Assembly (NCBI GenBank): GCA_000687655.1
Contig: JHWR01000002.1
Span: 186,001-250,000 of the forward strand
DNA: 64,000 bases
Direction of reading: 5' to 3'
Source: Lachnospiraceae bacterium YSB2008
GTDB taxonomy: Bacteria; Bacillota; Clostridia; Lachnospirales; Lachnospiraceae
This document shows, one piece after another, positions 1 to 64,000 of the stretch (within the stretch, counting starts at the first letter, position 1; each line of letters begins with the position of its first letter). The position numbers and the translations under genes were made by a program. Below the pieces are notes generated by a model. That model had not been told where the DNA came from and ran no database searches. It saw only the letters and a program-made list of their open reading frames with translations.

Positions 1-2757
1 GCACCCAGTAATACTTATACTTGAAAGATTTGTACAGTTATTATACATTTCTTTCATACTTACTACAGTGTTCATATTGCAGTCGATAAAGCTGACTTCG
101 GAAAGACTAGTACAGTTAATAAACATTTGATACATGTTAGTAGGCTTTCCATTCATAACACAACCAGTAATATTCACTTTAGTAAGATTTTGACATTCTT
201 TGAAAACCGTATTGGCATTCGTAAGAGAATTCATGGTTTTACCAGTAATATTAACAGATTTGACTTCTGGGCATAACCAAAACATATTTTGCATGGTTTC
301 TACAGAACCAAAATCCCAATCATTGAGATCAAGATCAGCAGTGTGGAAATTGCTCTTCTCAAACATGGAACTCATGTTTGTACATGTTGAAGTGTTCCAG
401 TCTCCAAGATGTGCATTGGAAAGATTTACATTGGTCATACCCATAAACAGGTGTTTGAAATTACCCTTCAACTCAGGGTGTTCCTCTCTTGAGAACCAGA
501 AACCATGATAATTTCCACTAGAATCTTTAACGTTAAATCCATATGCCGGTACATTGTATACCTGATCATCACCGTCCCAAAGAATAAAAACCTTTACCAG
601 TGTTCCCGAAAGCGAACCATTACTGAATGGAATGTTCATAATCTGTGTTTTGCAATGTCCAGAACACTTTTCACATTTATGCTTTTCTTTGTCAGAATCT
701 TCATAATCCTTTATAAGGTCAGATCCTGTCTTGGATTTATATACACTAAATATACTGGAAGCACCGCCTTTATTAAAAAGTAATAATGCATCATCATAAT
801 TAACTCTAGAGAATTCAACAAAGTGATTATCTCTTGTCCCTTCATTAACGGAACTATTCATACAGGCTATTTGTCCTGCAAAACAATTATTTTTTAAATT
901 ACTATTGCCCCATTCAATAAACCTAGTTCTCGATCCAGGATCAATAATAGCCGTAAATTCAAGAACACAACCCGGTGTAGTAATCTGACGTATAAACTGC
1001 TGTACATAAGCTTTAATAGGTGTTATACCCCTATCGACAAACTTATTACTCTTAGATTCGGTAACAGCAACATCATTTATCTTGGTCAGTTTCCAGCCGC
1101 TGTGTCTGTAACCGCTGGCAGGTACTATCTCGTTATTCTTATATAAATCAAATTCATCGGTAAGCTTGCCTGTAAGCTCTAAAAGGCTGACAGTAATATC
1201 AAGCTCCGTAGCGCTGTTCTTCTTAAATGATGCATGTTCACCGGAAAGAAGCTTGACATCCTTTGTGCACTTCATGATTCCGGTAAATACATATGATTCA
1301 GCTGTATCATGATCTACAGGATTATCCTTATCTGCATCTGACCAGAAAACGCGGCTCCAGAGTTCCTGGATAGAATTATAAGATTTCAACTCATTACCAC
1401 TCTGTTCATAGCCTGACTTACTCCCCTGACTAAGAGCCCAACCTAAGAATTCATAGCCATATTCGGGCTCTTCGCCTTCTTCAATATCTTTATCCAGATA
1501 ATTAACGTCATTTTCATAGTCAGTCCATTCACAAGCAGGCTTTGGATTTCCGTCTTCATCAACGATATCATCGTTACCGGTAAGGCTTATTGTTTCATCA
1601 AAGTCGCCAAGATACTTTCTGAAAGTTATCTTTCTTTCCGCTATATTTGCAGACTTATCTCCAAACCACAGCGTATTCGGATTGAATGCCTTAAATGTAA
1701 TGGTTCTCTCTTCATAAGGAAGATATGCTGCTGCTGTCAATTCGGTTACAGGATTTTCTGCTGCAAATATTCTTGTAACAAGATCCGTACTTTCAAGTGT
1801 GATTTTATTTTTCGTATCATTTATAAACCAATTTCCGGTAAACTCGAAAGGATCATCTATATTCAGAGTATATGTTTTTTCACTTTCATCTATAAATGAG
1901 ATGCTGCCCTCTGAGATAGTCCAAGGTACGGTTACATTATTCTTGTTATCCATACGAACTACAACTGTAATGTCATCAAAAGAACTCTCTCCTGTTGCAA
2001 AAGAAACACCTTTTTCAAACCTCTTGAAGCCGTGAAGTGTCACTTTTTTTTCAATGAATTCATCATCATCGTCTCTCTGCTCCCAGTCAGCAGTATTAAT
2101 GTTATATATACCCGTAGCAGAATCCGACATTACCGGCCACATATATATAACATTGTCACTATAGCCGGCATTCAACTTTGAATATGCAGAATCCGCCTTA
2201 TCAAGCTCTTCGTTAAGAGCATCCATATCATCATAAACTTCCCATTCGGATCCGTTATAGAATACGACGTAATCGCCTTCACTTTTCGGAACAGTATATA
2301 AAGCATAAGCAACTGTATAACTGGATATTTTATCTATAGTTGCTGTAGTGGAACCGGCACCGCTACCTGCTACAAGCTTATTGACAGTCCACATTTTGAA
2401 CTTGCTGTACTTACCACTGGCATCATAACTATCATCGGAATCAACACCGTCTACACCTGAAGTCTTCCAGGCTTTATATCTTCTGGCTTCACTGAGTATG
2501 TTACCTGAGTCATTGTAAACTTCTGTCAAAGCAGTCTGTGATGCCTTAAGTGCTGCTTCAGCATCAAGCTTATAGCTCTTTTTCTTTGAATGATCAATGA
2601 ATCCTAAGAGCGCAGGAACTGATATAGCAGCAAGGACTGCTATAACAACAAGCACGACAATAAGCTCCACTAACGTGAATCCTTTATCAGAATTCCTATT
2701 GGAGCTTTCTTTAACTGATACTGTATAATTCTTCCCTACTTTCCCGATTTTAATCAT
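1..2757 (-). CDS. Prepilin-like surface protein with InlB-like and DUF285 repeats (3' end beyond window)
   Basis: The frame is open from ATG 2757 to the window edge, 919 codons with no stop, so the C-terminus is missing. AAGGAGG lies 10 bases before the start. Residues 27-50 form a type IV prepilin N-terminus: a 26-residue basic leader ending in Gly26, then FTLVELIVVLVVIAVLAAIS with Glu at +5, so a prepilin peptidase should cut after Gly26. The middle is acidic and extracellular in character, with a GYEFLGWA motif typical of InlB B-repeat (Flg_new) beta-grasp modules. Near residue 697 is CEKCSGHCK, a possible metal knuckle. From about residue 780 there are DUF285 (BspA-like) repeats with the pattern MxxMFxxCxxL followed by a short beta segment. 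It has its own promoter, downstream of the sortase operon terminator. A pilin-type membrane anchor on a giant repeat protein is unusual. The adhesion role is inferred. Confidence 0.85.
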   Translation of the reverse strand, partial: MIKIGKVGKNYTVSVKESSNRNSDKGFTLVELIVVLVVIAVLAAISVPALLGFIDHSKKKSYKLDAEAALKASQTALTEVYNDSGNILSEARRYKAWKTSGVDGVDSDDSYDASGKYSKFKMWTVNKLVAGSGAGSTTATIDKISSYTVAYALYTVPKSEGDYVVFYNGSEWEVYDDMDALNEELDKADSAYSKLNAGYSDNVIYMWPVMSDSATGIYNINTADWEQRDDDDEFIEKKVTLHGFKRFEKGVSFATGESSFDDITVVVRMDNKNNVTVPWTISEGSISFIDESEKTYTLNIDDPFEFTGNWFINDTKNKITLESTDLVTRIFAAENPVTELTAAAYLPYEERTITFKAFNPNTLWFGDKSANIAERKITFRKYLGDFDETISLTGNDDIVDEDGNPKPACEWTDYENDVNYLDKDIEEGEEPEYGYEFLGWALSQGSKSGYEQSGNELKSYNSIQELWSRVFWSDADKDNPVDHDTAESYVFTGIMKCTKDVKLLSGEHASFKKNSATELDITVSLLELTGKLTDEFDLYKNNEIVPASGYRHSGWKLTKINDVAVTESKSNKFVDRGITPIKAYVQQFIRQITTPGCVLEFTAIIDPGSRTRFIEWGNSNLKNNCFAGQIACMNSSVNEGTRDNHFVEFSRVNYDDALLLFNKGGASSIFSVYKSKTGSDLIKDYEDSDKEKHKCEKCSGHCKTQIMNIPFSNGSLSGTLVKVFILWDGDDQVYNVPAYGFNVKDSSGNYHGFWFSREEHPELKGNFKHLFMGMTNVNLSNAHLGDWNTSTCTNMSSMFEKSNFHTADLDLNDWDFGSVETMQNMFWLCPEVKSVNITGKTMNSLTNANTVFKECQNLTKVNITGCVMNGKPTNMYQMFINCTSLSEVSFIDCNMNTVVSMKEMYNNCTNLSSISITGC

Positions 2758-2764
2758 AAGTACG

Positions 2765-2771
2765 TCCTCCT
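2765..2771 (-). promoter_or_regulatory. Shine-Dalgarno of the prepilin-like protein
   Basis: AAGGAGG precedes ATG 2757 and fixes the start of the 26-residue prepilin leader. Confidence 0.7.
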
Positions 2772-2821
2772 TATGTTTATTCGGTATTCCCGTAGGTAAT
2801 ATTGCCTTAAGAATTGACATA

Positions 2822-2850
2822 ATTCTATCACATATGACGATTTTTCGCAA
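2822..2850 (-). promoter_or_regulatory. Promoter of the prepilin-like gene
   Basis: Reading leftward: TTGCGA, 17 bases, TAGAAT, with TG one base before the -10 box (extended -10). It lies between the upstream operon's terminator and the gene start, so the gene should have its own transcript. Assigned by consensus match only. Confidence 0.6.
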
Positions 2851-2890
2851 TATTATGCCTATTCCTTCACAAGATATTCATATTGATAAT

Positions 2891-2920
2891 AAAAAAAGGA
2901 GCAAATATTGATATGCTCCC
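2891..2920 (-). terminator. Intrinsic terminator of the sortase operon
   Basis: On the minus strand GGAGCATAT pairs with ATTTGCTCC across a short loop and is followed by seven T. It lies 27 bases after the stop of the 348-residue membrane protein and ends the ruvA-to-sortase run before the prepilin promoter. Confidence 0.85.
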
Positions 2921-2947
2921 TTATATACATATTCTGTTTTTGATATT

Positions 2948-3994
2948 TTAATTCTCAGATATCGTGAGTGCGGCGGCAATTAAAGCCAGATACTCAGTCT
3001 CCCAGACAGCCCCATAGCTGAGTAGCCATACTGCTATCATAAGGATTATAAGTGAACATATTCTGAAAGTAATATTGGATGTAAGTATCTTGTTTTTGTT
3101 AACCTTTTCAGTTCCGCCGGTTCCCCAGTTATCAAACACAGCAGGTACAACTACCCTTGCGACTGCAGCTCCAAGAAGATATACAAATCCGGTCAATATG
3201 GACATAGTCGAAAGATAAACAGCAACTATGACTGATATAACAATACAGCCGATCAGTTCATCTCTCTTTTTGTTTTCGGATGGATATTTCCTGTATAAAG
3301 TTTTGAAAAGAATCGTAAGACAGGCCGTCAGAAGTATCAGTAGATAATACACAATACTCTGACTTCTGGTTTGAATAATTCTGAGAGCCAGTATGCCAAG
3401 CACAACAAATGAAATGTGTAACAGAACATACAAAGCAATAGGAATGATTATTCCGTTCCCGGAATCTTCCGTCTGTTTTATCTCTTTATCATCCGTCTGA
3501 ATTTCTTCGTCATCATCCAGCACTATTTCAAGTACATTATTATCGGCTTCATAATATTCCGGGTCATCTACTTCTGCCTCTACAGGCGTTTCATCGTCTG
3601 ATTCTATTGCATCAATGGGCATTACATTTACATATGTGTTATACCATCTTAATACAAGGATAAGGGTTGCAACCAGCATAACGGCATAAGTTACAGGAAT
3701 AAAACCTCTAACGAAAATGTTTAGAAATACGATAAGAATGAAAGTTCCGGAGAAGTATACTGCAATATCCATGAACGGTGATAATTCAATGTTTCCGTTC
3801 TGGAGAAGATTTCTGTCAATAAAAAACGCAATCAGTATGCAGACAAGTATTATAAAGCCACTCAAAAAAGCATGGCCTCTTTCTGTAGTATACCCTAAGG
3901 CATTAAATGCCATGTCACCCATCTCGTAAGCTGTTAATAGAGTGATAACTGCACTGAGTATAAAGATTAAAGGGTTAATACCTTCTTTTTTCAT
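2948..3994 (-). CDS. Polytopic membrane protein of unknown function, next to sortase B
   Basis: 348 residues, no family recognised. There are about nine or ten hydrophobic segments in two blocks: four or five helices over residues 10-125 and five over residues 180-340. An acidic hydrophilic loop (residues 128-175, rich in Asp/Glu) separates them. It starts 17 bases after the sortase stop and is the last gene before the terminator, so it is co-transcribed with sortase B. The arrangement would fit a membrane partner of surface-protein assembly, but that rests on context only. Confidence 0.75.
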   Translation of the reverse strand: MKKEGINPLIFILSAVITLLTAYEMGDMAFNALGYTTERGHAFLSGFIILVCILIAFFIDRNLLQNGNIELSPFMDIAVYFSGTFILIVFLNIFVRGFIPVTYAVMLVATLILVLRWYNTYVNVMPIDAIESDDETPVEAEVDDPEYYEADNNVLEIVLDDDEEIQTDDKEIKQTEDSGNGIIIPIALYVLLHISFVVLGILALRIIQTRSQSIVYYLLILLTACLTILFKTLYRKYPSENKKRDELIGCIVISVIVAVYLSTMSILTGFVYLLGAAVARVVVPAVFDNWGTGGTEKVNKNKILTSNITFRICSLIILMIAVWLLSYGAVWETEYLALIAAALTISEN

Positions 3995-4011
3995 TCCTGT
4001 GGCCTCTGGTA

Positions 4012-4875
4012 TCAGTCAATCTTCTTTGCTATAACGACATATCTTCCGTTCTCAACATGATAAGCACAGGTAGAAAGCGAAAGAAGCTTATCGCCATAAT
4101 GAACAGATCCGACAGAATCATAAGGTGTCATTCTCTGGACCTGATCCACGAATATCGTGAAATCCTGTTCTGTTTCTGCATTAATGAAATCATAGAACAC
4201 GAATCCCTTATAGTTCTTTTCATATATCTGGGTTTTGAATGCGGCAATGACTTCATAAGTACCTTTTTCATATATAGTATCAAAATAAATGTACTTATGC
4301 TCCTGGAAGAATTTCTCGTCTTCGTATTTCTGAAGGCTTCCGAACATTGTTCCGCTCTTCATGTGATGTCCGTAAATTATCGTGTTATCACTGAATTCCT
4401 TAAGATCATTTCTCTCATCGATAAAGAGAGTTCCTGATATACTGTAATTACCATCGAAGTCACGTCTTAAATAGTGCTCAGGATCCTCAGGCGTAAACAT
4501 GACAGGATAATCTATAGGAGTATCAGGTATTCTGAGCCATCCTGCAAGATCCTTATTCTTCTTATAGAGTTCACTGTATCTGGCAAGTATCATCTCACCA
4601 TCAACTTCAACATATTTAGGCTTCTGATTAAGAGGATTACCATTCTCGTCAACCTCCGAATCGCCGGGAGTTGCCGGTTCCATATCATCTTCAACAATCA
4701 GATCTGCAAGTTCACTGAAACTCTGCTCTGATTTATTAATCGTGTAATAATAATGAATAAGGTATCCACCTGAACCTAAGAATATGAGTATAAAAACTAC
4801 AAGTAAAACGTCAAGAAGCCTGCTTGTTTTAGTTTTTTTAGATGTATTTTTTTTGTTTAAGTCTTTCCTTTTCAT
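4012..4875 (-). CDS. srtB: Class B sortase
   Basis: 287 residues: a basic N-terminus, one membrane helix at about residues 20-45, a linker, then the sortase fold. The catalytic His is in IIYGHHM (near residue 170), the Cys in LSLSTCAYH (near residue 270), and the Arg nine residues later in NGRYVV. The His-Cys-Arg order and the long loop between His and Cys match class B. Such enzymes cleave a sorting motif and join the protein to peptidoglycan or to pilin subunits. No substrate with a visible sorting signal lies in the window; the prepilin-like protein cut by the left edge is a candidate. It follows the Nudix gene by 12 bases. Confidence 0.9.
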   Translation of the reverse strand: MKRKDLNKKNTSKKTKTSRLLDVLLVVFILIFLGSGGYLIHYYYTINKSEQSFSELADLIVEDDMEPATPGDSEVDENGNPLNQKPKYVEVDGEMILARYSELYKKNKDLAGWLRIPDTPIDYPVMFTPEDPEHYLRRDFDGNYSISGTLFIDERNDLKEFSDNTIIYGHHMKSGTMFGSLQKYEDEKFFQEHKYIYFDTIYEKGTYEVIAAFKTQIYEKNYKGFVFYDFINAETEQDFTIFVDQVQRMTPYDSVGSVHYGDKLLSLSTCAYHVENGRYVVIAKKID

Positions 4876-4887
4876 TCCGAATCCTTA

Positions 4888-5337
4888 TTAATACTTTTTA
4901 TTTCCCCAGAGATTAGCCTTCCTGAGGGCCATGTATTCCGAATACGCCTGTTCAAGTATCTGCTGTTCATTTGGAAATTTAAGCAGATGATATGCTTCAT
5001 GATATTTGTAATAGCCTGAGTCACAGAAGTATTCTTCTTTTTGTGGCTTACTGTAATAACTATCAGACATCATAAGATACCAATGTACATCTTTATCTAC
5101 AGTGTCGTATGAAGTGTTGAAGGTGTAGTTTGTCTTACCTATGTACTTAATGATATGCGCACTGACGCCGGTCTCTTCTTTTACTTCACGGAGAGCCGTA
5201 TCATTATACTCTTCACCTTCTTCAACAGTGCCTTTAGGAAGCACCCATCCTTCATACCTGTTCTTATAATTCTTATAAAGAAGTAGTATCTTTCCTCTGA
5301 ATATTACCACACCCCCACAACTAACTGCTTCGATCAA
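4888..5337 (-). CDS. Nudix hydrolase
   Basis: 149 residues. The Nudix box (about residues 36-58) is complete: G-x5-E-x7-REVKEETGV, with the REVKEE metal-binding core. The start is TTG, with AAGGAGG eight bases upstream; no ATG fits. Nudix enzymes hydrolyse nucleoside diphosphates linked to another group; the substrate cannot be read here. The GWVLPKG segment resembles Ap4A/dGTP-type members. It lies 82 bases after the penicillin-binding protein and 12 before sortase B. Confidence 0.88.
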   Translation of the reverse strand: MIEAVSCGGVVIFRGKILLLYKNYKNRYEGWVLPKGTVEEGEEYNDTALREVKEETGVSAHIIKYIGKTNYTFNTSYDTVDKDVHWYLMMSDSYYSKPQKEEYFCDSGYYKYHEAYHLLKFPNEQQILEQAYSEYMALRKANLWGNKKY

Positions 5338-5419
5338 AGTTAATTCCTCCTTCTTGGGTGCGCAAATGCATCAAAACTTAGGAAAATTTTAACACGTAAG
5401 GGAGGTCATTTCAAGGTTT

Positions 5420-6901
5420 CTATCTATAATACTCATCAAAGATCCTTTTTGCGACGTAAGCTCCGGAAAGCTGATTGACATTAGAATCTTCAACTACGAC
5501 GCTGACAACTATATCAGGGTTATCAGGATTGGAAAAGCCTACAAACCATGAATTACAATTACCTTCGTTATCATATTCTGCTGTACCTGTCTTTCCCGCA
5601 ACTTTATATGAAGTATAAGCAAACTGACTGGCTGCTGTACCATATTCGCAAACCTTCTTCATGTATTCAGTAAGCATTTTTGATTCATCTGTTGTAATTA
5701 TCTGCTTATACGACGACGAACCAAATTTGGTTATCATTGCACCGTCAGCATTTTCTATATGATCAACTATATATGGCTTCATAACAAGTCCACCGTTTGC
5801 TATACCGGACATGATCAGTGCATTATGAAGTGGCGTTATCTTAGTATTTCCCTGACCGATAACCGTCTGAGGAACCTCTCCATCACTGCTCTCACCTGTA
5901 AGCACAAATGATGACTTATTATAACCTGAATTCCAAGGAAGCTCCTGATTGAACATAAGTTCCTCTGCAAGTGAATGCAGAGAATCCTTATCCAGGGTAG
6001 TTCCCATATTACAGAAACTCGTATTACATGAAAATGCCAGAGAATGCTCTATATCAACATTTCCATGAACGCCTCCATGGGCACAATGAATCTTTACATC
6101 ATTGTATATGCCTTCGCCCTTACATTCATAGGAATAATCATCTATTCGGCCGTTATTCTCTCTGTAATACTCAAGAAGGGTAATAAGTTTAAATGTAGAG
6201 CCCGGCGCATAGAGTCCCTGAGTCGCACGGTTAACCATAACAGTACTCTTCTCGCCTTCTTCAGTATGAATCTCGGCCCATACATTATCCATATCATTCG
6301 GATCAAAGCCTGGATTGGAAACCATAGCAAGTATCTTGCCTGTACTTGGTTCCATAACTATTACAGCACCGTTCTTTCCACCCATAGCATCACTTGCAGC
6401 CTGCTGTAGCTTATAATTAAGCGTAGAAACAACTGTATCTCCCTCATTCTTCTCACCTGTCAGATCATGTTTAACCTTTGAGAAGATGTTTTTATGAGAC
6501 CTCAGCATGTAGAAGTTCATAGAAAGCTCTATACCGCTTCGTCCATATGAGTTATAACCGACTGAATGGCAGAATAAGCTTCCGTAAGGATACTTTCTCG
6601 TTTCATTTCCTGCATCATCAGTCAGAGTTTCTGCAATAACTACATCATCACTGGTGACTATTTTGCCTCTGGTGATATATGCAGCATAAGCATCCTGCCT
6701 TCTGTTGCCGGAGTTAGCTATGACAGTGTCGGCATCATGATATATGTAATAGATTATGTAGATGAAAAGTGAAAGGAAAAGTATGACCGTAACATAGGTC
6801 ATGAAGATTATAGGACGGTTCTTAAGGCTGTTCCTCGAATTCCCCGTATCTCTCTTCAAATTCTTCCTCTCTCTCCTCTGATCTCTCTCGTTCTCTCTCA
6901 A
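5420..6901 (-). CDS. pbpA: Penicillin-binding protein, class B-like transpeptidase
   Basis: About 490 residues. One membrane helix (residues 30-52) is followed by a short dimerisation region and the transpeptidase domain. The motifs are in order: SxxK in PGSTFKLI (near residue 235), SxN in FSCNTS, and KTG in VAGKTGTAEY. It cross-links peptidoglycan as partner of the SEDS glycosyltransferase immediately upstream. The start is uncertain: TTG 6901 has AGAGGG ten bases upstream but overlaps ftsW/rodA by 80 bases; TTG 6859 also has a purine-rich AGGAGAG upstream. Either leaves the helix and catalytic domain intact. The symbol follows the common name of this SEDS-paired PBP in clostridia. Confidence 0.9.
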   Translation of the reverse strand: MRENERDQRRERKNLKRDTGNSRNSLKNRPIIFMTYVTVILFLSLFIYIIYYIYHDADTVIANSGNRRQDAYAAYITRGKIVTSDDVVIAETLTDDAGNETRKYPYGSLFCHSVGYNSYGRSGIELSMNFYMLRSHKNIFSKVKHDLTGEKNEGDTVVSTLNYKLQQAASDAMGGKNGAVIVMEPSTGKILAMVSNPGFDPNDMDNVWAEIHTEEGEKSTVMVNRATQGLYAPGSTFKLITLLEYYRENNGRIDDYSYECKGEGIYNDVKIHCAHGGVHGNVDIEHSLAFSCNTSFCNMGTTLDKDSLHSLAEELMFNQELPWNSGYNKSSFVLTGESSDGEVPQTVIGQGNTKITPLHNALIMSGIANGGLVMKPYIVDHIENADGAMITKFGSSSYKQIITTDESKMLTEYMKKVCEYGTAASQFAYTSYKVAGKTGTAEYDNEGNCNSWFVGFSNPDNPDIVVSVVVEDSNVNQLSGAYVAKRIFDEYYR

Positions 6902-8231
6902 TTCTTATTCCCTCTTTCCATACAAGTATGAATACATACTGAATGACAGATAAAAGTATAAGTGTACTGTAAAGACTGGAAACACCACTGCTTATAAGCG
7001 GCAATGTAATTCCGGTTGAAGGTATGAATTTAGTCACACCTCCTATATTCAGGAATACCTGGAATATGAAGCATATACCTATTCCATATGTCAGATACTT
7101 ATAGAAAGTATCCTTACATTTCATAGCAATATTCTGAATAGATATGAAAACGCTAAGATATATCAGGATTATGGCAAGTCCGAAAACCACGCCAAGTTCT
7201 TCACATATTGCAGCAAAAACAAAATCTGATTCAGCAACAGGTATAAGATTTGGCATTCCATGTCCGAGTCCTGTTCCGATGAAGCCACCTGTACCTATGG
7301 CAAACAGAGCTTCAGAAACCTGATAACCACCGGTATCTCTGTATTTGAAAGGATCCTTCCATGCTTCTACTCTGACCATAATGTGTCGGAACAAAGTATC
7401 CTTAAAGAGCAGATATCCACCGGCCACGGCAAGTACCAGCAGTCCAATACCCAGTACAACAAATATCGGCCTTCCCGTAGCCAGATAAACCATCATGATA
7501 TAACAGATATAGAATATTAGCACTGCACCGAAATCATTTTCAGCCACAAGTATGATCATAAAAAGTCCGGCAACCAATGCATTTACAAAGAAATCCCTAA
7601 GTCTCTCGGCCTTCAGTATTCCCGCAGCAACAAAGAAAAGGAAAAGGATTTTTACAAACTCCATAGGCTGCAGGGTAAAGCCGGCAATCTTAATCCAGTT
7701 GCTTGCACCGTATTTGGTAACACCCAGTCCCGGTATGAACACAGTAAGAAGGAACAAAATTCCGGATATGCTGAAGAAAAGTGACATTTCTCTTATCTTC
7801 TTCATCTTACTGAGTATAAATGGAACGAGCATCGTTAAAAAGACACCTACAGAACCGAGTACAAACTGCCTTACAGCCGTCGTATACTTAAGCCTTGTAA
7901 GAATGACGTACCCTATAAGCATCAGAAATACCATATTGTTAGTCAGAAGCCTCGAAGAATGCTTATATATCTTATACATGAGTATCTCATAGAGAACTGC
8001 AACAGAAAGCTCAGCCAGATACAGCACAAGAATCTTCGTCTCTTTAGTATTGATAAAGAGAGTCATATAACATATGGCATGAATGAAGAACATATATATA
8101 ATCTGTTTAATTATTATATTCCTTCTCTTGTTGTCGCTCTTTGCTGTAAAGTATGTGAAGCATTTAAGCGTATAAAGAGCCATAAAGAAAAGAATCAGAT
8201 ATTTGGATACTTCTGAAAAAATCTTAAGCAT
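6822..8231 (-). CDS. SEDS-family peptidoglycan glycosyltransferase (FtsW/RodA/SpoVE)
   Basis: 469 residues with about eleven helices. The region around GGYQVSEALFAIGTGGFIGTGLG and AESDFVFAAICEELG is the SEDS signature, including the conserved Asp of the large loop. It polymerises lipid II and works with the PBP encoded next. ATG 8231 overlaps the U32 stop by eight bases (ATGCTTAA). The last 30 residues are almost only Arg and Glu, encoded by GAGAGA-type repeats that double as the pbp start region. Whether it acts in elongation, division or sporulation cannot be told from sequence, so no symbol is given. Confidence 0.92.
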   Translation of the reverse strand: MLKIFSEVSKYLILFFMALYTLKCFTYFTAKSDNKRRNIIIKQIIYMFFIHAICYMTLFINTKETKILVLYLAELSVAVLYEILMYKIYKHSSRLLTNNMVFLMLIGYVILTRLKYTTAVRQFVLGSVGVFLTMLVPFILSKMKKIREMSLFFSISGILFLLTVFIPGLGVTKYGASNWIKIAGFTLQPMEFVKILFLFFVAAGILKAERLRDFFVNALVAGLFMIILVAENDFGAVLIFYICYIMMVYLATGRPIFVVLGIGLLVLAVAGGYLLFKDTLFRHIMVRVEAWKDPFKYRDTGGYQVSEALFAIGTGGFIGTGLGHGMPNLIPVAESDFVFAAICEELGVVFGLAIILIYLSVFISIQNIAMKCKDTFYKYLTYGIGICFIFQVFLNIGGVTKFIPSTGITLPLISSGVSSLYSTLILLSVIQYVFILVWKEGIRIERERERSEEREEEFEERYGEFEEQP

Positions 8232-10521
8232 TACATTTCCTTATATAATATTCCAAAACATCAGTTACTTCGTGGTAGGTCTCATTAGTAAAATGGATAA
8301 GTATATCATCGAAGTCAGTCGCGTATTTATCCTGTGAAAGCCTTACAGCGGTCTCATCCAGTAATATATTGTAACATAAAGCATCATCCTGCTTTATAAA
8401 ACAATCTTTAATATTTCCTTTGATTTTATTTGCAGAAAGCATAAGAACCGTACGTCCGTACACTTTAAGTATAGCATTTCCTTCTTTATAGGGTCTGAGC
8501 TCAGTTAGTTTATCAACAGCCAATTCCTCTGACAGAACATATCTTATGTCAGATTGAAGAAGTTCCTCATACATTAGTGATGCATAGTCATTATAAACAT
8601 ATAAAGAAGGGGCAAGTATAACTTTAAGAAGCGGCGTTCTCCCAGAACGGAGCTTCGAAACTGTTTCTGCAAGAGCATCATGATTTCTGATATATATTCC
8701 GTTTATTATTCCATTATTATAGAATTCTTCCAGTTTTTTGAAAAAGTTCGCAAACTCCGGATTGTCATTTCTAAAAATGTATGGCGTGGCCATATAGATA
8801 TTACTGCACTTAAGTGACTTTAAAGTGACAGCGTCATCTATAAATGAATGGTCAAGTATCAGCCTGTCGGGAGTGATACCTCTGTCCGTAATGGCTTTAA
8901 GCTGATCTTCCTCTTCAATCAGAACGCTCAGCTTTGTGCCGTCCTTTTCAATATGATCACGTCGGTCAGTCTTTACTTCATCGGAATTATTATTAACTTT
9001 ATCACTTGATAACAAAACAGTATTTGAAATGTGCTCAGCGGCATTTCTTTTATAAGCGGCGCTGATACTTTCACTTAGTTTTTCAGCCGCTTCTCTTCTG
9101 AGGCTGATAAGCTCGCTCATATTTATGAACGGATCACCGGTTATATCAAATTCCATTTTATCAAGGTAAAATGGAGTGCTCCCCAGCTTAGCAACCTTTT
9201 CACGGAGTATGGAAGTATCGGTAGTTCCTTTATTACTCTTCTCGAGAGGCTTTAAACTTTCAGAAACAGCTGAAACTGTACCTGTGGTAAGTGTAAGGGA
9301 AAGACTTCCACGGGTTTCTGCTTTCAGATATGCATTTACAGGAATTCTTCTATTGCTATCAATCAGTTCTTTTTTAATGTCTTCCAGAAGCTTAACACAT
9401 CTGGTTCTATAGATTTTATCACCTGTTTTAAGCCTCTTTGTTTCAGGTGCATTAAGAATATCAGTCTGACCTGATGCAATATCCTTGCCTGAAGTAAGCT
9501 TGACAGGCTCCTTAAGACGGATTTCCATATCATCTCTTCTGTAAATATCCTTTACAGCTTTGACCTCTATGGTTCCTTTTCCGACCCTTGTAATATCAGC
9601 CACATGAACACCTGCACGTCCGGGATAATTCATGTCTATCAGTGATGGATCATCGTGGCAGGAATAATAACCATTACTGAAACCACCACGATTGAATACA
9701 TCCATAAGACGACTTTTATACTTCAGAGCTTTATCCATAGAGAAATGTCCTGAACAATAATCATCTGAAAGAGTCTTATAAGCATCAACAGCAGATGCAA
9801 CATAGTATTCATTTTTCATTCTGCCTTCAATTTTGAAGGAATCTATTCCGGCATCTATAAGCTTTGGTATTTCAGTAACAGTACACATATCCTTCATGGA
9901 AAGCGAATAGCCGGCATCATATTTCATACGGCATGGCTGTGCACACCTGCCTCTGTTTCCACTTCTTCCACCACGGAAACTGCTGAGCAGACATCTGCCG
10001 CTGTAACAGAAGCACATTGCGCCATGAACAAAGCATTCAACTTCTATATCTACATTTTCTTTAATCTCTTTTATCTCAGGAACAGTCAGTTCCCTGGCCG
10101 GCACTACTCTTGTGGCGCCCATGTTCCTAAGCATTTCGGCGCCCTTAAAGGAACAGATATTCATCTGAGTACTGGCATGAATAGGAAGATCAGGGAATTC
10201 GTCCTTTATAACATAAAAAGCACCCATATCCTGAACTATGACAGCGTCTAGTCCTTCAAGATACAGGGGCTTAAGAAAGCTTACGAGAGAATCCGTCTCA
10301 TCATTCATATATAATGTATTGACGGTAAGATAGACCTTTACACCTCTTACATGAGCATACTCAAGAGCAGTAATGATCTCTTCCTGCGTAAAATTGGTAG
10401 CATATGCCCTTGCACCAAAAGCTTTTCCGGACAGATATACAGCATCACAGCCTGCATTGACAGCTGCGTAAAAGACATCTATGGAACCACATGGTGCGAG
10501 TATTTCAGGCATTTTAAGCAT
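8224..10521 (-). CDS. Peptidase U32 family protein with C-terminal DUF3656-like extension
   Basis: 765 residues. The N-terminal part starts with EILAPCGS and carries the U32 signature ECFVHGAMCFCYSGRC (near residue 165), then the Cys cluster NRGRCAQPCR. The long C-terminal half fits the DUF3656 extension of the larger family members. U32 proteins were named as collagenase-like, but several characterised members (RlhA, TrhP) act in rRNA or tRNA hydroxylation, and the conserved cysteines fit that. The substrate here is unknown. Its ATG abuts the zapA stop. Met4 is an alternative start. Confidence 0.9.
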   Translation of the reverse strand: MLKMPEILAPCGSIDVFYAAVNAGCDAVYLSGKAFGARAYATNFTQEEIITALEYAHVRGVKVYLTVNTLYMNDETDSLVSFLKPLYLEGLDAVIVQDMGAFYVIKDEFPDLPIHASTQMNICSFKGAEMLRNMGATRVVPARELTVPEIKEIKENVDIEVECFVHGAMCFCYSGRCLLSSFRGGRSGNRGRCAQPCRMKYDAGYSLSMKDMCTVTEIPKLIDAGIDSFKIEGRMKNEYYVASAVDAYKTLSDDYCSGHFSMDKALKYKSRLMDVFNRGGFSNGYYSCHDDPSLIDMNYPGRAGVHVADITRVGKGTIEVKAVKDIYRRDDMEIRLKEPVKLTSGKDIASGQTDILNAPETKRLKTGDKIYRTRCVKLLEDIKKELIDSNRRIPVNAYLKAETRGSLSLTLTTGTVSAVSESLKPLEKSNKGTTDTSILREKVAKLGSTPFYLDKMEFDITGDPFINMSELISLRREAAEKLSESISAAYKRNAAEHISNTVLLSSDKVNNNSDEVKTDRRDHIEKDGTKLSVLIEEEDQLKAITDRGITPDRLILDHSFIDDAVTLKSLKCSNIYMATPYIFRNDNPEFANFFKKLEEFYNNGIINGIYIRNHDALAETVSKLRSGRTPLLKVILAPSLYVYNDYASLMYEELLQSDIRYVLSEELAVDKLTELRPYKEGNAILKVYGRTVLMLSANKIKGNIKDCFIKQDDALCYNILLDETAVRLSQDKYATDFDDILIHFTNETYHEVTDVLEYYIRKCNA

Positions 10522-10923
10522 TTATTTTCTATCCTTCTCAGCTTCTAACTGAACTATTTTCTTCTGGAGCTGATTGATCTGATCTTTATATTCTTCAACA
10601 AGCTTAAGTGCAGCTTCATGCTTGATCTGAGATTCTATAACTTCATGGCGAAGATCATATAACTGCTGTTCTTTTTCAGAATCATCTTTAGCAACCTGAT
10701 CTGCTCTTGATTTAGCTTTGAAGTAGTCATCAGCAATATTAATTGAAAGCAGCATATTCTGGTATTCAGAATTCATTCTTCTGTACTGTTCAGAAGTTCT
10801 GCATTCAGATATCTTTCCATTTATGTATGAAGCAATATTCTGAAGATACTCCTCACCCTCAAAACCACTGAGCGTATAAACTTTTCCATTAATAACAACA
10901 GATATATCAGTTTTCTGTGCCAT
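10522..10923 (-). CDS. zapA: Cell division protein ZapA
   Basis: 133 residues. The N-terminal ZapA domain begins VVINGKVYTLSGFEGEEYL and the C-terminal half is a long coiled coil (residues 75-130, rich in Lys, Glu, Leu). ZapA bundles FtsZ protofilaments at the division site. AGGAG lies upstream of the ATG. It sits 16 bases after ruvB and immediately before the U32 gene. Confidence 0.88.
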   Translation of the reverse strand: MAQKTDISVVINGKVYTLSGFEGEEYLQNIASYINGKISECRTSEQYRRMNSEYQNMLLSINIADDYFKAKSRADQVAKDDSEKEQQLYDLRHEVIESQIKHEAALKLVEEYKDQINQLQKKIVQLEAEKDRK

Positions 10924-10939
10924 CTTTATAACTCCTCTT

Positions 10940-11938
10940 TTATTCAGATTTTTTCTCTATATTGAAATGCCGGTAGGTAAGATCAGTAACCACGCGTCCT
11001 TTCGGAGTTCTGGAAATGAATCCATTCTTAATCAGATATGGTTCATATACATCTTCGATAGTACCTGAATCCTCACCTATGGAAGCAGCAAGATTATCAA
11101 GTCCTACAGGACCGCCTCCGAATCTGTCAATTATAGTGAAAATAATATTTCTGTCAGTTTCATCAAGTCCTGCACTGTCAACATTGAGTCTGTCAAGCGC
11201 GCTGCTTGAAACATTATAATCAATTTTGCCCTGATGTTCAACCTCTGCAAAGTCTCTGACTCTTTTTAAGAGCCTGTTTGCAAGTCTCGGGGTTCCTCTG
11301 GAACGACGAGCTATCTCATAAGCGCCTTCATCATCTATGGCAATACCAAGAACCTTGGCTGATCTGACTATAACCTGCATAAGCTCGCCGACATTATAGA
11401 ATTCTAATCTGTCAACGACCCCAAATCTGTCTCTGAGAGGGGCAGACAGCATACCTGCTCTTGTTGTAGCACCGATAAGAGTAAAATGAGGAAGGTCCAA
11501 TCTTATGGATCTGGCGCCCTGTCCTTTTCCCATAATAATGTCTATTGCAAAATCCTCCATAGCAGGATACAGAACTTCCTCAACCTGTTTATTAAGTCTG
11601 TGTATCTCATCTATGAATAACACATCATTTTCAGACAGATTATTCAATATGGCAGCAAGCTCGCCCGGTTTCTCTATAGCAGGACCCGAGGTTATCTTGA
11701 TATTAACTCCCATCTCTTCTGCTACAATTCCGGCAAGGGTTGTCTTTCCAAGTCCGGGAGGTCCATAAAGAAGAATGTGATCCAGACTCTCTCTTCTGCC
11801 TTTTGCTGCTTCTATGAAGATTTTAAGATTGTTCTTAACTCTGTCCTGACCTATATACTCCTTAAGGCTCTTTGGCCTGAGTGAAGCCTCAAGTTTAACC
11901 TCATCAGGAGTAACGTCAGTACTAATAATTCTTTTCAT
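10940..11938 (-). CDS. ruvB: Holliday junction branch-migration ATPase RuvB
   Basis: About 332 residues. Walker A is GPPGLGKTT, Walker B is [11 protein letters not shown], sensor 1 is [10 protein letters not shown], and the arginine finger region is PLRDRFG. The C-terminal winged helix ends TPKGRVVT. RuvB drives branch migration with RuvA. ATG 11938 is preferred over the in-frame TTG two codons upstream because AGG lies at a fitting distance. It follows ruvA by ten bases. Confidence 0.96.
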
Positions 11939-11948
11939 TATCAATTAC

Positions 11949-12545
11949 CTATATATTCTTGAGTGCTGCCTTAAGTATCTCTTCAGCAGTCATGGCATCT
12001 CTTCCTTCAACCTTTCTGACAGCCTTGGCTGCATCACTGCTGTTAATTCCAAGAGAAGTCATAGCAAGTATAGCATCTTTTATATTATCTGATGAATCTG
12101 ATACATGTACGCCGTTTGAACCATCAGAAATATACATATCTTCAAGATTTATCTTATCTTTAAGCTCGAGAATCACTCTTTCAGCCGATTTCTTTCCAAC
12201 TCCGTTGGCTGCAGAAATAGCCTTGGCATCACCGGACATTATAGCTGTTACAAGCTCATCTGTCTTAAGTTCAGATAATATGGCAAGAGCTGATTTGGTT
12301 CCGATACCGCTTACGCTTATAAGCTTTTTGAACATATCTATATCAGCTTCTTCAACAAAGCCTATAAGACTTATATCATCTTCTTTGACAGCCATATAAG
12401 TATATATCTTTACATCCTCTCCTATTGGAGGAAGTTCACCTATAGCATTTAATGAAGTATATATGAGAAAACCCATTCCGGAATTCTCTACAACTATACT
12501 GTCAGGATATATTGCTGCAAGTTCACCTTTGATATACGAAAACAT
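11949..12545 (-). CDS. ruvA: Holliday junction DNA helicase subunit RuvA
   Basis: 198 residues. The OB-fold N-terminus begins FSYIKGELA, two helix-hairpin-helix motifs follow (SVSGIGTKSAL and AANGVGKKSAERVILELK), and a C-terminal domain contacts RuvB. ATG 12545 is chosen over GTG 12551 because GAGG lies seven bases upstream. It is the first gene of the leftward run, after the divIVA terminator. No strong promoter was seen in the short gap. Confidence 0.95.
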   Translation of the reverse strand: MFSYIKGELAAIYPDSIVVENSGMGFLIYTSLNAIGELPPIGEDVKIYTYMAVKEDDISLIGFVEEADIDMFKKLISVSGIGTKSALAILSELKTDELVTAIMSGDAKAISAANGVGKKSAERVILELKDKINLEDMYISDGSNGVHVSDSSDNIKDAILAMTSLGINSSDAAKAVRKVEGRDAMTAEEILKAALKNI

Positions 12546-12558
12546 AAACACGCCTCAC

Positions 12559-12594
12559 AAAAAAATTGGGTGCCACTATAATAGCAGCACCCGA
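12559..12594 (-). terminator. Intrinsic terminator after divIVA
   Basis: On the minus strand GGGTGCTGC pairs imperfectly with GTGGCACCC and is followed by AATTTTTTT. It separates divIVA from ruvAB. Confidence 0.8.
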
Positions 12595-12605
12595 TAGAAA
12601 TCTTT

Positions 12606-13019
12606 TTATAAGAATTCGAAATCTCCTTCGCCTTCTTCTTCACCATCACCGATCATGACTCTGTCAGGCTTTCTGTTGTCTTCTATCTCGCCAACGAATA
12701 CCTCATCGTCATCACCAATAACTGTTGAAGCTTCTTCATCAGCCTTCTGGAAGAATTTTGATGTAGCAGAAGCATTGTTATCTGAAGCAGCATCACCAGC
12801 TGCATCTGCGCCGGCAGCTTCGGCCTCAAAGAGCTTCACTCTTAAATCTGCGAGTTCCTTATCTGCATTAGCTTTATCAAGCTTAAGCTTCTCATTCTCG
12901 TTATAAAGGCTCTCATATGCACGGTATACAGTATCTACAAAGGTTTCAACCTCGCTCTTATTGTAACCGAACAGAGACTTCTTAAAAGACTGATCTTTAA
13001 TATCACTAGGCTTTATCAT
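12606..13019 (-). CDS. DivIVA-domain protein
   Basis: About 137 residues. The N-terminal DivIVA domain has IKPSDIKDQSFKKSLFGYNKSEVE and VDTVYRAYESLY, then a coiled coil to about residue 65, an Ala-rich linker and a strongly acidic tail. DivIVA proteins sense curved membrane and place division or polar growth factors. ATG 13019 is chosen because GGAGGG lies nine bases upstream; the longer frame adds ten residues outside the domain. It is transcribed alone, with a terminator behind it. Confidence 0.85.
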   Translation of the reverse strand: MIKPSDIKDQSFKKSLFGYNKSEVETFVDTVYRAYESLYNENEKLKLDKANADKELADLRVKLFEAEAAGADAAGDAASDNNASATSKFFQKADEEASTVIGDDDEVFVGEIEDNRKPDRVMIGDGEEEGEGDFEFL

Positions 13020-13221
13020 GCTGTCATACCCTCCAAACATAATTATCAAAAGATATTATACCACATTTTTACATACTTTCAATGCCTAAATTTCGCTAAA
13101 ATTCAACGTTTCTTTTAGTAACTATCTAGCGTGAGTCTGATTAGTGAGCTCTATAGATGCACCGTTTAATGTTATATAAGGCTGATCCGAACTGTCTGTA
13201 GGCTCAGCAAGATAAAGGCAT

Positions 13222-13260
13222 AAAAAACGGTTTCATAGTAACGAATTTCTATGAAACCGA
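13222..13260 (-). terminator. Intrinsic terminator of tmRNA
   Basis: On the minus strand CGGTTTCATAG pairs with CTATGAAACCG and is followed by TTTTTT. It begins 11 bases after the tmRNA 3' end. Confidence 0.85.
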
Positions 13261-13270
13261 TCGTTTTTAG

Positions 13271-13612
13271 TGGAGCTGGCGGGAATCGAACCCGCGTCCA
13301 AAAACATTTCCATCCCGGTATCTCCTATCACAGTCAGTGGTCAGAATTCCAGATAATATAAGTCCACTAACAAACTTACAAAACCGGTAGCTTCATGAAT
13401 CCAACTCTGTCTCAAAGCTTTGACAGAGAAGTTCTCCACCTAGTCGGTGCCAGTTCTAAAGGCGGCGGAAAACCTAAAGACTGACAGCTGCCATATTAGG
13501 CAGCGTATGCTAAATTATCTTCAGCGTTTATTTTTTTCCATGTTTTAACGTGGTCACGGTCCACGGATAGCTGCCGAAACTTCCTTGTCCCTGTCGAAAC
13601 CAGTACAACCCC
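13271..13612 (-). ncRNA. ssrA: Transfer-messenger RNA (tmRNA)
   Basis: About 342 nt. The 3' tRNA-like half has the T arm GCGGGTTCGATTCCCGC and acceptor strand CAGCTCC plus discriminator A. This pairs with 5' GGGGTTG at 13606-13612, allowing two G-U pairs. The 5' part continues TACTGGTTTCGACAGG, the usual tmRNA start. The tag frame reads INAEDNLAYAA and then TAA. CCA is not encoded after the discriminator (CTA follows), so it must be added. With SmpB (gene 1.5 kb upstream) it rescues stalled ribosomes and tags the product for proteolysis. A terminator follows. Confidence 0.96.
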
Positions 13613-13649
13613 CTGGGTTTACTGATATGCCTTACGGCATTATTACAGC

Positions 13650-13967
13650 TTATTCTGCTGCATCATTTGTTGTTGCATCAGTATCAGAAGCATCTGTAGT
13701 AGAATATCCCTGATAAAAATCAGAATAATGACCTACATAATACTTATCAAACCATGAATCAAAGCCGTCACTCGGAATAGTGGCATTACGCTTCAATTCT
13801 TCCTGATGCTTATTATATGCAAATCTTCCTACAGGAACACCTATAGCGCCACCTGCGAGAAGACATACAAGACATACACCTACGCCTTTTTTAATCTTAT
13901 TGATCTTTATAGTCTTGGCTCTGTTTTTCTTTTCTTCTTTATACTTGTCTACTTTTTTCTGACTCAT
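13650..13967 (-). CDS. Small single-pass membrane protein, unknown
   Basis: 105 residues. A Lys-rich cytoplasmic N-terminus (residues 1-28) is followed by one helix (about 29-50, containing CLVCLLAGGAIG) and an exposed C-terminal tail ending in a Thr/Asp/Ala-rich stretch. AGAGGTG lies seven bases before ATG. It sits between the exonuclease gene and tmRNA. No family recognised. Confidence 0.65.
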   Translation of the reverse strand: MSQKKVDKYKEEKKNRAKTIKINKIKKGVGVCLVCLLAGGAIGVPVGRFAYNKHQEELKRNATIPSDGFDSWFDKYYVGHYSDFYQGYSTTDASDTDATTNDAAE

Positions 13968-14037
13968 TTATATACACCTCTTTAAGATATAACCTAATGT
14001 ATTTTAATGCAAAAGTCCAAATAAAACAAGCATATTT

Positions 14038-15099
14038 TCACTTCCATCTCAGCATATGATATATAACAGATTTGTAATAAGCCGCCTTGGCTGTCTCACT
14101 TCCGAGTATGGAATCATCCAGCCTCATATAGAGCGCCCTGTCTCTTGGCTTTGCTCTGTATGCAGCTAGTTCACAATCCTTTGGTTTTCTTACAAAAAAT
14201 CCTGATTCTTCTGCATAACCGCTTCTTGAATCGGTAAAGTAAAATCTCAGAGTATCAATCAATATAGGAATCTCCAGCGAAGCTTTATCTCCTTCGGCTG
14301 TTAACCTGATACCTTCATATTCACTCTCAATCTTTACAGGAAGACTTGAACTGAGAGTCGCATCAATCTTAAGCTTGAGCTCTTCATTTCCTTCTATACT
14401 GTAAGAAAGTGCCTCATGACATCCTTCAGACAGAGCCTTTATTGCAAAAATGGAAGTCAGGTGATACATCCCCTCCATATCGTCTCTGTTATGCTGTATA
14501 AAAAGCTGTTTCAGGCCGTCCACCCTTTCATGCAGTCCATTTTCTTCATATCCATTCTCTGCATAACGTCTCATTGAGAGGTAATTCATATAAACTGCAA
14601 TCATCTGGCCGCCATCGTACATATCTATACGGTTAATACCAAGATACTTTTCTACAGTCTTCTGCTTTATATTAGGCAGTCCAAGTGCTTTCTTAAATGG
14701 ACGAACCTGCTTTAAAAGATCAACGCTCTTTACAAGATGGAAATTATTGACTATTGCCTCGCCGTTTCTTCTGTTAAGCTCATCTATCCTTCCGGAAACA
14801 AACGGAATATCGAAGCCATCGCCGTTAAAATGCATGAGAATCTTGTAATTCTTTATAAAATCCATGAAATAATACAGGATTTCAGATTCAGATATCCCAT
14901 CATCATTAAATAGCAGGGTTATATGATAATCACCGTCTTTATAGTAATTCAATCCGATAAGATATATAAATGAATTGTTCTTGGAAAGCCCTGTCGTCTC
15001 AATATCAAACATAAGGACTTCTTCTCTCTTATAGAAATCCTCGAGTCTGAAATTCTTTTCAATTACATATCTGTCCAGTATTTCATCTATAATCTTCAT
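14038..15099 (-). CDS. Ribonuclease H-like (YprB/DnaQ-type) 3'-5' exonuclease
   Basis: 353 residues. The acidic exonuclease motifs are visible: FDIETTG (DxE, residues 31-37), HFNGDGFDIPFV (near residue 95), and HNRDDMEGMYHL (near residue 215). This matches the YprB-type RNase_H_2 family of Firmicutes. The C-terminal third is unassigned. The ATG lies one base after the smpB stop with no clear Shine-Dalgarno, so translation is probably coupled. The placement beside rnr and smpB suggests nucleic-acid turnover; the substrate is unknown. Confidence 0.8.
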   Translation of the reverse strand: MKIIDEILDRYVIEKNFRLEDFYKREEVLMFDIETTGLSKNNSFIYLIGLNYYKDGDYHITLLFNDDGISESEILYYFMDFIKNYKILMHFNGDGFDIPFVSGRIDELNRRNGEAIVNNFHLVKSVDLLKQVRPFKKALGLPNIKQKTVEKYLGINRIDMYDGGQMIAVYMNYLSMRRYAENGYEENGLHERVDGLKQLFIQHNRDDMEGMYHLTSIFAIKALSEGCHEALSYSIEGNEELKLKIDATLSSSLPVKIESEYEGIRLTAEGDKASLEIPILIDTLRFYFTDSRSGYAEESGFFVRKPKDCELAAYRAKPRDRALYMRLDDSILGSETAKAAYYKSVIYHMLRWK

Positions 15100-15100
15100 A

Positions 15101-15571
15101 TTATTTAAGATTTCTGACCTTGAAATCCCTTTCTGCTTCGCGTTTCATGTCTTTATTGGCAATATCCTGTCTCTTATCATACAGCTTCTTACCTTTGGCA
15201 AGAGCTATCTCTATCTTGACCAGGCTGTCTTTAAAATAGACCTTTATCGGTACAACTGTGTAGCCCTTCTCCTTGGTTCTTCCTATGAGTTTATTGATCT
15301 CATGTTTATGAAGCAGGAGTTTTCTCTTTCTGAGAGGGTCTTTGTTGAAGATATTCCCTTTTTCGTAAGGGTTTATATGCATCTTCTGTATATATACCTC
15401 GCCATTTTCAATGCTTATATAAGCTTCTTTAATACTGCACTGTCCAAGTCGGAGAGACTTAACCTCTGTTCCGGCCAGGGAAAGCCCAGCCTCGAAGCTC
15501 TCTACAATGAAATAATCATGAAAGGCCTTCTTATTATTCGCAATAAGCTTAATACCTTTATCTTTAGCCAT
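15101..15571 (-). CDS. smpB: SsrA-binding protein SmpB
   Basis: 156 residues from ATG 15571. The core [26 protein letters not shown] and the C-terminal [19 protein letters not shown] tail are diagnostic. SmpB binds the tmRNA tRNA-like domain and brings it to the stalled ribosome. The chosen start overlaps the rnr stop by eight bases (ATGGCTAA), with AGAGG upstream; a longer frame adds nine residues of no known role. Co-transcribed with rnr. Confidence 0.96.
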
Positions 15572-17717
15572 CGTTTTCCTCTTTTTCAACGAATTCAAAA
15601 TCTATGATACGTTCAATCTTATCAGCATTAACAACTCGTATATCCACTTTATCACCGAGTGTATACTTCTTGCCGCTTCTCTTGCCTATCATAGAGAATT
15701 CTCTCTCATTATATTCATAATAGTCATCTGTCATATCAGCCACACTTATAGTTCCCTCGACTGTATTCTCAAGCTCAACGAAAATGAACTGATTTGTGAA
15801 GCCGGAAACAACACCCGGGAATTCCTCACCGATATGAAGTGACATATATTCTATCTCTTTAAGCCTTGTCACATCTCTTTCAGCCTCTTCAGCTCTTCTC
15901 TCTTTCATTGAGTTATCAGCCGCAACGTCTGTAAGAATCTTGTAATAGTGGCTTATTCTCTTATTATCAAGTCTTCCGTTCAGGTTATCCTTGATAATCC
16001 TGTGAATCTGAAGATCAGGATATCTTCTGATAGGTGAAGTGAAATGACAATAATACTTGCAGGCCAGGCCAAAATGTCCCAGGCATTCAGTGCTGTACCT
16101 TGCCTGCTGCATGCTTCGGAGCGTTATATGGCTTATAAGCGCCTCATACGGAGCACCGCTTATCTCATCAAGAAGCTTCTGATACTCCTTAGGATGCATC
16201 TTGTCACGGCTCACTTTGAAATGGAGCCCGAAATTATTGATTAGACTTGATAGTTTTTCTACCTTTTCCGGTGTAGGAGTCTCATGAACTCTGTATTCAA
16301 AAGGCAGTTCCTGCCAGAAGAAATCCTCTGCAACCGTTTCATTTGCTATAAGCATGAAATCTTCTATGATCTTAGTGGCACAGTTTCTGTCATAATGCTT
16401 GATTGCAACAGGCTTATGATCCTCATCTACTATAATCTTGGTCTCTGCTATGTCAAAATCAATAGAACCTCTTCTCCTTCTCACTTCCCTGAGCTTCTGA
16501 GACAGTTCCAGACAGGTTCTGAAGAAAGGAACCAGATAATCATATCTTTCAAATGGAGCGTCGGGCTTTTCCTCAAGAATAGCCGCCACATCTGTGTAAT
16601 TCATCCTTTCATTTACATTTATGATACCTTCACATATCTCATGAGACAGAACTTTTCCGTCATCATCTATATCCATAAGGCAAGATAATGTAAGCCTGTC
16701 CACATCATGATTGAGCGAACAGATTCCATTTGAAAGCTTATGCGGTATCATAGGAATTACGCTGTCTATAAGATAGCACGATGTTCCTCTGTTAAGAGCC
16801 TCTTTGTCAAGCGGCGAGCCTTCTTTAACATAATGCGAAACATCTGCTATATGAACTCCGAGGTGATAAACGCCGTCATAGCTCAGTGTTATGGCATCAT
16901 CGAGATCCTTTGCATCCTCACCGTCTATTGTGACAGTCAGAAGATCACGAAAGTCCCTTCTGCCGGAAGCTTCCTCGAAAGACACTTCCTCAGGTATACT
17001 GCTAAGAGCTTCTTCAACCTCTTCCGGAAATGCATCGGGTATATTATAGCTTCTTACAACAGTGAGAATATCAGAAGAAGGATCATCAATATGACCGATA
17101 ACCTCTGTGATTTCACCCTCAGGATTCTTCTTATCATCACCGTAATCTTTGATGTCGGCAATAACTATGCTTCCCTGAACGGCACCATTTCTTTTGGCGG
17201 CCGGAATAAAGATATCTTTGGATATCTTCTTATTGTTAGGAAGTACAAATCCGAAGCCTTTACTTTCCTGATATATACCAATAACACTGGTGAAGCCTCG
17301 TTCTATGATCTTAGTAACGACAGCCTCCTGTCTTTCACCTCTGCTCTGACCAAGAACATTTATAAGGACTGTATCACCATTAAGGGCACCTTCAGTATCC
17401 TTTTCATGTACAAAGTAATCATCCTCTTCGCCTTCTACCCTGACAAAGCCGTATCCCTTCTTAGTACCAAGGAAAAGTCCCATCTTTACGTTATCAGGAG
17501 TAAGCATATAACGATTGTTCTTGGATTTTACTATTTTAAATTCTTCTTCAAGCTCATTAAGAACATTAAGAAGCTCAGATTCATCTTCTTTACCCACCTG
17601 AAGTATATACATAAGTTCCTTAAACTTCATAGGTGTGTAGCTTTTCTCACTGAAAAGCTGAAGAATCATGGCTTTACGCTCGTCCCTGAGAGCATCATTC
17701 ATATAATCATTCCCCAT
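15564..17717 (-). CDS. rnr: Ribonuclease R
   Basis: 717 residues. The order is an N-terminal winged helix, cold-shock domains ([17 protein letters not shown] and [13 protein letters not shown]), the RNB catalytic domain with [12 protein letters not shown] (near residue 265), and a C-terminal S1 domain. RNase R is a processive 3'-5' exoribonuclease that degrades structured RNA and works with tmRNA/SmpB to remove non-stop mRNA. AAGGTG lies five bases before ATG 17717. It follows secG, separated by a terminator. Confidence 0.95.
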
Positions 17718-17795
17718 ACATTCACCTTCTTATAATATTTAATCAAATCATAGTGTGCCGCCTGTGGCCCACACCGCCCCAAACACAGTTTTTGT

Positions 17796-17829
17796 AAAAA
17801 AAAAGGTGCTTCATGTTAATGAAGCACCG
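17796..17829 (-). terminator. Intrinsic terminator of secG
   Basis: On the minus strand GGTGCTTCAT pairs with ATGAAGCACC over a four-base loop and is followed by nine T. It lies 14 bases after the secG stop, so rnr is reached by read-through or its own unseen promoter. Confidence 0.9.
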
Positions 17830-17843
17830 TAATAATCAAAGTA

Positions 17844-18077
17844 TTATATCCACTTAGAACTAAGCAGTATTGCCACTACGAAGAAAAGAACAACAAGGGC
17901 AGCTGTAATCTTTGCAAGCATTGCATCTCTTGAACGTCCTTTATTCTTACTCCAATAGGAATCAGTACTTCCTGTAAGTGTACTTGATATATTATTATCC
18001 TTACCTTCCTGAGAAAGGACAAGGATTATAAGTGCTATACATATAACAATAAATACAATTGTGAGAGCTGTTTTCAC
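17844..18077 (-). CDS. secG: Preprotein translocase subunit SecG
   Basis: 77 residues with two helices (about 3-20 and 54-74). Between them is LSQEGKDNNISSTLTG, the usual SecG loop. It is an accessory subunit of SecYEG. The start is GTG, with AAGGAGG upstream. The gene order secG-rnr-smpB is common in Firmicutes. Confidence 0.93.
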   Translation of the reverse strand: MKTALTIVFIVICIALIILVLSQEGKDNNISSTLTGSTDSYWSKNKGRSRDAMLAKITAALVVLFFVVAILLSSKWI

Positions 18078-18115
18078 TTAATCTGCCTCCTTTTCTTCAA
18101 AAATCATACCGTGCT

Positions 18116-18144
18116 ATATTATCATAAAGAAATATAAGTATCAA
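18116..18144 (-). promoter_or_regulatory. Promoter of secG
   Basis: Reading leftward: TTGATA, 17 bases, TAATAT. It lies 39 bases upstream of the GTG start. Confidence 0.7.
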
Positions 18145-18186
18145 GTAGTTTTTTACGGTTTTTCAGAAAATTATAGCAAATATAAG

Positions 18187-18215
18187 TTGAAATGAATTTA
18201 ATTATCTATTAGTAT
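18187..18215 (+). promoter_or_regulatory. Candidate promoter of the DMT transporter
   Basis: TTGAAA, 17 bases, TAGTAT, 52 bases before the ATG. The -10 box matches at four of six positions. Confidence 0.45.
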
Positions 18216-18267
18216 ATACCAAGTGTCCGTAATAGACAAAAGAATCTTGGAAGATTAAGGAATACAT

Positions 18268-19230
18268 ATGAACCAGCCTGTAAGAAAAACAACTCCAAAA
18301 GGAATATTCATGCTTCTTCTCACAGCCCTTATATGGGGATCATCCTTTGTGGCTCAAAGTCTTGGGATGGAAAAGATAGAAGCTTATACATTTAATGGAA
18401 TTAGAACCCTTATCGGGGCGCTCTTCCTTCTTCCTTTGGTAATACTTAGAAGAAATGCCAAAAAGAAACGTCTGATCATGTCAGGATTATCATCTGAAAA
18501 TGTAAAGGCAAAAATGAAAACCTCAAAAAGGCAGATAAAGTACAGTATAGTTATAAGCCTCGTGTTCTTTCTTGCCTGCAACTTTCAGCAATTTGCTTTC
18601 TACTATTCTACAGCTGGTAAAATTGCATTCATAACAGCCCTGTATATGTTCTTCGTACCACTCTTCGGTTCATTTCTTGGAAAGAAAGTCCGAATTCTCA
18701 CTTGGATATCCATTATTATTGGATTTGTAGGGCTTTTCCTTCTTTGCATAAACCCTGAAGACATGACAGATATAAATCTTGGAGATATACTGGCCACCAT
18801 ATGTGCCATATTCTATTCATTTCATATTCTTATTATAGAAAGAATGTCTGATATGACAGAAAAAGAACATGAGCCTATAGACGGGGTTGAGATTTCATTC
18901 ACCCAGTTCCTGATTTCAGGAACGCTTACTATAATACTCATGTTCATATTCGAAAATCCGGATATTCATAATATAATTGCGGCCGGGAAGCCAATACTCT
19001 ATGCCGGAATTATGAGCTGCGGAGTTGCTTATACTCTCCAGATAGTCGGTCAGAAGTATACCGAAGCAACCGTTGCTTCTCTTCTGATGTGTATGGAATC
19101 AGTTTTCGCAGTTATCGCGGCAGCTATAGTATTAAATGAAAAGATGACCTTCCAGGAAATCTTTGGCTGTGTGATAATGTTTACAGCAATAATCTTATCA
19201 CAGATTGCTGAATGTCAGAGCGTTTCCTGA
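18268..19230 (+). CDS. DMT-superfamily (EamA) transporter
   Basis: 320 residues with ten hydrophobic segments in two EamA repeats. LLLTALIWGSSFVAQSLGM at the start of repeat 1 and VAYTLQIVGQKYTEATVASLLMCMESVF in repeat 2 are typical. The family exports amino acids or other metabolites; the substrate cannot be told. An unusually long basic loop (residues 50-90) separates helices 2 and 3. AAGGAA precedes the ATG. It is the only rightward gene before oadB and stands alone. Confidence 0.88.
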   Translation: MNQPVRKTTPKGIFMLLLTALIWGSSFVAQSLGMEKIEAYTFNGIRTLIGALFLLPLVILRRNAKKKRLIMSGLSSENVKAKMKTSKRQIKYSIVISLVFFLACNFQQFAFYYSTAGKIAFITALYMFFVPLFGSFLGKKVRILTWISIIIGFVGLFLLCINPEDMTDINLGDILATICAIFYSFHILIIERMSDMTEKEHEPIDGVEISFTQFLISGTLTIILMFIFENPDIHNIIAAGKPILYAGIMSCGVAYTLQIVGQKYTEATVASLLMCMESVFAVIAAAIVLNEKMTFQEIFGCVIMFTAIILSQIAECQSVS

Positions 19231-19297
19231 AGTCTTTTTACTTATATACATTGCTTCATCTGCATCGGAATATAGCTCCGCAATCTTCTATTATAAC

Positions 19298-19332
19298 AAA
19301 AAACAGCCGCCATACAAGCTGTATGGCGGCCG
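19298..19332 (-). terminator. Intrinsic terminator of mscL
   Basis: On the minus strand GCCGCCATAC pairs with GTATGGCGGC and is followed by TGTTTTTT. The rightward strand has no T run, so it mainly serves mscL. Confidence 0.8.
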
Positions 19333-19348
19333 TTGATTTAGCATAACA

Positions 19349-19765
19349 TTATTCCTTGATATCAGATGTACAATGTGGACACTTGATAGCTTTGATATCG
19401 ATCTCGCTCTGGCAGAAAGGACATTTCTTTGTAAGAGGTTCTGCCTCTTCTTCCTTCTTCTTTCCGATAGTCATGAGCTTATTCATAGCCTTGAGCATCG
19501 CGAAAAGGATTATAGCAACGATAAGGAAATTAACTACTGCTGAAATAAAGTCACCCCAAAGTATTGCATTTCCTTCAGGTCCCGGAAGTGGTATCTTGCC
19601 ACCGAACTCGGTTCCACCGAGGATGCTGATAAGAGGTGTGATGAAATCATCTGTAAATGCAGTTACGATTGCTGTAAATGCTCCACCGATGATAACACCG
19701 ATTGCCATGTCCATTACGTTGCCCTTAAGAGCAAATTCCTTGAATTCCTTCAAAAACTTCTTCAT
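19349..19765 (-). CDS. mscL: Large-conductance mechanosensitive channel MscL with zinc-ribbon tail
   Basis: 138 residues. MscL features are the N-terminal FKEFALKGNVMDMAIGVIIGGAFTAIV (first helix), the periplasmic loop, and a second helix near residues 70-95. The usual C-terminal cytoplasmic helix is followed by CPFCQSEIDIKAIKCPHC (residues 115-132), a four-Cys zinc ribbon. The channel opens under membrane tension to release solutes during hypo-osmotic shock. The ribbon could affect gating or pentamer assembly, but this is inferred. Transcribed alone. Confidence 0.95.
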   Translation of the reverse strand: MKKFLKEFKEFALKGNVMDMAIGVIIGGAFTAIVTAFTDDFITPLISILGGTEFGGKIPLPGPEGNAILWGDFISAVVNFLIVAIILFAMLKAMNKLMTIGKKKEEEAEPLTKKCPFCQSEIDIKAIKCPHCTSDIKE

Positions 19766-19899
19766 AAAGAAACCTCCCTACTTTTTGTTCTTTTACCCCA
19801 ATTAGGTCTACATAAAACCAATAAGAATTATAACACAAGAAAATGTATTGTTCCATATTTTTTATGCAGATATCAAAGAAAATCTTTAATGCTCAGATA

Positions 19900-21660
19900 T
19901 CAGAACACATTAAATCTGTCTTTCTGAGAATATGATGTATGTAAAAGTTCTTCCGCTTTCTCAGAACCAGGTTCCCCAAGGAAATCCTTGTAAAGCTGCT
20001 GAATCTGAGGGTTATCAGATGAAACTCTGAGAGGCATTGCAAGATCCTCATCATAGAGTGCTTTCATACGAAGCTCCTTGTAGCCATATCCAAGCCTTCC
20101 ATTTTTCTTGGAAGCAGGGATAATGGACTGGCCACCACCATTGATACATCCACCCGGACATCCCATGATTTCTATAAATGTATATGGTGATTCTCCGGCT
20201 TTTACAGCCTCAAGAAGCGGTTTTGCTGCAGTCATGCTTGAAGCTATTGCTATCTTAAGAGTCTTTCCTCCTACTTCAACCTCAGCTTCTTTAACTCCAT
20301 CCATTCCTCGGCATGCCATGAAATCAACTTCTTCAAGAACCTTACCGTCCAGCTTCTGCTTAACTGTACGAAGTGCAGCCTCCATAACACCACCGGTTGC
20401 TCCGAAGATAACTCCGGCTCCTGTATAATCACCAAGAAGATCAGGATCGAATTTCTCATCAGGAAGCTCTTCCCAATCTATACCGAAGCATTTGATGAGT
20501 CTTGCGCACTCTCTGGTTGTAAGAACAGCATCTACATCAACATATTCGCCGGTTTTGCATTCAGGTCTCTTAATCTCTGACTTCTTAGCTATACAAGGCA
20601 TAATTGAAACAACATAAATATCCTTAGGATCTATATTATTCTTCTCAGCCCAATATGTCTTAACTATTGCACCAAACATCATATGAGGTGACTTAGCTGA
20701 ACTAAGATGAGGAAGAAGCTCAGGATACTGATACTCTATATATCTTATCCATCCAGGTGAGCATGAGGTGAACATCGGAAGAACTCCACCGTTCTCAATC
20801 CTCTTAAGAAGCTCAGTACCCTCTTCCATTATCGTAAGGTCAGCACCGAAGTTTGTATCATAAACCCTGTCAAAACCGCATGCTCTGAGGGCTGCTGCCA
20901 TTTTACCGGTAACATTTGTACCTATAGGCATTCCGAACTCCTCGCCAAGCGAAGCTCTTACCGCAGGAGCAGTCTGAACTATCACAGTTTTATTCGGATT
21001 GTTCAATGCATCTATAACATAATGAATGTCTTCTTTTTCTGTAAGTGCTCCGACAGGACAGTTGATAACGCACTGACCGCACTGCATACAGTTAACATCA
21101 TTGAAACCTTTATCAAAAACAGGCCCCACCTTTGTATTAAAGCCTCTGTTCTGAAGGCCGAGAATACCAAGTCCCTGAACTTTCTTACATGTATCTATAC
21201 ATCTGCCGCAGAGAACGCACTTGCTGGTATCTCTTACGATTCCCGGACTTGCATCTTCAAATGTAGGCTTTGTATGCTCACCCTCGAACTTATTCTCTCT
21301 TACTCCGAGTTCTTCGCAGAGAGTCTGGAGCTCACAGTTCTGATTTCTCTTGCATGAGAGACAGTTCTTATTGTGATTTGACATGATAAGCTCTACGGAA
21401 TTCTTCCTACCCTTAAGAGCTCTCTCTGAATTTGTGAAGACTTCCATGCCTTCTGCTACAGGAGTCGTACAAGCCGAAAGGAGTGCCCTTCCGTTTTTGA
21501 CCTCAACAAGGCAGACTCTGCAGGCACCTGATTTGGTTATATCTTTCAGATAACAGAGTGTAGGAATATGGATTCCGTTAGCGCGGGCAGCTTCAAGTAT
21601 GGTCTGTCCTGCTTCAGCCTGTATATCTCTTCCGTTAATCTTAAGATTTACTGTTGCCAT
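19900..21660 (-). CDS. hydA: [FeFe] hydrogenase catalytic subunit, NADH/ferredoxin bifurcating type (HydA)
   Basis: 586 residues. Domains in order: N-terminal [2Fe-2S] ferredoxin (CYLKDITKSGACRVC), a His-Cys [4Fe-4S] motif (HNKNCLSCKRNQNC), two [4Fe-4S] clusters (CVLCGRCIDTC, CMQCGQCVINC), and the H-cluster domain. H-cluster motifs are TSCSPGW, MPCIAKKSE and GCPGGCINGGG. The TSCSPGW variant and the HydB/HydC partners match the trimeric bifurcating class. The complex interconverts H2 with reduced ferredoxin plus NADH. AAGGAGG precedes the ATG. Confidence 0.95.
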   Translation of the reverse strand: MATVNLKINGRDIQAEAGQTILEAARANGIHIPTLCYLKDITKSGACRVCLVEVKNGRALLSACTTPVAEGMEVFTNSERALKGRKNSVELIMSNHNKNCLSCKRNQNCELQTLCEELGVRENKFEGEHTKPTFEDASPGIVRDTSKCVLCGRCIDTCKKVQGLGILGLQNRGFNTKVGPVFDKGFNDVNCMQCGQCVINCPVGALTEKEDIHYVIDALNNPNKTVIVQTAPAVRASLGEEFGMPIGTNVTGKMAAALRACGFDRVYDTNFGADLTIMEEGTELLKRIENGGVLPMFTSCSPGWIRYIEYQYPELLPHLSSAKSPHMMFGAIVKTYWAEKNNIDPKDIYVVSIMPCIAKKSEIKRPECKTGEYVDVDAVLTTRECARLIKCFGIDWEELPDEKFDPDLLGDYTGAGVIFGATGGVMEAALRTVKQKLDGKVLEEVDFMACRGMDGVKEAEVEVGGKTLKIAIASSMTAAKPLLEAVKAGESPYTFIEIMGCPGGCINGGGQSIIPASKKNGRLGYGYKELRMKALYDEDLAMPLRVSSDNPQIQQLYKDFLGEPGSEKAEELLHTSYSQKDRFNVF

Positions 21661-21672
21661 ATTCTCACCTCC

Positions 21673-23577
21673 TTATCTTCTTTCTACTGCGCCAAAGCGG
21701 CATGCTGATATACATGTACCGCACTTGATACATTTCTCAAAATTAATAACATAAGGCTCCTTGCCCGGAACACCTGTAATACAGTTAACAGGACAGTTCC
21801 TTGCACAAAGTGAACACTTCTTACATTTTTCAGGATTGATCCTGTATTCAAGAAGCTTCTTGCAGACACCTGCTGGACACTTCCTGTGAAGTATATGAGC
21901 CTCATATTCCTCACGGAAATTCTTTAAGGTTGAAAGGATAGGATTCGGTGCTGTCTGACCAAGTCCGCAGAGTGCGGTATCCTTAATCTCATAGCAGAGC
22001 TGTTCCATCTCATCCAGCATCTCAAGAGTACCTTCACCCTCTGTGATCTTGGTTAGCATCTCGAGAAGTCTCTTGGTGCCGACACGGCATGGGGTACATT
22101 TACCACAGGATTCATCACAAATGAATTCCATATAGAACTTAGCCACGTCAACCATACAGTTATCTTCGTCAAGAACTATCATACCTCCTGAACCCATCAT
22201 GGAACCTGCAGCAATCAGGTTCTCATAATCGATAGGTGTATCAAGCTCGTTCTCTGTAAGGCATCCGCCTGAAGGACCACCTGTCTGAACAGCCTTGAAT
22301 TTCTTGCCATTCGGACAACCGCCGCCTATATCATAGATGATCTCGCGAAGAGTTGTTCCCATAGGAATTTCAACAAGTCCGGTATTTACGATATTTCCAC
22401 CAAGAGCAAACACCTTGGTACCCTTTGATTTATCAGTTCCTATACCTGAATACCATTCAGCGCCTTTATTGATGATCTGCGCTACATTTGCAAGTGTTTC
22501 AACGTTATTTATAGATGTAGGCTTGCCCCATACACCGGCAACTGCAGGGAATGGAGGCTTAGGTGTAGGCATTCCTCTCTTACCTTCTATTGAAGCTATA
22601 AGAGCAGTCTCTTCACCACAGACAAATGCGCCGGCACCGAGTCTTATCTCTATGTCAAAATCAAAGCCTGAATCAAATATATTTTTTCCAAGAAGACCAA
22701 GCTCTTTAGCCTGATCAATAGCTATACGTAAACGGCCGACAGCTATAGGATACTCAGCACGGATATAAACATAGCCCTGATGAGCACCAACTGCATAAGC
22801 CATGATAGTCATACCCTCTATAATGGCATGTGGATCACCTTCCAGAATGGAACGATCCATGAAAGCACCCGGATCACCTTCATCAGCATTACATATAACA
22901 TACTTCTCATCACCCGGCTGATCCTTCTCAAACTGCCACTTAAGGCCGGTAGGGAATCCTGCGCCACCACGTCCTCTGAGACCTGAAGCCTTCATAACAT
23001 CAATAACTTCCTGTGGTGTCATACTGGTAAGAACCTTGCCAAGTGCAGAATATCCATCTACAGCAATGTATTCATGCACATCTTCAGGATTAAGCTTACC
23101 GCAGTTCCTGAGTGCTATACGCTCCTGCTTCTCATAGAACTTAATCTTATTGATATCCTTGATAAGCTCCTTGGTTTCAGGATTGATATCCGTAAGCTGG
23201 AGTTCTTCAATAACCTCGCCGCCGATAAGGTGATCAGTAACTATTCTCTCTGCATCATCCGGAGTAACATGGCTGTAGAAAACCTCATCCGGATAAACAG
23301 CTATTATAGGTCCCTTCTGGCAAAGACCGAAGCAACCGGTCTTTATTACATTTACATTATCCTTAAGTCCGTACTTTTCACAGGCTTCTTCCAATGCCTT
23401 TCCTATGGCTGGCGAACTGGATGCTGTACATCCTGTTCCGGCACAGTAAAGAACATTGTAATGAACCGAAGACTTCTTCTCTTCTCTGGCAAGTACGTAT
23501 TCTTCATCTTTTTCACGAAGTGCAACCTTGTAAAGGTAAGCTTCGCGTAAGTCCTGTAATTCTTTAATACTCTTCAT
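21673..23577 (-). CDS. hydB: Bifurcating hydrogenase NuoF-like subunit (HydB)
   Basis: 634 residues. An N-terminal thioredoxin-like [2Fe-2S] domain (CAGTGCTASSS and CFGLCQKGP) comes first. Then the NuoF core binds FMN and NAD (GLRGRGGAGFPTG, residues ~200) with its [4Fe-4S] motif CGKCTPCRVGTKRLLE. A C-terminal two-cluster ferredoxin (CKKCSLCARNC, CIKCGTCISAC) ends it. It is the flavin bifurcation site of HydABC. It starts 12 bases after hydC; GGGGG lies upstream of the ATG. Confidence 0.95.
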   Translation of the reverse strand: MKSIKELQDLREAYLYKVALREKDEEYVLAREEKKSSVHYNVLYCAGTGCTASSSPAIGKALEEACEKYGLKDNVNVIKTGCFGLCQKGPIIAVYPDEVFYSHVTPDDAERIVTDHLIGGEVIEELQLTDINPETKELIKDINKIKFYEKQERIALRNCGKLNPEDVHEYIAVDGYSALGKVLTSMTPQEVIDVMKASGLRGRGGAGFPTGLKWQFEKDQPGDEKYVICNADEGDPGAFMDRSILEGDPHAIIEGMTIMAYAVGAHQGYVYIRAEYPIAVGRLRIAIDQAKELGLLGKNIFDSGFDFDIEIRLGAGAFVCGEETALIASIEGKRGMPTPKPPFPAVAGVWGKPTSINNVETLANVAQIINKGAEWYSGIGTDKSKGTKVFALGGNIVNTGLVEIPMGTTLREIIYDIGGGCPNGKKFKAVQTGGPSGGCLTENELDTPIDYENLIAAGSMMGSGGMIVLDEDNCMVDVAKFYMEFICDESCGKCTPCRVGTKRLLEMLTKITEGEGTLEMLDEMEQLCYEIKDTALCGLGQTAPNPILSTLKNFREEYEAHILHRKCPAGVCKKLLEYRINPEKCKKCSLCARNCPVNCITGVPGKEPYVINFEKCIKCGTCISACRFGAVERR

Positions 23578-23588
23578 GACAGCCCCCT

Positions 23589-24089
23589 TTACATATTTCC
23601 GTGTTTCTTTTCTTCTTCAATAATAAGCTTAAGAGCCTTAAGCATCTTATTATCCTTTGTAGCATCACCTATAACACTTCCATCAAGAACGGCTACAGGA
23701 GCAAGACCACAGGCGCCAAGACACCTTGTTGCATCCAGTGAGAACATTCCGTCAGGACTCGTTCCATTTACAGGTGCTCCTGTAAGCTCGGTAGCCTGAT
23801 CAATAAGCTTCTGACCGCCTTTTACGTAGCATGCAGTACCAAGGCAGACATTTATTACATGTTTGCCCTTCGGTTCTGTAGTAAACTGTGCATAGAACAT
23901 TACTACCCCATATACCTCAGCTACACTTGTATCTGTAGCATCGGCTATTTTTTCCATAGCTTCAAATGGAATGTACCCGAGTTCTTCCTGTACGTCATGA
24001 AGCATGACGATGACCGGACCGGGTTCATTTTTATGTCTCTCAACTATATTGTCTATAGTAGAAAGAGCAGCCGGATTAAGCCTTTCCAT
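23589..24089 (-). CDS. hydC: Bifurcating hydrogenase NuoE-like subunit (HydC)
   Basis: 166 residues from ATG 24089, chosen because AGGAGG lies six bases upstream; longer frames add an implausible N-terminus. The [2Fe-2S] ligands are CLGTACYVKGG and CLGACGLAP, as in NuoE. It is the first gene of hydCBA and passes electrons within the complex. The order hydC-hydB-hydA, with gaps of 11-12 bases, indicates one transcript. Confidence 0.94.
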   Translation of the reverse strand: MERLNPAALSTIDNIVERHKNEPGPVIVMLHDVQEELGYIPFEAMEKIADATDTSVAEVYGVVMFYAQFTTEPKGKHVINVCLGTACYVKGGQKLIDQATELTGAPVNGTSPDGMFSLDATRCLGACGLAPVAVLDGSVIGDATKDNKMLKALKLIIEEEKKHGNM

Positions 24090-24132
24090 CATATACCTCC
24101 TCTGTTGATAAATATTCTCAAAAACTTCTAAA

Positions 24133-24162
24133 ATTATATCAAATCTGACCACTGTTTTGCAA
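24133..24162 (-). promoter_or_regulatory. Promoter of hydCBA
   Basis: Reading leftward: TTGCAA, 18 bases, TATAAT (perfect -10). It lies 44 bases upstream of ATG 24089, just after the tpiA terminator. Confidence 0.7.
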
Positions 24163-24163
24163 C

Positions 24164-24196
24164 AAAAAAGAAGCCGGAGAAAAGCTCTCCGACTTC
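24164..24196 (-). terminator. Intrinsic terminator of tpiA
   Basis: On the minus strand GAAGTCGGAGA pairs with TCTCCGGCTTC and is followed by six T. It separates glycolysis genes from hydCBA. Confidence 0.88.
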
Positions 24197-24224
24197 CTTT
24201 ATAAAGCCATATAAATTCAGCATT

Positions 24225-24971
24225 TTAGTAGCAAACGATCTTGCCGAAATCTTCCTTAAGTGAAGCACCGCCAACAAGTCCGCCATCGATATCAGGCTGT
24301 GCAAAAAGCTCTGCTGCATTACCTGCATTTACAGATCCACCGTACTGTATACGAACTGCTTCAGCTGTAGCTGCATCATACATCTCAGCTATGCACTCTC
24401 TGATGCCCTTGCAAACTTCCTCAGCCTGCTCTGTAGTAGCTGTCTTACCTGTTCCAATAGCCCAGATTGGTTCATAAGCTATAACAAGGTTCTTAACATC
24501 ATCAGCTGCTACTCCGTAAAGGTCAGACTTGATCTGGAATCTGATCCAGTCCATGGTAACTCCCATCTCTCTCTGCTCAAGTGACTCACCACAGCAAAGG
24601 ATTGGTGTGATACCTGCTTCGATAGCCTTCTTAACCTTCTTGTTAAGGAATTCATCAGTCTCATTAAAGTACTCACGACGCTCTGAATGTCCAATGATTA
24701 CATACTTTACACCTGCATCAACAAGCATTGGTGCAGAAATTTCACCGGTGTATGCGCCCTTATCCTCGATATAGAAGTTCTCAGCTCCAACTGCTACGTT
24801 TGAGCCCTTAACTGCCTCTACTACAGGAACTATGTCTATAGCAGGAACACAGTAAACAACATCTACATCATCATTCTTTACAAGATCCTTTAAGGTATCT
24901 ACAAGCTTAACTGCCTCACTTGGAGTCATGTTCATCTTCCAGTTACCTGCAATAATCTTACGTCTAGCCAT
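24225..24971 (-). CDS. tpiA: Triosephosphate isomerase
   Basis: 248 residues, normal for the family. Substrate Lys is in AGNWKMN, catalytic His in IIGHSERR, catalytic Glu in [14 protein letters not shown], and the phosphate loop in YGGSVN. It interconverts dihydroxyacetone phosphate and glyceraldehyde-3-phosphate. It follows pgk by 14 bases and has a terminator behind it. Confidence 0.97.
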
Positions 24972-24985
24972 ATTTTTATATCTCC

Positions 24986-26197
24986 TTATTTATCATTTGC
25001 TGCTGCTACGCCAGGAAGCTCCTTGCCCTCAAGGAATTCAAGTGAAGCACCACCACCTGTTGAAATGTGGCTCATCTTATCACCGAATCCAAGCTGGTTA
25101 CAAGCTGCTGCAGAATCACCACCACCGATGATTGTTGTAGCATCTGTCTCTGCAAGTGCCTGAGCAACTGCGATAGTACCTGCTGCAAGTGTAGGATTCT
25201 CAAATACACCCATAGGTCCGTTCCAAACAACTGTCTTAGCTGTCTTAGCAGCCTCTGCGAAGAGTGCCCTTGTCTCCTCACCTATATCAAGGCCTTCCAT
25301 ATCTGCAGGAATTGCATCTGAAGGAACTGTCTTAACTTCGATTGGTCCATCGATAGGATCAGGGAATCCTGCTGCGATAACTGTATCTACAGGAAGAAGA
25401 AGCTTCTTGCCGAGCTTCTCAGCCTTCTCTATCATTTCCTTACAATAATCAAGCTTAGAATCATCAACGAGTGAAAGACCAACTTCCTTGCCCTGAGCCT
25501 TAAGGAATGTATAAGCCATACCACCACCGATGATAAGTGTATCACACTTCTCAAGAAGGTTAGAAATAACATTAAGCTTATCAGCAACCTTAGCACCACC
25601 AAGGATAGCTACGAAAGGACGTACAGGATTTTCAACTGCATTTCCGAGGAAATCGATTTCCTTCTGCATAAGATATCCAACAACTGCTGTGTCAACAAAC
25701 TGAGTAACACCAACATTTGAGCAGTGAGCTCTGTGAGCTGTACCGAATGCATCATTTACAAATACATCACAGATAGAAGCAAGATCCTTTGAGAATGCTT
25801 CACCGTTCTTTGTCTCCTCAGCACGGAATCTTGTATTCTCAAGAAGGATAACATCTCCATCCTGCATAGCATTAACAGCTTCAACAACGTTAGGACCTAC
25901 TACTTCAGGATTAGGAACGAATTTAACTTCCTGTCCGAGAAGCTCTGAAAGACGTACAGCAACAGGTGCGAGAGTCTTTGTAAGCTTGTCCTCTTCTGTC
26001 TTAACCTTTCCAAGGTGTGAGCAAAGTATAATCTTTCCACCATCAGCTATAAGCTTTTTGATAGTAGGAAGTGCAGCAACCAGACGGTTCTCGTCTGTAA
26101 TCTTGCCTTCTTTTAAAGGTACATTAAAGTCGCAGCGGCAAAGCACGCGCTGTCCCTTTACATTGATATCGTCTACGGATTTCTTGTTCAGTGACAT
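24986..26197 (-). CDS. pgk: Phosphoglycerate kinase
   Basis: 403 residues, normal length. Substrate-binding [11 protein letters not shown] and CSHLGKVK are at the N-terminus, and the hinge and nucleotide-binding [11 protein letters not shown] and [10 protein letters not shown] at the C-terminus. It makes ATP from 1,3-bisphosphoglycerate. A glycine/alanine tail ends [11 protein letters not shown]. It is co-transcribed with tpiA and separated from gap by a strong hairpin. Confidence 0.97.
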
Positions 26198-26230
26198 AAT
26201 CTTCCTCCTGCATTAATTTAGAATAATTCA

Positions 26231-26267
26231 TAAAATAAGGGTCCGGTCCATAAAAGACCGGACCCTC
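26231..26267 (-). terminator. Hairpin terminator or attenuator between gap and pgk
   Basis: On the minus strand AGGGTCCGGTC pairs perfectly with GACCGGACCCT (11 bp) around a seven-base loop, followed by TATTTTA. The weak T stretch suggests partial termination, giving more gap than pgk-tpiA transcript. That ratio is inferred. Confidence 0.75.
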
Positions 26268-26303
26268 GTTAGGTTTTAATATGTTTCGAGGTCGCGAAGC
26301 TTA

Positions 26304-27356
26304 TTAGTCATTAAGTGTGCTATCAAGCTCTGCGAAGTACTTAATGGTTCTAACCATCTGGCTTGTGTATGAATTCTCATTGTCATACCATGAAACAACC
26401 TGAACTTCAAACAGATCGTCAGCAATCTTGCTAACCATTGTCTGTGTAGCATCGAAGAGTGAACCAAATCTCATACCGATAACGTCTGAAGAAACGATAG
26501 GCTCCTCATTGTAACCGAATGACTCTGATGCAGCTGCCTTCATAGCAGCATTGATACCATCAACTGTAACGTCTGCCTTCTTAACAACAGCTGTAAGGAT
26601 TGTTGTTGAACCTGTTGGTACAGGAACTCTCTGTGCAGAACCGATGAGCTTTCCGTTAAGCTCTGGGATAACAAGGCCGATAGCCTTTGCAGCACCAGTT
26701 GAGTTAGGAACGATGTTAGCAGCGCCGGCACGTGCTCTTCTAAGATCACCCTTTCTGTGTGGTCCGTCAAGGATCATCTGGTCACCAGTGTAAGCATGAA
26801 TTGTGCTCATGATACCACTCTGGATTGGAGCATAATCATTAAGTGCCTTAGCCATAGGAGCGAGGCAGTTTGTTGTACATGAAGCAGCTGATATAATCTT
26901 ATCCTCAGCTGTAAGTGTCTTCTCATTAACTGAGAAAACGATAGTCTTAAGATCATTTCCTGCTGGAGCTGAAATAACAACCTTCTTAGCACCTGCATCG
27001 ATATGAGCCTGTGACTTATCCTTTGAGCAGTAGAAACCTGTACACTCAAGAACAACATCTACACCGATCTCTCCCCAAGGAAGCTCTGCAGCATTTGCCT
27101 TAGCATAGATCTGAAGTGTCTTACCATCAACTGTAATTGTATTAGCCTCATCATCAGCTGTAACTGTATGTGCAGCCTCACCGATCTTTCCGCAGTATCC
27201 ACCCTGTGCAGTGTCATACTTAAGAAGATGAGCAAGCATTGAAGGCTTTGTAAGATCGTTGATTGCAACGACCTCATATCCTTCTGCGCCAAACATCTGT
27301 CTGAATGCAAGACGACCGATACGTCCGAAACCATTAATTGCTACCTTAACTGCCAT
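26304..27356 (-). CDS. gap: Glyceraldehyde-3-phosphate dehydrogenase, type I
   Basis: 350 residues. The NAD-binding start [16 protein letters not shown] and the catalytic [12 protein letters not shown] (Cys near residue 158) are present, with SWYDNENSY near the end. It oxidises glyceraldehyde-3-phosphate to 1,3-bisphosphoglycerate. Asp in the NDLT position after strand 2 suggests NAD rather than NADP. AGGAGG precedes the ATG. Confidence 0.97.
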
Positions 27357-27431
27357 GTTTAATTCCTCCTAAACATATATATTTTTTTAATGCTTTGCAG
27401 CAAGTATTTGAGATAATTCTCACGTAGAATA

Positions 27432-27460
27432 ATAATACATATTTTGAATTACTTTTTCAA
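27432..27460 (-). promoter_or_regulatory. Promoter of gap
   Basis: Reading leftward: TTGAAA, 17 bases, TATTAT. It lies about 75 bases before the start and leaves a leader long enough for folding, though no known riboswitch was recognised. Confidence 0.65.
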
Positions 27461-27473
27461 GAGTAAATTTAAG

Positions 27474-28532
27474 CTACTTCATTTCCAGAATAGCCGACTT
27501 ACACTCCTTAATGATGATTGTCTTTTCTGTCAGTGACATATCCGTACTGTTCTCAGCATTCTTCATTATTTCCTCAATGCCCGCCTTATCTTTATTTACA
27601 AAGCAGTCATTGATGGAATTAATCTCATTCATGATAGAAGCCTTGATACGATTCGACTTATTATCCTCTTCTATAAGCTTGGTCTCAGGCTTCTTTTCGA
27701 AGTAACGTCTCCATACATCAACATTTCCTGCATGGAGCATGGAATCTGTAAAGTAATAACCGAATTCCATAATCTTATCTATAGTACTTCCTGTACCGGC
27801 TGAAAGCTCACGTTTCATACGGCGAACCTTGGACTTTGCAAGTGAGGTTCCCTTCATGAAAACAGCATAATCATCGAATTCAGATGGATCATCAAAGAAA
27901 AGATATGTCCATATACCTTCTAATATATACCTTTTCTCTTTATGTGTCTTGACATATTCCATGGCAAATCTTGTAAATGTAACGAAAACATCACTATGAT
28001 CTTCCCTTATGCTTCTCTCATCTCTTGAAGTATAATACTTACTTCCTTCTCCACTGAAGAAATCATACAGAATCGGATTGTTCTCCTTCAGATCTTCCAT
28101 GGTCCTGTGATCCTTGATACATACTATATCATCGAGTTCAACTTTCTCTATACCTTCGCCCTGGTATTCCCTGGTAAGTACAGATTTACCTGATCCCGAA
28201 TATCCTATAACAAAGCAGAGATTAACATCACCTGAATCAAAAGCATCCTTATTATAATAAAGATCAGGTTCGGAAACCACGAAGCTCTCACTAATAAGTG
28301 TAGGAGTCCCTTCATGAAGTGTCATTTTTTCACGAAGACCTGTTTCTTCAGAAAGAGTCTCTTTCATCATTTCAAACATCGTAGGAACATTATATCCAAA
28401 CATTTCTACAGAATAATTGTCAGAATATCTCTTATTCTTTTTAGGAAGCATCAAATATTTGGAAAAAGCTTTACAAAGCTCTTCCCTGGTAGATATTTCG
28501 TCACTTATAAACACAAGTTCTGTTTTGTCCAT
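27474..28532 (-). CDS. P-loop NTPase / zeta-toxin-like kinase domain protein
   Basis: 352 residues, specific family not recognised. Walker A is GYSGSGKS (near residue 114). KVELDDIV follows at the position where small kinases carry a substrate-binding Asp. RYILEGIW resembles the second kinase strand, and the basic KSKVRRMKREL a lid. The first 100 residues and the C-terminal 80 are unassigned. No antitoxin-like gene lies beside it, so a toxin role is not supported. It starts 36 bases after the aquaporin stop and may share its transcript. Confidence 0.65.
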   Translation of the reverse strand: MDKTELVFISDEISTREELCKAFSKYLMLPKKNKRYSDNYSVEMFGYNVPTMFEMMKETLSEETGLREKMTLHEGTPTLISESFVVSEPDLYYNKDAFDSGDVNLCFVIGYSGSGKSVLTREYQGEGIEKVELDDIVCIKDHRTMEDLKENNPILYDFFSGEGSKYYTSRDERSIREDHSDVFVTFTRFAMEYVKTHKEKRYILEGIWTYLFFDDPSEFDDYAVFMKGTSLAKSKVRRMKRELSAGTGSTIDKIMEFGYYFTDSMLHAGNVDVWRRYFEKKPETKLIEEDNKSNRIKASIMNEINSINDCFVNKDKAGIEEIMKNAENSTDMSLTEKTIIIKECKSAILEMK

Positions 28533-28568
28533 GTCAAAACCCCACTGGTTTTAAATAAAGTAATAAAA

Positions 28569-29264
28569 TCAATCCTTGTCAGACTCAAGGAACTTATAGC
28601 AGAATGCTGCAAGCGCTCCGCCAATAAGAGGTGCTACTATAAATACCCATACAACCTTAAGTGGATCAGCATTACCATTGATAGCAGCTACTATAGCAGG
28701 TCCGAGGCTTCTTGCAGGATTAACGCTTGTACCTGTAAGTCCAATGCCGATAATATGAATTCCAACAAGTGTAAGCCCTATAATGAGGCCTCCAAATGAA
28801 CCGTGGGACTGATTCTTTGAAGTAACGCCTAAGATAAGCAGAACAAACAGGAATGTAAGAACTATCTCAACTATAAGTCCTGCAGCTACACTGCCATTTA
28901 CTCCACCAAGGCCGTTTGTTCCAAAACCGCCGGTCTTATCCTCTACTCCGCCGAGTGAGAATATAGCAGCCAGAAGTCCTGAGCCAGCAAGAGCACCGAG
29001 AACCTGAGCAACCACATATCCGCAGAAATCAGCCGGTGTCATACCACCACTCAGAAGAACCCCAAGTGAAACAGCAGGATTAACATGTCCGCCGGAGATG
29101 TTACCTACACCATATGCAAGTGCAACTATTGCGAGTCCAAATGCAAATGCAGTCAGAATATAACCACATCCATTAACGGATTCACAGCCTACCAGCATCG
29201 CTGTTCCACAGCCGATAAAAACAAGTGTAAATGTACCGATAAATTCAGCAATGTACTTCTTCAT
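28569..29264 (-). CDS. MIP-family aquaporin (water/glycerol channel)
   Basis: 231 residues with six helices. Both pore motifs are present: GGHVNPAVSLG (near residue 62) and TSVNPARSLGPA (near residue 182). The short loop before the second NPA and the length favour an AqpZ-like water channel over GlpF, but selectivity is not certain. AAGGAGGAGG precedes the ATG. Confidence 0.92.
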   Translation of the reverse strand: MKKYIAEFIGTFTLVFIGCGTAMLVGCESVNGCGYILTAFAFGLAIVALAYGVGNISGGHVNPAVSLGVLLSGGMTPADFCGYVVAQVLGALAGSGLLAAIFSLGGVEDKTGGFGTNGLGGVNGSVAAGLIVEIVLTFLFVLLILGVTSKNQSHGSFGGLIIGLTLVGIHIIGIGLTGTSVNPARSLGPAIVAAINGNADPLKVVWVFIVAPLIGGALAAFCYKFLESDKD

Positions 29265-29387
29265 TTGAAAACCTCCTCCTTATAACTAAACAACCCCATA
29301 TGATTAATAAACTACATATATAAATATAACACCTAGCATATAAATTGTCATTATTGTAATGCACTGAGAAGATCTGTTTTTTATAAT

Positions 29388-29415
29388 AAAAACCCCGGCA
29401 GCCGAAACTGCCGGG
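29388..29415 (-). terminator. Intrinsic terminator of the second prepilin-like gene
   Basis: On the minus strand CCCGGCAG pairs with CTGCCGGG and is followed by GTTTTTATT. It lies 31 bases after the stop. Confidence 0.85.
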
Positions 29416-29446
29416 ATTTTAACATATTGGTGGGTATCATATTAAA

Positions 29447-30130
29447 TTAAGGCCTATACTGTTCGCCTATAGGTGTAACTCTGGCATTGGTAAAACCAAG
29501 CTGATCGTAGAAATACTTGGCTGTTGCCGCGTCCTTCTCGTGACCGTGTGTTCTTTCTGTATTTGAAGCACTCGCGCCCATGCTGAGAGTTTCATCTTCA
29601 TCCATATAAACATCCAGCTGATAAGTATTCCAGCTTCTCTTTGACTGTACTCTGAGATTATTCTTAAATACGTATTCATCTATACCGGATCTGCGAACAA
29701 AATCACCATCACCCGGCTGTGGAAACCATCTGTTTTTGTCATTTTCATTTTCCTCAAGTTTTCTTTCGGTCTCAGGACTGACATGAACCAGTCCGAATTT
29801 AATCATAGCAAGTGCTGTACTCTGATCAGAACATCTTATTTCGTCTCTGTCCACGTATACCCAGCCTCTTTCGAAAACTTCCGATTCGCCTGTTTCAGGG
29901 TCTTTATATTCAACAAATCTTCCCTGAAAATCGCTTGGATAATCATAACACGCCAAAGCATTTTTAATAAGGCTCGCATTATAAACATCCTTAGACATTC
30001 TGGCCTGCTCCATATACTTCATTATGGACAAGCTGATAGCTACAGTAAGTATCATCATAATAGCTATGATGATTATCAGCTCAACAAGCGAAAAACCTTT
30101 GTTATTACTTTCTTTTTCACATTTGACCAT
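29447..30130 (-). CDS. Prepilin-like protein, unassigned minor pilin or pseudopilin
   Basis: About 227 residues from ATG 30130. A short leader ends NNKG, then FSLVELIIIIAIMMILTVAI with Glu at +5, the class III type IV prepilin signature. The C-terminal domain is soluble and highly charged and matches no family I know. AGGGGGG lies seven bases before this ATG; upstream starts are less well spaced. The gene is alone, with a terminator behind it and oadB divergent. No pilus ATPase, platform protein or prepilin peptidase gene is in the window. Confidence 0.75.
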   Translation of the reverse strand: MVKCEKESNNKGFSLVELIIIIAIMMILTVAISLSIMKYMEQARMSKDVYNASLIKNALACYDYPSDFQGRFVEYKDPETGESEVFERGWVYVDRDEIRCSDQSTALAMIKFGLVHVSPETERKLEENENDKNRWFPQPGDGDFVRRSGIDEYVFKNNLRVQSKRSWNTYQLDVYMDEDETLSMGASASNTERTHGHEKDAATAKYFYDQLGFTNARVTPIGEQYRP

Positions 30131-30195
30131 TTTCATTCCCCCCTGGGTTAAACCCACTAATCAAATATACGTGATTTACAAAAAGTTTTTACAAC

Positions 30196-30300
30196 GTTCA
30201 AATTCTGTTCATATTTCGTTCACATTATATCCCTAATCATTCATAATTACAATCGACGTAATAGACATAATTTAATAATTTTTTGTTCATATTTTGTTCA
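30196..30300. promoter_or_regulatory. Phased GTTCA repeat array upstream of oadB
   Basis: GTTCA starts at 30196, 30207 and 30218, then at 30285 and 30296; within each group the spacing is exactly 11 bases. The flanks are also similar (GTTCATATTT). The second group ends two bases before the oadB -35 box. Eleven-base direct repeats are typical of OmpR/PhoB-type response-regulator sites. The regulator is not in the window with certainty. Confidence 0.55.
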
Positions 30301-30302
30301 TA

Positions 30303-30331
30303 TTGTACAAAAGAACGAAATGTGATATACT
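30303..30331 (+). promoter_or_regulatory. Promoter of oadB-oadG
   Basis: TTGTAC, 17 bases, TATACT. It lies 37 bases upstream of ATG 30369, directly after the GTTCA repeats. Confidence 0.75.
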
Positions 30332-30368
30332 CTATCTGTATGTTTTTAAAATTCAAGGGGGATTTATC

Positions 30369-31502
30369 ATGCAGGTATTATCAACTCTATTCTCCAACAT
30401 CCAGTTTCTTGATATTAAACAAGTGATAATGTGGGTAATTGGAGGCATTCTTATTTTCTTGGCAATAAAAAGAAAGATGGAACCTACTCTTCTGCTTCCT
30501 ATTGGTTTTGGTGCCATACTTGTTAACCTTCCTATGTCAGGAGCAATAACACAGGTGGTTGGCGATATTGTTCAGGAAGGACCTATATCAATTCTTTTTG
30601 AAAGCGGTATAGCAAATGAACTGTTCCCGCTCCTTCTTTTCGTAGGAATCGGTGCCATGATTGATTTCGGACCACTTCTTTCCAATCCAAAGCTCATGGT
30701 ATTTGGTGCCGCCGCTCAGTTTGGAATTTTCTTCACTCTGAGCCTTGCATCTCTCTTCGGTTTTGAACTCAGAGACGCTGCATCAATCGCTATCATCGGA
30801 GCCGCTGACGGTCCCACATCCATTTTCGTAGCTAATTATTTCGGAACCAAGTATATAGGCGCCATAATAGTAGCTGCATATTCTTATATGGCTCTCGTAC
30901 CTATAGTACAGCCTCCTATAATTAAACTTCTGACAACAAAGAAAGAACGTCAGATAAAAATGGATTATAAGCCGGGAAATGTATCGAAAACCACAAGGAT
31001 CATCTTCCCTATATTTGTTACTATACTCACAGGTATAATAGCTCCAAACGCTGTTGCACTGATCGGTTTCCTTATGTTCGGTAATCTTATAAGAGAATGC
31101 GGCGTTCTCGATTCACTGTCTTCTACTGCACAGCATGAGCTGGCCAACCTTGTAACACTCTTCCTCGGAATAACTATTGCAGAGAAGATGCAGGCAGATG
31201 CATTTCTGAATCCACAGACACTTCTTATACTGGGGCTTGGTCTGGTAGCATTCATCTTTGACACTGCCGGCGGTGTATTATTTGCAAAGTTGATAAATCT
31301 GTTTACAAAGAAAAAGATAAATCCTATGATAGGTGCTGCAGGAATATCTGCATTCCCGATGTCTGCAAGAGTTGTTCATAAACTCGGACTCGAGGAAGAC
31401 AGTTCGAACTTCCTTCTTACTCATACAATAGGAATTAATGTATCAGGTCAGATAGCTTCCGTTATTGCCGGAGGCCTTATCCTTAACCTGATTTCACGAT
31501 AG
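30369..31502 (+). CDS. Na+-translocating decarboxylase beta subunit (OadB/GcdB/MmdB family)
   Basis: 377 residues from ATG 30369, which has GGGGG eight bases upstream; the longer frame has no good start. There are about nine to eleven helices. IIGAADGPTSIFVANYF carries the conserved Asp of the sodium path, and NLPMSG and AGGVLFAKLINLF are also family motifs. The beta subunit couples decarboxylation of a biotin-bound substrate to Na+ export. No carboxyltransferase or biotin-carrier gene is nearby, so the substrate (oxaloacetate, methylmalonyl- or glutaconyl-CoA) is open. Confidence 0.92.
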   Translation: MQVLSTLFSNIQFLDIKQVIMWVIGGILIFLAIKRKMEPTLLLPIGFGAILVNLPMSGAITQVVGDIVQEGPISILFESGIANELFPLLLFVGIGAMIDFGPLLSNPKLMVFGAAAQFGIFFTLSLASLFGFELRDAASIAIIGAADGPTSIFVANYFGTKYIGAIIVAAYSYMALVPIVQPPIIKLLTTKKERQIKMDYKPGNVSKTTRIIFPIFVTILTGIIAPNAVALIGFLMFGNLIRECGVLDSLSSTAQHELANLVTLFLGITIAEKMQADAFLNPQTLLILGLGLVAFIFDTAGGVLFAKLINLFTKKKINPMIGAAGISAFPMSARVVHKLGLEEDSSNFLLTHTIGINVSGQIASVIAGGLILNLISR

Positions 31503-31513
31503 GAGGTCTCACA

Positions 31514-31801
31514 ATGAAGATAGATATAAATGCATTTTTAGACTCTCTCCCTATTATGGGTGTGGGATTACTCGGAATATTCATCGTAACTGCTGTTCTG
31601 ATTGTCGGTATATACATATTAAAAGCACTTACTCCAAATGACGCCGAAGAGAAAGCAGCAAAAGAATCATCAGATGCAAAAGAACAAAAAGCCATTAATT
31701 ATGACGTTAAAAAAGAATCTCAAGTGGACATTCTGAACCCCCACGAAAAACAGGATTTCCTTGAAAAAGACAACCATTTCGATATTTCTCAGGATTTATA
31801 A
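31514..31801 (+). CDS. OadG-like small subunit of the sodium pump
   Basis: 95 residues. One helix at residues 14-37 (MGVGLLGIFIVTAVLIVGIY) is followed by a charged cytoplasmic tail rich in Lys and Asp. This is the layout of the gamma subunit that holds alpha to beta in oxaloacetate decarboxylases. It starts 11 bases after oadB with AGGAGG upstream. The tail lacks the His/Pro-rich metal-binding end of classic OadG. Confidence 0.75.
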   Translation: MKIDINAFLDSLPIMGVGLLGIFIVTAVLIVGIYILKALTPNDAEEKAAKESSDAKEQKAINYDVKKESQVDILNPHEKQDFLEKDNHFDISQDL

Positions 31802-31805
31802 GAAT

Positions 31806-31842
31806 AAAAACCGCAGCTCCTATTATGGAACTGCGGTTTTTC
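31806..31842. terminator. Bidirectional terminator between oadG and the lipoprotein cluster
   Basis: AAAAACCGCAG and CTGCGGTTTTT pair around a short loop; A and T runs on both sides allow termination in either direction. Confidence 0.85.
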
Positions 31843-31866
31843 ATTTAGAATCACTTTAGCCTTTTT

Positions 31867-32199
31867 CTATTTGCTTACAAATCTGTTCTTGATAAACTTC
31901 TCTACTTCTCCTTTATCGTTTATCAATCCCTGTTCTTTCATATATGCCAACTCAGCATCAGCCAGTTTCCGTGCAAAGTTTTCTGACATACCTGTATTTT
32001 CAATAATATACTTCATCATATCAGCATCATTTACAACAGCCTGATCTGCCGGTGCATTCTCATCTTCAGCCTTTGTATTAATTCCTGTAAGATCAAAATA
32101 CTGATCCTGAACATCAACAAATCTGACTGCATTTTCAATACTGCAGCCTGTTTTATCAGATATAGCTTTTGCAAGCTCAGTCAGTTCCAAATGCTTCAT
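31867..32199 (-). CDS. Small soluble protein, unknown
   Basis: 110 residues, mostly helical, no signal or membrane segment. The N-terminus (LAKAISDKTGCSIENAVRFVD) loosely resembles a helix-turn-helix, but no family is claimed. The acidic centre contains NAPADQAVVNDAD. Its ATG overlaps the preceding stop as ATGA, so it is translationally coupled to the DUF3137-like gene. It is the last gene before the bidirectional terminator. Confidence 0.6.
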   Translation of the reverse strand: MKHLELTELAKAISDKTGCSIENAVRFVDVQDQYFDLTGINTKAEDENAPADQAVVNDADMMKYIIENTGMSENFARKLADAELAYMKEQGLINDKGEVEKFIKNRFVSK

Positions 32200-33116
32200 A
32201 CTATCTCCCCCTTACACTCATGAATATTATTTATAACAGTAATAATATTCTTAATATCATCTATATCCTCCTGAATCTTTTCCATTTCTTCAGGATAAGA
32301 TACTTCTTTCGTCATATTCTTAGGATCAAATGCATCGTTTCCAGGTTCATTAAATCCTACAACCACTCTATTTTCCATTACATTCATAGCGATACTTCCA
32401 TATTTACCCGAAAGCATCATAAGTCTTTCCATGAACACAGGTGTTATAAGATAAAAAGCATCATAGTCACTGCTTGAATAAACATCAAAACGATTATTGA
32501 ATTCTATACTCTCAAATTCTATCTTATCTTTATTATTTGTAAAACCAAAAAAGGTATCATCAGCCCTGTATTTAAATGAATCGCTGTAAACTCTTACTGA
32601 AGCAGCAAGTCTGAAAGGAAAATCAAAGGTCATCATCCTGCCGTTGAAATATGTAGTTGTATGTGAAGATTTTCCGGAAGAATGATACTCAACAGTTACA
32701 TCTGAAACTTCAAAATGAACTCCCATGTATGAAGCTTTGATATAATCCTCAGATTTAAATCTGTTCCCCATCTTTGTTATACCAAAATTCTTTACATCAT
32801 TCTCGGTAAACCCATAGGTTGAAAGATAGGTTGCATCTTCAAAGTTCTTTTTTATAGGTTCTTCAACAAATATTTCTTTGTATAATACTTTATATTCATT
32901 TCTTATGCCGGAAATCCTAATACCACATAGAATGATAACAGCGAAAACTAAAACAAACAGAAATTCACTGATTCGACTGTATTGAAAGATCATTATCATG
33001 GCAAAGGTTATAACAGCAACTCCGATAAAACACGCATATATATTAATCAGACGGCTTTTTTGTTCCAGCCTGTCTACTGAATTGTATAGACCATTAAATT
33101 TTGAATTATCACTCAT
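32196..33116 (-). CDS. DUF3137-like membrane protein
   Basis: 306 residues from ATG 33116, with AAGGA upstream. Two adjacent helices (about residues 26-46 and 50-68) are followed by a soluble domain with a Gly/Ser/Thr loop and FDFPFRL, the layout of DUF3137 proteins. Its cellular role is unknown. It lies 20 bases after the next gene upstream. Confidence 0.6.
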   Translation of the reverse strand: MSDNSKFNGLYNSVDRLEQKSRLINIYACFIGVAVITFAMIMIFQYSRISEFLFVLVFAVIILCGIRISGIRNEYKVLYKEIFVEEPIKKNFEDATYLSTYGFTENDVKNFGITKMGNRFKSEDYIKASYMGVHFEVSDVTVEYHSSGKSSHTTTYFNGRMMTFDFPFRLAASVRVYSDSFKYRADDTFFGFTNNKDKIEFESIEFNNRFDVYSSSDYDAFYLITPVFMERLMMLSGKYGSIAMNVMENRVVVGFNEPGNDAFDPKNMTKEVSYPEEMEKIQEDIDDIKNIITVINNIHECKGEIV

Positions 33117-33136
33117 CACATTTCCTTTTTTAAAAA

Positions 33137-34108
33137 TCAATCATCAATAGGTATACAGAAAGCATATCTAAGTGAATGTAAACTTACGTAGTCAACTCCA
33201 TCCTTCTGATTTACAACGCTGTCTATTTCCTGAGAGTAAAGCATAAAATCATTTCCAATCAAAATATCCGAATGATTTCTTGGGATTTCAGTAGATGGTT
33301 TGAATAATGAAAAGGCATTTGTGAGAATATCATATAAATAATTCCCTCCATCATCCGGTGCCGGAACAGTCACCTGCACAATATCAAGTGAACCATTTTC
33401 AGGTTTTCCGGTTATATCAAGATAAAGGTGCTTTCCATCCTTTGTCTTATACAATGCATGATATAAATATGCTGTATTTTCCAGCTTAGGTTCAAAAGGA
33501 TTCTGATCATATCCTGCCACGATACCCTGAAGCAATGCGCCATCAAAGCTATCTATATATTCCGTAAAAAGGCTTTCCGTCATATCTTTCTGCAAGCCAC
33601 TTGCATCTTCAGAATTATACTTAACAGAGAATAATCTTCTGCCATCCTCAGTATTATTCTCTTCTGAGAAGAACTCCTCATGCAGATATTTGTCTACATC
33701 AGTATAAACTCTTCGAGAATTATCAATAACTTCTGCCTGTTCATCTTCTGACAAAGAAACAAAGAGATACACATCACGGGTTTCGTCTTTATCTGCACTC
33801 TTTCCATTTATAAGTATATCTAAATGAACATAACCGGATGTATCTCCAACATAAACTTCCTTTTTATCATCTGAAAGTTTTGCAGTAGGGACATTAGTGT
33901 CAAGAATTTCAAGGCTGAGCTTGTCATACATCTTTTCATTTGTTTCAACCATCTCTGATACACTGTATGACTGGCCTCCCGGAACATCAAATCCGAGACA
34001 AGGCAGAGAAACCTTCATGGATTTGACCACATGCAGGCATATACCGGCAAGACATCCAACTACCACAACAACTATAATCCCGATTATAAGCTTTACATTC
34101 TTTCCCAT
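33137..34108 (-). CDS. Membrane-anchored extracellular protein, unknown
   Basis: 323 residues. One N-terminal helix (residues 6-27, VKLIIGIIVVVVVGCLAGIC) acts as signal anchor and the rest is extracellular. Cys22 lies in GCLAGIC rather than a clear lipobox. The exposed part is acidic, beta-rich and has no known motif. GAGG lies nine bases upstream of ATG. Part of the 36804-31867 cluster. Confidence 0.6.
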   Translation of the reverse strand: MGKNVKLIIGIIVVVVVGCLAGICLHVVKSMKVSLPCLGFDVPGGQSYSVSEMVETNEKMYDKLSLEILDTNVPTAKLSDDKKEVYVGDTSGYVHLDILINGKSADKDETRDVYLFVSLSEDEQAEVIDNSRRVYTDVDKYLHEEFFSEENNTEDGRRLFSVKYNSEDASGLQKDMTESLFTEYIDSFDGALLQGIVAGYDQNPFEPKLENTAYLYHALYKTKDGKHLYLDITGKPENGSLDIVQVTVPAPDDGGNYLYDILTNAFSLFKPSTEIPRNHSDILIGNDFMLYSQEIDSVVNQKDGVDYVSLHSLRYAFCIPIDD

Positions 34109-34194
34109 AATTAAATACCTCGAATTATGATAAAAACAAATACTACTCTGTAATAACTCTTTTCACCTTAAGTCCCTCAAACCCAAGGGAACAG

Positions 34195-34998
34195 TTATAG
34201 ATCAAAATCCCATGTAGCTATTTTCTTAAATACATCATCTTCATCTTTAATACTGAATGTCATACGTAAGATCTCTTTTTTGTTTGGATCCTGATAATCT
34301 CTTGTAATATAAACATATATCGACTCATCTTTTGTTTTATTCGTAAAGGCTAACCTGTTTATAAACTTATGAGTCCTGATGAAATCCAGATCAATCATAT
34401 TCTTATTGATATGAGCATCGGCACAGGTATATTTAATCAATGCATTACTTGTAATATTAGAATTATTGAAAATATCGTCCAGATAATCGTCAATCTCATC
34501 TTCCTTCATATCATAAGGAAGCGCCGCAAAGCAATCCTCTGCCTCCTCAAGAATCTGACCATTACCTTTGTCATAAATAGAAGTATATTTAATCGGCAAC
34601 ATCAGAGATTCGCTAAACTCGCTCTCTATAGCCTTTATACCCAGTCCATCTGCATATTTTCTTGCAGCTGTTTCAGAAGCCAATTCAAGCAATCTGTCTG
34701 AGTACATCTCATCAGATCCGCTGACATATACATATGAATAAGTCTCCCCATCAATAGTATACGAGCCATAGTATACATCGCTGAGTCCATAATTATTATA
34801 ATCATAATTCAGCATAGGATCTGAATATGTTGCAGTCGGTTCATGATTTTTAAACCATTCACTGACAACAGTATCACCTTTTTTCTCAAGATATTCCTCC
34901 TCTTCCTCTGTATAATAATGAGGAATGCAGGCAGTAAGCGAGAACAATAAAGTATATATTAAAATGAATGATAGTTTCCTTTTGATACTATTTTTCAT
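34195..34998 (-). CDS. Lipoprotein, unknown
   Basis: 267 residues. The signal peptide ends in lipobox LTAC, so Cys24 should be lipidated after cleavage. An acidic stretch (TEEEEEYLEKKG) follows, then an alpha/beta domain without a recognised motif. It is a surface protein of the six-gene lipoprotein cluster. Confidence 0.65.
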   Translation of the reverse strand: MKNSIKRKLSFILIYTLLFSLTACIPHYYTEEEEEYLEKKGDTVVSEWFKNHEPTATYSDPMLNYDYNNYGLSDVYYGSYTIDGETYSYVYVSGSDEMYSDRLLELASETAARKYADGLGIKAIESEFSESLMLPIKYTSIYDKGNGQILEEAEDCFAALPYDMKEDEIDDYLDDIFNNSNITSNALIKYTCADAHINKNMIDLDFIRTHKFINRLAFTNKTKDESIYVYITRDYQDPNKKEILRMTFSIKDEDDVFKKIATWDFDL

Positions 34999-35055
34999 TC
35001 ATATAATTCCTTTCAGGATGAATAATTATTAATAAACAATCAAATTAATAAATCA

Positions 35056-36291
35056 TTAAATTACAATATCATCCGGATCTGTGACATTCTCTGGTTCCAC
35101 ATATTCAGGGAATTTGAAGCCACCGGGACTTGTAGTGTCATATCTGAACACCTCTCGCATTCTCGCATAATATGCACAATATGTATATCCATGGTCATCA
35201 TAACGCCATGCATAGCCCCACTCGTTTCCGGAAAACGATGTCATACAGTCAGGATTAGCTGCACAGAATGCATTTATCTGTCCCTGTGATATGCCATTTC
35301 CAATACAGCAGAACCTTTCAAGCTTCATATCATTTGCCGGAGTGATATCACGAATACCTGTGTGGCTTATGTTAAGACACTCTATCGATTTGTTTTCCGA
35401 AACTTGTGAAAGATCATTAACCTTTAAACAGTTATTAAGCTCAAGCCATTTAAGATTCGGGCAGTCCATAAGAGGTGAGATATCATTTACACTCGAACCT
35501 GCAAGAATTATACATTCCAGATCCGGCATATTAGATACAAAGGATATGTCAGTAAGTGCCTCGTCATGGCCCAGATCCATATAAACTGTTTCATTACAGT
35601 ATTTAAGAGGTTCTGTCATAGAATCATCTACACCGTGAGTCATACGTATAACTGTATCGTCGGTAAGTGCCGACTGATTTCCTACATGAATCCTCCAAAC
35701 TACCTTTGTATCAGGAAATTCATCTCTGATTCCCGCCAGAATCTCATTGTCAATTCCGCAGTCATCCAGAAGAAAATACTCACATTTTTTCAGAACAGAT
35801 AAAGCCTGGCGAAGCTCATCAGCACCATGATTTCCAATATCAGCCTTATGATACTTTATCACGGTATCCTGAAGAGAAACCTTCCTGTCAAACAATATAA
35901 ATCTGTAAATGAATTTTACAGACGGAGCTGCATCAATGAGCTTCTGAACATCTTCAATCATAAAGTATGATGTATTATTTGAAGTCATAAGGTTGACTTT
36001 CTCAAGTGATGGCATCTGAGTTATAGCATCGATTATTTCATCTACATCATCTGAAGAACAATGTGAAAGATCCAAAGATGTTACATCCAGATCATATTCT
36101 TCGCCATTAATAGTTGCTGAAGTCGGAGTAGGTTCTTCAGTCGTAGGCTCCTCGGTTGTTACCTCTTCAGTTGTCACAACTTCTGTAGTCGTTACGGAAG
36201 CCTGTGGACCAAAAGCACATCCACCGGTAACTAAAACCAGCCCGAAAGCACATAATGTCATCAATTTTCGATTTTTTTCATTTTTGGCCAT
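35056..36291 (-). CDS. Leucine-rich-repeat lipoprotein
   Basis: 411 residues. The lipobox is TGGC (Cys25). A Thr/Glu/Pro linker with TTEE/TTTE repeats (residues 32-58) comes next, acting as a wall-spanning stalk. Then come irregular leucine-rich repeats, for example LDLSHCSSDDVDEII, LEKVNLMTSN and LKWLELNNC / IECLNISHTG. The last 60 residues are Tyr/Trp-rich. LRR lipoproteins usually bind proteins or host glycans; the target is unknown. It starts 12 bases after the preceding gene. Confidence 0.75.
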   Translation of the reverse strand: MAKNEKNRKLMTLCAFGLVLVTGGCAFGPQASVTTTEVVTTEEVTTEEPTTEEPTPTSATINGEEYDLDVTSLDLSHCSSDDVDEIIDAITQMPSLEKVNLMTSNNTSYFMIEDVQKLIDAAPSVKFIYRFILFDRKVSLQDTVIKYHKADIGNHGADELRQALSVLKKCEYFLLDDCGIDNEILAGIRDEFPDTKVVWRIHVGNQSALTDDTVIRMTHGVDDSMTEPLKYCNETVYMDLGHDEALTDISFVSNMPDLECIILAGSSVNDISPLMDCPNLKWLELNNCLKVNDLSQVSENKSIECLNISHTGIRDITPANDMKLERFCCIGNGISQGQINAFCAANPDCMTSFSGNEWGYAWRYDDHGYTYCAYYARMREVFRYDTTSPGGFKFPEYVEPENVTDPDDIVI

Positions 36292-36303
36292 ACAGAATTC
36301 TCC

Positions 36304-36804
36304 TTAAAATGGTGTTAATTCAACTTTTAATGGTGTTGGAGCGGAATCAACTATAGGAAATGAATTCTCTTTTGAATCATATTGCATATAGTCCGTTTTT
36401 GTCTGTGATCCATACCATGAATCCATTTTAATGATATTTCCTGCACATAGGTAAAAATAATACCCATCCCCGGCTCTGAATGAACGCGTAGGTCCAAAGT
36501 CTCTATGATAAATAATAAGATCAGTGAATTTTGTTGCAGGAGAATCGTCTATGATACCGATTAAAAGCTCCTCTCCACCGTCTCCATCAAGATCAACAAG
36601 CAGATATCCGAATTTATTATTAGGATTTTTCATCTCTTCACAAACATTGAAATCAGCTTCTTCATTTTTCCATCCATCACTAAAGCCAAGTTTGTAATAG
36701 TTTATATTTCCTGTGTACCATTCTTTAGGAACATACGAGCCGCATCCTGTTAACAAAAAGGCAAAAGTCAGTAACAGCACACATATTTTGCTAATCTTTT
36801 TCAT
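36304..36804 (-). CDS. Lipoprotein with a DxDxDG calcium-loop-like motif
   Basis: 166 residues. Lipobox LTGC (Cys21). The sequence LLVDLDGDGGEELLIGI (near residue 72) resembles FG-GAP or EF-hand-like calcium loops of extracellular proteins. No enzyme motif. It is the first gene of the leftward cluster and has a perfect TATAAT at 36835-36840 upstream. Confidence 0.65.
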   Translation of the reverse strand: MKKISKICVLLLTFAFLLTGCGSYVPKEWYTGNINYYKLGFSDGWKNEEADFNVCEEMKNPNNKFGYLLVDLDGDGGEELLIGIIDDSPATKFTDLIIYHRDFGPTRSFRAGDGYYFYLCAGNIIKMDSWYGSQTKTDYMQYDSKENSFPIVDSAPTPLKVELTPF

Positions 36805-36834
36805 AGTAAACTCCTTTCATTTTCAACTATTAAT

Positions 36835-36840
36835 ATTATA
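36835..36840 (-). promoter_or_regulatory. -10 box of the lipoprotein cluster
   Basis: TATAAT on the minus strand, 30 bases upstream of ATG 36804. The -35 box at 17-base spacing is weak (TGGATT). Confidence 0.4.
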
Positions 36841-36985
36841 CATTTTTCCGATGAATAAATCCATAATCTAAGTATTTTTACTCCATTTCATTATCAGATT
36901 AACTATTATTACAATTTGTTGCTATTTTGTTATTATTTATGGTGTATACTACATATATAAAAATACTAAAAAGGAGATTAAAACC

Positions 36986-38878
36986 ATGCCAAAACCAAGC
37001 TATATACAGAATACAAATTACTTCGGTTTATCCGTTGATAAGGATGTAGCTGAGCAGATTAAGGATCAGAACATCTCAGAATACCTTCGTTTTGAAGAAA
37101 TGGGCAATCAGGTAGTAATCCAGGCCAAGCTCCCGGAAGTTGGTATGTCCAATGGTGAAGTATACGATATAAGATACAATATGAATCTTATTGCAAAAGG
37201 TATGGCTAATTATATCCTGGACGAAAACGGAAATATAGATATTAACAAAGCAAGTGAACTCTCAAATTTCATTACTGATTTCTATTCCGAAGCAACATCA
37301 AGTCCATTCGTAAAATTTAACAAAGAAAAGGCAACTGAAGAGTTAATAAATAAACTTGGTATCCCGGACGAAAAAAGAGAAAACTTCAAAAAATTTATAA
37401 AAGCAAACGGAGTCCCTGCTAATAATGGAGATTCTTTACTTATGAGTTCCACTACCGGTCCTTTCGGAATGATGGCTTCAGAATTAATTGGTACCATTCT
37501 CCAGTACCAGAAATATCTGAATGATCCGAAGCATCCGGAAGCAACCGAATTCTTAAGAAAACACAAAACTCAGTATGAAAACACACTTCTGACTTATAAA
37601 GAAATGGCAAATATGGATCCGGAAAAAGAAACTCGTATTCTTTACCCTATGGATTGTTTCGCATTTTCCACACAAATGCAGGCATTCTGTGATCAGAATA
37701 ATGAATTTCTTAAATCCGTCAAAATGAAAACAATTGACGGAAAGAAAAACCAGATTCTTTTCAATATGAAAGAAAATGGAATGGATGAAGCCAATGGAAT
37801 GATTGTTCCTTTCAAAGAGCATTACTTCTTCTCGCTTCCTGTAAAAGTAAACGGAAAGAATTATACTTTATCATTAGAAAACACCGCTCCAGAGTCCGGA
37901 AAAATGTTCCACTGTCCTGCGGTAGGTCGAACAGGTGTTGGTCTTTTCGGAAATAAAGAACACGTAGTGCAGTATCATACTGAAAAGAATAAAGCAAGAA
38001 AGATCAAAAATCTTAATACATTCAAAAAAATCAAATCCTATGTTGCAAAAGCTCCATTTCCAACTGTAGAAATGCCTAAAATGGATTATAACTTGTATAT
38101 TCAGAACCGTTGTGGAGCAAATTTCATGAATGACCCGGATAAAATGGTCAAAAATCTTTCTAACGTTTTATCTGCATATACACTTGAAAATGTCAAAGTG
38201 CCTTTTAATGAAAAAAAGATTATAGCAAATGGTGATTACATACGGGATCTATATGCACTTGATGAGTTGAAAAGAAGACCGGAATATCTTCAGCAGATTA
38301 CACAGAACCCTGATAACTGCATAAAAGCAGGTCATATGCTCAGAAACGAAATATATGGTATCCCTAAGAATAACAGAGATTCTTACATTTCAGATATGAA
38401 GAAACTCCTCGAAAACATGATGGATCCTGAAGGTCGTAGCAAAAAATACAACAAACTCTATGAAGCAGTTAAAAATGCTGCTGAATTAAATCTTGAATCA
38501 ATGACTCCTACTGAACAGAGTAATGCTATCCGTCTTGCAAATATAGAAATATATGACTCTGCCAGAATATACACAGATGGAAAAGAATCTACCAGAGTTC
38601 ATAAGGATGGACAGGCACGTTTCGAGAATTCACTTGATGCTCTTGCAGTTGTAGCTAAGTACAATAAAGGATTTAAAGTACAGACCAACAGAATCATAAA
38701 AAAGATAAACGATGTCCGTGTTGGTAAGAATAATACTTCAGGAAAGGGTTATATTGATCCTGAAACATTCGTAGAAACACACGGTGCTAAAAATGCAAAG
38801 AAAAAGAATGACGCACGAATAGCTGAAAACAACAAAAAAGCTAAGAAAACTAACGCAAAGCAGATAAAAGCTAAATAA
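36986..38878 (+). CDS. Large basic protein of unknown family
   Basis: 630 residues, not recognised. There is no signal peptide, membrane segment or Walker motif. It is Lys- and Asn-rich, and the last 50 residues are a highly basic tail (KNAKKKNDAR, NNKKAKKTNAKQ). Mixed alpha/beta segments precede this. AAGGAG lies nine bases upstream of ATG 36986. It stands alone, divergent from the lipoprotein cluster, and is more AT-rich than its neighbours. The tail could bind nucleic acid or a negatively charged surface, but nothing proves it. Confidence 0.8.
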   Translation: MPKPSYIQNTNYFGLSVDKDVAEQIKDQNISEYLRFEEMGNQVVIQAKLPEVGMSNGEVYDIRYNMNLIAKGMANYILDENGNIDINKASELSNFITDFYSEATSSPFVKFNKEKATEELINKLGIPDEKRENFKKFIKANGVPANNGDSLLMSSTTGPFGMMASELIGTILQYQKYLNDPKHPEATEFLRKHKTQYENTLLTYKEMANMDPEKETRILYPMDCFAFSTQMQAFCDQNNEFLKSVKMKTIDGKKNQILFNMKENGMDEANGMIVPFKEHYFFSLPVKVNGKNYTLSLENTAPESGKMFHCPAVGRTGVGLFGNKEHVVQYHTEKNKARKIKNLNTFKKIKSYVAKAPFPTVEMPKMDYNLYIQNRCGANFMNDPDKMVKNLSNVLSAYTLENVKVPFNEKKIIANGDYIRDLYALDELKRRPEYLQQITQNPDNCIKAGHMLRNEIYGIPKNNRDSYISDMKKLLENMMDPEGRSKKYNKLYEAVKNAAELNLESMTPTEQSNAIRLANIEIYDSARIYTDGKESTRVHKDGQARFENSLDALAVVAKYNKGFKVQTNRIIKKINDVRVGKNNTSGKGYIDPETFVETHGAKNAKKKNDARIAENNKKAKKTNAKQIKAK

Positions 38879-38899
38879 TTATTTCAGAATAAATATCAA

Positions 38900-38928
38900 A
38901 GGGGAGCGGTTTTAATAACCACTCCCCT
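38900..38928. terminator. Bidirectional hairpin between the basic protein and the BASS transporter
   Basis: AGGGGAGcGGTT pairs with AACCaCTCCCCT. The T tract is weak on both strands, so efficiency is uncertain. Confidence 0.5.
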
Positions 38929-38941
38929 ATTCTTTCGCAAC

Positions 38942-39889
38942 TTATTCTGATTTCACCTCTTCTGTTTTTTCTATCTTTCTAAAGATTCCGGCTAAAATAG
39001 CTCCGGATATATTATGCCAGACTGAAAATATAGCACCGGGAACCGTTGCCATAGACATGTCCGGAAATGCACTTGTTGCAAGTGATGTGGCAAGCCCTGA
39101 ATTCTGCATCCCAATCTCAATTGAAACAGCTTTCTTTCTTGGCATGTCCATCTTAAACAGAACACCTATAAGATAACCGCACAGATACCCCAAAAGGTTG
39201 TGCAGAATAACTATAACAAAAACTATCAAGCCGGTAGATATTATCTTCTCACTATTATGAGATACAACCGACGCGACAATAAAACATATTGCAACCACAG
39301 ACACTGTAGGAAGTGATGTTTTGATCTTTTGAGTATATTTATTAAACAATGTATTAATAAGCAATCCAAGTCCAATAGGAATCAAAACGACCTGAATAAT
39401 AGATAAAAACATTGATTTAACATCAACACTTACAGATGTTCTGAGGTAAAAGTATGTCAATAATGGAGTTAATAAAGGTGCAAGCAGAGTGTTTATGCTC
39501 GTCATACCTACTGAAAGTGCTGTATCTCCTTTTGACAAAAATGTAATGACGTTACTAGAGGTTCCCCCAGGACAGGTACCAACAAGAACCACACCGACAA
39601 GGAGTTCAGCATTAAGTCCAAAAATCTTACCAAGTGCAAAAGCAAGAAGCGGCATAATTATAAACTGTGCAAGGCATCCCACGATAACATCTCGCGGATG
39701 TGAAAAAACAACTCCGAAATCAGCCCCTTTCATAGTCAGGCCCATTCCAAACATGACGACCATTAGCAGATAATTGATCCACCCTGTCTGAATCCATAAA
39801 CATGATTTGGGCAAAAACAAAGCCAAAGCTGTAACAGCCAGGACTATCCATGCCATGTATTTTTCAATAAAATCACTGATTCTTCTCAT
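38942..39889 (-). CDS. Bile acid:sodium symporter (BASS) family transporter
   Basis: 315 residues, about nine or ten helices. GTCPGGTSSNVITFLSKGD (near residue 104) and the Na+-site region GMQNSGLATSLA match the family. Bacterial members take up organic anions with Na+, and not only bile acids. Transcribed leftward from an upstream gap that also holds a possible gene remnant. Confidence 0.9.
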   Translation of the reverse strand: MRRISDFIEKYMAWIVLAVTALALFLPKSCLWIQTGWINYLLMVVMFGMGLTMKGADFGVVFSHPRDVIVGCLAQFIIMPLLAFALGKIFGLNAELLVGVVLVGTCPGGTSSNVITFLSKGDTALSVGMTSINTLLAPLLTPLLTYFYLRTSVSVDVKSMFLSIIQVVLIPIGLGLLINTLFNKYTQKIKTSLPTVSVVAICFIVASVVSHNSEKIISTGLIVFVIVILHNLLGYLCGYLIGVLFKMDMPRKKAVSIEIGMQNSGLATSLATSAFPDMSMATVPGAIFSVWHNISGAILAGIFRKIEKTEEVKSE

Positions 39890-40069
39890 TTTAAGTACTC
39901 TTTATTGTCATTTACGCCCTGACTCCCGGCTGTCTGTTCTGATTTACATTTTCCGGTTTCTTAGGTTCTATCTTAATCCTTGGAATCTGAGAGAATTTTG
40001 TCTAAGGACATTCTTCTGAGCATCTGTACGGTAATTCTCCGAAATCCAATTATACACAAAAGTGCAACA

Positions 40070-40555
40070 CTATACTATGGTCACATCTATAAGTTCATCA
40101 TTTTCAGAGTATACCAGCTTAAGTGAAAAGTAATCGTCGCGTTCCTCAAGAAGTTTAAAGAAGATTTTATCACCTTCCCATATAGGAAGATTATACACTT
40201 CCGATTTGGGTATCCACTCAAGTACTCCTTCATCGCAGACGGTAAGATCACCTTCGAACGATGATGATGTATAAAGATGCATATATTCGACTATTCTTTC
40301 CTCAGGAGTGTCAGCATTTCCATATATAAATGTAACTATACCTCTCGGTTTATAATCAATTAAAGTAAGGCCGGTTTCTTCCATGACTTCTCTCTTTAGA
40401 CATTCATCAGGGCTTTCACCATACTCAAAATGACCTCCAACACCGATATATTTATCTTTATTAATATCGTTCTCTTTCTTTACCCGGTGCATCATAAGGT
40501 AACAATCGTCTTTTTCAATATAACAAAGTGTTGTAAGTTCAGGATATTTCATCAT
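40070..40555 (-). CDS. Nudix hydrolase (MutT/8-oxo-dGTP diphosphatase-like)
   Basis: 161 residues. The Nudix box is complete: GHFEYGESPDECLKREVMEE then TGL (residues 41-63). GGHFEYGESP and the length fit MutT-like enzymes that clean oxidised nucleotides, but the substrate is not certain. The start overlaps the DUF3021 stop (ATGATGA), so the two are coupled. It is the last gene of the LytTR operon. Confidence 0.88.
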   Translation of the reverse strand: MMKYPELTTLCYIEKDDCYLMMHRVKKENDINKDKYIGVGGHFEYGESPDECLKREVMEETGLTLIDYKPRGIVTFIYGNADTPEERIVEYMHLYTSSSFEGDLTVCDEGVLEWIPKSEVYNLPIWEGDKIFFKLLEERDDYFSLKLVYSENDELIDVTIV

Positions 40556-41013
40556 TCAACTCCGATTTTATCATTAATTATTTCTATATCTTTTTTCAAG
40601 TTTTTATATTCAAGAGTAAACATTATAATATGTGTAACTGTATATCCCAGAAGTGAACCAATAAGTGCCTGAGGATATCTTTGAAGCTGCCACAAAAGTA
40701 TTGTGATAACGAGGCATACCGCCGCTGTTACAACATAATAAATGATACTCTGAACCAAAAAACCGATTCTCGGAATATCAAAGATAAATGTCATCATGGC
40801 GAAAGTTGCACCGATTATCCCGTACAACATGATGTTTGAATATACCGCAATAGCTGTTGTAGGGAATAGTTTCAGAAACTCCGGTGAAATCGAACAGAAA
40901 TCTTTTACTCCTGAAGCACTGACGATCACATCTATAAGACAGTTGATAATTGCTCCCGCAAATGACGATATGGCAAAGCTTATAGCTCCTTTTTTCAAAA
41001 TATCTTTCAGCAT
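40552..41013 (-). CDS. DUF3021-family membrane protein
   Basis: 153 residues with four hydrophobic segments (about 10-32, 58-80, 85-106, 115-135). DUF3021 proteins are usually encoded beside a LytTR regulator, as here, and are thought to control it from the membrane. It starts 20 bases after the LytTR gene. Confidence 0.8.
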   Translation of the reverse strand: MLKDILKKGAISFAISSFAGAIINCLIDVIVSASGVKDFCSISPEFLKLFPTTAIAVYSNIMLYGIIGATFAMMTFIFDIPRIGFLVQSIIYYVVTAAVCLVITILLWQLQRYPQALIGSLLGYTVTHIIMFTLEYKNLKKDIEIINDKIGVE

Positions 41014-41033
41014 CTGTTATCCTCTGTAAATGA

Positions 41034-41486
41034 TTATTGTTTTCCCTTCAGCAGTAACTGCTTGATTTTCGATACATTTCTTCGTGAAGTATAGGTTTCA
41101 TATCCATTCTTCATTACAACCTTTATTGTTCCTGAAAGGCTCATATCAAGGCTCTTTATCTTCTTATAATTCACAATCTCTGACTTTGATATCCTGACAA
41201 AGTTAAGACTGCCGAATTCTTCTTCCAATTCATAGAGTTTCTTTTGGATAGTATATTTCTTATCCTTATCCATGGCTATAACTCGCTGTCCTTCCGAATA
41301 AAACGAATACACTTCCATTGGACTGATCATACATTTATTTCCCACTTCATCAGTAGCGGAAATAGACGAATCGAAGAATGTATGGAGACTTCCCATCACA
41401 TTCTTCACTTCGTCATTCATTTCATCATTACAAACATGGATTTCTATATCTTTATATTGTTCCTTAATCTCAGACCTGATTTTCAA
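41034..41486 (-). CDS. LytTR-domain DNA-binding regulator
   Basis: About 150 residues. The LytTR domain spans residues ~55-150, including FVRISKSEIVNYKKIKSLD and VMKNGYETYTSRRNVSKIK. No receiver domain is present, as in the LytTR/DUF3021 pairs. TTG 41486 is chosen because AGGA lies seven bases upstream and the protein then begins MKIRSEIKEQYKDIEIHV; GTG 41522 would add 12 residues. A matching 9-base direct repeat lies upstream of the operon promoter, so it probably controls its own operon. Confidence 0.85.
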   Translation of the reverse strand: MKIRSEIKEQYKDIEIHVCNDEMNDEVKNVMGSLHTFFDSSISATDEVGNKCMISPMEVYSFYSEGQRVIAMDKDKKYTIQKKLYELEEEFGSLNFVRISKSEIVNYKKIKSLDMSLSGTIKVVMKNGYETYTSRRNVSKIKQLLLKGKQ

Positions 41487-41596
41487 AGAATCGTTCCTGC
41501 CTTGTATATTATATTTGAACACCTAATACTTATTACTAACAACCAAGTATAAGTATAGATTAATAAATAAACCATAGCAAGAATGATTTATCTCTG

Positions 41597-42367
41597 TTAT
41601 TTATCAGTTTTCATCTGTCTGCTGAATACTAACACACCTATAATTGTCATTATCAGAGCCGAGGACAATGTCACAATAAGAGGAACCCAGAATCTTTCAA
41701 ATGAATCACTGAAATCTAAGCTTATACTGGTTCTTGCAATCCTTGTACAATAAATGAAAGGAAGGCATTTGCAAACCTTATAGATTCCTCCTCCAACTCC
41801 TTCTGCATCAAAGAATACACCACCAAGAAATGTTCCTGCTGATACAATTACAGAACATATACCTGGTGCAGATTTCTCATTTAGAAGAGATCCAAAAATA
41901 AGTCCGATAGCTATAAACATCATAGCGGAAGGAAGTGTCATAATAACAGCCAAAGCAAGTCCGGCGATATTGAGATCATAGCCTACAATCTTAGCTATGA
42001 TTATTGCTGATATAAATGTAACGACTGACTGAATAACACTTACCAGCAACATAGGAAGTATATATCCAAGTGTGAAATCTCTGCCCTTCATCGGTGAAGA
42101 AAAAAGTCTCATAAGAAATGAGCTGCTCCTGTCATTTGTTACCTGTATTGCTGTGAACAGCATGATAAAGGTCTGTCCGAATATAATCACACCACCGGCA
42201 AGATTATCAATCCTGAATATGGTCATTCCTGCTTCTTTAGGAATACTTTCATTAACAACCGACATTACGATCAGCATCACTATAGGAAAAGCGATACAGA
42301 ATATATATCCAAGTACATCTCTTGAAAGCTCTATAAAATTTCTTTTAGCAAATACTAGTGTTCTCAT
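41597..42367 (-). CDS. ABC-2 type transporter permease
   Basis: 256 residues with six helices. The start ATG overlaps the ATPase stop as ATGA. GVIIFGQTFIMLFTAIQVTNDR and the C-terminal helices are typical of DrrB-like exporters. With the ATPase it exports a drug, peptide or lipid of unknown identity. Confidence 0.88.
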   Translation of the reverse strand: MRTLVFAKRNFIELSRDVLGYIFCIAFPIVMLIVMSVVNESIPKEAGMTIFRIDNLAGGVIIFGQTFIMLFTAIQVTNDRSSSFLMRLFSSPMKGRDFTLGYILPMLLVSVIQSVVTFISAIIIAKIVGYDLNIAGLALAVIMTLPSAMMFIAIGLIFGSLLNEKSAPGICSVIVSAGTFLGGVFFDAEGVGGGIYKVCKCLPFIYCTRIARTSISLDFSDSFERFWVPLIVTLSSALIMTIIGVLVFSRQMKTDK

Positions 42368-43098
42368 TTTGTTTCTCCTTCTGCTACTGATACAAATACA
42401 TTTTCCAGACCTTTCTGACCGGTCTTGGCTTCAAGACTTGCAAGATCACCTATCATCACTATCTTTCCATCTATCATTATTGCTATCCTGTCAGCTAATG
42501 CTTCGGCTTCTTCCATGTAATGCGTTGTAAGTATTATGGTCTTATCTTTTTTAAGTCTTTCTATCTCTTTCCAAAGCTCTCTCCTTGCAAGAACATCCAG
42601 GCCTAACGTTGGCTCATCCAGGAATATCACTTTAGGATTTCCGATTATGGCCATTGCAATTGAAAGTCTTCTCTGCCAACCGCCGGAAAGCTTACCGCTT
42701 TTTGTATTTCTTACCTCGTCAAGTTTAAAGCTTGTTATAACATCGTTTACGTGCTCTATACGGTCATTTTTACTGAATTTCCTTGAATCCAGATATATAT
42801 CAGCCATAAACTTAAGATTCTCTTCAACCGTAAGGTTCTTTGCTATCGCTGTATCCTGAGTAGAAACGCCGACCAATTCTTTTACCTTATCTGAATCCTT
42901 AAATACATCATAACCACCTATCTCAGCCATTCCTCCCGTAGGTTTTGATAGACAGGATAACATCTTTATTGTTGTAGTCTTTCCTGCTCCGTTCACTCCA
43001 AGGAGTGCAAGCATCTCACCTTCCTTAACTTCAAAGCTGATTCCTTTTACAGCTTCTTTATTACCATATTTCTTTGAGAGGTTTTCTATTTTGATCAT
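42364..43098 (-). CDS. ABC transporter ATP-binding protein (DrrA-like)
   Basis: 244 residues from ATG 43098, which has AAAGGG upstream and begins MIKIENLSKKYGN; the longer frame adds 38 implausible residues. Walker A GVNGAGKTT, signature LSGGWQRRLS, Walker B VIFLDEPTLGLD and the H-loop TTHYMEEAE are all intact. It powers the permease encoded next. First gene of the operon that carries its LytTR regulator. Confidence 0.93.
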   Translation of the reverse strand: MIKIENLSKKYGNKEAVKGISFEVKEGEMLALLGVNGAGKTTTIKMLSCLSKPTGGMAEIGGYDVFKDSDKVKELVGVSTQDTAIAKNLTVEENLKFMADIYLDSRKFSKNDRIEHVNDVITSFKLDEVRNTKSGKLSGGWQRRLSIAMAIIGNPKVIFLDEPTLGLDVLARRELWKEIERLKKDKTIILTTHYMEEAEALADRIAIMIDGKIVMIGDLASLEAKTGQKGLENVFVSVAEGETK

Positions 43099-43162
43099 TT
43101 TTTTCCCTTTCTCGTAATCTGATTTAATTCCTACATAAGTAGTAACCTCAACTGTTGCTCGG

Positions 43163-43191
43163 ACTATATCAATTAAGAAAACAAAATGAAA
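43163..43191 (-). promoter_or_regulatory. Promoter of the ABC-LytTR operon
   Basis: Reading leftward: TTTCAT, 17 bases, TATAGT. The weak -35 box, ten bases downstream of the LytTR repeats, suits an activated promoter. Confidence 0.5.
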
Positions 43192-43201
43192 TAGTTTTGA
43201 C

Positions 43202-43231
43202 ATGAACGGCATTTGTGGATATATGAACGGT
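43202..43231 (-). promoter_or_regulatory. LytTR-type direct repeat
   Basis: On the minus strand ACCGTTCAT (43231-43223) and GCCGTTCAT (43210-43202), 21 bases apart start to start (12-base spacer). They fit the LytTR consensus [TA][AC][CA]GTTN[AG][TG]; only the first base of the second copy deviates. The regulator gene is in the operon this promoter drives. Confidence 0.65.
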
Positions 43232-43236
43232 AGAAG

Positions 43237-43258
43237 AATCTTTCAAACATGAAAGATT
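43237..43258. promoter_or_regulatory. Palindromic operator in the divergent ABC/FtsX promoter region
   Basis: AATCTTTCA, four bases, TGAAAGATT: a perfect 9-bp inverted repeat. It overlaps a possible -35 (TTGTAG) for the rightward FtsX-like gene and lies next to the LytTR repeat. It has no T run, so it is not a terminator. Confidence 0.5.
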
Positions 43259-43330
43259 GTAGAAATAAACTGGTAAGAATTATATGCTAGACTGCCTAAT
43301 ATAAACATTAAGTAAAGGCAGGGAAATATC

Positions 43331-45235
43331 ATGTCAAAGATAAGTAAAAAAACAATAAAGAGGCTTGCTTCCCGGACAATAAAAGCCAATAAAGGTAAAC
43401 ATTTAGTAATGATGACTTCTATCATTCTTACAACAGTACTCTTCTCTTCACTTTTCACAATAGTTGGAAGCATGTTAAGTGAATTCAGACAGTCATCAAT
43501 GGGAGAATATAATTACCTGGATCCGATTGCAATGCTTGTATGCGCAGGCGCAATTATAGTATTTATGCTATCCGGCTATCTTATCATCTATAATGTTTTC
43601 GATCTTAATCTTATAGCTGATATGAAAGAATATGGGCTCCTTAAAACCATAGGAACCTCCGGAAAACAGATACGTTACATGGTTAAGCAGAGAACAAATC
43701 GTATATGTTTCATAGCTATACCTATCGGTCTTATAATCGGCTGCGGAATAGGCGGATATCTTCTTCCTATGATTGGTAAATTTATAAATACTGTCGGCCC
43801 GGACAAAGGACATGTTCATATGAGCATTTGGATAATCCTCTTTACTGTCGCTTTCTCCTATCTTACAGTAGCCATAAGCTCAAAAAAGCCGTGCAGAAAG
43901 GCGTCAAAGATATCTCCGATAGAAGCTGCACGCTTTACAGGAATAATCAGGAAAAATGGAAAGCCAAAAAGGAGAACTCTTGTTATTGTGCTTTCTCTCA
44001 CACTCTCACTTGTTATGCTTAACAGCGCAAATACGCTCATAAACAGCTTCAGTTTAGATAATTACGCTGACGACTATATAACCGCTGACTTTTGTATTCA
44101 GGATGAGCTTCTTGATAATGCAGGCGCACCGGACAAAAATATAAATGCTGTAGACAGTTCCTTTATTGCAGAACTGAAGAAACATGACGGTGTTGAACGT
44201 ATCGGCAACTTATATCTTACTCTGGGTGAGCATGAGTTTTCTCCAGAAGTATGGGAAAGCATAGAAAGAAACTTCTACTCCGACGAGATAGTAAGGATGC
44301 AGATTGAGAGCTTTTATACAGATGAAGGATATTCAGTTAACGATTATATGCATGAAATACATAATAAACGAACCATAGATGGGAATACTTATGGTATGGG
44401 TGAGCTTGTCGTAGATAAGCTGGAGGATGTACAAACCATAGATGGAACTACAAAAATAGACTGGAATAAGTTTAATTCCGGTAACTACATTCTTGCCGAA
44501 AGATGGCAATTTGCGAGTGATGGTTTTATTAATATCGTTAATCCCGGAGATAAGATTGAAATAGAAGGTCGTGAATATACAGTATATGCATTGGTAGATA
44601 TTCCTATGTTAATCGAGTATCCGGTATACTATCCTATAGAATGCAATTTCATCCTTTCTGAAGATGAATATCTGTCGGTTTACGGCGAATGCAGTCCAAT
44701 GCGTACACTCGTTGATGTTCAAGATGATAAAGAAACAGATTTTGAAAAATGGATTGCATCCTATACAAGCCAAACAAACCTCAGTTACACTTCAAGACAG
44801 ACTGTAATAAATGACAATAAATCCTTTGGACAGCTTTTTGCAATATCCGGCGTTATTATTGCTGTTATCCTTGGAATAATCGGTATAATGAATTTCGGGA
44901 ATACTATGATTGCCACCATTATCGCCAGAAGCCGTGAACTTGCCATACTCGAGGCCGTAGGCATGACTGTAAAACAGCAAAAAAAGAGCCTTAGAAAAGA
45001 CGGCATGCGATACTTCGTCTACACTTCTGTACTAACAATACTCCTTTCGAGCATTATAAATGTAACGGCCGTGAAGACTTTCGTGAATAATCTTCCTATG
45101 TTTTCATGGCACTTCAGCCTCACAGCACTTATAATATGTCTGCCTCTGATGTTAATAGTAATTCTCATAATTCCAGCGGCAGCATACAGAAGGCTCAGCA
45201 GAATAAGTGTGGTAGACAGGCTCAGAGCGGAGTAA
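43331..45235 (+). CDS. FtsX-like ABC permease lacking most of the first extracellular domain
   Basis: 634 residues with about eight helices. An N-terminal FtsX/MacB start (TIKRLASRTIKANKGKHLVM), helix 1 (residues 30-50) and helix 2 (about 62-85) are separated by only some 15 residues. In related BceB/FtsX permeases of Firmicutes a domain of roughly 150-200 residues lies there. The second soluble domain (residues ~240-470) is intact and followed by SFGQLFAISGVIIAVILGIIG and the final helices ending LSRISVVDRLRAE. No ATPase follows in the same direction. The frame is open throughout, so it is shortened rather than broken. Confidence 0.8.
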   Translation: MSKISKKTIKRLASRTIKANKGKHLVMMTSIILTTVLFSSLFTIVGSMLSEFRQSSMGEYNYLDPIAMLVCAGAIIVFMLSGYLIIYNVFDLNLIADMKEYGLLKTIGTSGKQIRYMVKQRTNRICFIAIPIGLIIGCGIGGYLLPMIGKFINTVGPDKGHVHMSIWIILFTVAFSYLTVAISSKKPCRKASKISPIEAARFTGIIRKNGKPKRRTLVIVLSLTLSLVMLNSANTLINSFSLDNYADDYITADFCIQDELLDNAGAPDKNINAVDSSFIAELKKHDGVERIGNLYLTLGEHEFSPEVWESIERNFYSDEIVRMQIESFYTDEGYSVNDYMHEIHNKRTIDGNTYGMGELVVDKLEDVQTIDGTTKIDWNKFNSGNYILAERWQFASDGFINIVNPGDKIEIEGREYTVYALVDIPMLIEYPVYYPIECNFILSEDEYLSVYGECSPMRTLVDVQDDKETDFEKWIASYTSQTNLSYTSRQTVINDNKSFGQLFAISGVIIAVILGIIGIMNFGNTMIATIIARSRELAILEAVGMTVKQQKKSLRKDGMRYFVYTSVLTILLSSIINVTAVKTFVNNLPMFSWHFSLTALIICLPLMLIVILIIPAAAYRRLSRISVVDRLRAE

Positions 45236-45244
45236 ACAATACTG

Positions 45245-45280
45245 AAAAAAAAGAACAGAGACCATATAAGTCTCTGTTCC
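45245..45280 (-). terminator. Intrinsic terminator of the diguanylate cyclase gene
   Basis: On the minus strand GAACAGAGAC pairs with GTCTCTGTTC and is followed by eight T. It may also stop the convergent FtsX-like transcript weakly. Confidence 0.88.
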
Positions 45281-45293
45281 TTATCTATCAATT

Positions 45294-46628
45294 CTACTGA
45301 GGAATCATTATTCCACCAAAATATTCAGGTATACCCTTGCTGTCGTTAAGAATAAATCCCCTAGGCTTAAGAGTAATATATTTTCCATCTGCTTTTTTAG
45401 CACGGTAGGTAATAGAATATAGAACCGGTGTTCCTTCTAAAACAGATGCAGCAGCCTCTACATATTTATCTACATCTTCAGGATGTATATATTTCTTCCA
45501 TACATCTTCTACTTTATACATATAATCCGTCGGAAGACCGAAATCATCTATTGCAGAAAGTGACCATCTGGAAAAATCATATTTAAGGTCAGTCAGGAAT
45601 ATATATCCATCCCCGGCAACGGTATGCAAAGCCCCATATAATCTGTCCAGCTTTCGAATCCTTTCATCAGGGATCTTCTGATCGATTATTTCATGCTTCC
45701 TGATTTCTTCCATAATGCTTCCGGACTTCAATTCAGTTTTATTTGCATACATACGGCCATCAGCCCTGTCGTATACCTCCTGAAAACTTCTGTCTAATTT
45801 AGGATTGTATTTTGCCATACCATATGCAACTACAGGGCCTGTTCGGAGACGTCCGTTGGTTTCTGATTCTTTCTTCAGAATATCAAGTAAGAATTCACGG
45901 TTTTTGAAATCATTACCTGTCAGTATAACGGCAAACTCATCTCCTCCAACTCTGTATACCGAGCTATCCTCAATAACTCCGCATATCATGTGGCTAGCTT
46001 TTTGTATAGCTTCATCTCCAAAGCTGTGCCCTCTGGTATCATTTATACGCTTCAGATCATTTATATCACACATGATAACAGCAAACTCCGGTTCGGAATC
46101 TTCGCTTTTTATCATCTCATCTATTTCGTCAACAATTTCAGTAAAGGCATTTTTATTCTTTATTCCGGTTAATTCATCAAGCCTCATCAGACGTTCAGCA
46201 GATTGAAGAAACATTTCCTGTTCTTCCCTTTCAACAAACTCGGCTTCTATATTTTTAATACAGCCCAGTATATGCTTCCTGTCATCGCATAAAACACTGA
46301 AATGACAAACATGCATTATCTTTCCATCCAGAACAAATCTAAATACAACCAGACTGGAATTGTTTTCAGACAGTTTTTTCAATAGTTTTTCACTGTCAAT
46401 AAGACTCAATACGTAATCAAGGTCATCAGGGTGAACAGTTCTTTTTGCCTGTTCGGACAAAAATGAAAAGAAATCACTTCCCTGTTCCGGAAGGTTCAAG
46501 CCTGATAACATCTCAGAATGAAAAAACTCAATAAAGTTTCCAGATTCAGTATCTACGTAATACAAACTATCAAACTGCTTCGCTAAAGTATGTGCAACCA
46601 AGTCAAATGCTAAATTATCTAGATTCAT
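45294..46628 (-). CDS. PAS-GGDEF-PAS diguanylate cyclase
   Basis: 444 residues. A PAS-like N-terminal region (residues ~15-130) is followed by GGDEF (about 145-300). It has LTGIKNKNAF at the start, the metal-binding CDINDLKRINDTRGHSFGD, and an intact active site RVGGDEFAVIL. No RxxD inhibitory site is seen five residues upstream. A second PAS-like domain (about 340-440) ends the protein. It should make c-di-GMP under control of two sensors. GGGGG lies six bases before ATG. A palindrome at 46709-46721 sits beside its likely -10 box. Confidence 0.88.
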   Translation of the reverse strand: MNLDNLAFDLVAHTLAKQFDSLYYVDTESGNFIEFFHSEMLSGLNLPEQGSDFFSFLSEQAKRTVHPDDLDYVLSLIDSEKLLKKLSENNSSLVVFRFVLDGKIMHVCHFSVLCDDRKHILGCIKNIEAEFVEREEQEMFLQSAERLMRLDELTGIKNKNAFTEIVDEIDEMIKSEDSEPEFAVIMCDINDLKRINDTRGHSFGDEAIQKASHMICGVIEDSSVYRVGGDEFAVILTGNDFKNREFLLDILKKESETNGRLRTGPVVAYGMAKYNPKLDRSFQEVYDRADGRMYANKTELKSGSIMEEIRKHEIIDQKIPDERIRKLDRLYGALHTVAGDGYIFLTDLKYDFSRWSLSAIDDFGLPTDYMYKVEDVWKKYIHPEDVDKYVEAAASVLEGTPVLYSITYRAKKADGKYITLKPRGFILNDSKGIPEYFGGIMIPQ

Positions 46629-46737
46629 ATTATGCCCCCTTTCAGTCTGATTATGTCATTTCCATTTATACCCCTTTCAGGATGTATTACATCTTAAATA
46701 ATTATATCATTGTCAGACAATTATTCCCATCATTTTT

Positions 46738-47784
46738 TTACCATCTGCTCGTTACAATCCAGAATATAAGATTGAACAGCATCACCAGAAGAGGAACGCT
46801 GAAAACAATCAGTCCCAGAATAATCATCTTAGGAATAGATACAGGTCTCTTGCAGTTACCGCGCTGTTTATGACCACTGCATACTACGTTATAAGACTTG
46901 CCTTTATATCTCATGGCTGTGAGCCAGACCGGAACAAGAATATATCTGAATTTCACGTTGCTGTATTCCGTCGAAAGCTGAAGATTTCTGTAAGTATCCG
47001 CACGCTCGTTATTGCAGGCTGCACTCTCAAGTGTTCTGCGCTGATTAGCCTTCGCAAGCCCCCACGCCTCGTCGATTCCTATAGTATATTTCTCGGCAGC
47101 GAAGCCCTGAAGTGCATCCGGCGTATAGGGAACAATGTCCTCAGGCCCAAACTGAATGACAGAATTCAGAAGCTTGTCCCCATAAAAGCGCCTGCTTCCG
47201 CATGTCTTTATATCATTAAATGATTTATTTAATATACCCGATTTCTGCCTCCATTTTGTTCTTGAACTATCACCGGTCTCTTCCGTATAACCGAAATCAC
47301 CGAAATAGGTCGAAACAGTATCGGCATCAAATGTCCAGAAAGGAATATACACACCTACCAGATTACCGAGAACCTTTCCGGTCCTGAAATCCTCCGGAGA
47401 CCATAGTGCCCACTTATTCCATTTGTAGAAGAATTTTTGAACATCTTCTTTTGAAAAGGAAAATGGAATGATACCCATAGGAGTCAACCCATAGTTATTA
47501 TCTTCAACCGGAAGAACACTGTTGGATCCGCAGTATGGGCATGACATGGAAATCTGATTTGGATCATAGAGTGTAACTGCACCACATTGACTACAGCTCA
47601 CCGCCCTTCTTATCAGCTGCCATTCATTTCCGGAATCCCTGACAGCAGACTCAAAATCAACCTCATCCACTATTGCCTGCTCTTCAGGTCTGTGAAGTTG
47701 CTTCGTAAACCCACACGAATCACACATCAGACCGAAACTGGCCGGATCATATCTCATCTCACCGCCACAACAGATACATTTCAT
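46738..47784 (-). CDS. Zinc-ribbon membrane protein
   Basis: 348 residues. Two four-Cys zinc ribbons occur: CICCGGEMRYDPASFGLMC with CDSCG (residues 3-25), and CSQCGAV with CPYCGSNS (near residues 64-88). The middle is soluble (IPFSFSKEDVQKFFYKW, YIPFWTFDAD) and one or two helices lie at the end (about 320-345). This matches the TFIIB-type zinc-ribbon membrane proteins common in Firmicutes, of unknown role. It lies 34 bases after the S37 peptidase and is the last gene of the long leftward run. Confidence 0.75.
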   Translation of the reverse strand: MKCICCGGEMRYDPASFGLMCDSCGFTKQLHRPEEQAIVDEVDFESAVRDSGNEWQLIRRAVSCSQCGAVTLYDPNQISMSCPYCGSNSVLPVEDNNYGLTPMGIIPFSFSKEDVQKFFYKWNKWALWSPEDFRTGKVLGNLVGVYIPFWTFDADTVSTYFGDFGYTEETGDSSRTKWRQKSGILNKSFNDIKTCGSRRFYGDKLLNSVIQFGPEDIVPYTPDALQGFAAEKYTIGIDEAWGLAKANQRRTLESAACNNERADTYRNLQLSTEYSNVKFRYILVPVWLTAMRYKGKSYNVVCSGHKQRGNCKRPVSIPKMIILGLIVFSVPLLVMLFNLIFWIVTSRW

Positions 47785-47818
47785 ACATTTACCCCCATAA
47801 TCTTAACTCTCTGCGGGT

Positions 47819-49318
47819 TTATTTGGCCTGCTCTCCAAGCCATTCATCAAGGATTGATATAATCTCTTTCTTCTTATCTTTCGGCATATTCTTGATGCAG
47901 GAAGAGTGTGGTTTCGACGGATGAACGAATATCTTAATGTTGTCGCTCTCCTTCACCGGCATAGCAACACCATACCATGGATCAGTAGATCCATATATCA
48001 TAAGATGCTTTGCGTTGGTTGTGTCCATGGAGGCAACTAGATTATCGTGTAAAGTACCGTCATATTTAAATGCACTCTTTTCCTCAGGTGTAAACACCAT
48101 GTTCTGCATAAATTCAGCTTCCATATCCTCTGTAACAGATAATCTGTCTGAAAGCCCTTCTTTATCAAGAGCCTCTCTCAGATATGAGAAGTTATAATGA
48201 TACTGACCATATTCAGTAGCTGCATTAACATAGAATGGCCATGGCAGATAATTGGTGCTCCAGTCGCGAGGATCCTGTACTTTAAGAAGCAGCTTGTATA
48301 CAGCATCTGCCTTCTTCTTCCTCTCTTTGTCAGAACCATCAGGCATATCAAGGACCTTCTTAATCATTTTAAAATCTTTACCCGACTGCCAGAACTGCAC
48401 AGCAAACTCCAGCACATTCATGTCATAAAGGCGTTCGGGTGTAGCATAATCCACATATTTTGTTGCAGCCATATTGACTTTTTTCTCATACCTCGGCTTA
48501 AGATCATTCTTATACCTCATGGCTTCAACCTGAAAGGCCAGGACCATATCTCTGTATTCCTTTGCCTGATCTTCACCATAGGCTTCATTACCTATTGTAT
48601 TGTACACATTGTCATAGAAACGTTCATCATCCAGGCCATCCGAACAAGGTGCAACATAAGCCAGATAAACCAGCATATCATCCGGATAATAATAACTGTA
48701 TACATTTGTCTCAAGACCGCCTCGGCTTGTTCCGATAGATAACCATTTATCCCCAAGCACAGACTTGAGAGTCGTGTAAATGTGATGATAATCAGCTGCA
48801 GTATTCTCAGACGTGAAATAAGTCCAGTATTTCACGTCATCATTGGTCATGTCATCAGGTCTTGACTTGCCGCAGAAACGATGCTCAACATGGATATAAT
48901 TACCATTGTAGAGTTTAGCCGACTCGGGTGCGCCTTCAAAAGAAAGCATACCCGGAATCATATTATCCATAAGTCCATAGCCATCTGTTTCGAGAACACT
49001 TACTTTTGAATTCTTACGAACATTAACAATAACTCTTTGAGGGAATTTTCCCGCAGACGGATTATTCCAATCCAACGGCTGCTGATATGTGACTACGTAT
49101 TTTTCAGATATAAAAGAAAATGGAACGTGCCATATTTCTTTAACGTCACTTACGCCATCCATGGCTGAAAGCTCCGTGATTCTCGTCTTATTTCTCTTAA
49201 ATCCAAGATTGTAAAAAATAATGAAGAGTATCACAATTACTCCAAAAATAATGAGGAGACGAATCACTTTGCTTTTCTTCTTCTCTTTAGTTTTCTGCTT
49301 ATTTTCTTCCGGTTCCAT
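47819..49318 (-). CDS. Membrane-anchored S37 (PS-10)-type serine peptidase
   Basis: 499 residues. A basic N-terminus and one helix (residues 20-42) anchor an alpha/beta-hydrolase domain outside the cell. VEHRFCGKSRP and the nucleophile elbow GTSRGGLETN (Ser near residue 195) match S37 tripeptidyl aminopeptidases. GSTDPWYG carries the catalytic Asp and HPSKPHSSCI the His. It should release short peptides from the N-terminus of exported substrates. Its start overlaps the preceding stop by one base. Confidence 0.85.
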   Translation of the reverse strand: MEPEENKQKTKEKKKSKVIRLLIIFGVIVILFIIFYNLGFKRNKTRITELSAMDGVSDVKEIWHVPFSFISEKYVVTYQQPLDWNNPSAGKFPQRVIVNVRKNSKVSVLETDGYGLMDNMIPGMLSFEGAPESAKLYNGNYIHVEHRFCGKSRPDDMTNDDVKYWTYFTSENTAADYHHIYTTLKSVLGDKWLSIGTSRGGLETNVYSYYYPDDMLVYLAYVAPCSDGLDDERFYDNVYNTIGNEAYGEDQAKEYRDMVLAFQVEAMRYKNDLKPRYEKKVNMAATKYVDYATPERLYDMNVLEFAVQFWQSGKDFKMIKKVLDMPDGSDKERKKKADAVYKLLLKVQDPRDWSTNYLPWPFYVNAATEYGQYHYNFSYLREALDKEGLSDRLSVTEDMEAEFMQNMVFTPEEKSAFKYDGTLHDNLVASMDTTNAKHLMIYGSTDPWYGVAMPVKESDNIKIFVHPSKPHSSCIKNMPKDKKKEIISILDEWLGEQAK

Positions 49319-50160
49319 TAAAAACTCCCTTCCTGATTCTCATCTCCATTCATTGGCTCGCCAACAATACCGTCGGCTTCAACCACTTCATCATTAGTTT
49401 TCTTACCCTTCTTTACTTTTTTCACCCTCTCCTTCTTCTTGAACTTGAATACTAGCATCGAAAGCAGAACCGGTACGATGAGATGGATCAGGAACAAAAC
49501 GAAATAAAAGACTTCAGCATCTGAATAAAGAAGCTGCGTATAAGCAGTGTCCGCTGTGACCCTCGGTGCAACTATAATTGCTATTATAAATTCTATTCCG
49601 GCAAAGAATTCAGTTTCTTTAAAGAATACCGCAGCGCCATATGCAAGAACTAAATATACTATTGCCGGTATGATAGGAAATGCGAAAATGTACAGTGTAA
49701 AAAGTGCTGCGCCATAACACGTGATGCTTGCCAGGCAGTCAATACCGATACGGAGTGCAAGCATCCCTATCTGCTCCGATGTACTGTGGGCAGCGAAGCA
49801 AAGCCCGAGCAGCAGTGCAACAATCAGCATCAGGACATGGCAGCATATAAGTATCAGTGAACCGGCGAAGAACTTGGACAGCACGCCTGCCGCTCTGTTC
49901 TTCCCCTTCTCCTCGACCATAACAATCGAAGTACGCGTGAACTTCCTGCAATAAACGCTTATGATCAGCGCGAGACCCGGCAGCCAGCTGAATATATTAT
50001 AAATATAGTCATACATACCGAAGAAATAGGTCTCATCATTCCAATAATCAACCTTCGTATATATCGTTACCGCCAGCGCCCCGAGATAAGTCAGGATGAT
50101 CATCACTATGAATCTTTTCTTTTTAATTATATTTTTTATATCTTCTCTAAGTAATTCCAT
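49318..50160 (-). CDS. Six-helix membrane protein, ABC-2-permease-like
   Basis: About 280 residues with six hydrophobic segments and a Lys/Glu-rich cytoplasmic tail. Topology resembles ABC-2 permeases, but no ATPase is encoded nearby. ATG 50160 is chosen because AGGGG lies eight bases upstream. It lies 11 bases after the M13 peptidase and directly before the S37 peptidase. Confidence 0.6.
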   Translation of the reverse strand: MELLREDIKNIIKKKRFIVMIILTYLGALAVTIYTKVDYWNDETYFFGMYDYIYNIFSWLPGLALIISVYCRKFTRTSIVMVEEKGKNRAAGVLSKFFAGSLILICCHVLMLIVALLLGLCFAAHSTSEQIGMLALRIGIDCLASITCYGAALFTLYIFAFPIIPAIVYLVLAYGAAVFFKETEFFAGIEFIIAIIVAPRVTADTAYTQLLYSDAEVFYFVLFLIHLIVPVLLSMLVFKFKKKERVKKVKKGKKTNDEVVEADGIVGEPMNGDENQEGSF

Positions 50161-50171
50161 AGTCATCACCC

Positions 50172-52217
50172 CTACCAGATCTTGATTCTATATTCAGGCG
50201 CGATATACATGCCGTCGCCCGGGCCTATATCATATTCTTCATAAAACTCCTCATACTGCATCAGAACATAATTTATTCTAAGATATGCCAGAGGATGAGG
50301 ATCTGTCTTGATTCTATCCATGGCATCTCGCTTAGACTCGAGCCTCTGCCAATGGACCGCATACTCCCTGAAGAATGTGTCATAATCAAAATCATCATAA
50401 TCCTTCGCGAGCAGCAGGCATACTCTGCCGCCCTCTATATCAGCGATTGCTTCGCCTGTAATATCATTGGATGCTTCGTAATAACCCGATCCATCAAATG
50501 TTTCAAATGAGGAAAGCTGACTTCTGATTCTGCCTGACATGACGTTCCAGTTCTTAAGATCATCCGCACTGATAAAATCAACGAGATTTCCATTAGCATC
50601 ATAATGAATTCCATGACTGTCAAATGCATGAGACAGTTCATGACCCAATATGGTTCCTATGAATGCAAGCTTCTTCTCAAATGGATCATCTATTGAATAA
50701 GCAGGCTCTTCGAGTATTCCTATATCGATAAAAATAGAATTCATTGGTGGATAATAATATGAATTAACATTCGTAGTTGAAGTATCTGAATTATATATAT
50801 CCCATACAACCTTACCTTCGGCAATTTCAGTCATATCACCTATATGCTCATATTTGAACTTGTTCAGCACACAGAGCGCATCAAGATATGATCCGCCCTC
50901 TTCCGAAGAAACCAGTTCTATTCCTGAATAATCTGCCGTATTCGAAGGCTTCATAACAAACTCATTGATCTTATCAAGCTTTTCTGCAACCGCCTTCTTG
51001 CCCTCGTCCGAGAGCGTTTCATTTTCATTTATTTCTATCTTATATTTTTCCTTAAGCATATGAATGATATTCAGCATATCATCACATACATCCTGATCAT
51101 AATAATAATCTATGTACGCCTGATCCATAGCGCCGCCAAGGAAGGATTCCTTCAGAATCTCATAGAAATACCATTCAGGATCCTTGTCATGTCTCTCCTC
51201 GAAAGGATTGGTCTTATCCATAGCAGTATTTCTGAGCACATCAAATGAATCGCTGTCAAGATACCTGATAGCTTTTTCACAAAGACGCAGCTTGAAATAT
51301 GACTTGATGTCCTCAACATTATTCTCAGTATAAATAGTTTCAAGCTCATCAAGATATACGAGTGCGCCTGAGTAATTCTTGGAATCAGTGATAGAATAAT
51401 GATCCAGCATTTCTCCGAGAGGATATGCACCGGCCTTCTCTATCATTTCGTCTCTTGTATGAACTCCTACATAATCCCAGGTTTCGTTAAATGCCAGATG
51501 AATGAGCTCCGACTCAAAGCGGAAGCCCTGGCTGATAGTCTTATCTATGTCGTCCTTTGTATATCCGCATCGGTCAAGAAGATACTCAACCTGGCTTTCC
51601 TTAGTCTGTTTCTTCTTGAAAGCATCTTCTGTCATATCCAGATAGTATTCTGTCTTTTCGAGAGTAGGTTCCGGCGTCTCGACCATGAGAGTAAAGGCAT
51701 CATCTATACCTTCATCATTAACATAGTCAAGCTCGACAAGTGATAAAGCAAATGGATTGCTGTCGTTATCGATCATATAAGCCGATACGTCAGCAAGAGA
51801 ATTGATATCATCGATACATTTTAAATACTTTTTGAGTGGCTCTACGCCAAGTGAATTTCGATAATCGACATCATAAAGATCGTCCGCAATACGGACAAGT
51901 TCGATATTTTTATTCTGAACGGACTCATCATTTATAAGAGCTCTTTTGTTGGCATCTACTTTCCTGGAAACGTCACCAAAAGGTCCTATAGTATAACTGA
52001 AATCTCGCTCCTGTTTCGTGGACCATTCGTGATTCACGTATGCCGCGAAATCGTCCTTTGGATCGGCATCTGCAGTCTCATCAATAGTCTCGAAAATATT
52101 CGAGTTCGTCCATTGATATGTAAAACCTTCAACTGTAGAAACATCATCGCAACCGACAGTGCCGAGTAACATAGCTGTTGCAACGGCAACTGACATAACC
52201 CTCTTAAATACCTTCAC
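50172..52217 (-). CDS. M13 (neprilysin-like) zinc metallopeptidase lipoprotein
   Basis: About 681 residues. The zinc site HELSHAFDSHG (HExxH, near residue 500) and the third ligand in GEAIADIEGG are present; NSYYYPPMNSIFIDIGIL precedes it, as in the family. The start is taken as GTG 52217, with GGAGG nine bases upstream, giving a signal peptide with lipobox GTVGC, so the enzyme is membrane-linked outside the cell. ATG 52235 would add six residues. M13 enzymes cut short peptides on the amino side of hydrophobic residues. Bacterial roles are little known. Confidence 0.92.
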   Translation of the reverse strand: MKVFKRVMSVAVATAMLLGTVGCDDVSTVEGFTYQWTNSNIFETIDETADADPKDDFAAYVNHEWSTKQERDFSYTIGPFGDVSRKVDANKRALINDESVQNKNIELVRIADDLYDVDYRNSLGVEPLKKYLKCIDDINSLADVSAYMIDNDSNPFALSLVELDYVNDEGIDDAFTLMVETPEPTLEKTEYYLDMTEDAFKKKQTKESQVEYLLDRCGYTKDDIDKTISQGFRFESELIHLAFNETWDYVGVHTRDEMIEKAGAYPLGEMLDHYSITDSKNYSGALVYLDELETIYTENNVEDIKSYFKLRLCEKAIRYLDSDSFDVLRNTAMDKTNPFEERHDKDPEWYFYEILKESFLGGAMDQAYIDYYYDQDVCDDMLNIIHMLKEKYKIEINENETLSDEGKKAVAEKLDKINEFVMKPSNTADYSGIELVSSEEGGSYLDALCVLNKFKYEHIGDMTEIAEGKVVWDIYNSDTSTTNVNSYYYPPMNSIFIDIGILEEPAYSIDDPFEKKLAFIGTILGHELSHAFDSHGIHYDANGNLVDFISADDLKNWNVMSGRIRSQLSSFETFDGSGYYEASNDITGEAIADIEGGRVCLLLAKDYDDFDYDTFFREYAVHWQRLESKRDAMDRIKTDPHPLAYLRINYVLMQYEEFYEEYDIGPGDGMYIAPEYRIKIW

Positions 52218-52234
52218 GCTGTGTAACCTCCACA

Positions 52235-55054
52235 TTATTTTCTTACAAACCTGAATACGCCTGACTTCTCTTCAGGATCGTGGTTTGTGATATAGTCCAT
52301 ATATTTATCAGTCACGTAATCGCTGTTTCCTGAAGCACTTATGTCGTGAAGTATTTCAACTGCTTCTTCTCTACGTCCTTCTCCGAACATACTGATTGCT
52401 TCGCTGAGCATTACGCTGTTATTATGTCGTTTTTCTCTTTCTTCATCAGGAAGGCAGTCAAGAACTTCATAGACTTCCTTAACCTCATTCACTCCTGCAA
52501 CCTGAACAAACCCAAGATATCTTAAATCCAGAGCATCCGGCTGTGTAAGCTTCTCAACCGTATCTTTAGATACAAGCACAGCTGTTTTATATTGTTTTGT
52601 AAGGCTCTCAAATCTTGATGATAGATTGACAGTATCAGAAATAACCGTACCGGAAAGGCGTTCTTCCTCTCCAACAATACCAATCTGTGCCATACCGGTA
52701 TGTATACCAATTCCGATATTAATCTCATCTACACCTATTTTAGCAGCTGTAGAAGAATCCAGAACAATAGCTTTATATATGTCTATTCCACTCCTCAGAG
52801 CATCATCTGCCGTTTCAAACAGTGCCATGATGGCATCACCGATATATTTATCAATAAAGCCATTATTCTTTCGTATTATAGGACCGGCAATACCATAAAT
52901 AACATTAACAAATTCAAAGTTTTCCTTCGTCGTCATCTTTTCTGATATAAGAGAAAATGCTCGTATATCAAGGAAAAGCACTGTAAGCTCTCGACTGTCT
53001 GAATCCCCAAGCTGAAGATCGATAAATTCTTCTTTTCCAAGCAGAGTTCTGAACTGCTCGGGAACAAACTTATAGTAGAACTTCTCTGTTCTGTCCTTCT
53101 CATCAAAGAGCCTCTCCAGATTCTGTCCCATTGAGTTTACTTCATTACAGATATCTCCCATCTCGTCCTTTGACTTATATTCAATCCTTGCGCTAAGATC
53201 ACCCTCTGAGATTCTTTTAACAACTCCTGTAGCTTTCTTTATCATCCTTCTGATATAAAGCGACATAAGCATATTGGTGGCTGCAAAAAAGATAATCACC
53301 ATACATACATAGAATATCATCTTAAGCCATAGTATCCCTCTATATTCATAAAAGGAGTCATTTGTTGTTGTCACCTTAAGATAAATATTCCCGGAAGAGT
53401 TTTTGTCATCTATAAGAGCATAGGCAGATATACTGCTGTACTTAGCTTTTGAGGATAACATATCGTTTATATCCTCAGAGAAATATATACCCTCTTCTCC
53501 ATACATATCCTTATATGTAAAGTCATCTTCTTCAGTAAAAAGAGGCATGCAGGATTTATTCTCATCCGCCAGAATTCCTGCTCTTGTAATATCTGTTCGT
53601 TGTATAATGGAGAATATATAATCTTCACTCCATTTTTCCTTGTGACCGGTACTGATCTCAGACAATTTATTCTGAAGCTTATGATAATCTTTTCCTGTTA
53701 ACTCATTTGCAACAATGAGATTAGAAAAGTCATAGCCATCCAATTCATTAGCTCCAAAATGAGTTATAATACTAAGCTCATTTCTAATACTCTGATTATT
53801 ATGCTCTAAGGTTGTATTATAAATATTTACACCTATAACAATCGCTATTACAGTAAATATAGGAACAGTAACCATTATCTGCTTATAAAAAATGGTCTTT
53901 CTTCTTATAATAAGATTTATAATAATCCCAAATATAGATATGTTATAAACGAAATAAGGTATATAAAGCAGAAATATCAGATAATGATCATCTATCTTAA
54001 GAAGAGTGTCTCTCGCAGTTATTTTCCCATCCTTATAAGTAATCAGCCCATCGGAAAGACATATCGCAAGTACTGATTTACCATTCTCATCTGTATAGGA
54101 GTCTATAAAGCTTATATACTTATTCTCAAATCCTTGTTCATCACCTAAATCAAGTACTTCTTCAGCCGTTCCCTCATTAATCTTGTATATCTTTTCCGGC
54201 TTATTCTTATCAAAAACGAACAGCTCATTATCAATTAAAACTGCATCAGTAAAGTAAGGTGATTTCTCTGTATCAAAATGATACACAACCTCTTTCACCG
54301 GTTCATTAAACTTTGTCTTATATACGTTGCCATCACTTCTGACAAATAGAAAAGAGTCATCAATCGGAATTACACTTACCGTAAATGTACCATTTTCGTC
54401 TGAAGAATAATCCTGACTTATCTCAACCTTTCCGGTATTTGTATCTATCCGATAGAGTTTTGTATTATCTTTATATATAAAACCAAACGTTATATATCCT
54501 TCATAATAATGAAGCCGGCTGATTCCGGATTCCAACTGACTCTCAGTTTCGTCGTACTCTATATCACATATCTTATCTATGTATTTATACTCATTACTAA
54601 GCTTAACAATGCTTTCCTTTGTAAATGATTTGTCTGTTCTGTCTTTATAATATGTCCTTACAGCATATATATCTCCCTGATCAGTTATTACCAGGTTGGA
54701 TGGTGAAAACTTATCTTTATTATCCGCATCTGCAAAGATATCATTGGTAAATGCATAGTTCTTTTCTTTTGTTTCTATATCAAATACTGCCGTATATCCG
54801 TAATATCCAATATCCGATATGGCTGCGATTGTTCCTTTTTCATTAACAGAGAAAGCCTGAACATCCTTAAACCCAGTATCTTTAATTGGATCCTTATTTT
54901 CATCAGTAACTCCATTAATACGGATCGTTATATAATTATCAGTCTGAGTGACAGTAACAATAATTAATGAAACCGTGAGTAATATCAGATACCATCTGAT
55001 TTTTCCGAATAAGGCATATAGAATTTTCTTTAAGAACATTAGTATCTTTTTCAT
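52235..55054 (-). CDS. Membrane class III adenylate/guanylate cyclase with extracellular sensor and HAMP
   Basis: 939 residues. A helix near residues 17-35 is followed by a ~300-residue extracellular region of repeated short strands (propeller-like). More helices lie near 355-385 and 395-415, then another extracellular segment, a helix near 590-612 and a HAMP domain (about 613-665). The cyclase domain (~690-880) has LFLDIRAFS and KYIGDAIMALF for the two metal Asp, and DTVNLSSRFE with the Asn/Arg transition-state pair. It should make cAMP or cGMP on sensing an outside signal. The stop overlaps the start region of the M13 gene. Confidence 0.9.
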   Translation of the reverse strand: MKKILMFLKKILYALFGKIRWYLILLTVSLIIVTVTQTDNYITIRINGVTDENKDPIKDTGFKDVQAFSVNEKGTIAAISDIGYYGYTAVFDIETKEKNYAFTNDIFADADNKDKFSPSNLVITDQGDIYAVRTYYKDRTDKSFTKESIVKLSNEYKYIDKICDIEYDETESQLESGISRLHYYEGYITFGFIYKDNTKLYRIDTNTGKVEISQDYSSDENGTFTVSVIPIDDSFLFVRSDGNVYKTKFNEPVKEVVYHFDTEKSPYFTDAVLIDNELFVFDKNKPEKIYKINEGTAEEVLDLGDEQGFENKYISFIDSYTDENGKSVLAICLSDGLITYKDGKITARDTLLKIDDHYLIFLLYIPYFVYNISIFGIIINLIIRRKTIFYKQIMVTVPIFTVIAIVIGVNIYNTTLEHNNQSIRNELSIITHFGANELDGYDFSNLIVANELTGKDYHKLQNKLSEISTGHKEKWSEDYIFSIIQRTDITRAGILADENKSCMPLFTEEDDFTYKDMYGEEGIYFSEDINDMLSSKAKYSSISAYALIDDKNSSGNIYLKVTTTNDSFYEYRGILWLKMIFYVCMVIIFFAATNMLMSLYIRRMIKKATGVVKRISEGDLSARIEYKSKDEMGDICNEVNSMGQNLERLFDEKDRTEKFYYKFVPEQFRTLLGKEEFIDLQLGDSDSRELTVLFLDIRAFSLISEKMTTKENFEFVNVIYGIAGPIIRKNNGFIDKYIGDAIMALFETADDALRSGIDIYKAIVLDSSTAAKIGVDEINIGIGIHTGMAQIGIVGEEERLSGTVISDTVNLSSRFESLTKQYKTAVLVSKDTVEKLTQPDALDLRYLGFVQVAGVNEVKEVYEVLDCLPDEEREKRHNNSVMLSEAISMFGEGRREEAVEILHDISASGNSDYVTDKYMDYITNHDPEEKSGVFRFVRK

Positions 55055-55063
55055 AAGTGTTTA

Positions 55064-55597
55064 TTATTCTATAACAATTAATGCTGTTCTTCGGCAGGCC
55101 GTAACAATTCTCATAACTGCCGAATACATAACTCCAATGCCAAAAATAATGCCGGTAATATTCAACTGCTTAATGAATACTATGCAAAGAAACGCCATAG
55201 TTATATCTATAATGCCATGAACCAGCTTCAACTTCCAGTTGGGTGATCCTGTTCTCTTTGTCTCAAGTGTTCTTAAAACTCTGACAACTCCTGAGAAGCC
55301 ATGTATTCCAATCAGATACATAAGCACATAATAATGCGGAACGCTTGTAAGTGAACCTGTCAACACGCCAAAATCAAACCAGATAACACCCATAAAGAGT
55401 GACTCTCTTCCACCAACCATATATCGAGCCATAGTGAAATAATACCAGATAGAGCCAATTCCTATCGCTACAAACCAAAAAGCCAGAATAATAACAATAA
55501 GAGGATAGCTTTCCTTTGGATAAAACATCATAACAAACGCTCCCAAAATCATAATGAGCGCAATTGCTATCTCTTTAATTCGCTGCAATTTAGTCAT
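55064..55597 (-). CDS. DUF308-like (HdeD-type) membrane protein
   Basis: 177 residues with six hydrophobic segments, short loops and conserved Gly-rich helices. The layout matches DUF308 proteins. It overlaps the DUF6765-like gene by eight bases and lies nine bases before the cyclase gene. Function unknown. Confidence 0.65.
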   Translation of the reverse strand: MTKLQRIKEIAIALIMILGAFVMMFYPKESYPLIVIILAFWFVAIGIGSIWYYFTMARYMVGGRESLFMGVIWFDFGVLTGSLTSVPHYYVLMYLIGIHGFSGVVRVLRTLETKRTGSPNWKLKLVHGIIDITMAFLCIVFIKQLNITGIIFGIGVMYSAVMRIVTACRRTALIVIE

Positions 55598-56696
55598 TCG
55601 TTATCTCCTGCACAAAGCCAGCCAGCTTATTACCTGACTGGTATATCCTGTCGCATACCAATCCCTTATGAGCTATGGCACCGTCTATAAATAAGCCATA
55701 GAATGTGCCTGACTTTTCCTCGTTCGAGGCATCCACATATTCCTTCTTATACTTGTTCACATCAAAGTCTTCTATCGTTTCTCCTGATAAATCCTCACCA
55801 AATGCTTTCCAGTCAGAGGACGCTGAAAGCTGGCGTTTTCTTAGGATACTATCAATTCTTTCCTCGTAATCCTTTATGGCATCGAAGTCATAAACCTCTG
55901 TCTCAAAGCTCTCGTTCTCTCCACGGATAAACTTCATAGCATATATCATCTGACAAAATGCGTTTCTGTATTCTGAAGGATTGTCCTTTATCATTACCCT
56001 GTAATCATCCCATGCCGGAAGATACATATACTTGATAAATGAATAATCAGGAAGATGTCCCGCCCTTCCATGTCCAAGATTCATGATGGTTTTTTCATTT
56101 CTCTGATACAGGCTGTTAGTATATATGCTTTTATCCAGATCATCCGGTGAGGAAAGGCTATGCTGAAACTTTATCTTACGCTTATGTTCTCCCTTCTCAT
56201 CGGAAATCAACTCATAGAATTCGTCATTTGTATTATTAATGACAAGCGACGGTGTTCCGGCGAAATTTCTGTGTGCCCAGGTATCAGCCATGACATGCAT
56301 GGCAATACCGACCGACTGAAGAGGTTTCCCTTTTGCAAGCTCAACTATATCCTTGACAAGAGTACCGTTAGGCCCACATATAAGACGATACTTATCCATA
56401 TATTTTTTAGGACGCCATTTATCTTTTACAGCATATAGATCTTTTGGAAGGAAATGAAACGAAGCCCATATTCTCGTGATATCCTGAAGCCCTACCATAT
56501 CCGTTCTGGCATCCATCATCTCCATCTGAAGCTGTGTAGTAGCAGCCTTGACAGGAGCCTTAATTCCTGTAAGAAATGTTGCTGAACAAAGATCAACAAA
56601 CTGAGCAGAATAACAAATATCGAGGCATTCCGAATGAGAATATCCGGCCAGAAATGCAGCGCAATATGTTGCATAATAATGAAAATCTTCCTGCAT
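55590..56696 (-). CDS. DUF6765-like protein (phospholipase C/nuclease-fold-like)
   Basis: 368 residues. The start MQEDFHYYATYCAAFLAGYS and the centre IAMHVMADTWAHRNFAG (HxxxDxxxH) are typical of DUF6765. The His/Asp pattern resembles zinc-dependent phospholipase C/P1 nuclease folds, but activity is not shown for this family. No signal peptide, so it should act inside the cell or be held at the membrane by its neighbours. Confidence 0.75.
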   Translation of the reverse strand: MQEDFHYYATYCAAFLAGYSHSECLDICYSAQFVDLCSATFLTGIKAPVKAATTQLQMEMMDARTDMVGLQDITRIWASFHFLPKDLYAVKDKWRPKKYMDKYRLICGPNGTLVKDIVELAKGKPLQSVGIAMHVMADTWAHRNFAGTPSLVINNTNDEFYELISDEKGEHKRKIKFQHSLSSPDDLDKSIYTNSLYQRNEKTIMNLGHGRAGHLPDYSFIKYMYLPAWDDYRVMIKDNPSEYRNAFCQMIYAMKFIRGENESFETEVYDFDAIKDYEERIDSILRKRQLSASSDWKAFGEDLSGETIEDFDVNKYKKEYVDASNEEKSGTFYGLFIDGAIAHKGLVCDRIYQSGNKLAGFVQEITND

Positions 56697-56699
56697 ACG

Positions 56700-57215
56700 C
56701 TACACCTCCTCTTCCACCGACTCTTGCTTAATTAGCTTATCAATCATTAAGGCAGAATAAAAGAGATCAATCAGAATAAAAATAATTGATAAATCAACCA
56801 TTATTGAAGCTATAAATGTAAGATTTATAGTGGTTGCACCCTTCACAATGCCAATGGGATATGCAGCAAGCCCTATAATATTGATAAGCGCAACAATAGA
56901 AGTATATATATAAAACCTTTTTCTGTTCTCCTGGCTTTTCCCGAATCTAACTGCGTTTTTTCCTACCATAAAATGAACAATCATTATAATAGCAAACAAA
57001 AATGCAAGAGAAGCTGTTGTAAATACAACAGCAAATAACCTGTTCACGCCATTTTGCACTGTTTCATCAATTATACGACTAAACTTTATATCACCCATGG
57101 AAAGCTCCATCAAAAGCTTCACCACAGTCCATATACCAAAAATTATATAGCCTCGTCCGCCTATAGCAAGATTATTCTTATAACGTCTCAGTTTAATCTC
57201 TGTTTCAGAATTCAT
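56700..57215 (-). CDS. Four-helix membrane protein, unknown
   Basis: 171 residues with four hydrophobic segments (about 18-38, 60-82, 98-120, 130-155) and an acidic end. No family recognised. It lies three bases before the DUF6765-like start and seven bases after the next gene upstream. Confidence 0.6.
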   Translation of the reverse strand: MNSETEIKLRRYKNNLAIGGRGYIIFGIWTVVKLLMELSMGDIKFSRIIDETVQNGVNRLFAVVFTTASLAFLFAIIMIVHFMVGKNAVRFGKSQENRKRFYIYTSIVALINIIGLAAYPIGIVKGATTINLTFIASIMVDLSIIFILIDLFYSALMIDKLIKQESVEEEV

Positions 57216-57222
57216 CTGATTA

Positions 57223-58365
57223 TCATTCTCCTATTGCATCTTTCAACATACCCTGCTGAAGCTCGCGGGCAAAAGCATCTATGGTCTCCCGGTCAAGATG
57301 CTCGACCACACGCACCGGGTAATTGTTAGGCACCATATCCTTGCCGTATTCCATTTCGATTGTATTCGGACGAAACTCGAAGTCACCGCCACCGGCGTTA
57401 CGGATTGCACCACTCGGGTAGAACTTTCCTTCATAATACGTGGTTATATCCTCAGTCTCGGAAAGTATCACATAGAAAGGTCTGTCAAATGTATCGAAAG
57501 CCTTTCCAAGTCTATAGCTCTCATCAACTCCTATGATAGCATACATTTTTCCATCAACATATAGAATCTTGCACTCAACGTAGCAGTCGGCAAAATACGG
57601 ATAATTCTGTACAGGCTGAGACACAGATGTGTGTGCTTCGTAACGGGCAAGCGGTGCATACTGCATCGTACCGCCCTCTTCCGGAAGAACCAGAATGGAA
57701 TTGTAAATGTAAGCAGGATACTTATCGGTCCCATTAGTCGGGAGAATCACATTATAGTCGACGTTGTCAGCAAAATCCTCTTTCGTAAGAGGCATCATCG
57801 AAGCCTCGGAATAATAATACTTTGCCCATTTCCCGCCGGTGTCGCCGGTGAACCTTCCGTTTAATTTACTCATTAGATCTTCGTCTTTTTCGTCGAAGAA
57901 AAGTCCACGTGAAGCTAAATCATCACGAAAATCCGAAGGAGTCTTATACTCCGATTCATTTACCTTGTAAGCGTCCTTACCGGAATTGTATTTGGTATCA
58001 TAGAGCTTGTTACCTATCATATTTCCGAAGAAACCAAATGCTATAAAGAGAGGTATCGGAATCGCTACGATAAATAGCATAAGAATCTTTAAGCCCATCG
58101 GCGTCAAAGCCATCATCTCCGGTCGGAACTTTACCAGGATGCGTATCGGATTAACAACACAAACCAGAATACCGATTACTCCGAACAATGCCATCCTGCC
58201 GTATAGAAGAATGACAGCTGCTCCAAGCCCTTCCCAGCCCTTGATTCTGTCTACCAGAAGTACAGAGATAACGATAACGAGAACATAAAGAAGAATGGCT
58301 CCTAGGATGAAGCCATATTCTGTTATGATATTCTTTTTTAATACTACATCTATATCTTTAAACAT
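57223..58365 (-). CDS. Membrane protein with large C-terminal domain, unknown
   Basis: 380 residues. Three or four helices (residues 15-40, 50-80, 95-125) are followed by a soluble 250-residue domain with alternating strands, no recognised motif. GGGGGG lies four bases before ATG. It precedes the four-helix protein by seven bases. Confidence 0.62.
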   Translation of the reverse strand: MFKDIDVVLKKNIITEYGFILGAILLYVLVIVISVLLVDRIKGWEGLGAAVILLYGRMALFGVIGILVCVVNPIRILVKFRPEMMALTPMGLKILMLFIVAIPIPLFIAFGFFGNMIGNKLYDTKYNSGKDAYKVNESEYKTPSDFRDDLASRGLFFDEKDEDLMSKLNGRFTGDTGGKWAKYYYSEASMMPLTKEDFADNVDYNVILPTNGTDKYPAYIYNSILVLPEEGGTMQYAPLARYEAHTSVSQPVQNYPYFADCYVECKILYVDGKMYAIIGVDESYRLGKAFDTFDRPFYVILSETEDITTYYEGKFYPSGAIRNAGGGDFEFRPNTIEMEYGKDMVPNNYPVRVVEHLDRETIDAFARELQQGMLKDAIGE

Positions 58366-58394
58366 AAATCCCCCCTGGGAAGGTAAATGCTGAG

Positions 58395-59201
58395 TTACGG
58401 TAAAACAAATTCCTGACTGTTGCCGGAATTATGGTCAAGGTATCTTTCTAATCCCGTATTGACAAAAGGATTTGTATCAGGGGATCTCTTAATGTTAGTC
58501 AAAATATATGCTAAGACAATTATATCATCACGTGATGCCATAAATGATTTTCCGATTCCATAAGGCACGAGGTACTGCAGATCTGCACCATGACCATTAA
58601 CGGATGCATTAATGTACATTTTCTCAACTGGCACATCACCGTCATAGAATGGAGTGCCGAAGTGACCATTCTCTGCGAAGAGATATGAGAAACCTTTAAT
58701 CTGAGGATATTCCTGGAACTGTGCATTGTATTCGTAACCGTAGCAAGTGAATACAACCGTCATATCACCAGTCGGACATGTAAACATATCGGGCAGATAT
58801 TCGCCAAAACTCCAAGATTCAGGGTTAATATTATCCGGCCACCAACCTAAATCAACTGCCATATGGCTGAGCTTGAATACTTCCAGTCCGGCATCGTTGG
58901 TTGTAATATAATCGTCAATATTAACGTCCATTGTTAACTGGATATCGCCATAAACTGTATATGTATGGGAACCGCTCTGCTGAACGAGCTCAGTCGTAGT
59001 CTCGTCGTGCCAGTAGCCGTCGTCGATAGGGTTATCGGGGTCTTTAGGCTCACGATCATTCTCACCGTCTACTGTGCTATACTCAGTTGTCGTCTGAGTA
59101 GTTGATGCCTGCTGCGGAGACGTTTTTTCACAAGCTGTAAGTAAGAGCAGCATGCAGCAAGCCATAATCATAATACTCTTTGTTATTATCCTTTTATTCA
59201 T
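58395..59201 (-). CDS. Lipoprotein, unknown
   Basis: 268 residues from ATG 59201, preferred to 59210 because AAGG then lies at the usual distance. Lipobox LTAC (Cys near residue 24) is followed by a Thr/Ser/Asp-rich linker (TTQTTTEYS), then a beta-rich domain. It lies 38 bases after the HAD gene and 29 before the next membrane protein. Confidence 0.65.
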   Translation of the reverse strand: MNKRIITKSIMIMACCMLLLLTACEKTSPQQASTTQTTTEYSTVDGENDREPKDPDNPIDDGYWHDETTTELVQQSGSHTYTVYGDIQLTMDVNIDDYITTNDAGLEVFKLSHMAVDLGWWPDNINPESWSFGEYLPDMFTCPTGDMTVVFTCYGYEYNAQFQEYPQIKGFSYLFAENGHFGTPFYDGDVPVEKMYINASVNGHGADLQYLVPYGIGKSFMASRDDIIVLAYILTNIKRSPDTNPFVNTGLERYLDHNSGNSQEFVLP

Positions 59202-59239
59202 CCTTAACATCCTTCTTATACACCTATTTCTTATAATTC

Positions 59240-60055
59240 TTATAAATCGAGTATTTGCTTAAGCGCTAGAGCCAGACCGTCATGATCATTATCTGTCTCG
59301 GTAATAACATCTGCAGCAGCTTTGACTTCTTCCATTCCATTTATCATGGCAATTCCTGTTCCGGCCGCCTTGATCATCGAAAGGTCATTTCCGGCATCCC
59401 CTGCTGCAATTGAATTCTCACGTGGTATACCGAGAATCTCACAAAGCTTTATAAGTGCTGCTCCTTTGCCGGATTCCTTCGGAATGAGTTCCAGATAATA
59501 ATCACTCGAATACATCAACGAAAGCTCATCACCGAAAGCCTTTTCAGCCGCCTCTTTGAATCTTTCCTGTTTCTCATGATCATGAAGCTCTATACAAATA
59601 ACCTTGCAAGGCGGAACACTGAGATGACTCATAAAATCAGGCCCTGTCAAAAGAGGTGTTTTTATAACCCTCTTATAAAATGCAGTACACTCATTTTCTT
59701 CCCTGGCAATAATATGGGAATCATTGTATGTTTGAACATGTATATCATACTCGCGTGCGAGTTCGAATATCTCAGCAACACGTTCCTGTCTAATACCTGT
59801 CCTGAATACAGTCTCGTTATTATCTATATCAAAGATCTGACCGCCGTTATATGCTATGGCATATGAGCCTGGAAGATTTAATCCAAGCTCTTTATAAACG
59901 AGTCTTGTACTGTTTATATCACGTCCTGAACATAAAGCAAATATATTGCCCCTGTCAGAATATTTTTTCAAAATGTCTTTGGTATAAGGGGAAACTATCT
60001 TGTCTGAAGTTAGAAGTGTATCGTCAAGATCAGTAAGGAATAAATATCTTTCCAA
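59240..60055 (-). CDS. HAD-superfamily (Cof-type) phosphatase
   Basis: 271 residues from TTG 60055, which has GGAGG eight bases upstream and starts MERYLFLTDLDDTLL. HAD motifs: DLDDTLLT (nucleophile and acid Asp), CSGR, and GDAGNDLSMIKAAG for motif IV. The C2-type cap between motifs II and III marks a Cof/YbjI sugar-phosphate or FMN phosphatase type. Substrate unknown. First gene of the long leftward run, behind a palindrome-controlled promoter. Confidence 0.9.
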   Translation of the reverse strand: MERYLFLTDLDDTLLTSDKIVSPYTKDILKKYSDRGNIFALCSGRDINSTRLVYKELGLNLPGSYAIAYNGGQIFDIDNNETVFRTGIRQERVAEIFELAREYDIHVQTYNDSHIIAREENECTAFYKRVIKTPLLTGPDFMSHLSVPPCKVICIELHDHEKQERFKEAAEKAFGDELSLMYSSDYYLELIPKESGKGAALIKLCEILGIPRENSIAAGDAGNDLSMIKAAGTGIAMINGMEEVKAAADVITETDNDHDGLALALKQILDL

Positions 60056-60063
60056 ATGAATAT

Positions 60064-60068
60064 CCTCC
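60064..60068 (-). promoter_or_regulatory. Shine-Dalgarno supporting the TTG start of the HAD gene
   Basis: GGAGG lies eight bases upstream of TTG 60055 and decides the start over the ATG 33 bases further upstream. Confidence 0.65.
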
Positions 60069-60110
60069 GAATAATATACAGTTATCAAATAGCTGTACTA
60101 TTTAGAGTCT

Positions 60111-60140
60111 ATTTTATCATTGTTTTGAAAACAATGACAA
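60111..60140 (-). promoter_or_regulatory. Promoter with palindromic operator, head of the 13-kb leftward run
   Basis: Reading leftward: TTGTCA, 18 bases, TAAAAT. The perfect palindrome CATTGTTTTGAAAACAATG (60118-60136) fills the spacer, so a bound repressor would block RNA polymerase. Confidence 0.6.
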
Positions 60141-60240
60141 TAATTATTCATAGTAAGAATTAATCAGCTCTCTCACTCCCTTTTTTTTCTACTTTTTCAT
60201 ATTATATCTTTAATACCTGAAGAAAAGAACGATAGTTTCA

Positions 60241-60272
60241 AAAAAAAGGAGCTCGTGACCGGCACGAACTCC
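60241..60272 (-). terminator. Intrinsic terminator of the transglutaminase operon
   Basis: On the minus strand GGAGTTCGTG pairs with CACGAGCTCC and is followed by seven T, right after stop 60278. Confidence 0.9.
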
Positions 60273-60277
60273 TAAAC

Positions 60278-61516
60278 TTACTGATTAAAACTTAGTGTAA
60301 TAATGTTATATCCATCTACACCACCTTTAGTCACCTGATAGCTACTTATACCACTATATTCAAAGATAAAGCTCATGGAGTCTTCATCTATATTTGCATT
60401 AGTAACTGCGCATTCGATGGTATCAAGATTTCCGTTGGATAACTGACTTCCAACATAATCATGGAAGTCGGATTCGCTTTGGAAGAACAGATTATTCATA
60501 GAGTAATAGTTAGCATCATTAGATGAACATACCTCTGTTTCAGCTTTATCCCATTCGTGATTATTACTGAGAATGGTGTCATCCACATTGAAATAAGTAT
60601 GTTCCAACACTTCTTCGTCTGCTATAGGATCATCCCATGTAACGTCGAGGTTGTACCAAACACCGTCAATCTTAACCTGATTCCACATATGTCCATCTAC
60701 AGCTTTTCCATCATTATTAATGATTTTACCATCGTTTCCTGATCCATCCGGATTACTTGTGTCAGCTGCATTGTTGTTATTAGTATGACCGACAACAAGT
60801 TTGGCTTCTATACCACAGCATTTTAACAGGAGTGCTGCAGTACGGGCATAGCCTTCACATACAGCCTTGTTATTTATCAGAACTCCATATGAATTAAATT
60901 CGGAGCCATCATTTGCATCACTGATTCCATATGTACAATTATTAACGATATAGTCATGAATAACGAGTTCTTTTTCGTAGTCAGACATTGAATCCTTAAT
61001 ACTGGATTTGATGAAAGATTCACAAGCTTCCTTGATCTTAATAGCATTTTCTCTATCTGAAGGAATCTCTTTTCCCTCTGTTATAGCCTCGTATACCCAG
61101 TATTCATCAGTCTTTTTGAAATCATAGTTAATTCCGACATAGTAGTCTGAAATCTCAGGTCCATCACCTTCCTTAGTCGTTGATGTTGAATAAGAAAAAA
61201 CTGTTGCTCTACCAAGAAATGGATCGATACTTCGACCAATTCTCTTTATATCATCTTCACTGAATTTTCCGGGAACACTCATATATATATTATCAGTTTC
61301 ATCAGCTATAATGGCAGCTTCAAGTCTATTATAGATATCTTCTTCAGTATAAACTGTATCCTTTTGAAGTTCTTCCATAACAGATGCTTCCTGACTATCC
61401 AGTTCTTCCTGTCTTTTACGTTCGGAACGCTTTCCAGCGAAATAGAGAAAAACAAATAACAGGATAAATCCCACAAACACAATATAGAATTGTACTTTCT
61501 TTCTATTCATATTCAT
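60278..61516 (-). CDS. Membrane-anchored transglutaminase-like protein
   Basis: 412 residues from ATG 61516, overlapping the previous stop as ATGA. One helix (about residues 8-28) is followed by a long linker and the transglutaminase core. Catalytic residues are Cys in KAVCEGYARTAALLL (near 228), His in GHMWNQVKIDG and Asp in WYNLDVTWDDP. Bacterial members act as Cys proteases or cross-linkers outside the cell; which is not known. It is coupled to the Cys-rich lipoprotein gene. Confidence 0.85.
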   Translation of the reverse strand: MNMNRKKVQFYIVFVGFILLFVFLYFAGKRSERKRQEELDSQEASVMEELQKDTVYTEEDIYNRLEAAIIADETDNIYMSVPGKFSEDDIKRIGRSIDPFLGRATVFSYSTSTTKEGDGPEISDYYVGINYDFKKTDEYWVYEAITEGKEIPSDRENAIKIKEACESFIKSSIKDSMSDYEKELVIHDYIVNNCTYGISDANDGSEFNSYGVLINNKAVCEGYARTAALLLKCCGIEAKLVVGHTNNNNAADTSNPDGSGNDGKIINNDGKAVDGHMWNQVKIDGVWYNLDVTWDDPIADEEVLEHTYFNVDDTILSNNHEWDKAETEVCSSNDANYYSMNNLFFQSESDFHDYVGSQLSNGNLDTIECAVTNANIDEDSMSFIFEYSGISSYQVTKGGVDGYNIITLSFNQ

Positions 61517-62820
61517 TTCAGAATCCCATATATATAATCCAGCGCATCTTCTCTCATGAGACTTCCAGTGGTTGAAGTTGCATTCACACCGGGAGGACAA
61601 TCAGTAGCTATACATTTGATATGAACTATCTCTTCTGTCTGAGCATCAATAACCAGAACAAGAGTTGTAACAGATACACGGTCAAGCCCGCCAGCATAAT
61701 ACTTCTCCTCTCTGCGGGAGAAATAATCCTTATACATGACTATATATTTCCAGTCATCAACAGAATCAGCGAAGCAGTCGGAATAATTCTTCCATGGTTC
61801 AGCTTGATTATCCCAGTTTACCTGTGTGTTGCCCCAACTTACTGATATAGGGAAGAAGGCCGGATAGTTCTCAGCCTTTGTGGCATCTGCCTCCGCATAA
61901 ACATTTGCATGAACGTCAAATCTGGGTCCTGCAAGGACCACTCCACCTTCAGAAGCTTTCCAGGCCGATGTAAGTGCGCTACCCTTTACACTATCATTAA
62001 AGATTGGTTCAAGCGTCGCATTATCAAAGGAGAAATCTGCATCAGCAGAACTCGCAATTACACCTTCATTTTGAAGCTTCTGAATCGCTCTGTCATATAC
62101 AGTCTCGACTCTTTTTCTGCATATTTCACACAGTCCCGCCTCACTCGCCGGAAGTACTGTACTATCACTCGCAGGAACGTCAGACTCATATTTATTAAAT
62201 ACATAGTCTTTCAGCCCGATATTGATAGTCTCCAGGCCGTTTTCATCCTGAGAAAGTGCCTTCACACTTTCATAATTATACTTCGTACCACCGGGATACT
62301 TATATGCTATATCAGTCGGAATATCTTTAGATCCCTGCGCAAAATAGATATATGTAACTCTCGCATGATATCCGTCAACGCCCGAAATCGGTTCCACCTT
62401 CACCGCACAAGCTCTGCATAATGAATTATCATTAGTCGTATCATAACTCAGATCCATAGAGAACTTTGCCAGAGTGCCGTACTCACTATCTCTGGTTGGA
62501 AATGTATCCTCCTGCATCAGAAAGCACAAACCTACTCCCTTCACAGAACCATAGTACTCATCATTTGTATCATCAAGCTCCGGGATTCGAACCAATTTCT
62601 CAGGAATCAGATGACGTCCTTCTATCTCGATAGAAATACCAGTAGGGTTAGACGTATCCACCTTCGATGTTGAGCTGTCTGAAGCATCAGGCGAACCAAT
62701 CTTTCCGCAACCCGTCATCGAAAGCAATAACACAAGTAGCACAAACAAGGACCTGGAGATGTATCCGCTCATACGTTTACTCGTACTTCTACTATTACAT
62801 ATATCTGTGTTTCTTTCCAT
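61513..62820 (-). CDS. Cys-rich lipoprotein, transglutaminase partner
   Basis: 435 residues. A long signal peptide ends in lipobox MTGC (Cys38). The exposed part has CxxC pairs CRAC (near 138) and CEIC (near 235), plus CIATDCPPG near the end, which could form disulfides or bind metal. No known domain. It overlaps the transglutaminase start by four bases. Confidence 0.7.
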   Translation of the reverse strand: MERNTDICNSRSTSKRMSGYISRSLFVLLVLLLSMTGCGKIGSPDASDSSTSKVDTSNPTGISIEIEGRHLIPEKLVRIPELDDTNDEYYGSVKGVGLCFLMQEDTFPTRDSEYGTLAKFSMDLSYDTTNDNSLCRACAVKVEPISGVDGYHARVTYIYFAQGSKDIPTDIAYKYPGGTKYNYESVKALSQDENGLETINIGLKDYVFNKYESDVPASDSTVLPASEAGLCEICRKRVETVYDRAIQKLQNEGVIASSADADFSFDNATLEPIFNDSVKGSALTSAWKASEGGVVLAGPRFDVHANVYAEADATKAENYPAFFPISVSWGNTQVNWDNQAEPWKNYSDCFADSVDDWKYIVMYKDYFSRREEKYYAGGLDRVSVTTLVLVIDAQTEEIVHIKCIATDCPPGVNATSTTGSLMREDALDYIYGILK

Positions 62821-62912
62821 ATATCTATTCTTCCTTTGAATTTAAAACTCCAACATTATTGTATCACAACCTATTATATATCCGTTATAATCATTTACTC
62901 TCATATTCATTT

Positions 62913-63332
62913 CTAAAAAAGTGTCTCTATATATATAAGATCAAAAAATGTATAAAGCAATAGTGATGAAGCAAAAATTATTAAAGACTTAATATCTTCA
63001 TTCATCCAACATTCTTTCGGATTACGTGGATTAATCTTTATTTCATAATTATAACCTTTAGAATATTTGCAATGCTTACTATAAATACGAGAGAACATAT
63101 ATATTTGACCATTATACTCGTATTTAAAATCAACATCATACTCAGTTATATATTCTGTTTTACCAGTTTTAGAATCTTCGTGTCTTCTCTCGCTTTCTGT
63201 TACTGAATCTACCTCAGCTGATGTTTTTTCCGTACATACAAATAATTTCTTGATATAACCGATTACAAAATATAATGATACAACCTGTAAAAATAGTAAT
63301 ATTATTCCCACTATAATACGACCAATAATCAT
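62913..63332 (-). CDS. DUF3592-like small membrane protein
   Basis: 139 residues. Helices at about 5-27 and 115-137 flank a soluble beta domain with YDVDFKYEYNGQIYMF and KINPRNPKECW, the DUF3592 pattern. Similar in layout to the gene 49 bases upstream, so likely a tandem duplication. AAGGGAG precedes the ATG. Confidence 0.7.
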   Translation of the reverse strand: MIIGRIIVGIILLFLQVVSLYFVIGYIKKLFVCTEKTSAEVDSVTESERRHEDSKTGKTEYITEYDVDFKYEYNGQIYMFSRIYSKHCKYSKGYNYEIKINPRNPKECWMNEDIKSLIIFASSLLLYTFFDLIYIETLF

Positions 63333-63381
63333 AAGATTAATTCTCCCTTACATTAAATATTTAAATCACTTTCTCTTTTTA

Positions 63382-63840
63382 CTAACGGAAAGAAAAATAT
63401 AGTACAAATACTGCAACTATTATGATAAATGCCCCTATAGTAAGGTATTTATAGTTGTTGACTTCACCAGGGTTATCGGAATTAACAGTAAGTAACATTT
63501 GGTCGCCCTTTTCATAATGTGTGCTTGACCAGCTTGATACGTAGTTATATTTTTGTCCCCTAACCTCGTATTCATACGTTGCTCTATACCTATATTGATC
63601 TTCATCCTTATCATATTTTTTAGACACACTCGTTACAACAGCCGTAACCTCCATATCATATTCATTGTTTACTGTGAACTGACGTTTTATATAATGGATA
63701 CCTGCAGCAGTAAGAGCAATTGCTACCAGAACTCCAAAAAATATTCGTACCTTATCACTCTCGGTATAAACACGACGATATTTTTTCTTTTCATTTTTCC
63801 CATGTTTCTTCTTAACATTAGCCGTATCATTTTCCGGCAT
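63382..63840 (-). CDS. DUF3592-like small membrane protein
   Basis: 152 residues. A basic N-terminus, a helix near 30-50, the beta domain YRATYEYEVRGQKYNYVSSW with VNSDNPGEVNNY, and a last helix near 132-150. Same architecture as the next gene downstream. AAGGAG lies upstream of ATG. Confidence 0.72.
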   Translation of the reverse strand: MPENDTANVKKKHGKNEKKKYRRVYTESDKVRIFFGVLVAIALTAAGIHYIKRQFTVNNEYDMEVTAVVTSVSKKYDKDEDQYRYRATYEYEVRGQKYNYVSSWSSTHYEKGDQMLLTVNSDNPGEVNNYKYLTIGAFIIIVAVFVLYFSFR

Positions 63841-63863
63841 AGCTTTTTTCTCCTTCTCTTTTT

Positions 63864-63968
63864 TTAAACTATTGAATATCCTTCAGACGCCAACACGCTC
63901 AACGCCCGATCAAAGTTTTCTTCTTTCACAAGAATATAATCTGTTATGTTACAAATTAAAAATAGGGC
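63864..63968 (-). pseudogene. Possible C-terminal remnant (ACT-like)
   Basis: An open stretch without a start ends NITDYILVKEENFDRALSVLASEGYSIV and TAA. The alternation of helix and strand resembles the last part of an ACT domain. Upstream in this frame a stop lies within the window, so the gene would be broken or frameshifted. Low confidence. Confidence 0.25.
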
Positions 63969-64000
63969 CTTTTGTGTCTAAAATCAAGACAAATCATATT

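Follow-up and report, generated by a model that had tools for sequence, protein, structure and literature searches.

A class III cyclase and two surface peptidase genes in an eleven-gene run of Lachnospiraceae bacterium YSB2008, compared with sister species

The closest described relatives of the locus are LytTR regulons of the AgrA, SilA, VirR and HdrR type. The SilA operator is composed of 10-bp repeats with an 11-bp spacer, and the LRS combine an extended −10 with autoregulation of the regulator, features in which the operators of the sister species described below are alike. Sisters of the genome analysed here likewise carry a GHKL kinase and a LytTR regulator and, immediately ahead of the promoter, two direct repeats spaced at a period of 21. 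They differ in that the targets are surface peptidases, an amidase and, via operons, a class III cyclase. Further differences are that no gene for a precursor peptide was noticed, and that the window, the 64,000-nucleotide stretch of contig JHWR01000002.1 that was analysed, is without regulator. The M13 peptidase PepO is described to degrade pheromones in Rgg/SHP signalling of Streptococcus; the M13 peptidase of the window is of the PepO kind and could limit a peptide signal, but it is accompanied by a gene for a membrane partner and, in sisters, preceded by a LytTR-type operator, and neither Rgg nor SHP was noticed. Among cyclases with an outer sensor and HAMP domain we take the CyaC/CyaB1 type as the comparison. 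The metal, Lys/Thr and Asn/Arg positions are kept in the cyclase of the window (Cyc), which differs in having a beta-propeller ectodomain and a second extracytoplasmic domain.

Full-text search returned no literature on DUF6765, and none was found that joins class III adenylate cyclases with Lachnospiraceae or M13 peptidases with LytTR. By title and the start of the abstract, nothing relevant appeared among the matches listed for adenylate cyclase and cAMP in Butyrivibrio, nor for LytTR and quorum sensing in Lachnospiraceae. From the comparison comes a regulon that can be tested at named promoters, for a circuit of peptidases and cyclase in gut Lachnospiraceae of which the literature searches gave no instance. 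It also singles out a conserved three-gene module around DUF6765, and the run may exemplify target genes that were kept while the regulator went.

Layout of the run and its core module

The run at 46738-60055 comprises eleven ORFs, all on the minus strand and positioned as in a first-pass annotation of this DNA, with gaps from head to tail of 29, 29, 7, 3, −8, 9, −1, 2, −1 and 34 nt. These positions and gaps confirm the tight leftward packing which that annotation had described; the co-directional packing is real, and the genes may be co-transcribed. Its family calls of HAD, DUF6765, DUF308, HAMP with class III cyclase, M13 and S37 were borne out by Pfam, with the HAD protein of Cof type, and the lipoprotein, Mem380, Mem171, Mem283 and the zinc-ribbon protein gave no match above the Pfam cut-off. 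Upstream of the head lies a strong intrinsic terminator of the preceding gene (60247-60273, minus strand; 11-pair stem and T run), and another strong one (45250-45282, minus strand; 14-pair stem and T run) is the likely transcript end. A GGDEF/PAS protein (45294-46628, minus strand; PF00990, PF08447) is encoded beyond the tail. No terminator-like site was called in the 109-nt gap between it and the zinc-ribbon gene ending at 46738, the next strong one being that at 45282-45250, and the GGDEF/PAS gene may therefore be the twelfth in the unit; the run thus counts eleven genes, perhaps twelve. The single head promoter proposed earlier fared less well. A candidate with TTGTCA-18-TAAAAT and TG before the −10 exists at 60111-60140 (minus strand), unlike the LytTR-type operator; it is no more than a consensus match, and the region contains 49 promoter-like sites, fewer than its shuffles (mean 59.7).

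Judged by gene neighbourhoods, three adjacent genes are a conserved Lachnospiraceae module: the small membrane protein Mem171 (56700-57215), DUF6765 (55590-56696; PF20551, E 1.4e-72), a soluble putative metal-dependent hydrolase, and a DUF308 membrane protein (55064-55597; PF03729), the latter two overlapping by 8 nt. Mem171 was found in 69 of 80 DUF6765 loci and directly upstream in 68 of 80 places. DUF308 was found in 73 of 80 loci; in 73 of 79 places its gene came directly behind that of DUF6765, a 4-nt overlap being the commonest arrangement. Of the 7 loci in a separate draw from the family, 5 had both partners. Counts based on ORFs are lower bounds, as the longest-ORF rule hid real genes such as Mem283 in locus L148, the regulator in L144 and DUF6765 in L134 and L140.

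DUF6765 is probably a metal hydrolase. All 67 sequences have Q32, D35, H81, H134, D138, H142, H209 and D217, and 66 of them have H6; among these sequences the series H-D-H-HxxxDxxxH-H-D is nearly invariant, and its order presumably resembles that of the trinuclear zinc sites of phospholipase C and P1 nuclease. Likeness to the Zn-dependent phospholipase C/P1 nuclease superfamily was found neither by profile nor by fold. The hhalign comparison with Lachnospiraceae PF00882 proteins was weak (probability 3.8%, E 0.011), in an alignment that covers the conserved motif, and the AF2 model (pLDDT 88.3) gave no Foldseek match in PDB or BFVD at E 0.001. Against PDB sequences the profile met designed repeat proteins only, at E 0.67 or worse.

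Four other genes look like local recruits from their distribution. The head gene encodes a Cof-type HAD phosphatase (59240-60055; PF08282, E 1.8e-60, and TIGR00099), of which no homolog was called at E 1e-5 in the stretches of G214, the closest sister. The lipoprotein that follows (58395-59210), with lipobox LTAC at residues 24-27 and no family, had no match in the DUF6765 loci or G214 stretches examined. Mem380 (57223-58365), with three N-terminal TM-like segments and no family, was matched in 6 of 61 genomes of the genus, in G214 by a 39-residue piece only, and all matches outside the window lie on contigs other than those with DUF6765 or Cyc matches. The zinc-ribbon protein at the tail (46738-47784), with CxxC pairs at 3, 21, 64 and 82 and a C-terminal TM, has relatives (34%) next to the DUF308 gene, on the opposite strand, in 2 of 80 loci.

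The cyclase and the surface peptidases

Cyc (52235-55054) is a membrane class III cyclase with a beta-propeller ectodomain at about residues 61-349, a second extracytoplasmic domain, HAMP and a catalytic domain. D696, K736, D740, T803, N810 and R814 were invariant in 7 of 7 sequences. We take D696 and D740 to be the metal Asp residues, K736 the adenine Lys, T803 the Asp/Thr position and N810 and R814 the catalytic Asn and Arg, so that the class III adenylate cyclase set of two metal Asp, Lys, Asp/Thr, Asn and Arg is complete. The solved structures nearest in sequence to the catalytic domain are bacterial adenylate and photoactivated cyclases, and the product is predicted to be cAMP. The full-length model was poor, with a pLDDT of 43.8, and could be used for the propeller region only. 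No near full-length relatives turned up beyond this genus, G125 and L036. Cyc was found in only 2 of 80 DUF6765 loci (L022 and L036), and 9 genomes of the genus carry both genes against 3.9 expected. Cyc was rejected as part of the old core, as it adjoins the triad only in the window, G214, L022 and L036 among the loci examined. The cyclase and triad genes of L036 have between them a gene for a secreted-looking protein that bears a GHSRGG motif.

The M13 metallopeptidase of the PepO/neprilysin family (50172-52235; PF01431, PF05649) is possibly a lipoprotein and has intact zinc-site motifs, HELSH at 532 and EAIAD at 595 (HExxH and ExxxD). It matched the PepO profile NF052391 at E 1.9e-39, but its 135.9 bits fall short of the cut-off of 1000. 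The following gene encodes the multi-helix membrane protein Mem283 (49318-50169), without Pfam family, which was found in 8 of 61 genomes of the genus and adjoins an M13 gene in 7 of these 8. An ABC-2 permease was the first idea for Mem283 and was given up, having no Pfam support. The S37 (PS-10 type) peptidase (47819-49318; PF05576, E 7.8e-26) has an N-terminal anchor and a GTSRGG motif and gave no meaningful match to PDB sequences. It occurs in 4 of 61 genomes, all of which also carry Cyc. Co-occurrence in the genus was at chance for M13 with DUF6765 (6 against 6.6 expected) and for Cyc with M13 (8 against 6.1).

Regulator, kinase and operator in sister species

In sister species a regulator with Response_reg and LytTR domains and a HATPase_c_5 (GHKL) kinase stand beside relatives of the run's genes. 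In L149 the LytTR score was 21.8 in hmmscan (cut-off 22.6) and 23.6, above the cut-off, in a second search. Strong GHKL matches were defined by E 1e-11, a cut-off chosen after the data were seen. Of 15 cyclase places, 6 had such a match no more than 5 kb away (0.10 expected) and 9 had none within 10 kb; among the 9 chosen M13 places, 4 had one at up to 5 kb (0.08 expected). For this test, and likewise after the data were seen, nine M13 and nine DUF6765 places were picked from 38 and 17 rows, and four of 19 cyclase rows were omitted, their genomes being outside the GHKL search set.

The sister operator is built of LytTR-type direct repeats (period 21), and most sites have an extended −10 at 25-26 nt. 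It precedes the regulator operon in 6 genomes, M13 in 3, S37 in 2 (G204 and G248), amidase genes, which carry choline-binding repeats, in 2, and a CPBP-cyclase pair in 1 (G224), the one case of a cyclase gene that immediately follows a CPBP gene led by the operator; none of the 19 sites has a cyclase gene as its immediate neighbour downstream. These stretches, 408 kb in all, gave 14 non-seed sites versus 3 in 1970 kb elsewhere. The p values are nominal, given the relatedness of the genomes and the choice of cut-offs once the lists were known. For 13 of the 19 kept sites a called ORF start follows at a distance of 40-189 nt, and the 16 sites that could be assigned a gene share one orientation relative to it. 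Fifteen of the 19 have an extended −10-like element, by a pattern widened after the first look, at a distance of 25-26 nt, and 11 have it as full TGnTATAA. Five sites (L144:6496, L145:13357, L147:6390, L147:14296 and L149:7262) have spacer letters in common too and may be non-independent copies of one promoter. The 13 loci examined out of 17 other strong GHKL places contained 0 sites, and the operator was therefore rejected as a general feature of GHKL loci; a LytTR match was found at 9 of these 13, in a search that left out G242:C386 and the three G204 loci. The pattern suggests that the repeats act as operator and are bound by the regulator.

In G214 the order is regulator-Mem171-DUF6765-DUF308-Cyc-M13-Mem283-S37, with the regulator at the head, and the order from Mem171 to S37 is kept only there among the stretches examined, with HAD, lipoprotein or Mem380 beside it in none. 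At the run of the window LytTR regulator and GHKL kinase are absent; the best GHKL match of this genome is on another contig and at 1.3e-11 just misses the cut-off. The best operator score at the head (60056-60290) was −7.3 with the first matrix, the best composite-matrix score in the window was 8.4 versus 21.6-44.3 for kept sites, and a plain search for repeats at the head gave none. The circuit is therefore ascribed to the window by analogy only.

Readings of the locus

We lean, if cautiously, towards a lineage-specific joining of the old triad with genes from the sisters' LytTR regulon and with local recruits. The eleven genes did not hold as one conserved system, since relatives keep only parts; the genes largely scatter in related genomes, the outcome named beforehand as refuting the unit, and G214 has the best partial order. 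Plain packing of unrelated housekeeping and surface genes end to end, on a transcript without common function, would fit the lack of linkage of HAD, lipoprotein, Mem380 and zinc-ribbon genes in relatives, the longer order being confined to G214 among the genomes examined, and the chance-level co-occurrence of M13 and DUF6765. It appears rather unlikely, as the triad is kept across the family, M13 and Mem283 adjoin in 7 of 8 genomes, and the sisters' peptidases and regulator have a specific operator in common.

Two other readings assign the run a different task. DUF6765 could be a phospholipase-C-like or other phosphodiesterase maintaining envelope or lipid together with DUF308 and Mem171, with peptidases and cyclase serving envelope stress instead of peptide signalling. 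The His/Asp series with the PF00882 profile match falling on it, the GHSRGG protein between cyclase and triad in L036, and the sister operators before amidase genes with choline-binding repeats agree with such a role, which is nevertheless somewhat doubtful given the weakness of that match and the empty Foldseek search. Peptide nutrition, in which the operon harvests oligopeptides and kinase and cyclase report food, not kin, is unlikely. M13 and S37 were assigned to their families by profile and are presumably oligopeptidases by family, and many related records are from rumen samples by their titles, but no peptide importer was found in the run or in 30 scanned sister-neighbour ORFs, and an AgrC-like kinase suggests a specific ligand.

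The favoured joining of triad, regulon genes and recruits builds on what is seen in the sequence, namely gene order, conservation of the module, catalytic residues, propeller, and operator with phased −10. Mem171, the metal-hydrolase candidate DUF6765 and DUF308 would probably act together at the membrane. In sisters, a cue from outside the cell, probably a peptide, would be perceived by an AgrC-like GHKL kinase, and the kinase would in turn activate an AgrA-like LytTR regulator. The regulator would then attach to the direct repeats that lie just ahead of the extended −10 promoters, and would turn on its own gene along with those of the surface peptidases. The cyclase gene shares this operon in G214 and lies behind the CPBP gene in G224. 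In the window, with kinase, regulator and operator missing, the run would hang on another promoter, the regulator having presumably been lost in this lineage rather than never present. Cyc would then remain as the run's one evident outer sensor, and it may convert the state of peptide or membrane into a cAMP signal as the peptidases use up the peptide; the signal would be a peptide and the output cAMP. The fullest version is unlikely: an AgrC/AgrA-like peptide sensor that switches on a propeller adenylate cyclase and peptide-destroying peptidases, with loss of the two-component system in the window lineage leaving a self-standing cyclase operon fused to a new membrane-linked metal hydrolase system of DUF6765. 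The earlier idea that the cyclase reports extracellular peptides which the peptidases process gains indirect support, in that in sister species peptidases and cyclase are often beside a GHKL/LytTR pair of the peptide-sensing type and several peptidase genes lie behind the operator.

Composition of the run and its conserved triad

The eleven leftward ORFs described in the first-pass annotation (46738-60055: HAD, lipoprotein, Mem380, Mem171, DUF6765, DUF308, the membrane class III cyclase Cyc, M13, Mem283, S37 and the zinc-ribbon tail gene ZnR) are present, with intergenic gaps of 29, 29, 7, 3, -8, 9, -1, 2, -1 and 34 nt, and form a putative co-transcribed unit. Cof-type HAD, DUF6765, DUF308, HAMP plus class III cyclase, M13 and S37 were recognised at Pfam level; none of the remaining five proteins scored above the Pfam cut-off. 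The single head promoter proposed earlier is a candidate by consensus match only. The gene leftward of ZnR, 109 nt away, encodes a GGDEF/PAS protein, and since no terminator-like site was called in this gap, the transcript of the run may extend past that gene to a terminator at 45282-45250. About 5 kb past the tail lies a LytTR-domain protein (41034-41522; match at G000:C2:227052-227333), which at 162 aa is too short for a receiver; two small ORFs come after it, and this may be a separate LytTR regulatory system. A tmRNA gene occupies 13268-13612 on the minus strand.

Conservation was assessed in the best 80 of 226 DUF6765 relatives from genome_contigs (61-90% identity), whose loci were queried with 17 window genes and whose ORFs neighbouring DUF6765 were all sorted into clusters. 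In this set DUF6765 (79 loci), DUF308 (73) and Mem171 (69) were near-universal, and the fourth-ranked cluster, a chained one mixing GGDEF-like and response-regulator-like ORFs, reached 26/80. DUF308 lies directly 3′ of DUF6765 on the same strand in 73/79 places, most commonly overlapping by 4 nt, and Mem171 directly 5′ in 68/80, usually at most 15 nt apart. A separate draw of seven other Lachnospiraceae loci gave both partners in five, Mem171 alone in one and neither in one. Neither partner was found within about 1.5 kb in 11 non-Lachnospiraceae loci with divergent DUF6765, three of them from one genus; two scanned loci of this kind (L160 and L164) have DUF4474 genes nearby. DUF6765 occurs in 11/200 family genomes (10 above cut-off) and in 16/61 genus genomes. 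In G233 (L132:7232-9221) a transglutaminase-type gene, 53% identical to that at 60278-61600 of the window, adjoins Mem171, placing some of the window's upstream gene context near the triad there too.

Run genes and the kinase-regulator pair across the genus

Cyc is present in 15 of the 61 genus genomes, M13 relatives in 25, Mem283 in 8, Mem380 in 6 and S37 in 4. Co-occurrence, given nominally and uncorrected for relatedness of the genomes, exceeded expectation for Cyc with DUF6765 (9 observed vs 3.9 expected), S37 (4 vs 1.0) and Mem283 (5 vs 2.0) and for M13 with Mem283 (7 vs 3.3); no excess was seen for Cyc with M13 (8 vs 6.1), DUF6765 with M13 (6 vs 6.6) or Cyc with Mem380 (3 vs 1.5). Mem283 adjoins an M13 gene in 7/8 genomes having it, and all four S37 genomes carry Cyc, with about 9 kb between the two on one strand in G204. 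Among the stretches examined, the order S37-Mem283-M13-Cyc-DUF308-DUF6765-Mem171 is preserved solely in the closest sister, G214 (identities 75-91%). Mem171-DUF6765-DUF308-Cyc is preserved in L022, and a more distant genome (L036:3911-11649) has a tight five-gene run of Cyc (45%), a secreted-looking 908-aa protein with a GHSRGG motif, Mem171, DUF6765 and DUF308. A 39-residue piece resembling the start of Mem380 (69% identity) was seen on another G214 contig (G214:C44:36884-37000). The window's own genome has a second cyclase of the Cyc family (38%; L129, G000:C9:79000-98999), with a weak match to a GHKL-type kinase (E 1.3e-7) roughly 3.2 kb away.

The sister-species genes have as neighbours GHKL kinases (HATPase_c_5) and LytTR response regulators. 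Also nearby are a CPBP/Rce1 protein, a papain-type surface protein and amidases carrying choline-binding repeats. In 14 genomes picked for carrying these run genes (41 Mb), 26 strong GHKL matches were counted (E 1e-11 or better, a cut-off chosen after the list was seen). Such a match lies within 5 kb of Cyc in 6/15 places (0.10 expected), of M13 in 4/9 selected places (0.08 expected) and of DUF6765 in 2/9 selected places (0.08 expected); at nine of the 15 Cyc places no such match lies within 10 kb. In G214 a LytTR regulator stands immediately 5′ of Mem171 with a 30-nt gap and thus heads the run, and the divergent kinase gene (L142:5858-7330) appears broken across frames or misassembled, with the HATPase domain outside the 306-aa ORF and in a different frame.

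A putative operator and its promoter phasing

Two copies of a TGCACSRAWTG direct repeat with period 21 were read by eye in the kinase-regulator intergenic regions of five genomes, and a weaker version in a sixth. A matrix of these six seed sites was scanned over 2.49 Mb; on 3 Mb of simulated sequence (one strand) it gave zero matches at 14 bits. Cyc/M13/S37 stretches (408 kb) contained 14 non-seed sites of at least 14 bits and the remaining 1970 kb contained 3 (nominal p 8e-9, with duplicate loci of a place excluded), the latter comprising 2 in 79 genome_contigs DUF6765 loci and 1 in 56 others. None was found in 13 other GHKL-kinase loci, 5 other M13 loci, the two stretches of the window's own genome in which GHKL or LytTR was matched, 9 genus DUF6765 loci or the window. 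L142:1696 was dropped as it falls within the cyclase gene, leaving 19 sites including seeds. A second matrix built from 18 sites scored these at 21.6-44.3, the best unrelated place in 2.49 Mb at 16.9 and the window's top place at 8.4; the nineteenth site, L147:6390, reached 42.3 without the -10.

In six genomes the target behind the site is the regulator or a CPBP-regulator set. M13 is the target at two places in G223 and at one each in G232 and G236. G204 and G248 have a site before S37, G236 and G223 one before an amidase, G224 one before CPBP-Cyc, and G204 another before a 389-aa gene; three sites, two in G218 and one in G223, have no clear target. The distance to the ORF start is 40-189 nt for 13 sites and 343 nt for one, while another overlaps a start probably called too early; for the remaining four no start was called, and one of them (G236) precedes a LytTR match. 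Orientation relative to the gene is identical in 16/16 sites with an assignable gene. An extended -10-like element begins 25-26 nt past the motif at 15/19 sites, by a pattern widened after the sequences were read, and the full TGnTATAA occurs at 11/19; the chance expectation of the core pattern at any one position is 0.00045. Five sites have spacer letters in common too, and their independence may be doubtful. The same geometry is found in two published LytTR operators. For SilA, 10-bp repeats are separated by an 11-bp spacer and the spacing must be exact (PMC2766830); for LRS, repeats 11-13 bp apart adjoin the promoter on its upstream side, the promoter has an extended -10, and the system is autoregulated (PMC6193735). 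Binding of the sister-species repeats by the regulator is putative.

Origin of the run and its predicted proteins

The window run is best read as the old triad fused to genes of the sister-species LytTR regulon, plus recruits. In G214 the regulator stands at the head of this fusion; the window run is headed by a promoter candidate unrelated to the operator, and tblastn found no regulator or kinase remnant in the window (E 0.67 or worse). By parsimony, regulator and kinase would have been lost in the window lineage rather than never present there.

Cyc residues D696, K736, D740, T803, N810 and R814 are invariant across seven aligned relatives and presumably form an adenylate-type site with a Lys/Thr pair. 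The complete Cyc model is poor (pLDDT 43.8); residues 61-349 are modelled as an all-beta domain with most ten-residue blocks at pLDDT 60-90. Foldseek matched it to 845 PDB chains (E 0.001 or better), and most of the 50 chains listed are propeller proteins, recognised by name. If the N-terminus is inside, the TM-like segments (15-33, 365-383, 393-411 and 574-592) would make the propeller and a second domain extracytoplasmic. The simplest function would be peptide sensing together with peptide destruction, with cAMP as the inner report; peptide ligand, cAMP and enzyme activities are all putative. PepO, an M13 enzyme, is reported to degrade Streptococcus pheromones and to limit signalling (PMC5167397).

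The DUF6765 protein has no TM-like segments. Across 67 sequences including 11 distant ones, Q32, D35, H81, H134, D138, H142, H209 and D217 are invariant and H6 has one exception, a His/Asp series that we take to be reminiscent of the trinuclear zinc sites of phospholipase C/P1 nuclease. With hhalign, Lachnospiraceae PF00882 proteins matched weakly over the HxxxDxxxH stretch alone (probability 3.8%, E 0.011) and a second PF00882 group gave E 0.057, the DUF308 and Mem171 controls giving E of at least 0.2. Foldseek with the confident AF2 model (pLDDT 88.3, pTM 0.90) returned nothing at E 0.001 from PDB and BFVD, and the protein is probably a metal hydrolase of unassigned class.
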